The notes beneath the pieces were generated by a model. That model saw only the letters and a list, made by a program, of their open reading frames with translations, searched no databases and was not told the origin of the DNA. A stretch of 33,554 nucleotides of DNA from Myxococcales bacterium (GTDB taxonomy: Bacteria; Myxococcota_A; Polyangia; Polyangiales; Houyiibacteriaceae): assembly GCA_029862185.1 (NCBI GenBank), contig JAOTXX010000045.1:1-33554 (forward strand), written 5' to 3'. Positions 1 through 33,554 of the stretch are shown one piece after another. Both the position numbers and the translations under genes were made by a program. How positions within the stretch are numbered: the stretch's first letter is position 1; the number at the start of each line of letters is the position of its first letter.

Positions 1-21
1 TGAGGCCGTCAACCAAATTTG

Positions 22-969
22 TCAAGACCCTGAACGCTCTTTTTCCGAGATCCCTCGCAAGAATCCCCGTAACGCGTCCACAAACTGGGACTCCTCTTCG
101 CGGTGGGGCCAATGTCCAGCCTCCGGCATCACAATAAGCTCGGCGCCGCCTCCCAGCAGGCCTTGTGACTTCTTGTACGGACCGAGATGACCGCCAAAGT
201 CTTGGCCTCCCGCGACGAGCAGGCCGCTGCACGCAATCGGGCCGAGCAGGCGTCGGTCGATCTTCGAACCCAGCGCGCGGTAGTAGTCGATTGAAGCCTC
301 GAGGACCTCGGGCGTCGAAAAGGCCTCCTTCGCGCGGGCCAACGCTGCGTCACGTTCGGGCCCTTTCCAGCCCGGCGCCCAGCGCCGATAGAGCGAATCG
401 ATGTATCGAAAATTTCCGCGCCGCGTTCCCGCTTCGGCCCATGGCAGGCGGAAGTAGAGGAAGTGCCGCGTCATGATGAGCAGGCCGACTGCTTGAAGGG
501 CGTTCTTGGGCTTCAGCGTTTGCGGATGGGGGATCGCGATGGGAACGATCCCGTCCACCCGATCGGGCGCCAATGCGGCAGCGCCCCAGACCAGTATGGC
601 GCCCCAATCGTGCCCGACGAAGACCGCCGACTTCACCTCCAATGCATCGAGGAGCCCGATCGCGTCTTCCGCGAGGTGCAGCGCGTCGTACGGCCGATCG
701 GGCACCAAGGTGTCCGGATGATAGCCGCGAAGGTAAGGCACGATGGTTCGGTAACCCGCGTCGTTGAGGGCGCGCGCGATTCCGGCATAGGACTGCGGGG
801 TGTCAGGGAAGCCATGAATCAGCACGACGGCCGGCCCTTGCCCGCTGTCGGCGTAGCGCCAGGTTTGCCCGCCGCGCGTTACGTTATTGAAATCGGATTC
901 GGCGGGCATGAGCGATAGGTGGCCGACCCGTGTCGACTGTAAGGTCATACCCTCCCGCACCCAATCCAT
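22..969 (-). CDS. alpha/beta-fold hydrolase, epoxide hydrolase-like
   Basis: A 315-residue protein with the layout of the epoxide hydrolase / haloalkane dehalogenase branch of the alpha/beta hydrolases. Visible are the oxyanion-hole motif HGFP (residues 52-55), the nucleophile elbow GHDWGA with Asp121 instead of Ser, a late acidic residue in GGQDFGG, and the catalytic His286 in AGHWPH. An Asp nucleophile next to Trp implies attack on an epoxide or carbon-halogen bond through an ester intermediate; that is family knowledge and the substrate cannot be read. There is no signal peptide, so it is probably cytoplasmic. The start is uncertain: ATG 969 has only a distant AGAGG, and ATG 948 (residue 8) follows GGGAGGGT very closely. 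It diverges from the ABC exporter operon and is probably an independent unit. No truncation is seen, and length is normal for the family. Confidence 0.85.
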   Translation of the reverse strand: MDWVREGMTLQSTRVGHLSLMPAESDFNNVTRGGQTWRYADSGQGPAVVLIHGFPDTPQSYAGIARALNDAGYRTIVPYLRGYHPDTLVPDRPYDALHLAEDAIGLLDALEVKSAVFVGHDWGAILVWGAAALAPDRVDGIVPIAIPHPQTLKPKNALQAVGLLIMTRHFLYFRLPWAEAGTRRGNFRYIDSLYRRWAPGWKGPERDAALARAKEAFSTPEVLEASIDYYRALGSKIDRRLLGPIACSGLLVAGGQDFGGHLGPYKKSQGLLGGGAELIVMPEAGHWPHREEESQFVDALRGFLRGISEKERSGS

Positions 970-980
970 TCAAGGATGAG

Positions 981-1009
981 TTGACCTCTATCCGCACAAG
1001 GCGTACGAA
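981..1009 (+). promoter_or_regulatory. candidate sigma70-type promoter of the ABC export operon
   Basis: TTGACC (981-986, five of six matches to the -35 consensus) is followed by 17 bases and TACGAA (1004-1009, three of six matches to the -10). It sits in the short gap between the divergent hydrolase and the ATPase gene, with the predicted start site about 18 bases before ATG 1034. The position and spacing are good, but the -10 is weak. Confidence 0.4.
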
Positions 1010-1033
1010 CGAGCACGCTAGTTGGACGCCGTG

Positions 1034-1758
<725 letters not shown>

Positions 1759-1765
<7 letters not shown>

Positions 1766-4128
1766 GCGTCCTCGACCGGAAGCTCCTTCGCGATTTGATG
1801 CGCCTCAAAGGGCAGGTTCTCACGATTGCTCTAGTGGTCGCGGTCGGCGTCGCCAACTACATCACGCTCAGGAGCGCCTGGCGGGCACTTGGGGATTCCA
1901 AGGTGGCGTACTACGAGCAGTATCGCTTCGCCGACGTGTTCGCGAGGGTAAAGCGAGCGCCGGATTCAGTGACGGATCGGCTCGGTGACGTCCGTGGAGT
2001 GGCGTCAGTCTATCCTCGAATCGTCGAAGAGGTGCTCTTGCCGATCGATGGCATGCTCACGCCTGCACACGGTCAGATCATCTCCCTACCCAGCCGTGGC
2101 AGGCCCCCGATGAACGACGTTTATGTCAAGTCGGGGCGCTTTCCGGAGCCCGGCCGCGGGGACGAGGTGCTCATCTACGAGCCGTTTGCCAACGAGCACG
2201 ACCTTCGACCAGGCTCCACGATTCCAGCGATTCTCAATGGGAAGCTCCACGAGCTGATCGTCGTGGGCTTGGCGCTCTCCCCCGAATACGTTTTTGCGAT
2301 CGAGCCAGGTGGTATCACGTCGGACGACGAGCGTTTTGCCCCGATGTGGATGTCGGGCACCTCCGTTGCGGCGGCGTTTCAGATGGAGGGAGCATTCAAT
2401 GATGTCGTCGTGCGCTTGGAGCCAGGCGCCGACGAGAAGGCCGTGCTCATCGCGATCGATCGAATCCTGGAGCCTTATGGAGGCCTCGGCGCCTATGGCC
2501 GAGATCTTCAAATCTCCAACTCCATTCTAGAGGGAGAGATCGCGCAAATCGAAGCCGAGGTGGTCTTTCTTCCCGGCGCGTTTCTCGCAGTGGCAGCGTT
2601 TCTGTTGAACGTCGTGTTTTCCAGAATGGTGACGATGCAGCGTGGGCAAATCGCCGTGATCAAGGCTGTCGGGTACAGGAACTCCACGATTGCGCTGCAC
2701 TACCTCAAGATGGTTTGCGTCATCGTCCTATTTGGCTCAGCGGTTGGCGTGGCCTTCGGCGCCTGGTTGGCCGACGCCATGCTCGACCTCTACGCTGGCT
2801 TCTTTCGTCTACCGATGACTCGTGGGCGCATCGATCTCCCCGTCGCCATCAATGCCGTCATCGCGAGTCTGCTTGCCGCGGTCGCTGGAATTGCGTTCGC
2901 GGTCCGCAGTGCCGTGACGCTTCCGCCAGCAGAGGCCATGCGGCCGCCATCTCCCGCGCGCTACCGCGCTTCGCCAATCGAGCAGATGCCAGGCCTCCGC
3001 CGGCTCCGACAAACCACGATGATGGTTTTTCGCGAGATTTGGCGCCGCCCGCTTCGGACCGTGTTCTCCTCTGCTGGGATCGCCTTCGCTCTCGCGATCA
3101 TCATCCTCGGCCGCTTTGGAAAGGACGCGCACGGGCCGATCCTCGACCTGCAGTTCGGGCGCCAGCAGCGAGAAGACATCAGCGTGATATTCAAGAATCA
3201 AGTTGCGGATCGGAGCCTCGGATACCTCGCGCATCTCCCGGGTGTCGATCAGGTCGACGGCTATCGAATGACGCCTGTGCGCTTTCGTTTGGGCCCGCGC
3301 TGGAGGGACAGCGTCCTCATCGGGCTTCCGCCGGACAGCCATCTGAGACGGCTCTTCACCCGACAGTTTCGGCCGGCGCGAATCCCGCACAGCGGCATTT
3401 TGATCACGGATGTCTTGGCCGACATCCTCGGCGCAGAGCCCGGCGACCTGATCGACGTCGAGCTCAAGGAAGGCGACCGAGGGACCAGGCAAGTTCGCGT
3501 CAGTGGAACGATCGACGAGGCTTTTGGAATACAGGGCTACATGCAAAAGAGCAGCCTGCACGGCCTGCTCCGCGAGAAACCGACGGTCAACACGGCCTTG
3601 CTGCGCGTGAACCCGGGACGAGAAGCAGAGCTGCACGCATACCTCAGCGACATTCCCACCGTCCAGAGCATTCACCGGAAGCGCACGGTCTTGGAGAAGT
3701 TCGAGGGTCAAACGAGGAAAACGATGCAGGTGATCACCCTGATACTAACCTTGTTCGCCACGGCGATCGCCGTGGCCGTGGTCTACAACAACGCCCGCGT
3801 GAGCCTCTCGGTTCGAAGCCGCGATCTTGCCACGCTGCGAGTCCTCGGGTTCACCCGGACCGAGATCTCGGCGATCTTGCTCGGCGAGCAGGCTATCCAG
3901 GTTTGCCTAGGAATCCCGGTCGGAATGGTGCTGGGGACTTGGGGAGCCAAGGCACTCATCGAGCTCCAGGCCGACCCGGAGCAGTTCCGGTTGCCCATGC
4001 TGATCTCGTCCCAGACCTATGCATTTTCGGTCGTGGTAATCTTAGCCGCGGCCATCCTGAGCGCGCTCCTCGTCCGGCGGAGGCTCGACACTTTAGACTT
4101 GGTTGGCGTGCTCAAGACGAGAGAGTAA
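1759..4128 (+). CDS. ABC transporter permease with two FtsX domains
   Basis: A 789-residue membrane subunit. The N-terminal helix (about residues 19-36) is followed by a large extracytoplasmic domain, then a first FtsX core with three helices (about 270-385). After a short linker comes another helix (about 435-455), a second extracytoplasmic domain, and a final FtsX core (about 655-780, including the helix starting [17 protein letters not shown]). This duplicated layout, about twice the size of MacB or DevC, is found in a class of lipid or lipoprotein-handling exporters. The gene starts inside the 3' end of the ATPase gene and is followed at once by the HlyD-type adaptor, so the three should form one export complex in the inner membrane. 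No outer-membrane TolC-like gene is in the window. Confidence 0.9.
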
Positions 4129-4141
4129 GGAGAGATGGCGC

Positions 4142-5350
4142 ATGGACAAGCCGTCCGGTTTGAAGAAATGGATTCGAAGGGTTCTCATCGCATTGGCGGT
4201 GCTTGCCGTCGTTGGCCTGATCGTGGTCGCTTGGATTCCGAATCCGGTCGAAGTCGAGGTCGCAGAGGTCAGTCGAGGGGCGCTCGTCGTCACGGTCAAC
4301 GAGGACGGACGGACACGCGTCAAGGATCGGTACACGGTGTCCGCTCCGGTCACGGGCAACCTGGCTCGGCCCGATCTCGAGGCAGGCGATTCGATCGACC
4401 AGGAACAGGTGCTCGCTCGACTGGTGCCGCTTCCTCCCCCACTTCTCGATTCACGGACGAGGGCCGAGGCCAAAGCGCGGGTCGATGCTGCGATGGCTGC
4501 ACGGCGCCAGGCGCAAGCTGCGGTCAACCGCGCGAGATTCCAGCGCGACTTCGCTAAGCAGGAATCCCAGCGGGCGCAGGCGGTCGTGCAGCAAGGAGGC
4601 TTGGCGCGGAGCGATGCGGATCGCGCGGTATCGACGTACCGCAGCAGTGAGGAAGAGCTCCGATCTTCGGAGTTTGGCGGGCGTGTTGCAGAGCACCAGC
4701 TCAAGCTCGCGCAGACAGCCCTGATGCAGCTGAGCGGGCAAGGCGAAGAAGGAGAGCAGTTGGAGATCCTCTCGCCTGTCGCTGGCCAAGTCCTCAAACT
4801 GTTTCACGAAAGCGAAGGCGTGGTTCAGAGTGGCACGCCCATCTTGGAGCTGGGTGATCCTGCCGCTCTCGAAATCGTCGTGGACGTCCTGAGCCAGGAT
4901 GCCACGCGGATTCCATCAGGGGCCCCCGCCTTGATCGAGCGATGGGGGGGCAAGAATCCCTTGCGCGGCCACGTGCGAATCGTCGAGCCGTCCGCGTTTA
5001 CCAAGCTCTCGGCGCTCGGCGTCGAAGAGCAGCGGGTGAACGTGATCATCGACATGGATGACGATCGCGAGCTTTGGCGGAGCTTGGGTGATGGCTACAG
5101 AGTCGAAGCGCGCATCTCGGTTTGGGAGGGCAAGGACGTCCTCCGGGTGCCCGCCAGCGCCGTTTTCCGTTCGGAGGATTCCTGGGCGACCTTTGTGGTC
5201 GAAGACGGCACCGCGGTCATTCGAACCGTGGAGCTCGGAGAGACCAACGGTCTCGAAACCGAGGTGCTATCCGGGCTCGAGCAGGGCGAAATGGTGATCG
5301 CCTATCCGAGCGACAGCGTGCGGGACGGCGTATCCGTCAAGGCGAGGTAG
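4142..5350 (+). CDS. HlyD/RND-type periplasmic adaptor (membrane fusion protein)
   Basis: A 402-residue adaptor expected to bridge the FtsX permease to an outer-membrane channel. It has a short basic cytoplasmic start, one membrane anchor (about residues 12-33), a first lipoyl half, a long Ala/Gln/Arg-rich coiled-coil hairpin (about 105-190), a second lipoyl half (LSPVAGQVLKLFHESEGVV) and a beta-barrel. The start ATG 4142 is chosen because AAGGAGAG (4127-4134) lies 7 bases upstream, overlapping the permease stop. An in-frame TTG at 4103 would put the start inside the permease gene and has no such site. The gene order ATPase-permease-adaptor resembles the DevBCA and MacAB systems in a different order. 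Substrate unknown. Confidence 0.9.
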   Translation: MDKPSGLKKWIRRVLIALAVLAVVGLIVVAWIPNPVEVEVAEVSRGALVVTVNEDGRTRVKDRYTVSAPVTGNLARPDLEAGDSIDQEQVLARLVPLPPPLLDSRTRAEAKARVDAAMAARRQAQAAVNRARFQRDFAKQESQRAQAVVQQGGLARSDADRAVSTYRSSEEELRSSEFGGRVAEHQLKLAQTALMQLSGQGEEGEQLEILSPVAGQVLKLFHESEGVVQSGTPILELGDPAALEIVVDVLSQDATRIPSGAPALIERWGGKNPLRGHVRIVEPSAFTKLSALGVEEQRVNVIIDMDDDRELWRSLGDGYRVEARISVWEGKDVLRVPASAVFRSEDSWATFVVEDGTAVIRTVELGETNGLETEVLSGLEQGEMVIAYPSDSVRDGVSVKAR

Positions 5351-5357
5351 ACGCCGG

Positions 5358-6239
5358 ATGAACCCGATCATCGAATCGATGACCGACCCGACGGCACAGT
5401 CGCGTCTCGCTAACTTTTTTCAGAATCCGCAGCTTCTAAGTCACCTGATCGCGACGTTGGTCTTGCTCGTGTCGGTGTTGGTCGTTCGCTACGTCGCGCT
5501 TCGCTTCGTTCGCCGGGCGATGCCAAGCAGGGACAAGCTTCGCCTTCGCTGGTCGTCGCAGATTCGGGGGCTCTCCTATGCGATCTTGGCGTTTGGTCTT
5601 CTCACGATCTGGGCAGCGGAGCTTCAAACGCTTGCCGTTTCCTTCGTCGTTCTCGCGATGGCGATCGTATGGGCCACGAAAGAAACGATTGCCTGCATTC
5701 AAGGCGCCATCTATCGGGTGAGCGCGAATGCATTCGAGGTCGGCGATCGGATCGCGATTGCATCGATCCGCGGAGATGTGATCGATACCGGCCTCTTGAG
5801 CACCTTGGTGCTCGAAGTGGGGCAGGGGCACCAACGAACGGGGCGCACAATCAGTATTCCCAACAGCTTGCTCATGACGGAAGCCGTTCTGAACGAGAGC
5901 CTCGCCGGCGAGTACATGCTGCACTTGATGAGCATTCCCGTCGACCGAAACGAGGACCTCGCCGCGATAGAGCAAAAGGCGCTTTCAGCGGCGCGCGAAG
6001 CTTGTGCAGAGTTCATCGACGACGTTCGCCGGCCGATAGCTGCACGCTATCGCCGCCACGGCCTCGTCCCCCCAATCGTCGACCCCCGAGTCACCTACCA
6101 GCTCGCCGACAAGAACACGGTGAACATTCTGCTGAGAATTCCCACTCCCAGCCGTCTCGAACGGCAAGTGGAACAGCGAGTGCTCAGGGCGGTGCTCGGC
6201 GTTCCGAAAGGTCGTGACACCTTGCCTCCGCCTGGCTAA
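5358..6239 (+). CDS. MscS-family small-conductance mechanosensitive channel-like protein
   Basis: A 293-residue protein with two or three N-terminal helices (about residues 28-50, 70-88 and 90-110). The last helix runs into a segment rich in small residues and then into a beta domain containing NAFEVGDRI, a hallmark of the MscS cytoplasmic vestibule just after the pore helix. A mixed alpha/beta C-terminal region follows. MscS proteins open under membrane tension or gate ions and small solutes; a few are sensors or regulators. The start is only 7 bases after the adaptor stop, so it is almost certainly cotranscribed with the exporter. Whether it works with the exporter or simply shares its promoter is unknown. 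Length is close to E. coli MscS (286). Confidence 0.85.
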   Translation: MNPIIESMTDPTAQSRLANFFQNPQLLSHLIATLVLLVSVLVVRYVALRFVRRAMPSRDKLRLRWSSQIRGLSYAILAFGLLTIWAAELQTLAVSFVVLAMAIVWATKETIACIQGAIYRVSANAFEVGDRIAIASIRGDVIDTGLLSTLVLEVGQGHQRTGRTISIPNSLLMTEAVLNESLAGEYMLHLMSIPVDRNEDLAAIEQKALSAAREACAEFIDDVRRPIAARYRRHGLVPPIVDPRVTYQLADKNTVNILLRIPTPSRLERQVEQRVLRAVLGVPKGRDTLPPPG

Positions 6240-6259
6240 TTTGCAACGGTTCCGGCCCT

Positions 6260-7300
6260 ATGGAGCGACTACGACCAGTCGACGGGCTACGCTGCATGGT
6301 GACCGGCAGCGCTGGCTTCGTCGGTACCAACATGGTTCGAGCACTGCTTGCGCGCGGCTGTGAGGTGCATGGGTTCGACAGAGCGTCGGCACCTTTCGAG
6401 GATTCGAAACTCGTTTGGTTCCGTGGTGACATTCGGGACGAGGATGCGCTGCGCGAAGCCTGCAAAGGGGTCGACGCGATCTTTCACACTGCTGCGATGA
6501 TCGAAACCCTGACCTACGCGCCCACACACTTCGTGGAGCTCGTTCGCAGCGTCAACATCGAGGGAACGCGGAATCTGCTGAAAGCTGCGGAAGAATCCGG
6601 GGTGCGGCGCTTGGTGCACACGAGCTCGATCATCACGACGTCGGGGACTGCGCAGGCCGGGATCAGCGAGGCCGCGCCCTATAGCAAGGCGTCGGATCTC
6701 TATTCCAGCACCAAGGTCGAATCGGAGCAGCTCGTTCTCGCAGCGAACGGAAAGTCCGGGTTACTCACTTGCGCAGTACGCCCCGGCGGAATTTACGGGC
6801 CTGGTGAACGCAATACGATCGTCGGCCCTCTGATGAAGGCGCTCAAGCAAGGCGCTCCCATCGTGCTTTTCGGCGATGGCAGGTCGCGTATCGACTACAC
6901 CTACATCGACAACCTCGTCGACGCTCAGATCCGCGCTGCGGAACGGCTGGTCGATGGCTCTCCGGTCTGCGGCCACGCCTACATCGTTACCGATGGCGAT
7001 CCCATCAACACTGGGCAATTCAGTCAGACGCTCGTGCACGACATGGGGATCGATGCGCGGTCCATTCGCATCCCAGCCGTGCTGGGCCGGGCCTTGGCGA
7101 CTGCGAGCGAGCGGGTGTTTCAGTTTTTCGGTAAGCCAAAGCCGCCGGTCAGCATCGTCGAAGTGCGGTTGTGCGTGGATGACAACTATTTTTCCATCGA
7201 TAGGGCGAGGCAGGACCTCGATTATCAGCCGATCGTCGATACGCGCGAGGGTCTGCGTCGGACGGCGATCGACGCACGGGAATACTACGACAGCCTTTAG
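6260..7300 (+). CDS. NAD-dependent epimerase/dehydratase, 3-beta-HSD-like extended SDR
   Basis: A 346-residue extended short-chain dehydrogenase. The Rossmann motif is GSAGFVG (G16, G19, G22), the active site is Y148-x3-K152 (YSSTK), and Ser122/Ser123 lie in the HTSSI segment. The C-terminal part, with a YFS-x-DRAR-x-DLDYQP-like segment, resembles the 3-beta-hydroxysteroid dehydrogenase/NSDHL and OleD branch more than classical UDP-glucose 4-epimerase. It could act on a sugar nucleotide or on a lipid or sterol 3-hydroxy/3-keto substrate. It lies 20 bases after the MscS-like gene on the same strand and may be read through from that operon. The ATG at 6260 has no strong ribosome site, but the Rossmann strand begins too soon after it to start much later. 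Confidence 0.83.
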   Translation: MERLRPVDGLRCMVTGSAGFVGTNMVRALLARGCEVHGFDRASAPFEDSKLVWFRGDIRDEDALREACKGVDAIFHTAAMIETLTYAPTHFVELVRSVNIEGTRNLLKAAEESGVRRLVHTSSIITTSGTAQAGISEAAPYSKASDLYSSTKVESEQLVLAANGKSGLLTCAVRPGGIYGPGERNTIVGPLMKALKQGAPIVLFGDGRSRIDYTYIDNLVDAQIRAAERLVDGSPVCGHAYIVTDGDPINTGQFSQTLVHDMGIDARSIRIPAVLGRALATASERVFQFFGKPKPPVSIVEVRLCVDDNYFSIDRARQDLDYQPIVDTREGLRRTAIDAREYYDSL

Positions 7301-7309
7301 AGCAAGCCG

Positions 7310-8368
7310 CTAGTGCTCGCGGGGCCAGCGCGGACGTTGGCGCGCTTCGAGCTCCGAGGCGATCTGTCCAAAATGGCGCCGACGTTTTCCCCGTGCGAGA
7401 ACCTCGACGGGTTTCGGGAGGCGGCCACGTCCGGCTTTCAACGCAAGGCCGAGCGCTTCTTTGGAAACGCTCAGCGCCTGGCTTCCAAGGCGGTGGATTG
7501 CGCTCACCTTGGGAACCTCATAGCCCAGAGCCGCGAGCTCACGGTGCGCGATTTGATTGAACGTCTGGGTGCGCCACCAACCGAGCTCTTTTTGGTGCTT
7601 GTTGAAGTTTTGCTCCATGATCGGCTTCGACAGGTTCTCCCAGTTCCGAACGCCTGCTGACTGCGCACGAATCTCGTCGCGGCCGTGAAACTCGAGCATG
7701 GATTCCTCGAAGTCGACGTCGACGAAGTCACACAGCGATTCGACGATGTCGCGAGGTGTAGAAACCAGGTCTTCGTAATGCACCACTCGGATTCGCTCGG
7801 ACAGATCGGGGTCACACAGGAGCGAGAGACACGCTCTTTGCTCGTCACGCCAGGTGCGCGCGATGTGAGAAATGCCGCCAAAGTGGTTTGGAGACTTGAG
7901 CCATGACAGGGCCGCGTCGCGCCCGTCTCGAACCAGATATAGAAAACGGATGTCCGCGTAGCGGTTGGCCAAGCGATTCGCATATCGGAACGCCTCGTTC
8001 TCCTTCAACAGAACGCGCGTAGCTCCGCTGGCCCGCATGACGTAGTGAAATGCGACGTCCATCAGTCCAATCAAGCTTCGCTCGCGGGCATTTTCAAAAA
8101 GGGCGTCGGGCTGCGGTGGTTCGGCATGACCGGCGATTTGGTATTGGAAGAACCGCGACACGTCCTGGCAGGCCTCTCGGAAGCTCGTGTCATCGGTGAG
8201 GTCTCCGTACAACGGCAGGAGCGGATCGATGTTGATCAGGAAGTGAACGGGGCTCGGCGCAACGACCTGTGAATGGCTTCCAAGGACCGCACGGAGCAGG
8301 TTTCCTCCGCTCCGCTCCGAAGCCAGCAGGACGATCGGTCGGTCGATTAGCAATCCGTCGGTGCTCAT
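7310..8368 (-). CDS. sulfotransferase family protein
   Basis: A 352-residue PAPS-dependent sulfotransferase. The 5'-phosphosulfate loop is SERSGGNLLR (residues 17-26), and the 3'-phosphate site is the strand FLYLVRDGRDAALSW (residues 142-156, with R147 and S155). A C-terminal segment near 260-280 (ENLSKPI and then HKKELGWW-like residues) is typical of bacterial carbohydrate or lipid sulfotransferases. The loop has Gly-Gly-Asn where most members have Gly-Thr-Thr or Gly-Thr-Ser. ATG 8368 is preferred because GGGGACCGG lies a few bases upstream; an in-frame ATG at 8383 lacks such a site. The gene converges with the SDR at 7300. The acceptor is unknown, presumably a glycan or glycolipid made by the neighbouring genes. 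Confidence 0.85.
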   Translation of the reverse strand: MSTDGLLIDRPIVLLASERSGGNLLRAVLGSHSQVVAPSPVHFLINIDPLLPLYGDLTDDTSFREACQDVSRFFQYQIAGHAEPPQPDALFENARERSLIGLMDVAFHYVMRASGATRVLLKENEAFRYANRLANRYADIRFLYLVRDGRDAALSWLKSPNHFGGISHIARTWRDEQRACLSLLCDPDLSERIRVVHYEDLVSTPRDIVESLCDFVDVDFEESMLEFHGRDEIRAQSAGVRNWENLSKPIMEQNFNKHQKELGWWRTQTFNQIAHRELAALGYEVPKVSAIHRLGSQALSVSKEALGLALKAGRGRLPKPVEVLARGKRRRHFGQIASELEARQRPRWPREH

Positions 8369-8411
8369 GGTTCCGGTCCCCATACCGACAAGCTTAGTTC
8401 AGCTCGGCGAC

Positions 8412-10277
8412 TCACCGCATCTCCTCGACCGAAGGCAACTCGCCGGAGCCCCCAACGGCCGCTGGAGGGACTCTCGCCTCATCGAGCTCGGAAAGCGGCA
8501 AGAAGGCCGGTGTACACAGCGACGACCAGACCATGACGACGGCCTCCCTATCTGGGTAGTGCTCCATCAACTTCTCGTCATGCTCGAGCGTGAGGTGATT
8601 CACCCAGAGAATCCGGTTCCTTAATTCGGGGTCGTTGTTTGGTCGCCAGAAGTTGAAGTGGTGTGTGCCGCTGCAGTGCCTGGGAACGAAGGGCCGCGAC
8701 ACGAAGACGACGGTTGGCTCTTGGAGGATCGCCTCGGCGGTGCGCCCCGGAAGCCCCGTGATCGAGCCGATTTCGTGCAAGCCCATGGCGCGCACGGGCG
8801 CGTAGCCGAGCGCCGAGGCGGTAATCAGCCCAAGGCAAAGTGCGAGGGGTGCCCTCGCCGAGAGCGCTCCTGGCAGCGAGGTCGCGCGGTCCGCGCGCAA
8901 CCACGAGGTGAGTCGAGTGATCCCAAGCGCCGTCAAGAGAATCACCGGGAGCGCTAATTCGAGGTAGTGCACCGGGCCAAACGTATCGATACCGCCGTTG
9001 CGCAAGTAGAAGTGCGTCACGACGAAGCAGAGCAACATAGTCCATGGGATCCAACTGCGATGGCTCCGCCAACCCGCAAAAGGCACGAAGACAAACGCGA
9101 ACGGCCAGCCAAACACCGCGTAGTTGAATCGCGTCAGCGAAACACCCGTCTGAGCCGCGGCTAGGCCGATCGGCCCAAGCTCCATGGCGGGAGTTCTTTC
9201 CTTTGGAAACCAGTTCCATGCTGCGAATCGGAAGCCATTCTCCCGCGCATAGGTGATTGCACGTTGATAGGATACGGTCGTGAAACTGCCGTTCTGAGCC
9301 ATGTTGATCAGAAAGAACACGGCGGCGAACGCAAGCGCAGGAGCTGCAAACGCACCTATCGCCTGCCATCGCGCCTTGCCGTGGATCGACGAGAGGGAGA
9401 GGAGCCACGCTCCGAGGAGAGGAAGCCCGATGCCCAAGGCGGAGCTCGGGCGCACGAAGAAAGCGACCGAGAATGATGTCGCGAGTGCGGCGTGCAACCA
9501 AAGCCTGTCATCTCCGGTGTAGATGAGGACTGCGAAGAACGTTGCCCAGGCGAGTGCGAAAACGCAGGAGGTGTGCGAGAGCTGCGTAGCGGCGCCGAAC
9601 TGCACAAGCGGTGCCGCCAAGAAGATCATGGTGCCGATCACTGCACAGCGTCGTCCGCCAAGTCTACGAAGTGTGAGAAAAATCGGTGGGACGGTGAGTG
9701 CCGAGTACAGAGGATTCATCAACCCAGGCGCACCGAGCGCGACACCGGGAGCGAGCAGTGCGGGCCACCCTAGGAAGTACTGCGAGTAGAACTTGCCGTC
9801 ATTGATCATGAACGCGCGGTCGAAGAAGAGCTTCATCGGCGGTGACTCGGCGTAGAGCCGCCCGCTCGCGACGAGCTCGGCCATGAATCGATATGCCGAT
9901 TCGTCGTCGGCGATATCCGCGCCCTGCAGGAGACGCCAGCGAACGAGAAGCGGAATGAAGAGGCCAAGAAGACTCATTGCGATGATCAGGCTGCGATCCG
10001 ACGTCTTGCGCAGCTGGCGAACCGTGCTCGAAGCCCAGTCCGATTCGCTGGCTACTGCGAAAGCGCCGCCGAAGAACAGAGCCGCCAGCGACCCGAGCAC
10101 GGACCAAAAGAGAAGGAAGAAGGCATAGCCGCGGCTCATGGACACCGTCGTACCGAGCCCGAGACTGAACGACGACAGCTTGTGCTCGCCGACCTCCCAA
10201 AACATCCAAAGAGAGACCATGCCGGCCAGTATCAACGCCGTGATCTGAAGCTGCCGCGCGCGTTTGGAAGAACGCAT
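8412..10277 (-). CDS. GT-C-type polytopic membrane glycosyltransferase (GT39/ArnT-like)
   Basis: A 621-residue protein with about ten or more membrane helices. The first extracytoplasmic loop (about residues 118-160) carries an Asp-Asp-Glu cluster (ADIADDESAY) as in the PMT/ArnT superfamily, whose acidic loop residues bind metal and the lipid-phosphate sugar donor. Its C-terminal soluble region (about 500-621) contains His/Cys/Asn-rich segments. It would transfer a sugar from a polyprenyl-phosphate donor on the periplasmic face; this is family inference. ATG 10277 is preceded on the minus strand by AGGAAA about 9 bases away. It is followed by the sulfotransferase gene 43 bases downstream, so the two are probably cotranscribed. 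The opposite-strand GT2 gene may supply the lipid-linked donor. Confidence 0.8.
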   Translation of the reverse strand: MRSSKRARQLQITALILAGMVSLWMFWEVGEHKLSSFSLGLGTTVSMSRGYAFFLLFWSVLGSLAALFFGGAFAVASESDWASSTVRQLRKTSDRSLIIAMSLLGLFIPLLVRWRLLQGADIADDESAYRFMAELVASGRLYAESPPMKLFFDRAFMINDGKFYSQYFLGWPALLAPGVALGAPGLMNPLYSALTVPPIFLTLRRLGGRRCAVIGTMIFLAAPLVQFGAATQLSHTSCVFALAWATFFAVLIYTGDDRLWLHAALATSFSVAFFVRPSSALGIGLPLLGAWLLSLSSIHGKARWQAIGAFAAPALAFAAVFFLINMAQNGSFTTVSYQRAITYARENGFRFAAWNWFPKERTPAMELGPIGLAAAQTGVSLTRFNYAVFGWPFAFVFVPFAGWRSHRSWIPWTMLLCFVVTHFYLRNGGIDTFGPVHYLELALPVILLTALGITRLTSWLRADRATSLPGALSARAPLALCLGLITASALGYAPVRAMGLHEIGSITGLPGRTAEAILQEPTVVFVSRPFVPRHCSGTHHFNFWRPNNDPELRNRILWVNHLTLEHDEKLMEHYPDREAVVMVWSSLCTPAFLPLSELDEARVPPAAVGGSGELPSVEEMR

Positions 10278-10355
10278 TTCTCATTTTCCTACGCGCCGAG
10301 ACAGCTGGTCAACAGATTGACGTTTCGGATTCGACAGGGCAATTAGAAAGGAATG

Positions 10356-11180
10356 ATGTCCGACAGCGCCGGTGCAAAACCAAGCGATCGAGGCGAGAAA
10401 CTCTGCGTTCTCGTTCCCTGCCTGAACGAGCAAGGGCTCGTGCGGCGCACCGTGAAAGAGGTGCTCCAACACGCCGACCGGATCTCGATCCAAGTCGAGG
10501 TCGTCATGATCGACGACGGCTCCAGGGATGACACGCGCGAGGTCATGCGCGAGCTCTGCGATGAAGACAGTCGCTGCAGGCTCATCGCGCACGACGTCAA
10601 TCGCGGCCTTGGCCGCTGTGTGACCGAGGCGTACGAGACCATCGAGGATGACACCTGGGTTACGGTGTTTCCGGGCGACAGCGAGTTCGTGTTCGCGGAG
10701 TCGATCGACAATCTGTTGGAGGCGCGCCACGGTCATGACGTCGTTCTGGGGTATTTGTACAATCCTGTCGTTCGAAAATTGTCGCGCCGAATCGCATCCA
10801 CGGGTTTTCTCAAATTGACCAAGACGCTCTACGGGTTTCGTTGGCGATCGCTCAACGGGATGAAGCTCTACCGAGCGAGCGCGTTCAAGGGCATCCACGT
10901 CGAATCCGGTGGGCATGCCTACGTCGCCGAGCTCCTCGCCAAGGCGCAGCTGCGTCGACCCGATCTTCGCATTGCCGAAGCACCCTACATTTCGCGAGGA
11001 CGAGCGATTGGGGATTCCCACGCCATCAAGCCGATGGCCGTCATTCGTGCGGTCCACGAAACCTACAAGGGCGCCCAGGATGTGGGCAAGTACAGAGAAA
11101 AGATGGTGCGTCGGTACCACGAAGAGCAGGAACGCGGCGAGCAGCCCGAAAGCTTCTTCCCACCTCCGACCAGGGACTGA
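10356..11180 (+). CDS. family 2 glycosyltransferase (DPM1-like)
   Basis: A 274-residue GT-A fold enzyme. The N-terminus has VLVPCLNEQGLV and then the nucleotide-binding DDGSRDDT segment; PGDSEF supplies the DxD-like metal site. It resembles dolichyl/polyprenyl-phosphate mannose synthases, but there are no membrane helices at the C-terminus, which ends in a charged tail. It would make a polyprenyl-phosphate sugar or elongate a lipid-linked glycan at the cytoplasmic face. Two adjacent ATG codons (10353, 10356) follow AGAAAGGA (10345-10352); the second has the better spacing. It is the only plus-strand gene between two minus-strand GT-C genes. Pairing a DPM-type GT2 with GT-C enzymes is a common donor-plus-transferase arrangement. 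Confidence 0.87.
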   Translation: MSDSAGAKPSDRGEKLCVLVPCLNEQGLVRRTVKEVLQHADRISIQVEVVMIDDGSRDDTREVMRELCDEDSRCRLIAHDVNRGLGRCVTEAYETIEDDTWVTVFPGDSEFVFAESIDNLLEARHGHDVVLGYLYNPVVRKLSRRIASTGFLKLTKTLYGFRWRSLNGMKLYRASAFKGIHVESGGHAYVAELLAKAQLRRPDLRIAEAPYISRGRAIGDSHAIKPMAVIRAVHETYKGAQDVGKYREKMVRRYHEEQERGEQPESFFPPPTRD

Positions 11181-11201
11181 GCGCCGAGACGCACGCGGCA
11201 C

Positions 11202-12725
11202 TCACTGGATGCAGCGAGGGTATCGGGGGCCCCAATGCTCGACGATGTATGCGGAAAGCGGCTCATACTCCGTTGCCTTCTTCGTGAAGAGTCGAACGAG
11301 ACGGCACGGATCTTCCGGCTCTAGGACAGCCGGGAGCTCGACGAAGCGCGTCAGCGGTGAGAACGAGCTCGTGGACTCGATCTCTTCCCATTGCACCGGC
11401 TCGGGAAATCGGTCCACCAAATAGACGGCGACGAACCGATGGTAGGCGCCGCGATCGAGGTCATCGGCGTGAAAGAACGTGTTGGACGCGTTGTGATGAT
11501 GGAGGGTGGCTCTCGGCTCTACACGAACGGCGTACAACCAGAGCGAATCCTCTTCGGTCCATGCGCGCCGCGCGGAGAGGCTGCCAAAAAGAGAGGCCGC
11601 TCCGAGCGAGGCGACGACCAGGGCCCGGACGGCGGGCCGTTTCAGCGAAGCGAAGATGCCGATGCCCGCGATCATGGCGATGCCAAGAGTCGCAGGGTAG
11701 AGCAGTCGCTCGGCGAGGTCGGTAATCAACGGAACAAACCAGTGCGATTGCAGGAGGGCCGGCGCGTAGAGCAGCGACAGGGCCGCCACCCAGTCGACGC
11801 GCCGTTGCTTGACCGCCCAGGCGCCGCCAATCATGCCCGCGATGAGCAACAAACCTCCAGCGGCCGCGTAGGGACCGAGCACCCCGACCTGCAGCTCCAC
11901 GGCCGCGTATCCGTGATTCGGCGCGAGCGGCCAAGGCCAGACGGTCATCAACAAGGAGCGCCCGATGTTGTGAAGCCCTAGAAGCAGGCGAAGCTCGCCA
12001 TCGGCCTGGTGCGCCAGGTTGCTGGTGATCATCGCGACACCGGGGGCCCTCGGGAGGCTGAGCTGAAGGCCGATCACCAAGGCCGTCACTAGCAGCGCCG
12101 GAAGCGCGGCAAGCCAGCGGGGCCGATTTTGGTCTCCTCCGATCAAGAACAAGATCGCGGCGAGTGGCGCCAGGATGATCGCCGACTCCTTGACGAGAGC
12201 GGCCAGAACGAGCAGCAGCGCACAACTGCATCCGGCGCGTAGGCTTGCTGGCCCTATGGCGACCGTACAGGCGGCGAGCGCCAACGAAAACGACAGCAGG
12301 TCGGCCTGGGCGACGATCGCGCTCACGGCCTCGGTGTTGAGGGGATGCAATGCAAACAGGGTTCCGACGGCGGCTGACAACGCGTACGAAGGACGGAGCC
12401 GATGGACGAATCGCATGCTAATCCCGACAGCCAAGACGTGTAGCGTTGCGCTCAGGATGTGAAACGGCAGAGGATTCGAAGGCCACAGCTTCCAGATCAG
12501 TGCCCAAAGGATCGGCATCAGAGGTCGCCACGAAGTGAACCCGTGACTCGCAGGGCGTCCCCAGAAATCCCGAGTGAAGGCTTCCCAGACCGGAGCGGTG
12601 CCATTCACCAATGGATTCTCGAGCAAGGCAGATGGATCGTCGTAGACGAAGCCTGCATCGATGACGGCGAGCCCGACGACGGCTGCCAGCAGGAGAGGAA
12701 CGACGCGGGACACGGACGCCGTCAC
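11202..12725 (-). CDS. GT-C membrane protein resembling the N-terminal part of TMTC proteins
   Basis: A 507-residue polytopic protein. Right after the first helix it has FVYDDPSALLENP (Asp29-Asp30) and then DFWG and SWRPL segments. This succession is characteristic of the TMTC/PMT-like O-mannosyltransferases, where the Asp pair is needed for catalysis. Further conserved landmarks are FALHPLNTEAV and a Lys-Glu pair in ALVKESAI. About ten helices follow, then a soluble tail. Eukaryotic TMTCs and many bacterial homologues end in TPR repeats; none are visible here. The start is GTG 12725, just 2 bases after the stop of the FemAB-like gene, with GAGAGACG upstream. A longer in-frame ATG (12800) would overlap that gene by 73 bases and adds a non-membrane Arg-rich leader. 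It is the last gene of a four-gene minus-strand operon. Confidence 0.8.
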   Translation of the reverse strand: MTASVSRVVPLLLAAVVGLAVIDAGFVYDDPSALLENPLVNGTAPVWEAFTRDFWGRPASHGFTSWRPLMPILWALIWKLWPSNPLPFHILSATLHVLAVGISMRFVHRLRPSYALSAAVGTLFALHPLNTEAVSAIVAQADLLSFSLALAACTVAIGPASLRAGCSCALLLVLAALVKESAIILAPLAAILFLIGGDQNRPRWLAALPALLVTALVIGLQLSLPRAPGVAMITSNLAHQADGELRLLLGLHNIGRSLLMTVWPWPLAPNHGYAAVELQVGVLGPYAAAGGLLLIAGMIGGAWAVKQRRVDWVAALSLLYAPALLQSHWFVPLITDLAERLLYPATLGIAMIAGIGIFASLKRPAVRALVVASLGAASLFGSLSARRAWTEEDSLWLYAVRVEPRATLHHHNASNTFFHADDLDRGAYHRFVAVYLVDRFPEPVQWEEIESTSSFSPLTRFVELPAVLEPEDPCRLVRLFTKKATEYEPLSAYIVEHWGPRYPRCIQ

Positions 12726-12727
12726 TT

Positions 12728-13744
12728 CTAACGTCTCTCGACGAGCTTCGCGCGAAACGCGGGGAAATAGGTCGAGTCGGAAACGCCCAGAGTCTCGCAA
12801 AGCGCCGCATAGCGGGGTTCGTCGATGATTCGCTGCACGACGCTGTACGGCACGGTGCCCGTCGCGATCTGTGACTTGAAGTCCCGTAGTGACTCGCTGC
12901 CGCCGCCCAGGTGGAGCGTTCGGAGGCCCCGGGACTGCGCGTGACGAATGGCCGTGTCGAAGATCGCGTTGTTCGTACCTGCGGGGCGGTCGTCAGCCGA
13001 CGCACCCAGGAAATAAAAGAGGTCCCCGCCGGAACGCAGAAAGAGCGCTGCGCCAGAAACTCCGATTTCGCTGGTCGATCGCACCAGGCACATCTCGTCG
13101 AGCGACATCAAAGCCGCCAGCGTTGGCTCGCTGAATCGATAGTCCGTGCTCGCCGCGACTCGCGCCATCGTGTGGGCGTATAGCTCGGTGAAATCGGACA
13201 CATCGAGCGGCGAGATGTCGGAGATCCAGTGAGTCTCGTGATTACGCCTATGAAATGCGCGAACCGCTCGGCGATGTCTTCGATGTTGAGTCGAGAACAT
13301 CTCGTCGTACGGAGCGGTCAAGTCGACGATGTAGTTCTCCGCGTGGATCTTTGCGTCAGGCGGTTGCCCACCTTCGCGCAGTGGATGAATTCGTGCGAAC
13401 TCGGAAATGACGCTACGCGTTCGAAGCCAATCGATCAGCACATCTTGGAATGCGCGATGAAGCGCGTGGAGATCCGCCCCGTCGCCCCAAGGGCCACCGA
13501 AATCGTAGGGAGTGCGCGCTTCGACGAGACCCGACCCTCCGGGCAGGGAGTCGAGCGGAACCAGAACGAGCGGATAGAGGATTCGCCCCATTGGCGATTC
13601 GTACCGGATCCCAACGAAGCTGCCGTTCTCTTCGCGGGCCCAGATCCTGGCATAGGCAGCGGAGTAGTAGACGTCGTCGATGCCCGCGCCCGCGAGCCAA
13701 GCGGACCAGTTTTCATCGTCTCGAGTGGTTTCGAAGGAAGACAT
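12728..13744 (-). CDS. FemAB/GNAT-like acyltransferase (Acetyltransf_6 type)
   Basis: A 338-residue soluble protein with two GNAT-like halves. The N-terminal part has VYYSAAYARIW, the central basic region STQHRRHRRAVRAF resembles the K/R-rich segment before the second GNAT domain of FemAB-like proteins, and the C-terminal part contains SGAALFL, FYFLGAS, NNAIFDTAI and LHLGGGSESLRDFK, which are typical of the second domain. Members transfer amino acids from aminoacyl-tRNA or acyl groups to cell-wall or exopolysaccharide amines; which donor is used here is not visible. It begins directly after the stop of the upstream sulfotransferase (TAG then ATG with no gap) and ends 2 bases before the TMTC-like gene. 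This strongly implies one operon and decoration of a shared product. Confidence 0.75.
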   Translation of the reverse strand: MSSFETTRDDENWSAWLAGAGIDDVYYSAAYARIWAREENGSFVGIRYESPMGRILYPLVLVPLDSLPGGSGLVEARTPYDFGGPWGDGADLHALHRAFQDVLIDWLRTRSVISEFARIHPLREGGQPPDAKIHAENYIVDLTAPYDEMFSTQHRRHRRAVRAFHRRNHETHWISDISPLDVSDFTELYAHTMARVAASTDYRFSEPTLAALMSLDEMCLVRSTSEIGVSGAALFLRSGGDLFYFLGASADDRPAGTNNAIFDTAIRHAQSRGLRTLHLGGGSESLRDFKSQIATGTVPYSVVQRIIDEPRYAALCETLGVSDSTYFPAFRAKLVERR

Positions 13745-14728
13745 CTATCGCTCAATCGCTGTCTGGATCTGGGTCCAAGTTTCGTCGTCAACGGTCTTAT
13801 GGTTGCGAGGCTCTAGCGTGACGGCATTGAGCCGCGCCCTGTCGGCGACCTCAGCTCCGATGAACCGGGCAACGCGTTGCAGGGTGCCAGGCGGCTCCTC
13901 CATCAGCTCCTCGTACTCGAGCGTAAGGCGATCCTCCGAGGGAAGAGCACCAAACGCGGTCTCGATCGCGCGACCGATATCGTGAATCTGATGGGCGACC
14001 TGCTCCACAGGCGATTTGTCACGCCAGGCGTTTACATCCCTTGGCCGGACCGACCACCAAACCCTTTGATCGCCGTATTCGTTTTCGCGGACGCGCAGAA
14101 TCGACTGCACGGTGTAGCGGTCGTCACGCCGAATCCAGATGAACTTCGCGGCTGGCAGCAACCGCTTGAGCCAAGCGACTTGATAGGAGACGAAGTTGAT
14201 GTTCTTGAGCACCAGCGGGCGCTCGAAGTAGCCCGCCAAACCCTCCAGGGCTCGCTTGACCGGTTGCCAATCGATGCCGGAAAGCTCTTCGTCGCTGAGG
14301 TCGTCGTGGAGGCGAAAGTCCCCGTAGTAGTGCCAAAACCAGGAGAACTCATGGGGCGAGCGGTCTCCGCCCGTCCGGCCGTACTCCGAGGAGAGAGCAA
14401 GCTGGTGGCCACCTCCACTGCGACCGTGAAGCATCGCTCCGAGGACCGGCGCAGCGAAGTAACGAGCCATTCGATTGTTGACGAACCCCACGTCGAGGTG
14501 CTCTGCGACGAGCTGGTAGAGCACCGTAGTCCCGGAGCGAGGGGCGCCGACGATGAACACGACGGGCACGTCGGCTCTGCCGTGCTTCGATCGAAGTAGT
14601 GCATCGACCGGTTCGAGGGCGCGGTTCTGCGCGTAGAGCGTGAGGTCATGAAGCAAGCGGCGTCGATTGTGGGCGCGCCGCAGCTCGTTGTCCCGGTATA
14701 CCGCTTCGAAGAAACGACGGGCCTTCAC
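13745..14728 (-). CDS. sulfotransferase family protein
   Basis: A 327-residue PAPS-dependent sulfotransferase. The phosphosulfate loop is canonical: VGAPRSGTT (residues 60-68). The 3'-phosphate strand KFIWIRRDDRYTVQS has Arg and Ser in the expected positions. The C-terminal region has a Leu-Glu-Tyr-Glu-Glu-Leu segment, as in many bacterial members. The start is GTG 14728, whose last two bases form the first bases of the TGA stop of the HAD gene (GTGA overlap), with GAGGAA 6 bases upstream. A longer frame open to 14908 is shadow sequence inside the HAD gene and has no domain content. It is more canonical than the sulfotransferase at 7310. The acceptor is unknown, but operon partners suggest a lipid-linked or surface glycan. 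Confidence 0.85.
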   Translation of the reverse strand: MKARRFFEAVYRDNELRRAHNRRRLLHDLTLYAQNRALEPVDALLRSKHGRADVPVVFIVGAPRSGTTVLYQLVAEHLDVGFVNNRMARYFAAPVLGAMLHGRSGGGHQLALSSEYGRTGGDRSPHEFSWFWHYYGDFRLHDDLSDEELSGIDWQPVKRALEGLAGYFERPLVLKNINFVSYQVAWLKRLLPAAKFIWIRRDDRYTVQSILRVRENEYGDQRVWWSVRPRDVNAWRDKSPVEQVAHQIHDIGRAIETAFGALPSEDRLTLEYEELMEEPPGTLQRVARFIGAEVADRARLNAVTLEPRNHKTVDDETWTQIQTAIER

Positions 14729-15387
14729 GAGAAGTTCCTCGCCCCTGCGGGGAGACAGAGCGCAAGCACCTGGGAGCTGTCCAGGGTGGGCACGATCTCG
14801 AAGCTCCCGTCGGCCCAAGCAGGGCGTGTCGCAGCGAGCACCACTACGTGCATGCCCGCACGGCTTGCGGCCAACCAGCCATCCAGCGAATCCTCGAAGG
14901 CGATGCATGCCGTTGGGTGGACGCCCAATCGCTCCGCCGCCAGTAGGTAACCTTCCGGGGATGGCTTCGGCGCCGACACGTCGTTGCCAGTGACCACGAC
15001 GTCCATCACCTCCAGGACTTCGGCGGCCGCCAGCCAGATCTCCGGAGCGACGCTGTTCGTGACGACGCCCATCGCGACTCCGTGGTCGGCAAGGGCGCGC
15101 ACCATACGAGTTGCGCCGGGCATGCTCACATTTCGAGCAGTGCGAAGCAATTGCGCGACGGCGTTTGGTTTGGCATCGAAGAGCGCTTGCCTAATTGCCG
15201 AGCTCACTTCCGGTACGGCAATCTCGATCACCTCCGATCGGGACTTGCCTTCCCGAACCGCGTCCCGGGCCGCCATGGAAAACTCAATTCCAGCGTCACG
15301 GAATACCTGCTCGAAGGCTCGCACATGTAGGGACGCCGAGTCCACCAGCACACCGTCCATGTCGAAGAGCACGGCGGATGTCGTCAT
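14725..15387 (-). CDS. HAD-superfamily hydrolase, beta-phosphoglucomutase/phosphatase-like
   Basis: A 220-residue subfamily IA HAD protein. Motif I is LFDMDGVLVD (Asp9 nucleophile, Asp11), motif II lies in VVTNS, motif III is the Lys of SAPKPSPEGY, and motif IV is FEDSLDG. A helical cap lies between motif I and II (about residues 18-85). This layout is shared by beta-phosphoglucomutase and sugar-phosphate phosphatases. It would isomerise or dephosphorylate a sugar phosphate, possibly in making the sugar used by its neighbours. It is not the GmhB type, which has a different motif set. It is the first gene of the minus-strand operon and diverges from the epimerase gene across only 50 bases, so the two operons may be coordinately regulated. 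Confidence 0.88.
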   Translation of the reverse strand: MTTSAVLFDMDGVLVDSASLHVRAFEQVFRDAGIEFSMAARDAVREGKSRSEVIEIAVPEVSSAIRQALFDAKPNAVAQLLRTARNVSMPGATRMVRALADHGVAMGVVTNSVAPEIWLAAAEVLEVMDVVVTGNDVSAPKPSPEGYLLAAERLGVHPTACIAFEDSLDGWLAASRAGMHVVVLAATRPAWADGSFEIVPTLDSSQVLALCLPAGARNFS

Positions 15388-15437
15388 TTTTCATTCATCC
15401 GGGGATTAGGATATCGTATCGACGACAAGAGGCGGAA

Positions 15438-16463
15438 ATGACGAACCAGAAATTACTCGTGACTGGGGGCGCCGGGTACATCGGCGCGGTCCTAGTCCCA
15501 GAGCTCCTGGAAGAAGGACATCATGTCACCGTCTTTGACGCCTTTCTATATGGAACGGACCCTAGCTCGGATCCCATCGTCCACCCGCGCTGCGCAAAAA
15601 TCCTTGGCGACATCCGAGATTTTGCCGCCGTCGACAAGGCGCTCGAGGAGGGCGGATTCGATGCCGTAATTCATCTCGCTGCCATCTCGAACGACCCTAG
15701 CTCCGAGCTGGATCACCAAGTGACCGAGTCGGTGAACCTTCGTGCGGTCGATCATCTGATCCGTGCATCGAAGCGATACGGCGTGAGACGCTTCCTCTAC
15801 GCCTCTTCCGCCAGCGTATACGGGATCAAAGAAGACGAGAATGTGACCGAGGAGCTCACCCTCGACCCGATCACCATCTACGCCAAGTGCAAGGCGGAGG
15901 GAGAAAAGATCCTCCAGAGCCTGGTCGACGACTCGTTCGTCGGCGTCTCGGTCCGGTCCGCCACGGTCTGTGGTTACTCGCCTCGACTTCGGCTAGACCT
16001 CACCATCAATCTGTTGACCGACCAGGCCCTGACCGACGGGCGGATTCGGGTCTTTGGTGGCTCTCAAATGCGCCCCAACGTTCACATCCTGGATCTGACG
16101 GCCTTTTACCGCATGCTCCTCACGGCGCCTGCCGAGAAGATCACGGGTCGGGCGTTCAACGTGAGTCGGGAGAACGCGTCCGTCATGGCCTTGGCAGAGA
16201 TGATCCGAGACGAGCTCGACCCGTCGCTACCGATCGACACCGTGCCGACCGATGATCCGCGTTCTTACCACCTCTCCGCCGATCGGGCGCGCAGGGAGCT
16301 TGGCTTCGAGCCGCAGCACGATTTGGTCACTGCTGTCCGAGAGCTGCGCGAGGCCTATGGCTCGGGCCGGGTTTCAGACAGCTGCTCCGACGTATATCGA
16401 AACGTCGCATGGATGAAGGCCCGCCCGGAGCTTTGGCGGTCGGCCGCGAAGCTCGTTTCATGA
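15438..16463 (+). CDS. NAD-dependent sugar nucleotide epimerase/dehydratase
   Basis: A 341-residue extended SDR. The nucleotide site is GGAGYIG (G10, G13, G16) and the catalytic pair is Y148-x3-K152 (YAKCK), with the SSASVYG segment supplying the Ser. Related proteins act as NDP-hexose or NDP-heptose 4-epimerases, 4,6-dehydratases or reductases. The NPN/HVRD-like loop is replaced here by NVHILDLTAFY, which fits sugar-nucleotide SDRs. The start ATG 15438 follows AAGAGGCGGA, and the Rossmann strand begins at residue 5. The open frame extends upstream to 15195 through the opposite-strand HAD gene; that is shadow sequence. The stop overlaps the next gene as ATGA. With the aminotransferase it could build an amino sugar. 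Confidence 0.88.
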   Translation: MTNQKLLVTGGAGYIGAVLVPELLEEGHHVTVFDAFLYGTDPSSDPIVHPRCAKILGDIRDFAAVDKALEEGGFDAVIHLAAISNDPSSELDHQVTESVNLRAVDHLIRASKRYGVRRFLYASSASVYGIKEDENVTEELTLDPITIYAKCKAEGEKILQSLVDDSFVGVSVRSATVCGYSPRLRLDLTINLLTDQALTDGRIRVFGGSQMRPNVHILDLTAFYRMLLTAPAEKITGRAFNVSRENASVMALAEMIRDELDPSLPIDTVPTDDPRSYHLSADRARRELGFEPQHDLVTAVRELREAYGSGRVSDSCSDVYRNVAWMKARPELWRSAAKLVS

Positions 16464-17560
16464 CTTCGGTTCCATACGTCGACCTGGTCAAACAAAACCA
16501 GACCCTACGGCCTCGCATTCTCGAAGCAGTCGATCGCGTGTTGGGGCATGGCCAGTTCATCAACGGGCCCGAGGTGGGCGAGCTCGAGGAGAAGCTGGCT
16601 CGACGCCTCGGCGTAAAGGAAGTGGTCGGCGTCGGGTCTGGCACTTCCGCGCTCACCTTGGTCATGCGGGCTCTCGACATCGGCCCCGGGGACGAAGTCA
16701 TCACCGTCTCTCATTCGTACGTGGCCACCGCGGCTTCGGTTTGCTTGGTTGGGGCGACGCCGGTCTTCGTCGACATCGACCCGGCGACGGGGCTGATGGA
16801 CCCAGCGCTGCTCGCCGCAGCGATTTCGCCGCGAACCAAGGCTCTGATCCCCGTTCACCTGGGCGGCGTTCCCTGTCTCATGGGTCCGATACAGGAGCTC
16901 TGCCGGGCACACGGGCTACAGCTCATCGAAGACTGCGCACAGGCGGTCGGTGCGACCCTGCACGGGCGCAGCGTAGGGGCGTTCGGGACGGGCTGCTTCT
17001 CGCTGCATCCGTTGAAGACCTTGCCTGCATGTGGCGATGCGGGATTCATCACGACGAACGACCAAGATCTGGCCGCGCTCCTCCGGCGCCTCAGGTCGCT
17101 CGGCCACCGCGACCGCGACCACGTCGATGTGCCGAGTGAGAACGCGCGGCTCGACACGCTTCAAGCGGCGATTCTCTTGGTGAAGCTCCCGCATCTCGAA
17201 GAATGGATCGCGCGCCGCCGCGATCATGCCTCGGCGTATGAAACGGCACTAGGTCCGTTCTTCGAGCTGACGCGAATCAGCGAAGGAGCTGAGCCTGCCT
17301 ACAGCGCATTCGTCATTCGTCACGACAAGCGCGACGCCTTGATCGCGCATCTCGCGTCGAAAGGCTTCGAGGCAAAAGTTCACTACCCCATCGCGATCCA
17401 TCAGCAGCGTGCGTTCGAGCGAACGAGCACCACGGCGCTGCCACACACCGAGGCGCTGGTCAGGCGTATCATCAGTCTTCCGGTGACGCCCGAGTTGGAG
17501 CCTTCCGACCGGGACGCGCTCATCGCAACCTTGATCAACTGGAGCCGCAGTCATGCGTAG
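16460..17560 (+). CDS. DegT/DnrJ/EryC1/StrS-type PLP sugar aminotransferase
   Basis: A 366-residue fold-type I aminotransferase that would add an amino group to a keto-sugar nucleotide. The PLP lysine is K186 in the SLHPLKTLPACGDAGF segment. Other PLP contacts are GSGTSAL (60-65), HSYVATA, and the EDCAQAVGA segment (E157, D158, Q161). The C-terminal region has ENARLDTLQAAIL and HYPIAIHQQ, as in the family. The start is ATG 16460, which overlaps the epimerase stop (ATGA), giving coupled translation. A longer frame beginning at 16409 lies inside the epimerase gene. The product is a 3- or 4-amino sugar nucleotide in known members; which one cannot be told. The 3' end overlaps the next gene by 8 bases. 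Confidence 0.9.
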   Translation: MTSVPYVDLVKQNQTLRPRILEAVDRVLGHGQFINGPEVGELEEKLARRLGVKEVVGVGSGTSALTLVMRALDIGPGDEVITVSHSYVATAASVCLVGATPVFVDIDPATGLMDPALLAAAISPRTKALIPVHLGGVPCLMGPIQELCRAHGLQLIEDCAQAVGATLHGRSVGAFGTGCFSLHPLKTLPACGDAGFITTNDQDLAALLRRLRSLGHRDRDHVDVPSENARLDTLQAAILLVKLPHLEEWIARRRDHASAYETALGPFFELTRISEGAEPAYSAFVIRHDKRDALIAHLASKGFEAKVHYPIAIHQQRAFERTSTTALPHTEALVRRIISLPVTPELEPSDRDALIATLINWSRSHA

Positions 17561-19106
17561 CGAGGAAGCCGATAAGAAGATTCACTCGATTGAGAGCCTG
17601 CAGGCCGAGAGATCGCGACTTCGCAAAGCGGGGAAGACCGTGGTGCAGTGTCACGGCTGCTTCGATATCGTTCATCCGGGGCACATCCGGTATCTGCGCA
17701 TGGCCCGTAGCCTCGGCGATGTCTTGGTCGTGACGGTGAGCGCAGACGACGTGGTGATGAAGGGATACGACCGTCCCTACATTCCCGAAGACCTCCGGCT
17801 CGATAATCTCGCAGAGCTTGCTTGCGTGGACTACGTGGCCCTGAGCGAAGATGACTGGGCGGGCCCCGTCCTCGAGGCGATCCAACCCGACATTTACGTC
17901 AAGGGTCGAGAGTACGAGTCCAAGAACGACCCCCGCTTCGCCAAAGAGAAGAAGATCGTCGAGGCGTACAGCGGTCGCGTGGTGCTCGGCTCGGGAGACG
18001 TCATCTTTTCGTCGACCGAGATCGGCCGACGCAAGGGCAACACCCTGGATATGGAGCAGCAGAAGATCCAGCGATTTTGCCAGGTCAATGCCATCAACCC
18101 TGCGCGGCTCAAGAACGCGATCGCTGCGTTTTCGGATCTCAAAGTCCTGGTGCTCGGCGACGCCATCCTCGATCAGTATTCACACTGCGAAGGCGCGCGC
18201 GTCGCGTCCGAGAGCCCGATTGTATCCGTGAAGCCCATCAGCGAGGAGTGGTTCATCGGTGGCGCCGGGCTGATCGCTCGTCAAGCGGCCATCCTCGGCG
18301 CAAAGCCCACGTTCATCACCTGCTGTGAGGAGGACGAATCGTTCCTGCGAATCAGAGCCAGCCTGGAACGGTCGGGCGTCGAAGTGCACAACCTGCCTGC
18401 GCCGGGGCGCAGAGCGTATACCAAGACCCGGTACTTGGTCGGCGGCAAGAAGGTCTTCAAAGTCGACCGCGGGAATCCGGCCCCGATTCCCATCGAAACC
18501 AGTGACGAGCTCATGATCATGCTGCAGGAGCAGCTCGACAAGCACGACGGGCTCATCGTGACCGATTTCGGATATGGCTTGTTTGGTCCCACGCTGGCCA
18601 ACGCGATTCCGAAGATCGCCGATCGATGCGGCAAGCCCTATTTCGCCGACGTGAGCACGAATGGGCAGGCCAACATCCTCAAGTTCAGCAGGCCGCAGCT
18701 CGCTACACCGACCGAGGACGAGCTCCGGTTTGCCTTGGGCGATGCGGAGAGCGGCATCTCCAACTTGGCGAGCCGGTACTACGCGGCCAGTGGCGCCAAG
18801 GGTCTCATCGTGACGATGGGTCGGCGAGGCTCGCTCTGTTTTCGGCCTCCTCGAGACGATGGCGACCGGTTGAGGACCGACTATCTACCGGCGCTCGAGA
18901 TCCATGAGGTGGACGCGGTGGGGGCTGGAGACGTATTCCTGACGGGCGCGAGCCTCGCCCAGCTCGCGGGCGAGTCCCTTCCCGTCGGGATGTATGTGGG
19001 CAGCTCGTTGGCCTCGATCTCTGCGGGGATACTCGGCAATGAAGGCGCGCCGCTGCCCGACCTCTACGAGTTCTTCGAGCAGCGTCTGGAGCTCGCCGGC
19101 GAGTAG
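17553..19106 (+). CDS. bifunctional nucleotidyltransferase / PfkB sugar kinase, HldE-like with reversed domain order
   Basis: A 517-residue fusion. Residues about 28-165 form a cytidylyltransferase/adenylyltransferase domain with HGCFDIVHPGH (HxGH at 41-44), a Lys in YVKGREYES, and an SSTEI segment. Residues about 190-515 form a PfkB/ribokinase kinase with VLGDAILDQY near 205, the WFIGGAG segment, and DAVGAGDVF carrying catalytic Asp460. In E. coli HldE (RfaE) the kinase is N-terminal and the nucleotidyltransferase C-terminal; here the order is swapped. The usual kinase motif DTTGAGD reads DAVGAGD. By family it would phosphorylate a sugar 7-phosphate (or similar) at C1 and then activate it as an NDP-sugar. 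The gene overlaps the aminotransferase gene by 8 bases. Confidence 0.88.
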   Translation: MRSEEADKKIHSIESLQAERSRLRKAGKTVVQCHGCFDIVHPGHIRYLRMARSLGDVLVVTVSADDVVMKGYDRPYIPEDLRLDNLAELACVDYVALSEDDWAGPVLEAIQPDIYVKGREYESKNDPRFAKEKKIVEAYSGRVVLGSGDVIFSSTEIGRRKGNTLDMEQQKIQRFCQVNAINPARLKNAIAAFSDLKVLVLGDAILDQYSHCEGARVASESPIVSVKPISEEWFIGGAGLIARQAAILGAKPTFITCCEEDESFLRIRASLERSGVEVHNLPAPGRRAYTKTRYLVGGKKVFKVDRGNPAPIPIETSDELMIMLQEQLDKHDGLIVTDFGYGLFGPTLANAIPKIADRCGKPYFADVSTNGQANILKFSRPQLATPTEDELRFALGDAESGISNLASRYYAASGAKGLIVTMGRRGSLCFRPPRDDGDRLRTDYLPALEIHEVDAVGAGDVFLTGASLAQLAGESLPVGMYVGSSLASISAGILGNEGAPLPDLYEFFEQRLELAGE

Positions 19107-19108
19107 CG

Positions 19109-20128
19109 ATGCGGCCGAGCTTGACCAAGGAACGCGTCCTCATGACCGCGGGTTTCGTTCTATCCGCGGTTCTCGCCGTTTACTTCCTCCGGCGCATCGA
19201 CCTCAGGGAGCTCGGCCCGACGCTGGCCTCGGTCAACCTCTGGATTCTATCCTGCTGCCTGCTGACCAAAGGGGCTGTCTTCTCGCTCGGCGCGCTGCGA
19301 ACCAAGGTATTCCTCACGCCGCTCCGCCGCTATCGCTTCACGGAATGTTTTACCGCGATGTTGGGCGGGTATGTCACCAACAACATCTTCCCTTTTCGGC
19401 TCGGTGAGCTCGTTCGCATCGACCTTCTTGCGAGGGCTGGCGAGATCTCTCGAGGGTCAACCGTCGCGGTCGTAGCGCTCGAGCGTTTGCTCGACCTCAT
19501 CTCGTTCTTGATTTTGTTCGCTGTGGTCGTGCCGCTTCTCGCCATCGATCTCTCGGGCAACCGTCGTCTCGCATGGCTGCTTGGAGCGATTCTCGCCGCG
19601 CTTCTTGCCGTGGCGTGGCTAGCGTCCAACCCTTCCAGGTTTCCTGGGATCGTCGTGTTCTTCGCGCGTCCGTTCAGCCCGAGGCTTCAAGCCTGGCTCT
19701 TGCAGAAGTCGCAACGGTTCGTCGATGGGTTGAGCGCACTACGGTCGAGCAGGGCGGTGGCCCAGGCGTTGGTGCTCACCTTCGCCATACGTCTGGTCGG
19801 GATGCTCACCATTCAATGTTGGCTCTGGGCTTTTGGACTCGAGCTGCCGCTGTACGCCCCGCTCATCGTGATGGTCTTCCTTTCGATCGGCACGATGGTT
19901 CCCTCATCGCCGGGCTTCATCGGTACGTTTCACGTCGCGGTCGCCTATGCGCTGGAGCTCATGGGGGTCGTTCCGAGCATGGCTGCCTCCGTGGCAATTG
20001 CGGGACATTTCATGGCTACCGTCCCCTGGACCATCATCGGCTTGTCCGTGAGCCTGCCAGCGATTCGTAGCGTGTGGAAACGAGGCAGCGAGGGAAGCCA
20101 GCGAGTCAAGCCTGTGATTCGGGCATAG
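19109..20128 (+). CDS. lysylphosphatidylglycerol synthase TM region / AglD-like (UPF0104) membrane protein
   Basis: A 339-residue protein with about eight membrane helices and no soluble domain. Family landmarks are the RxxxRxxxxG-type region TNNIFPFRLGELVRID, VALERLLDLI and the PSSPGFIGTFH segment. These belong to the LPG_synthase_TM/UPF0104 family, which includes AglD-related proteins and the flippase part of MprF. Members are linked to lipid flipping or to lipid-linked sugar transfer. Only 2 bases separate its ATG from the kinase stop, so it is the last gene of the plus-strand sugar operon. It could flip the lipid-linked product across the inner membrane; this is inference from family and context. 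Confidence 0.82.
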   Translation: MRPSLTKERVLMTAGFVLSAVLAVYFLRRIDLRELGPTLASVNLWILSCCLLTKGAVFSLGALRTKVFLTPLRRYRFTECFTAMLGGYVTNNIFPFRLGELVRIDLLARAGEISRGSTVAVVALERLLDLISFLILFAVVVPLLAIDLSGNRRLAWLLGAILAALLAVAWLASNPSRFPGIVVFFARPFSPRLQAWLLQKSQRFVDGLSALRSSRAVAQALVLTFAIRLVGMLTIQCWLWAFGLELPLYAPLIVMVFLSIGTMVPSSPGFIGTFHVAVAYALELMGVVPSMAASVAIAGHFMATVPWTIIGLSVSLPAIRSVWKRGSEGSQRVKPVIRA

Positions 20129-20134
20129 CCGACG

Positions 20135-20163
20135 CTGACAAGAGCGGAGATTCTTGGTAACAC
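20135..20163 (+). promoter_or_regulatory. candidate sigma70-type promoter of egtBD
   Basis: CTGACA (20135-20140, five of six matches to the -35) is followed by exactly 17 bases and TAACAC (20158-20163, three of six to the -10). It lies in the gap after the AglD-like stop, and the predicted start near 20170 is about 25 bases before the egtB ATG. One arm of the inverted repeat at 20139-20174 overlaps the -35 end. Confidence 0.4.
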
Positions 20164-20174
20164 CTACGCTCTTG
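20139..20174. repeat. 8-bp perfect inverted repeat around the egtB promoter
   Basis: CAAGAGCG (20139-20146) and CGCTCTTG (20167-20174) are perfect reverse complements separated by 20 bases. The left arm abuts the candidate -35 and the right arm lies just at the predicted start site, with the -10 between them. This is where a dimeric repressor or a looping pair would bind. There is no T-run after it, so a simple rho-independent terminator for the upstream operon is less likely. Confidence 0.45.
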
Positions 20175-20194
20175 ACCCGTTCAGGGTGGTAGCT

Positions 20195-21430
20195 ATGGAT
20201 AGCCAGATGTTGCGCGAGCGGCTTGCAAACGATTTTGAAAGGGTGCGCGCGCAAACCGAGGCGCTCGTAGCGCCGCTATCCGCCGAGGATCAATGCGTTC
20301 AGAGCATGCCGGACGCAAGCCCGAGCAAATGGCACCGCGCGCACACGACTTGGTTCTTCGAGACTTTCGTGCTGGGCCCGGCGGGTGTGGAAGGCCTCTC
20401 GCCCGAGCCGTATGCCATCTTGTTCAACAGCTACTACAACGCCGTCGGCGAGCAGTATCACCGCCCTTCACGCGGGCTGCTCACCAGGCCTAGCCAGGAC
20501 GAGGTGAAGGCCTACCGCGAACGAGTAGACACTTCGGTCCTCGATCTTCTTCGGACGGGGATCGACGAAGAGCTCGCAAGGCGCGTCGAGGTCGGGTTGC
20601 ACCACGAGCAACAACACCAAGAGCTGCTGGTCACCGACATCAAGCATCTCTTTTCTTGCAATCCACTCGATCCGGTATACGCCCGTGACGCATCGCTGCA
20701 GCAGGACGCCGCTTCGGCCCCTGCGATGCGCTGGGCTAAGCACGCAGGAGGCATCGCGCGCATCGGCTGTGATCCGACGTACTACCACTTCGACAATGAG
20801 GGTCCGGTCCACGATGCCTTGCTGCACCCGTTCGAGATTGGCAAACGCCTGGTCACAAACGGGGAATATCTGGCGTTCATCGAAGACGGGGGCTACGACC
20901 GGCCCGAGCTTTGGCTGAGCGCGGGTTGGGACGCGGCGCAAGACCGAGGCTGGCGCGCCCCCCACTACTGGCGCAAGGAGACCGATGGCTGGAGCCAGTT
21001 CACGCTCCATGGGCGCCGGCCCGTTCGCGATGCCGAACCGGTCGTCCATGTGAGCTTCTACGAAGCGGACGCGTATGCGCGTTGGTCCGGCGCGCGCCTG
21101 CCGACCGAGCAGGAGTGGGAGGTCGCAACCAGCGAGCCCGAGCCCGCGCCTCTAGGGGGTCGCGCAAGGAAGATACATCCAACCAGTCCGAGCCCATATG
21201 GAGCCGCGTGGCAGTGGACGAGCTCCAGCTATGCGGCCTATCCGGGCTATCGACCCGCCGAGGGGACGCTCGGGGAGTACAACGGTAAGTTCATGTGCAA
21301 CCAACAGGTCTTGCGAGGTAGCAGCTGCGCAACGCCCGCGGGCCATGCACGCCGAAGCTATCGAAATTTCTTCCCAGCCGATGCCCGCTGGCAGTTCAGC
21401 GGCATTCGGTTGGCCCGGGATGCTGGTTGA
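20195..21430 (+). CDS. egtB: ergothioneine biosynthesis sulfoxide synthase EgtB
   Basis: A 411-residue non-heme iron enzyme that joins hercynine to a thiol donor (gamma-glutamylcysteine or cysteine) using O2. The N-terminal DinB-like domain carries the His-rich sites: WHRAHTTWFFE (H47, H50) and HHEQQHQEL, which contains HX3HXE (H137, H141, E143), matching the iron ligand pattern of EgtB. The C-terminal FGE-sulfatase domain shows CNQQVLRGSS, RRSYRNFF and WQFSGIRLAR. ATG 20195 is preceded by AGGGTGG at 5 bases; GTG 20186 is an alternative. The 3' end overlaps egtD by 11 bases. No egtA, egtC or egtE is in the window, so the donor thiol and the final C-S lyase step must be supplied elsewhere. Confidence 0.93.
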   Translation: MDSQMLRERLANDFERVRAQTEALVAPLSAEDQCVQSMPDASPSKWHRAHTTWFFETFVLGPAGVEGLSPEPYAILFNSYYNAVGEQYHRPSRGLLTRPSQDEVKAYRERVDTSVLDLLRTGIDEELARRVEVGLHHEQQHQELLVTDIKHLFSCNPLDPVYARDASLQQDAASAPAMRWAKHAGGIARIGCDPTYYHFDNEGPVHDALLHPFEIGKRLVTNGEYLAFIEDGGYDRPELWLSAGWDAAQDRGWRAPHYWRKETDGWSQFTLHGRRPVRDAEPVVHVSFYEADAYARWSGARLPTEQEWEVATSEPEPAPLGGRARKIHPTSPSPYGAAWQWTSSSYAAYPGYRPAEGTLGEYNGKFMCNQQVLRGSSCATPAGHARRSYRNFFPADARWQFSGIRLARDAG

Positions 21431-22418
21431 ATCGATGATTGCTTTTGATCCGCTGAGCACTAATGAGCGCGTTCGCGTAGTCGACCTTCATCCGAAGCTC
21501 GGTGACTTGCGGCAAGAGTCGATTGACGGATTGCGGCGTTCGCAAAAGGCACTCCCCTGCAAGTATTTCTACGACGCATTGGGCGCGCGGCTGTTCGAAG
21601 CGATCACCGAGCTGCCCGAGTACTATCCAACCCGGACCGAGCTCCGGATCATGAGCCAGGCCGTTCATGAGATGGCTGATTCGATCGGCACGCATGCCAC
21701 CCTGGTCGAATTCGGCTCCGGCGTCGGCCTCAAGACTCAAAAACTTCTCGACGCCTTGATCGACCCGAGCGGTTGCGTTCTAATCGACATCAGCCGTGCC
21801 GCGCTCGAGGCATCGGCTCATCAGCTCGCGGGCCGCTACGAGGACATGGAGGTCATCGGGGTCTGCGCCGACTACACCCAAGCCTTACGTCTGCCTCGGC
21901 CCCACCGTCCGAGCGCTCGGACGGTTGCGTTCTTTCCCGGAAGTACGATCGGCAATTTCACTCGCGACGAGGCCGTGCGCTTCCTCGGGCGCGTTTCTGA
22001 GCTCGTAGGCCAGGGCGGAGGGCTGCTGGTCGGCATCGATCGAAAAAAGGACACCAAGGCCATCGAGGACGCCTACAACGACTCGCTGGGGGTCACCGCG
22101 GCATTCAATCTGAACATCCTGCGCAGACTCAACCAAATCGGCGCCAACTTCGACCTGACCCAGTTCCGTCACCATGCGCCTTACGTCGAACGCGAAGGTA
22201 GAATCGAAATGCGGCTGGTCAGCGAGCGCGATCAGATGGTTCGCCTCGGCGATGTCCAGATCGCTCTATCGGCGGGCGAGCACATCGTCACCGAGCACTC
22301 GCACAAGTACGACCTCGACCAATTCGAGGACATGGCGCAAGCGGCGGGCTTCCGGCTGACGAAGCAATGGAGTGATGAGCGCGACTGGTTCAGCGTTTGC
22401 CTCCTCGAAGTCGACTAG
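21420..22418 (+). CDS. egtD: L-histidine N-alpha-methyltransferase EgtD
   Basis: A 332-residue SAM-dependent methyltransferase that trimethylates histidine to hercynine, the first step of ergothioneine synthesis. Visible landmarks are the opening SQKALPCKYFYDALGARLFEAI-like region with ELPEYYPTRTE (histidine-side residues), the SAM loop VEFGSGVGLKT, the FFPGSTIGNF motif typical of EgtD and a C-terminal EHSHKYDLDQFEDMA region. ATG 21420 is 11 bases before the egtB stop; ATG 21435 is an alternative just after it. The frame extends upstream to 21198, but that part lies inside egtB. Substrate flows from EgtD to EgtB although egtB is first in the operon. It converges with the lipoprotein gene, with a gap of 2 bases. 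Confidence 0.93.
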   Translation: MLVESMIAFDPLSTNERVRVVDLHPKLGDLRQESIDGLRRSQKALPCKYFYDALGARLFEAITELPEYYPTRTELRIMSQAVHEMADSIGTHATLVEFGSGVGLKTQKLLDALIDPSGCVLIDISRAALEASAHQLAGRYEDMEVIGVCADYTQALRLPRPHRPSARTVAFFPGSTIGNFTRDEAVRFLGRVSELVGQGGGLLVGIDRKKDTKAIEDAYNDSLGVTAAFNLNILRRLNQIGANFDLTQFRHHAPYVEREGRIEMRLVSERDQMVRLGDVQIALSAGEHIVTEHSHKYDLDQFEDMAQAAGFRLTKQWSDERDWFSVCLLEVD

Positions 22419-22420
22419 GC

Positions 22421-23323
22421 TCAGCGGCTGGACAGCTTCTCGGCTAGGTCGAATTGCGTGGAGTAGACGATCGCGCTGTGGCCAAAGCTGTCGTTCCCGT
22501 CCGTGTAGCTCAGCTCGAAACGGAAGGTTCCGGGTGTCGCGGCTTCGCCGGAGGGCTCTTTGAACTTGGCGAGGTTGTCGATGACGAAGGGCCGATTCTT
22601 GCCGGGCGCGATTTCCACCGAGCCCAAGCGGCATTTGACCTCGTGGAACGGCTCGTAGCCCTTCTCCCAGGCGTCTTCCTTTTTGCGCAGTCGATAGAAC
22701 GGGGTTCCACAAACGGTTTTGATCCAGATGGTGCGCTTCGAATTGTTGTGGACTCGAGCCTTCACGTCGTCGGAGTGATTGACTACCGAAGGCCGGGTCT
22801 CGACCAGGATGTCGCGCGCCTCGGTTTGCACGACAGCCCTGCATCCCTTCTTCGTCCAGCGATGGCTCGACGGACATTCGCAGGGCATGCAGGACTTGCA
22901 GCGCTCGTTTGGCGGGCACTGCGGGCAGCCGACGTACGTCCCGCGCGAGCCTTCACAAAGCACCTGAACGCTCCGGCCGCGGCGAAACAGCTCTGGCGGC
23001 TCGCTCGTCAGGACGCAGGCACCTTTGAAGCATTTGCCGAACGGCGTCTCGCATTCGAAGTCGCAGGTTGCGAGCTCACCTTGGCCGCGGCACTCGGCGA
23101 GCTGCTTCTGGTAGTCGAGCAGGTGCTTTTCATTGACCGCGACGCCGCATCGGCAGCCCTGTGACGTACAGCTGGTTTCGACGACCCCGCACGCATCGCC
23201 CTCTTCGCACGCCCGATGGGCAGCTGCGACTTCGATACGCTCGACGCGTGGCTTTGTGTCCTCGCAGCCTGCGAGCAAGACACAGACCATCGCGACCCGG
23301 CACAGTGAACCCCGCTCCCCCAT
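22421..23323 (-). CDS. Cys-rich lipoprotein of unknown function
   Basis: A 300-residue secreted lipoprotein. The signal peptide is short, with a positive start (MGERGSLCR), a hydrophobic stretch and the lipobox LLAGC; the lipidated Cys is residue 20. The first half of the mature protein is dense in Cys (about 20 besides the lipidated one), with CxxC-like clusters (CPQC, CKSCMPCEC), so it probably folds through many disulfide bonds or binds metal. The second half looks beta-rich, with few Cys. I do not recognise the family. Such lipoproteins are frequent in Myxococcota. ATG 23323 is preferred because TAGGA lies 8 bases upstream; a TTG 12 codons earlier is the alternative and would spoil the signal peptide. 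The Asp after the lipid Cys region (CED) is compatible with inner-membrane retention in some bacteria. Confidence 0.75.
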   Translation of the reverse strand: MGERGSLCRVAMVCVLLAGCEDTKPRVERIEVAAAHRACEEGDACGVVETSCTSQGCRCGVAVNEKHLLDYQKQLAECRGQGELATCDFECETPFGKCFKGACVLTSEPPELFRRGRSVQVLCEGSRGTYVGCPQCPPNERCKSCMPCECPSSHRWTKKGCRAVVQTEARDILVETRPSVVNHSDDVKARVHNNSKRTIWIKTVCGTPFYRLRKKEDAWEKGYEPFHEVKCRLGSVEIAPGKNRPFVIDNLAKFKEPSGEAATPGTFRFELSYTDGNDSFGHSAIVYSTQFDLAEKLSSR

Positions 23324-23383
23324 GAGATGGGTCCTACCCAAGGTCGCGCCTCCTGGCAAGAACGGTGCCTGTGGCCTCGCCGA

Positions 23384-24217
23384 TTACCGAGCCTGGAGCC
23401 GGGCGATTCGCTCTTCCAGGGGCGGATGGGTCGCCATGAGCTTGAGCATCCCTTCACCACGGATGCCAAATGCCGTCAGGTTGTCGGGAAGCTGCGACGG
23501 CGCGTCCCGCATCGCCCTGAGCCGATTGAGCGCGGAAGCCATTGCGGCGGAGCTCTCGAGGTCGGCCCCTCCGGCGTCTGCCCGAAACTCACGACGGCGC
23601 GAAAACCAGGCGACGATGATGCTAGCCAGGACGCCGAACGCCAATTGAAGCCCCATGTAGATCAAGAAGCGGCCACGCTCGAACTGACTGGCGATGATTC
23701 GCGCAATGAAGAGGACGAAGGTGTTGAGCACGCCCTGAATCAGCGTCAGCGTCACCATGTCACCATTCGCTACGTGGGAAATCTCGTGGCCGAGCACCGC
23801 TTCGACCTCCTGCTTGTTCATCAGGCGCAAGAGGCCCGTGCTGACCGCCACTAGGGCCTTGTTGCGAAACATCCCCGTTGCAAAGGCGTTGGGATCTGGC
23901 GAATCGAAGATCGCGACTTCGGGCATGCCGATTCCGGCCTGCTCCGCCTGGCGCTGAACCGTGCTGTAGAGCCACTGCTCGATGTCGTTCGAGGGCTTCT
24001 CGATGACATGGGCGCGGGTGGATTTCTTCGCGACCCACTTGGAGATCGCCAGGGAGAAAATTGAGCCGCCAAAACCAAAGAGCGCGCACCAAATCAGCAT
24101 GGCGACGTAGGGCGCGTCCGGCGGGATGACCCCAAGGGCGGTGAGCACCGACATCGCAATGGCCGCCATGAATAGAACGGCGAGGTTTGTACCCAGAAAC
24201 AGCAGAATTCTCAGCAT
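23384..24217 (-). CDS. htpX: membrane-bound zinc metalloprotease HtpX (M48B)
   Basis: A 277-residue membrane protease that degrades misfolded membrane proteins. It has two N-terminal helices (about residues 3-25 and 32-58), the zinc-binding HEISH (H144, E145, H148), and two further helices (about 152-172 and 185-207). The third zinc ligand Glu lies in SRRREFRADAGGADL. AFATG and the downstream NKQEVEAVLGHE match HtpX of other bacteria. Length (about 280-290) is normal. ATG 24217 is preceded by TTAGGAG 8 bases upstream. It lies 87 bases after the DUF3501 gene on the same strand, so it may have its own promoter or be cotranscribed; no convincing promoter is visible in this gap. Confidence 0.95.
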   Translation of the reverse strand: MLRILLFLGTNLAVLFMAAIAMSVLTALGVIPPDAPYVAMLIWCALFGFGGSIFSLAISKWVAKKSTRAHVIEKPSNDIEQWLYSTVQRQAEQAGIGMPEVAIFDSPDPNAFATGMFRNKALVAVSTGLLRLMNKQEVEAVLGHEISHVANGDMVTLTLIQGVLNTFVLFIARIIASQFERGRFLIYMGLQLAFGVLASIIVAWFSRRREFRADAGGADLESSAAMASALNRLRAMRDAPSQLPDNLTAFGIRGEGMLKLMATHPPLEERIARLQAR

Positions 24218-24304
24218 GCACGTACTCCTAAGGACGAAACCTAAGACTCCTCGGTCCGTCCCACAACTACCGATCGGAGGGTTTTCTTATTCCATTCGAT
24301 TCGG

Positions 24305-24862
24305 CTAATCCGCGTTCAGGTCTTGGCGGAGCGCCTCCCGCTGGGGCCCGGAGAGCTCGGTTTCCGCCTCGATTCCAGGCATTCCAATGCCGATGGCGCA
24401 GGGCGCCTCCTCACCGATGCCAAACGAGAGGTACTGGACCGAAGAGAGGCGATCGTCGCCCACCTGGCGCGCGTCCCAAGTCGGCCTCCGCAGCTCCCCG
24501 TCGGGGGTCTTGGCGTAGATGTGCTCGTTGAGGCCCAGCCAGGCCCGGAGCTTTCCGGCCCGCTCCGCCTCGTCGTCGATGCCGACCAGAAGTGTACAGC
24601 CGAGCGTTCCCCTCGGATGAATCAGCTCGTTGTACGTGTCGAGCTCGTGCTGGATGTCGTCTTCTTTGACGATATGCTCGATGCGCATCATTTCTTGAAT
24701 CTGGTAGCGCACGGTCTCGCGGTTCTCGAAGAGGAACGTGAAATACTCGCCGACGAGAACTCGACGCACCGACTTGGCCCGGAGCGCCGAAGCGCGAATC
24801 TCATCGCGGTGCTCGCCATAGGTCACGTAGTCGAGCAACTCTGAGCGATCGATCGGCTTCAC
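24305..24862 (-). CDS. DUF3501 family protein
   Basis: A 185-residue soluble protein of a family without known biochemical function. It begins with RSELLDYVTYGEHRD and holds RVLVGEYFTFLFENRETVRYQIQEMMR, HELDTYNELIHP and TLLVGIDDE, all recognisable landmarks of DUF3501. The family is almost always found beside rubrerythrin and a CCG-type Fe-S protein, as here, which suggests a shared role in peroxide or radical defence or in maturing a metal centre. The start overlaps the Fe-S gene stop as ATGA, so translation is coupled. I see no Cys-based metal site; the conserved Glu/His residues may be a metal site, but that is inference. Confidence 0.85.
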   Translation of the reverse strand: MKPIDRSELLDYVTYGEHRDEIRASALRAKSVRRVLVGEYFTFLFENRETVRYQIQEMMRIEHIVKEDDIQHELDTYNELIHPRGTLGCTLLVGIDDEAERAGKLRAWLGLNEHIYAKTPDGELRRPTWDARQVGDDRLSSVQYLSFGIGEEAPCAIGIGMPGIEAETELSGPQREALRQDLNAD

Positions 24863-26247
24863 TCCGAGCCTCCTTCAGGTTGGTTCCCGGAGGGTAACGC
24901 CTTGGGGGCATCGAAGCCATCGTCGCGATAGGCGCGTGCCAAAATCGACATGGGATGCATGGGTTTCACCCCTGCATGCTGTTGGAACTGAATCGCGGCA
25001 AGAGGACAATCGGTTGCCCAGATCTCCGAATCGGCCTCCTTCATTTCGTTGAACGCCCTTTGCCCGACACGAATCGAGTACTCGAAGCCTTCGACGGTCA
25101 TCGCATGGGTGCCGTCGTGCCCGCAGCACTCCATCACGGTTGCCGGAGTGACCCCTGGAATCTTGCGAAGCAGATCGCGCCCCTTGAAGCCGACCCCCTG
25201 AGTCCGCAAATGGCAGGGCGCGTGATAGGCGACTTTGTGGCCCGGTGAGCTCTTGAAATCCGTGTTGAACCGTTCTTCTTGGCGCAACGACCAGAGGTAT
25301 TCGCTCGGGTCCGCCACCGCCTCGGCCAGCTTCCTAGCGCGTTCGCGGTCCTCTCCCTCGAGCAGCTCCGGGTACTCGCGCCGAAGCATCATCGAGCAGG
25401 TCGGGTTTAGCGCGATCACTTTTGCGCCGGCTTCCACGTGCGGCATCAGCAGATCCAGATTGCGGTGGGCCTTCTTTCGCAGAAGCTCGAGGTTGCCGCC
25501 TTCCCAGGCAGGCATCCCGCAGCATTCGAGGCCCTTCTCACAGCGAACGTCGACGCTGTTCTTTTCGAGCACCTCGACGGTGTCCATTCCGATTTGCGGC
25601 TCGTTGCCCTGGACATAACAGGTTTGAAAAAGCACCGCTTCGCCCCCGACGCCCTTGTCCATCAAGCCTGCGCCCTTCGCCCACGACTCGAACGTCGTCT
25701 GTGCGAAGTCGGGGAGGAGCTTGCGTCGATCGATGCCGACCAGCTTCTCCATGAACCAGCGATGGATAGCGACCCGGTTCATGACATTGGCCACGCCGAA
25801 GCTCGCGCGCGCCATGGCGCTTGCACGATCCGGGTCTTCTAGCAGCTTGAGCCGCAGCTTGTGGGGTTGCTCGTGTTTGCGATGTCGGATGGCGTCGTAG
25901 CGATGCACGAGCTTCGGAAAGTCTACCTTGAACTCGTGCCCATCGCGGGGCGTGTACGGGCACTGCACCTCACAGAGCTTGCATTGAAAGCACGCATCCA
26001 TGACGCGCTTCGTGTCGAGCGGAGTGAGTTTTCGAACGTCGCCGTCGTGCCGCTCGTCGATCGCCGAGAACAAAGTTGGGAACGAGTCACAGTACTTGAA
26101 GCACATGCGGCAGCCATGGCAGACCTCGAAGACGCGCTCGATTTCCTTCTCGAGCGCATCTTCGTTCCAGTATTTGGCTTCGCTGGGGTCGTAGCTCAGC
26201 CCATCGGTGGGCTGGTAAGAGATCTGCCTATTGGCTTCGTCGCTCAC
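24859..26247 (-). CDS. Fe-S oxidoreductase with two 4Fe-4S and two CCG domains (HdrD/GlpC-like)
   Basis: A 462-residue redox protein. It starts with two 4Fe-4S motifs: C43-x2-C46-x2-C49-x3-C53 and C86-x2-C89-x2-C92-x3-C96 (the last Cys followed by Pro). It then has two cysteine-rich CCG domains: the first with [10 protein letters not shown] and [10 protein letters not shown], the second with [14 protein letters not shown] and [11 protein letters not shown]. This is the heterodisulfide reductase subunit D / glycerol-3-phosphate dehydrogenase subunit C layout, used to pass electrons to a disulfide or quinone. No membrane helix is seen. The likely start is GTG 26247, 18 bases after the rubrerythrin stop. 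Together with rubrerythrin and DUF3501 it forms one operon; it could supply electrons to rubrerythrin. Confidence 0.92.
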
Positions 26248-26265
26248 TCGCGTCTGTAGCCCCGA

Positions 26266-26685
<420 letters not shown>

Positions 26686-26759
26686 GGCTTCTTTTTCCTC
26701 CGATGTGATGCTTGCTTCCGACTACATAGGGCGCGCTCGGCGCCAGTCGAGAGGAACAA

Positions 26760-26788
26760 GTTATCCCGGTCTTTTCGGCGCTCGTCAA
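26760..26788 (-). promoter_or_regulatory. candidate sigma70-type promoter of the rubrerythrin operon
   Basis: Read on the minus strand: TTGACG (26788-26783, five of six matches to the -35), exactly 17 bases, then GATAAC (26765-26760, four of six to the -10). The predicted start near 26753 leaves a leader of about 68 bases before ATG 26685. This is the best promoter match I found in the window. Confidence 0.55.
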
Positions 26789-26837
26789 CGGGACGGTGCG
26801 ACTATTGCCGGACGGTCGCCAGCCCATCTCGCACCGC

Positions 26838-26865
26838 TTGAATCATATGAAAACTAAGCTATTCC
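26838..26865 (+). promoter_or_regulatory. weak candidate promoter for the WbsX-like gene
   Basis: TTGAAT (26838-26843), 16 bases, then TATTCC (26860-26865); four and three of six consensus matches. It lies in the AT-richest part of the 204-base gap (26686-26889) between two divergent genes, 25 bases before the TTG start. The rest of this gap shows no further gene or repeat. Confidence 0.28.
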
Positions 26866-26889
26866 CGCGCCCATGCAGGGGACCCAGCC

Positions 26890-28098
26890 TTGAGCCCGAC
26901 CGCGCGGGCCATCGCCTTTTATCTTCCGCAGTTCCACCCGATTCCGGAGAATAGCGATTGGTGGGGAGCGGGCTTTACCGAGTGGACGAACGTTCGCCAG
27001 GCCAGACCGCTTTTCGCCGAGCACTATCAGCCGCGCATCCCCTCTGAGCTGGGCTACTACGACCTTCGCTCTTCCGAGACCCGCGAAGCCCAGGCGGAGC
27101 TTGCTCACTCCCACGGCATCGAAGGTTTTTGCTACTGGCACTACTGGTTTGCCGGCCGCCGGCTGCTCGAACGCCCGTTCAACGCTGTATTGGACAGCGG
27201 TAAGCCCGATTTTCCGTTTTGTCTCGCTTGGGCCAATCACAGCTGGACCGCGGCATGGGTTGGCCGGCCCTGGGAGCTACTCGTCGATCAAACCTATCCC
27301 GGGCGCGCCGACTACGAAGCCCATTTCCGCGCGGTGCGGGACGCGTTCGCCGACGATCGCTACATCACGGTCGACGGGAAGCCGCTCTTCCTGGTGTTTC
27401 GCCCAGACAAGCTCGCTGACCCGCTTGCGTTTGCCGATTGCTGGCGGGAGCTCGCGCTCAAAGCTGGCTTCAAGGGTCTGTATCTCCTGGGTGTATTGAA
27501 CGCCGGCGCCGATGCGAGAGCCCTTGGGCTCGATGGAGGAGTCCATAAAGGCCTCGGGAATCTGTTGACGTTCCTGCCGTCGCGTTTGCAGCAAAAGGCC
27601 GAGGTGCGTCGGCGCGCTCAGGTCTTGCTGGAACGCCCAAGCCTGGTGCACCTGCATCAAGCGATCGCGCGATCGCGGCGGCCCTCTTGGCTCGGGCCGC
27701 TTCACAATTTGCACGACGGGATCAGCGAGGGGCTATTACTGCCGTCGGTCTGCTCGTATCGAGAGCTCGTGGACGCCGAGCATCGGGGGCTGCGCGTTGG
27801 TCCCGACGAGTTTCCCTGCGTGATTCCGAACTGGGACAACACCCCCAGGGTCGGCCGCTGGGGCTGGGTTTTGCACGAGTCCTCACCTGAGCTCTTCGCC
27901 GGGCATTTGCGTCACGCTCTGAGTTTCATTGCCGATCGGCCCTTCGATAAGAGGCTCGTCTTCATCAAGTCCTGGAACGAATGGGCCGAAGGCAATCACC
28001 TGGAGCCCGACCAACGGTACGGGCGCGGCTATCTCGAAGCCGCGCGGCGTGAGCTTGTGCAGAACGTCGGACTTCCGATGCGTGAGATGGGCAGCTAA
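26890..28098 (+). CDS. WbsX-like glycan enzyme (GH99-like domain)
   Basis: A 402-residue protein of the WbsX family, found in O-antigen and exopolysaccharide clusters and related to glycoside hydrolase family 99. Landmarks are AFYLPQFHPIPEN, WWGAGFTEWTNV, the GFCYWHYWFAGRR segment, FCLAWANHSWTA, and SWNEWAEGNHLEPD near the C-terminus. These Trp/Glu/Asp-rich stretches line the active site in the GH99-like fold. Whether it cleaves or remodels a glycan is not known. There is no signal peptide, so it acts in the cytoplasm or is associated with another protein. The start is TTG 26890 with AGGGGAC upstream; an in-frame stop at 26848-26850 and no ATG or GTG between make this the only plausible start. 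It converges with the BY-kinase gene. Confidence 0.87.
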   Translation: MSPTARAIAFYLPQFHPIPENSDWWGAGFTEWTNVRQARPLFAEHYQPRIPSELGYYDLRSSETREAQAELAHSHGIEGFCYWHYWFAGRRLLERPFNAVLDSGKPDFPFCLAWANHSWTAAWVGRPWELLVDQTYPGRADYEAHFRAVRDAFADDRYITVDGKPLFLVFRPDKLADPLAFADCWRELALKAGFKGLYLLGVLNAGADARALGLDGGVHKGLGNLLTFLPSRLQQKAEVRRRAQVLLERPSLVHLHQAIARSRRPSWLGPLHNLHDGISEGLLLPSVCSYRELVDAEHRGLRVGPDEFPCVIPNWDNTPRVGRWGWVLHESSPELFAGHLRHALSFIADRPFDKRLVFIKSWNEWAEGNHLEPDQRYGRGYLEAARRELVQNVGLPMREMGS

Positions 28099-28137
28099 TC
28101 AGCCGTCCAAGGCCAAAGAGATGTCGCTGGGATCGCC

Positions 28138-30375
28138 TCAAGCGGCGGACTGACTGTGTCCGGGCGGTTCATCTTCGCTGGCGTATTCCTCGGCGCGGTA
28201 ATAGTGATAGTAGCCACCGCCGCGGTAGCCTTTCGCTCCGCGGCTTGGCTCCACGTCGTTGAGCACGCCGCCCAGCAGGTTCGCGTGAACGTCGCGGAGG
28301 CTTCGGATGGCTGAGATCACCGCGTCTCGGGTTGTCGCCTGCGCCCGTACGACCAGCAGAGCGCCACCGCACTGGGGTGCAAGAATCGCCGCATCGGTGA
28401 CGGCGTGTAGCGGCGGGCTGTCGAAAATCACTCGGTCGTATTGCGCGGCTGCCTCCTCGAGAAAACGCGCGAATTGCTTGGTGTGGAGGAGCTCTGCGGG
28501 ATTTGGAGGCAGAGGCCCGCAGGTCACCACCGAGAGCTTGTCGATGCCAACGTCGCGAGTCACTTGAGCAAGCGTGTTTTGGCCTAGGAGCACGCTCGTG
28601 AGGCCGATCCGATTGTCGAGGTTGAACGCCTTGTGGATGCGTGGGCGGCGCAGGTCCGTGTCGACCAGGAGTACGTGCTGGCCGCTCTGTGCCATTGCGA
28701 TTGCGATGTTCGTGGCGACGGTCGTCTTCCCGTCTTTCGGGTTTGCGCTCGTGACGACCATCGTCTTGTTGGGCGATTCCGCCGCCATGAACATCAAGTT
28801 CGTGCGGACGGTGCGGCAAGATTCGGCGGCCATCGACATGGGATGGCTGTGAACGACTTGATCGAGATTCTCGACCTCCCCGACCCGTTCCCGCTTTCGT
28901 CTCGCAGAGTAACCACTCGATGAGCCGGCACTTGATCCCGCGACCCGTGGAAACACTCCGAGGATCGTCAGGCCGAGCCGTTCGACGTCTGGGACGTCTT
29001 GTATTCGCCTGTCCAATTGATGCAGGAGGAATGCAAGCCCGAACCCTAGGAGAAGGCCACCGATCACGCCACCGACGACGTTCAGGCTAACCACTGGCGA
29101 GATTGCTGCCTTGGGAACCAGCGCTCTATCAACCACGCGAACGTGAGTCGTCCGGAGCAAGCGCGTGAGGTCGGTTTCGGCCGTGCGCTGCAGGAGCAGG
29201 TCGTAGAGCTTCGAGTTGCTCTCCTGTTGGCGGCTCAGGCGCGAGTACTCGATTTCGCGCAGATTGAGGTCCATGCCGGCTTTCTGAGCCTTGTTCTGAA
29301 CCTTGCTGAGCCCGGTCTCGACCGCTTGGGCCTCTTTGAGGTCGTCAGCTGCGATCTTGATGAGCGTTTCGATTTCGTCGTTTATCGATGCGCGAATGGC
29401 CGCAATCTCTCCCTTGAGCTCGAGCATCGTCGGATGCGAATCGCCATATCGAACCGCAAGCGCCGCGCCCTCTGTCACCTTCGAGCGGAGCTCGGTCCGC
29501 AAGGCATCGAGCTCACTATCCTCGCCGCCACCGTTGCCTTGAACGGCTTCCGGATGGGCGCGTGCGGCCTTCAAGCGCCCGAGCCTCGCTTCGAGCTCGA
29601 TGCGCCGCGCCCTGATACTAGTCAGTCGCTCGTTGTATTCGCGAATTTCTTCTGCGAGGAGATTCTGACGATTCTCGACCGAAACCGACAGGACATTGTA
29701 CTGCTTTTTGAATTCGTGCAGAGCGTGCTCGGACTCGTTGAGCTGTGTCCGGGTCGAGTCGAGTTGCTGCGCGAGCCACTCGGCAGCCGCCGCCGTGGAG
29801 CCCAGGCGATCCTCCATCGTCTTCTCGATGTAGGCACTGGCAACCATGTTGGCGAGCGTCGCGGCACGTTCAGGGTCGGTGTCGCGAACTTTCAGCCGAA
29901 CCAGCCGCGTGTCTTCGATCGGGTCGAGCGTCAGCTTGCTTTGAAGGCGCTGCGCGGCGACCTCTTTGGCCACGGGTGCCCAGTCTGTGTCCCGCTCTTG
30001 GCCGAAAAACGTCGGGTCGTCGGCCAGCCCCAGATGCTCGACGACTCGCTCTGCGACCGCGCGACTTTGGATGATCAGATTCTGCGTCTCGAAGAACTCG
30101 CGCGACATCAAGAAGTGCGAAACCTGCCCGCCCACGTCCTCGACTGAGCTGCCGAGCGGTGAGGTCGGATTGGGGTCGTATTCCAGCGTGACCGTCGCCT
30201 GGTAAACCTTTGGAAGCCGAAAGGTCCACAGGGTCACCAACGTCGTCACGGCGAGCGCGGTGAAGATAATCCACCAACGATATCGCACCACTGCGTCCGC
30301 CAGCCCTCTCGGAAGAAGCGACCCCTCAAAGGCTGGAGCGCCCCCTGGCTCAGTCTCGTTTGTTAGATGTCTCAC
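28138..30375 (-). CDS. polysaccharide co-polymerase / BY-type tyrosine autokinase (Wzc-like)
   Basis: A 745-residue inner-membrane protein that sets chain length and export of a surface polysaccharide. An N-terminal Wzz domain starts with a helix (about residues 34-53), then a long periplasmic coiled-coil region (about 170-410), then a second helix (about 430-455). The C-terminal kinase has Walker A SANPKDGKTT (K550, T551), Walker A' LLVDTDLRRP (D572, D574) and Walker B VIFDSPP. The tail has a tyrosine cluster (Y717, Y722, Y723, Y725, Y726, Y731) for autophosphorylation. The fused one-chain form is typical of Proteobacteria. The start is GTG 30375. It lies 54 bases after the ligase-like gene, so the two are probably cotranscribed. 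Confidence 0.93.
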   Translation of the reverse strand: MRHLTNETEPGGAPAFEGSLLPRGLADAVVRYRWWIIFTALAVTTLVTLWTFRLPKVYQATVTLEYDPNPTSPLGSSVEDVGGQVSHFLMSREFFETQNLIIQSRAVAERVVEHLGLADDPTFFGQERDTDWAPVAKEVAAQRLQSKLTLDPIEDTRLVRLKVRDTDPERAATLANMVASAYIEKTMEDRLGSTAAAAEWLAQQLDSTRTQLNESEHALHEFKKQYNVLSVSVENRQNLLAEEIREYNERLTSIRARRIELEARLGRLKAARAHPEAVQGNGGGEDSELDALRTELRSKVTEGAALAVRYGDSHPTMLELKGEIAAIRASINDEIETLIKIAADDLKEAQAVETGLSKVQNKAQKAGMDLNLREIEYSRLSRQQESNSKLYDLLLQRTAETDLTRLLRTTHVRVVDRALVPKAAISPVVSLNVVGGVIGGLLLGFGLAFLLHQLDRRIQDVPDVERLGLTILGVFPRVAGSSAGSSSGYSARRKRERVGEVENLDQVVHSHPMSMAAESCRTVRTNLMFMAAESPNKTMVVTSANPKDGKTTVATNIAIAMAQSGQHVLLVDTDLRRPRIHKAFNLDNRIGLTSVLLGQNTLAQVTRDVGIDKLSVVTCGPLPPNPAELLHTKQFARFLEEAAAQYDRVIFDSPPLHAVTDAAILAPQCGGALLVVRAQATTRDAVISAIRSLRDVHANLLGGVLNDVEPSRGAKGYRGGGYYHYYRAEEYASEDEPPGHSQSAA

Positions 30376-30429
30376 GGCCCCGCTTCATCAGCGTTTCCCA
30401 TCGTCACGCCTCCGTCAAGCGCGCCAGCG

Positions 30430-32949
30430 TCAGGGCCATGAATTTGCGGGCTTTGCGAGCTCCTCGGCAGAAGTGCAAGCCGCTCCTTTTCCCCCGTCGA
30501 AGCGACATAGGCGCCTGTAGGTGAGGAGCGCGCGTTCTCGGTTCCCCATGGCATCCGCCACCCTTGCAATCGCGAGTAGGGCCTGCCGGGATTCATGCGC
30601 CCGATGTGAGTCCTCGAAAGCCTTCAACGCAAGTGCGTGCCTGCCTTGTGACTCATAGAGCTTGCCCAGGAACATCTCGACGTCCGCAAGGCGTTTCGCC
30701 TTTCCTGCGGTTTGCCCGCGCAGGCGAGCGACGACGCGTTGAAGATTGTCTTGGTCGCCGTTCTTCACATAGATCGAGGCCGCGGTGCGGAGCACGCTCG
30801 ACGGAACCTCCCCCGTGCTGAGCAGCGGGGCTATGGTCTCTGCGGCCGCGCGTAAGTCGTTTGCCTGCATGTACGCTTCGGCGAGGATCCTCTGTCCGTC
30901 CGGATCTAGGTCTCGGAAATGGCGCAGCAGATCGATCGCCTCGAGAGGCCGATGCTCTGCCAGCAGGCGGCGCGCTTGTCGGCTTCTCGGGCCGGGCAGA
31001 TTCGCATCGCGCGCGCGTGCAGCCTCGTCGATCTGCACCGCTGCGCTGGACTGAAGGGGAAGACAGAGTGCCGCTCGGTCGAGGAACTTGGCGCCATCGG
31101 GACCGTCGGGCGCCGCGCGGATTGCGATGGCCGGATCTTCACTCGGGCGGAGCAGTGAGCACACGGTCGTCCGCGCGCTTCCGGGGCGAAGGGCCTCCGC
31201 CTCTCGAATCTCGATGAGCGCTTGATCCAACTCTCCCAATGTGAAGAGCCATCGCGCCGCCAACAAGTGAGGCGCGCTCCAGAGTGGCGCGAGGGCTTGG
31301 GCGCGGTTGATCCAGCGACCCGCCGAAGGGTCGCGTTCGCGCACCGCGACCTCGGCTCCGGTGAGCGCGAAGATTGGCTCGGAGGGGTGCAGGGAAAGCC
31401 CCTCCAGCGCCAGCTCCCGGGCTTTCATGTTGTCACCCTGTTCGAGCGCCTCGCGACTCTGCATCTCGAGCGTGAACACGTCGCCGCCTGCCAGCGAGAG
31501 CGCGAGGGCGGCGGCTCCAAGGCTCAGGATTGAGGTCACGGTGCAGAGCTGGCGAAGAGGCTTGCCGCGTCGGACGGAAACGGAGTCCGCCACCGACCCC
31601 AGGGTTGCGGCCGCCACCACGGCCAGCCCGACGAGCTCCAAGGAGAAGTCGGCAAGCTGATGGACGCCTATGGCGATCAGCCCACACAGGCCGCCGAGGT
31701 GCGCGTGGCTTCGTCTCAATCGGAAGCCACGGCCGATCGACCAAATCACGATGACGAGGAGAGTCAGCGCGATCGGAAGTCCCCACTCCGAAGCCCATTG
31801 CACCGGCAGGTTCTCCGGGTAGAAGAATCGCTTGTCGGTGCCCTGGTCATCGACGAACGCCGCTGAGAACGCTCCGCGGCCGACGCCTGCGATCGGATGG
31901 TGTGCGATGATGGGCAAAGCCGCGACGGCTCCGGCGAACTTTGGAGCGATGTTGTGACGATGGCCCAGCTCGCGTGCGAGGTCGCTCCCGTGGAGGGCGA
32001 TGGCAAGGAGCATGATCGCAAGGGCTCCTGCAGCGAGGACGGGGACTGTTCGGCCCCGCAGAATGAAGCCATTGCTCCGTTTCAGACGGATCGCGTACAC
32101 CGCTGTGAACACCGTCAGGCCAATTGCGAGCGCGAGGATACCGCCGCGCGAGAACGACAAGACGCCAGCAAGGGCGCATAGGGCCGCTCCCACCGCCCAG
32201 CCGATCCGTCGCTCGAGCGCTTTTGCGTCCATCGAGAGCCCGATGGCAATCGGAGAGGCCATCGCCATCATGCCTCCAAGGTGGTTCTCGTTCATCAATG
32301 GAGCGAGCAAGCGGCTGCTTGCATACACCGGTTTGTAAATGCCAAACACCTCTGTTGCGCCCGCGAGCTTGTGCGCGAACGCCACCAGCGCCATTGCAAT
32401 CGCGCTCGCGGCAACCCCCTTGAGCACACGCCGACGCTGGTGGGATGCCGCGAATACCCGCGCAGCAAAAAAGACGGCCGCGATTGCCGACCCTTTCGCG
32501 ACTTCGAGTCGTGTCGCTCCAGGGTCGAGGGACATCGGGATCCAGGAGCGGGCAGCCTCGCCAAAGAGCGGCGCGTTGGATCGCCATGCGTCCAAGGATT
32601 CGGGAACCAAGATGCCGACCAGGGCCGCGGGGATTGGCATGATCTGAAAGGCCGTCCACGCTAGAGCGATCACAATCATCCAATCGAGCAGCGTCGCGGA
32701 ACGACGGCGAACGCTGATGATTTCGATCCGGCGGCTCGCGAGCATTCCGGCGACGCCCGCGAGGACGCAGATGGTCGCCACCGCCCAAGGAAACACCCCT
32801 CCAAGCAGCTGTGGTGCGACGATCAGCGTGAGCGTCATCGGAATGACCGAGGCCTGGATGACAGGGGGCGCGATGCTCGGCCCCAGTCGAAGACTGCCGG
32901 TGTCGCGGCGCTCGGGCCTCAATCTCTCGTTATCCGAGCCCAACCCCAC
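30430..32949 (-). CDS. O-antigen ligase/polymerase (Wzy_C) fused to C-terminal TPR region
   Basis: A protein of about 839 residues with a membrane part of ten or more helices and a soluble helical part. The Wzy_C/WaaL ligase core shows NENHLGGMMAMASP, SFSRGGIL and HHPIAGVGRGAF, the usual periplasmic-loop landmarks. The last 350 or so residues form alpha-helical repeats of about 34 residues with TPR-type Ala/Gly/Tyr positions (for example EQGDNMKARELALEGL). Such ligase-TPR proteins polymerise or ligate surface glycans. The start is uncertain: GTG 32949 lies just downstream of the candidate promoter but has no ribosome site; ATG 32838 would cut into the first helix region. The frame is open to 33156, which overlaps the divergent NeuB gene and looks like non-coding sequence. 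Confidence 0.8.
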   Translation of the reverse strand: MGLGSDNERLRPERRDTGSLRLGPSIAPPVIQASVIPMTLTLIVAPQLLGGVFPWAVATICVLAGVAGMLASRRIEIISVRRRSATLLDWMIVIALAWTAFQIMPIPAALVGILVPESLDAWRSNAPLFGEAARSWIPMSLDPGATRLEVAKGSAIAAVFFAARVFAASHQRRRVLKGVAASAIAMALVAFAHKLAGATEVFGIYKPVYASSRLLAPLMNENHLGGMMAMASPIAIGLSMDAKALERRIGWAVGAALCALAGVLSFSRGGILALAIGLTVFTAVYAIRLKRSNGFILRGRTVPVLAAGALAIMLLAIALHGSDLARELGHRHNIAPKFAGAVAALPIIAHHPIAGVGRGAFSAAFVDDQGTDKRFFYPENLPVQWASEWGLPIALTLLVIVIWSIGRGFRLRRSHAHLGGLCGLIAIGVHQLADFSLELVGLAVVAAATLGSVADSVSVRRGKPLRQLCTVTSILSLGAAALALSLAGGDVFTLEMQSREALEQGDNMKARELALEGLSLHPSEPIFALTGAEVAVRERDPSAGRWINRAQALAPLWSAPHLLAARWLFTLGELDQALIEIREAEALRPGSARTTVCSLLRPSEDPAIAIRAAPDGPDGAKFLDRAALCLPLQSSAAVQIDEAARARDANLPGPRSRQARRLLAEHRPLEAIDLLRHFRDLDPDGQRILAEAYMQANDLRAAAETIAPLLSTGEVPSSVLRTAASIYVKNGDQDNLQRVVARLRGQTAGKAKRLADVEMFLGKLYESQGRHALALKAFEDSHRAHESRQALLAIARVADAMGNRERALLTYRRLCRFDGGKGAACTSAEELAKPANSWP

Positions 32950-32965
32950 CCGAGGCGGATTGCCA

Positions 32966-32995
32966 TTTATCGGAGAATTCGTCAACGCTTGTCTA
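32966..32995 (-). promoter_or_regulatory. candidate promoter of the ligase/BY-kinase operon
   Basis: Read on the minus strand: TAGACA (32995-32990, five of six to the -35), 18 bases, then GATAAA (32971-32966, four of six to the -10). The predicted start near 32959 is about 10 bases before GTG 32949, giving a very short leader, so either the leader is near-leaderless or the true start codon is further in. Confidence 0.4.
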
Positions 32996-33018
32996 GGATG
33001 TGCCTCAGCTGCTAACAC
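32989..33018 (+). promoter_or_regulatory. weak candidate promoter of the neuB-like gene
   Basis: TTGTCT (32989-32994), 18 bases, then TAACAC (33013-33018); four and three of six consensus matches. It overlaps the opposite-strand -35 at 32990-32995, so the two promoters would compete if both are real. Confidence 0.25.
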
Positions 33019-33053
33019 CGATGTGCGAGCATGGGGTTGGGGGAGATTAGCGC

Positions 33054-33554
33054 ATGGCGAAGCCCTTTTTAGTCGCAGGTCGTTGTCGGGTGATTGCCGA
33101 AGTCGGGCAGTCCCACGACGGAAGCTTGGGCACTGCGCATGCGTTTTTGGATTCAATCGCTGACGCCGGTGCGGATGCGGTGAAGTTCCAAACGCACATC
33201 GCGCAAGCAGAGAGCCAGCCGGACGAGCCCTGGCGAGTGAAGTTCAGCCCGCAAGACGATTCGCGCTTCGAGTATTGGAAGCGTATGGAATTCACGCCGG
33301 CGCAATGGCGCGGTCTGAGGGAGCACGCTGACGAGCGGGGCCTCTTCTTCCTGAGCTCGCCGTTTTCAGAAGAGGCGGTCGACTTGCTGACCGACGTTGG
33401 GGTTGCGGCCTGGAAGGTCGCTTCGGGGCAGATCACCGATTTGTGGATGCTCGAGCGGCTCGCCAAGACCGGCTGGCCCGTGCTTTTCTCCACCGGCATG
33501 AGCCCAGTTTCGGAAATCGACTGGGCGGTGAGTTGGGCTCAAGAGAAAGGACTC
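33054..33554 (+). CDS. NeuB-like N-acetylneuraminate/nonulosonic acid synthase (5' part only)
   Basis: The first 167 codons of a gene that runs off the window. The translation has IAEVGQSHDGSLGTA and then ADAVKFQTH (N-terminal strand and Lys of the TIM barrel), FFLSSPFS, WKVASGQITD and LFSTGMS. This is the order of motifs in NeuB/SpsE/LegI, which condense phosphoenolpyruvate with an N-acylated amino sugar to make a nonulosonic acid. The usual N-H-x-G of NeuB is SHDG here. ATG 33054 follows GGGGGAG by 8 bases. The C-terminal SAF antifreeze-like domain would lie outside. It diverges from the ligase gene, and CMP-sugar genes would be expected just downstream. Confidence 0.85.
   Translation, partial: MAKPFLVAGRCRVIAEVGQSHDGSLGTAHAFLDSIADAGADAVKFQTHIAQAESQPDEPWRVKFSPQDDSRFEYWKRMEFTPAQWRGLREHADERGLFFLSSPFSEEAVDLLTDVGVAAWKVASGQITDLWMLERLAKTGWPVLFSTGMSPVSEIDWAVSWAQEKGL

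Follow-up and report, generated by a model that had tools for sequence, protein, structure and literature searches.

The four genes and their neighbours

The DNA derives from an uncultured, probably myxobacterial genome, and the window, i.e., the whole stretch analysed, comprises 33,554 nt of contig JAOTXX010000045.1 (GCA_029862185.1). Four consecutive genes on its minus strand are considered here: HAD (14725-15387), encoding a HAD-IA phosphatase of the beta-PGM/phosphatase type; ST1 (13745-14728), encoding a PAPS-type sulfotransferase; a FemAB-like gene (12728-13744), encoding a FemAB/FemX-like double-GNAT protein predicted to be an aminoacyl- or acyltransferase; and GTC1 (11202-12725), encoding a TMTC-like GT-C glycosyltransferase candidate. 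The HAD stop and the ST1 start share a GTGA (overlap of 4 nt), the ST1/FemAB junction has a gap of 0, and the FemAB/GTC1 gap is 2 nt when the GTG at 12725 is taken as the GTC1 start; the longest possible GTC1 ORF, of 532 aa, begins at an upstream TTG and would extend into FemAB. The four ORFs and three spacings given in the original prediction are thus borne out, although its description of the operon as fully overlapped is too strong because only one of the three junctions overlaps. Of the families it named, HAD and sulfotransferase are recovered by Pfam, the FemAB-like protein matches the Pfam family Acetyltransf_6, and the TMTC-like GTC1 finds no Pfam match and carries most of the published TMTC motifs as judged by eye.

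The further argument that such tight coupling implies one product carries little weight because close packing is common in the window: with starts picked by hand, 10 of the 18 same-strand neighbour pairs are separated by at most 2 nt, as are 7 of the 15 such pairs outside the four-gene set. The packing is real, yet ordinary for this window. Scans for sigma-70 sites (2 vs. 0.8 expected) and terminator-like sites (8 vs. 4.5 expected) were uninformative.

The HAD protein matches PF13419 (E 2.8e-25), scores 137 bits with TIGR02009 (under the cut-off of 153), carries DMDG, VTNS, KP and ED motifs, and is likely a sugar-phosphate phosphatase of a nucleotide-sugar route. A divergent gap of 50 bp (15388-15437, assigned to no strand), within which the sigma-70 scan found no sigma-70-like site, separates HAD from SDR2, and its length is 49-50 nt in all ten genus loci that span this spot, which groups HAD with the divergent SDR-DegT-HldE-like operon. 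This plus-strand operon consists of SDR2 (15438-16463; PF01370, E 1.6e-40), of the sugar epimerase/dehydrogenase type with GGAGYIG and YAKCK motifs; DegT (16454-17560; PF01041, E 2e-104), a DegT-type PLP sugar aminotransferase with an SLHPLK motif; and the HldE-like gene (17553-19106), encoding a nucleotidyltransferase-kinase fusion (PF01467 at 34-125, PF00294 at 197-491) with HPGH, FSSTEI and GAGD motifs. In HldE the kinase comes first and the adenylyltransferase second, whereas the locus protein has the reverse order, and with 162 vs. 521 bits for the HldE equivalog model it departs from HldE in score as well. A heptose route via GmhA is not supported in this genome because its one PF13580 match is sub-threshold (24 bits, in a 613-aa frame). 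In two other genomes, a GmhA-like ORF (G018) and a GmhB-like ORF (G016), both below equivalog cut-offs, lie near those genomes' distant HldE-like/SDR2 pair.

Further glycan genes lie on both sides. On the plus strand, a gene at 19109-20128 encodes an LPG_synthase_TM membrane protein (PF03706, E 2.2e-40), a candidate flippase, and GT2 (10353-11180; PF00535, E 1.9e-16) encodes a DPM-like protein, a candidate polyprenyl-phosphate sugar synthase, which has a DDGS motif and, with no curated model above cut-off, shows sub-cut-off likeness to the ArnC and AglJ models among others. On the minus strand lie GTC2 (8412-10277), encoding a large membrane protein that looks GT-C-like in sequence, with a DDE motif and no Pfam match, and ST2 (7310-8383; PF13469, E 5.4e-19), a second sulfotransferase gene with a 41% relative in the G279 locus. 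GTC2 has a 41% relative next to GT2 in G312, and in G356 a 39% relative next to those of GT2 and ST1. The four genes are one allele of this larger locus, together with SDR, DegT, HldE-like, GT2, the candidate flippase, GTC2 and ST2. A self-contained four-gene unit is not supported: HAD goes with SDR-DegT-HldE-like, and GTC1 relatives also occur in the genus away from the operon, e.g., intact and apart from ST1-FemAB in G001, G005 and G009.

Conservation in the genus and the phylum

Of 19 genus genomes, 3 have the arrangement ST1-FemAB-GTC1 after HAD; a fourth (G010) is cut by a contig end, and several others are incomplete. Gene order is kept in G012 and G015 at 69-79% protein identity. Reading the DNA by eye, G012 has the same near-zero junctions, and G015 has a gap of 0 between ST1 and FemAB, with the homologous GTC1 start about 55 nt past FemAB; the G015 FemAB is split over two frames. 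In G001, G005 and G011 the locus has an ST1 relative (38-50%) at another position, as does that of G017, where the ST1 relative, GT2 and GTC2 share a separate contig. A scan of genome contigs turned up three close relatives, and the co-occurrence counts that follow cover this phylum.

Relatives of ST1 and FemAB lie at most 2 kb apart in 7 of 377 phylum genomes, representing five families. Two of these seven gave sequences to the search profiles (those of G279 and G312 are included in profiles A4 and A5), and the G279 and G312 loci were found through the HldE-like gene, not via ST1 or FemAB. The distant G312 holds relatives of SDR2, DegT, HldE-like, LPG_synthase_TM, ST1, FemAB, GT2, GTC2, GTC1 (GTC1-like) and HAD within about 13.5 kb; G279 holds relatives of GT2, ST1, FemAB, ST2, HldE-like, DegT and SDR2 together with an LPG_synthase_TM protein. 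An ST1-family match is present in 4/4 non-genus genomes with an HldE-like protein of at least 47% identity, vs. 22/369 non-genus genomes (p 1e-5; this and the other co-occurrence p-values are post hoc and ignore relatedness). When G279 and G312 are left out, FemAB and ST1 share 3/367 non-genus genomes vs. 0.9 expected (p 0.06), the HldE-like/ST1 link is reduced to two genomes (p 0.003), and ST1-FemAB neighbours are found only in G280 and G343, the G343 FemAB match being weak and partial (44 bits). In G356 and G229 the sugar genes are present without a FemAB match at 1e-10; the G229 ST1 relative lies on a contig with no other glycan homologue in the 15 kb read.

With close packing common in the window and the set present in 3/19 genus genomes, the four genes might be chance neighbours in a dense genome that act in different pathways. 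We reject coincidence, which we regard as very improbable, because ST1-FemAB adjacency recurs in five families and G312 contains homologues of all four genes. That the four families turn up repeatedly in a shared glycan setting is supported, while the gene-neighbourhood search proposed with it gave a divided answer, with the ST1-FemAB pair and the G312 locus on one side and the small share of genus genomes with the full set on the other.

The sulfotransferases

ST1 matches Sulfotransfer_3 (PF13469, E 7e-22; 79 bits vs. a cut-off of 27). Its PRSGTT (63-68), R201, D202 and S209 are invariant across the six sequences of alignment A5; we take PRSGTT to be the 5' PAPS loop, and R201, D202 and S209 the RD...S motif of PAPS sulfotransferases. 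Its matches among PDB sequences are to tyrosylprotein sulfotransferases and cover their first loop only. By family match and motifs, ST1 is predicted to be a PAPS sulfotransferase, and an APS kinase is encoded in the same genome (E 3.6e-68). Because the genome holds 14 Sulfotransfer_3 matches, ST1 could also serve another product. Each of the 14 genus genomes searched has 8-17 such matches, and we know of no product of these many sulfotransferases.

The FemAB-like protein

PF13480 (Acetyltransf_6, E 1.9e-5) is the sole Pfam family above cut-off for the FemAB-like protein of the window. Its single sequence found one chance-like match among PDB sequences; a four-sequence profile did better, matching the aminoacyl-tRNA-dependent peptide synthase 9wqy (E 9.8e-6) and FemX (E 7e-4). 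A fold search with a model of pLDDT 55 placed FemA, FemX and Sba18 at Z 15.7-16.6 (rmsd 4.7-6.2, 252-273 residues aligned) at about 9-19% identity, so that model and profile agree on a predicted double-GNAT fold. The functionally uncharacterised Bacteroides protein 2hqy (Z 13.8) ranks between the Fem proteins and MprF in this search. In the profile alignment, the FK motif pairs with the FK of FemX, and its lysine, K290, is invariant in alignments A3 and A4. K290 would correspond to FemX K305 if the numbering is shifted by one residue; the 9wqy alignment ends before this lysine. The protein thus resembles FemX in sequence and modelled fold, and its donor may be an aminoacyl-tRNA.

The FemABX family, as described in PMC12945691, includes the tRNA-dependent amino-sugar aminoacyltransferases Sba18/Sbb17 and Orf11 of BD-12, and a precedent given there is the dependence of streptothrisamine aminoacylation on Gly-tRNA. 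The locus protein has in common with this family the double-GNAT fold, the profile match and the conserved FK lysine, and differs in lying among glycan genes and in its low identity. It is also quite possible, if not what we favour, that acyl-CoA is the donor from which this enzyme N-acetylates or N-acylates the amino sugar, without a tRNA step: besides the standing of PF13480, which is found in all four homologues examined, the fold search also matched acyl-CoA tandem GNATs and N-myristoyltransferases (Z about 11-12). However, the best profile and fold matches (9wqy, FemX, FemA) are aminoacyl-tRNA-dependent, one of the four homologues has a Pfam FemAB match as well (E 3.9e-6), and the FK motif aligns with that of FemX.

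The GT-C candidate GTC1

No Pfam family, DUF1736 and TPR included, matches GTC1 at E 0.01, and the structure model of the protein is poor (pLDDT 48.8). The TMTC motif list of PMC7801869 includes DD, S-x-R-P, KE, ERxxY, RxD and DW. Judged by eye against this list, GTC1 carries DD (29-30), SWRP (65-68), KE (179-180) and ERLLY (339-343) in order; the position of RxD, also judged by eye, reads QAD (140-142), and no DW is among the invariant columns of six GTC1 homologues. These four motifs and one weak TPR-like match (398-426) would fit a TMTC-type protein O-glycosyltransferase that places the decorated sugar on exported proteins. We consider this improbable given that Pfam yields no DUF1736 or TPR match at that threshold, the QAD and the lack of an invariant DW, and treat GTC1 as a GT-C glycosyltransferase candidate.

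A proposed glycan pathway

The analysis establishes how the genes are arranged, which families and conserved motifs they have, the FemX-type relationship, their co-location across several families and an APS kinase in the genome; from these we infer every substrate of a pathway, the order of its steps, the flippase role, the GT-C fold and the acceptor. Our preferred reading, to which we give a probability of roughly 0.4, is a three-component/Arn-like pathway in which a lipid-linked amino sugar would be sulfated and aminoacylated or acylated before export and GT-C transfer. The four genes would form the decoration-and-transfer arm of the larger glycan locus. The HldE-like protein (kinase/nucleotidyltransferase), HAD (phosphatase), SDR2 and DegT would make a nucleotide-linked amino sugar, which the DPM-like GT2 would move onto polyprenyl phosphate. 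ST1, and perhaps ST2, would then sulfate the lipid-linked sugar, and the sugar amine would receive an amino acid or acyl group from the FemX-like enzyme, both steps being set on the cytoplasmic side, the location of PAPS and aminoacyl-tRNA (or acyl-CoA). The LPG_synthase_TM protein may flip the lipid-linked sugar, and GTC1/GTC2 may transfer it to a surface glycan. Read naturally, the gene set points to decoration with sulfate together with an acyl or aminoacyl group, and the sulfated, acylated or aminoacylated glycan of the original prediction fits the recurring families to that extent.

It is somewhat unlikely that ST1 and FemAB instead decorate an undecaprenyl-diphosphate-linked Wzx/Wzy-type repeat unit rather than a polyprenyl-monophosphate sugar, with the GT-C candidates acting separately. 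WbsX, Wzc-like and Wzy-like genes lie at 26890-33156, 11-18 kb from the operon, and in G280, G098 and G358 the stretches read (L141, L149, L151) contain Wzc relatives as well as the FemAB ones. However, EgtB/EgtD and redox genes stand between the operon and the Wzc/Wzy genes of the window, and the recurrent partners of ST1-FemAB in G312 and G279 are GT2, HldE-like, SDR2 and DegT.

The three-component/Arn-like pathway would be built from parts of known kinds, and their combination looks undescribed. The Arn pathway places Ara4N on lipid A and has the logic of aminotransferase, GT2 and GT-C in common with the locus. The best-scoring model for the locus DegT is ArnB and GT2 is weakly like ArnC, but both fall far under the cut-offs (226 vs. 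631 and 29 vs. 529 bits, respectively). To our knowledge, HldE-like, sulfotransferase and FemX-like genes are no part of Arn. Three-component periplasmic glycosylation, as outlined in PMC11127046, comprises a polyprenyl-phosphate-sugar synthase, a flippase and a GT-C enzyme; the locus likewise combines its DPM-like GT2 with a flippase candidate and with GTC1 and GTC2 as candidate GT-C enzymes, and varies between relatives. It differs in having an LPG_synthase_TM protein where a MATE or SMR flippase is described there, and in its HldE-like/SDR/DegT sugar route, extra sulfotransferases and FemX-like enzyme. Sulfated bacterial capsule and EPS clusters (PMC11641403, PMC11766843, PMC13125312, PMC8205485) are likewise reported to have sulfotransferase genes in a polysaccharide context.

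A bolder version, which we think rather unlikely, is a new surface-glycan building block: a polyprenyl-phosphate amino sugar from the HldE-like route that receives sulfate and a tRNA-derived amino acid before GT-C transfer, the swapping of decoration genes between relatives giving surface variation. If true, aminoacyl-tRNA (a substrate of protein synthesis), PAPS sulfation and lipid-linked sugar transfer would be united in one bacterial glycan pathway, in a sulfotransferase-rich genus, and ST1-FemAB near GT2, GT-C candidates and an HldE-like gene would offer a testable gene signature for sulfated glycans in the phylum.

Organization of the locus and identity of its proteins

The window corresponds to one complete contig (C143) of a draft genome (G000) that totals 4.29 Mb in 169 contigs. 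Four minus-strand ORFs with junctions of −4, 0 and +2 nt were confirmed as originally described, i.e., a HAD-IA phosphatase (HAD, 14725–15387), a Sulfotransfer_3 protein (ST1, 13745–14728), a PF13480 GNAT protein (FemAB-like, 12728–13744) and a membrane protein with no Pfam match (GTC1, 11202–12725). The original prediction called this operon fully overlapped, which is true for only one of the three junctions, and the dense packing is nothing special in the window, since the gap is at most 2 nt in 10 of its 18 same-strand neighbour pairs (starts chosen by hand). The set is flanked on the plus strand by SDR2 (15438–16463), DegT (16454–17560), an HldE-like protein (17553–19106), the candidate flippase LPG_synthase_TM (19109–20128) and a DPM-like GT2 (10353–11180), and on the minus strand by the GT-C-like candidate GTC2 (8412–10277) and a second sulfotransferase, ST2 (7310–8383). 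Motif reading showed that HAD, ST1, SDR2, DegT and HldE-like keep their usual family motifs.

The FemAB label holds, as a PDB search with a profile of four homologues gave matches to an aminoacyl-tRNA-dependent peptide synthase (9wqy, E 9.8e-6) and to FemX (E 7e-4). A predicted model of low confidence (pLDDT 55) aligned best with FemA, Sba18/Sbb17 and FemX (Z 15.7–16.6, rmsd 4.7–6.2, 252–273 residues), followed by a function-unassigned Bacteroides protein (13.8), MprF-type enzymes (about 12–14) and N-myristoyltransferases (about 11.5). Lys290, within an FK motif that pairs with FemX, is invariant in both homologue alignments. According to a review (PMC12945691), Orf11 is a Gly-tRNA-dependent enzyme converting streptothrisamine, and such enzymes are termed FemABX-like. 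The TMTC-like label of GTC1 fared less well. The motifs DD, SWRP, KE and ERLLY occur in order, but two others in the motif list (from PMC7801869) are lost and the structure model failed; GTC1 is therefore not classed as a TMTC.

A constant HAD–SDR2 pair and a variable stretch

Across the genus, HldE-like is present at at least 79% identity in 11 of 19 genomes, with a distant relative in three more, and HAD lies divergent from SDR2, 49–50 nt apart, in all 10 loci (nine genomes) that span this spot; the contigs of G004 and G006 end before it and fall outside this count. G012 and G015 share the window's gene order from ST2 through EgtD. Downstream of HAD, the genes vary: G000, G012 and G015 have ST1–FemAB–GTC1, G010 has ST1 running up to the end of its contig, G005 and G017 retain remnants or pieces of GTC1, and G001, G003 and the two G011 loci have either GTC2 or a methyltransferase. 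Further along, the G001, G003 and G011 loci carry methyltransferases, WbqC-like proteins (PF08889; e.g., L055 7834–8553 in G011 and L052 17373–18122 in G001) and, in G003, another sulfotransferase. ST1 relatives (38–50% identity) occupy other positions of the locus in G001, G005 and one of the two G011 loci; that of G017 shares a separate contig with GT2 and GTC2.

FemAB was found in three of the 19 genomes. The G015 copy is broken across two frames (L015 6118–7064), likely an assembly fault, because EgtB of the same contig (13528–14795) is broken in the same way. GTC1 matches occur in nine of 19 genomes (E 0.001); among them are long relatives in G001, G005 and G009, where the stretch read contains neither an ST1 nor a FemAB homologue. 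The G005 remnant adjoins HAD (L047 6802–7285; residues 1–52, then 408–506) and the G017 pieces lie at two contig ends (L049 1–66, L050 6351–6943), pointing to either gene turnover or assembly problems at the HAD spot. Thus, HAD belongs to the core and the stretch beyond it is variable, with ST1–FemAB–GTC1 as one of its alleles; paralogues of GTC1 exist as well.

Recurrence in distant lineages

Among 377 phylum genomes, FemAB was found in 22 (E 1e-10) and ST1 in 26 (E 1e-20). Both occur in eight genomes (1.5 expected, p 3e-5), five of them outside the genus (1.1 expected, p 0.003), by statistics that ignore kinship and use profiles containing G279 and G312 sequences. In seven of the eight (G000, G012, G015, G279, G280, G312, G343; five families) the two genes share a contig and are no more than 2 kb apart; G212 has them on separate contigs. 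With G279 and G312 left out, both genes occur in 3 of 367 non-genus genomes (0.9 expected, p 0.06), as neighbours only in G280 (gap about 0.75 kb) and G343 (1.8 kb, a weak partial FemAB match). G279 and G312 themselves were reached via HldE-like, and the window's FemAB and ST1 alone, with no profile, match them (E 3e-77, 5e-55; 1e-38, 7e-32).

The G312 locus contains relatives of HldE-like (51%), SDR2 (60%), DegT (57%), LPG_synthase_TM, GT2, GTC2, ST1 (34%; its profile match extends slightly upstream of the ORF, across a TAA) and FemAB (37%), with a GTC1-like protein (24%, E 9e-13) and a HAD relative (31%, E 3e-14). By these matches, all four families therefore stand together in a distant lineage, in a different gene order. 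G279 has GT2, ST1, FemAB, ST2, HldE-like, DegT, SDR2 and an LPG_synthase_TM protein. Counter-examples are G356, where relatives of GTC2, GT2 and ST1 share a contig but the sugar genes lie on a different one, and G229, whose ST1 relative is not on the contig that carries the sugar genes and GT2; a profile search at 1e-10 found FemAB in neither. Nor was an ST1 relative found in the surroundings of the FemAB relatives of G064, G069, G085, G089, G098, G306, G358 and G405. The proposal that the four genes make one product is thus partly supported: they are not a self-contained set, although their families recur together in G312.

Proposed pathway

HldE-like, HAD, SDR2 and DegT fit the synthesis of a nucleotide-linked amino sugar and may supply it here. 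The HldE-like fusion has its nucleotidyltransferase domain first and its kinase second, the reverse of HldE, and relatives matching over both domains are present in other genera of the phylum. A genome search of G000 found no clear GmhA; a GmhA-like ORF (G018) and a GmhB-like ORF (G016) lie near those genomes' distant HldE-like/SDR2 pair.

Sulfation in the host is plausible, given an APS kinase (E 3.6e-68) and 14 Sulfotransfer_3 matches in the 4.3-Mb G000. Such matches number 8–17 in each of 14 genus genomes searched and 0 or 1 in four order-level genomes, so finding a single sulfotransferase close to a glycan locus is less remarkable here than it would be in other genomes. Since PAPS, aminoacyl-tRNA and acyl-CoA are cytoplasmic, ST1 and FemAB would act ahead of export, and GT2, LPG_synthase_TM and the GT-C candidates may serve as synthase-, flippase- and transferase-type parts of periplasmic glycosylation. 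This inferred order of steps, from sugar synthesis to GT-C transfer, would give a lipid-linked amino sugar that is sulfated and aminoacylated or acylated, then exported and transferred by a GT-C enzyme. We hold this best explanation at a probability of about 0.42, a value set slightly lower because the co-occurrence statistics partly rest on genomes inside the search profiles. A lipid-linked-sugar glycan locus is of a known kind, and the trio of GT2, LPG_synthase_TM and GT-C candidates is similar in make-up to three-component periplasmic glycosylation systems (PMC11127046). Its novelty lies in the pairing of sulfation with FemX-type decoration, a combination in such a locus for which no description was found in open-licence literature.

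Other genes in the window

Directly after the sugar genes lie an EgtB-like (DinB_2 and FGE-sulfatase) and an EgtD-like (Methyltransf_33) gene (20195–22418), kept in G012 and G015, which we take to be probably for ergothioneine synthesis. A row at 24305–26760 includes a CCG/Fe–S profile match and genes that we presume to be DUF3501-like and rubrerythrin-like. Close to the contig end, WbsX glycosyltransferase, Wzc-like and Wzy-like genes (26890–33156) form a second polysaccharide group.
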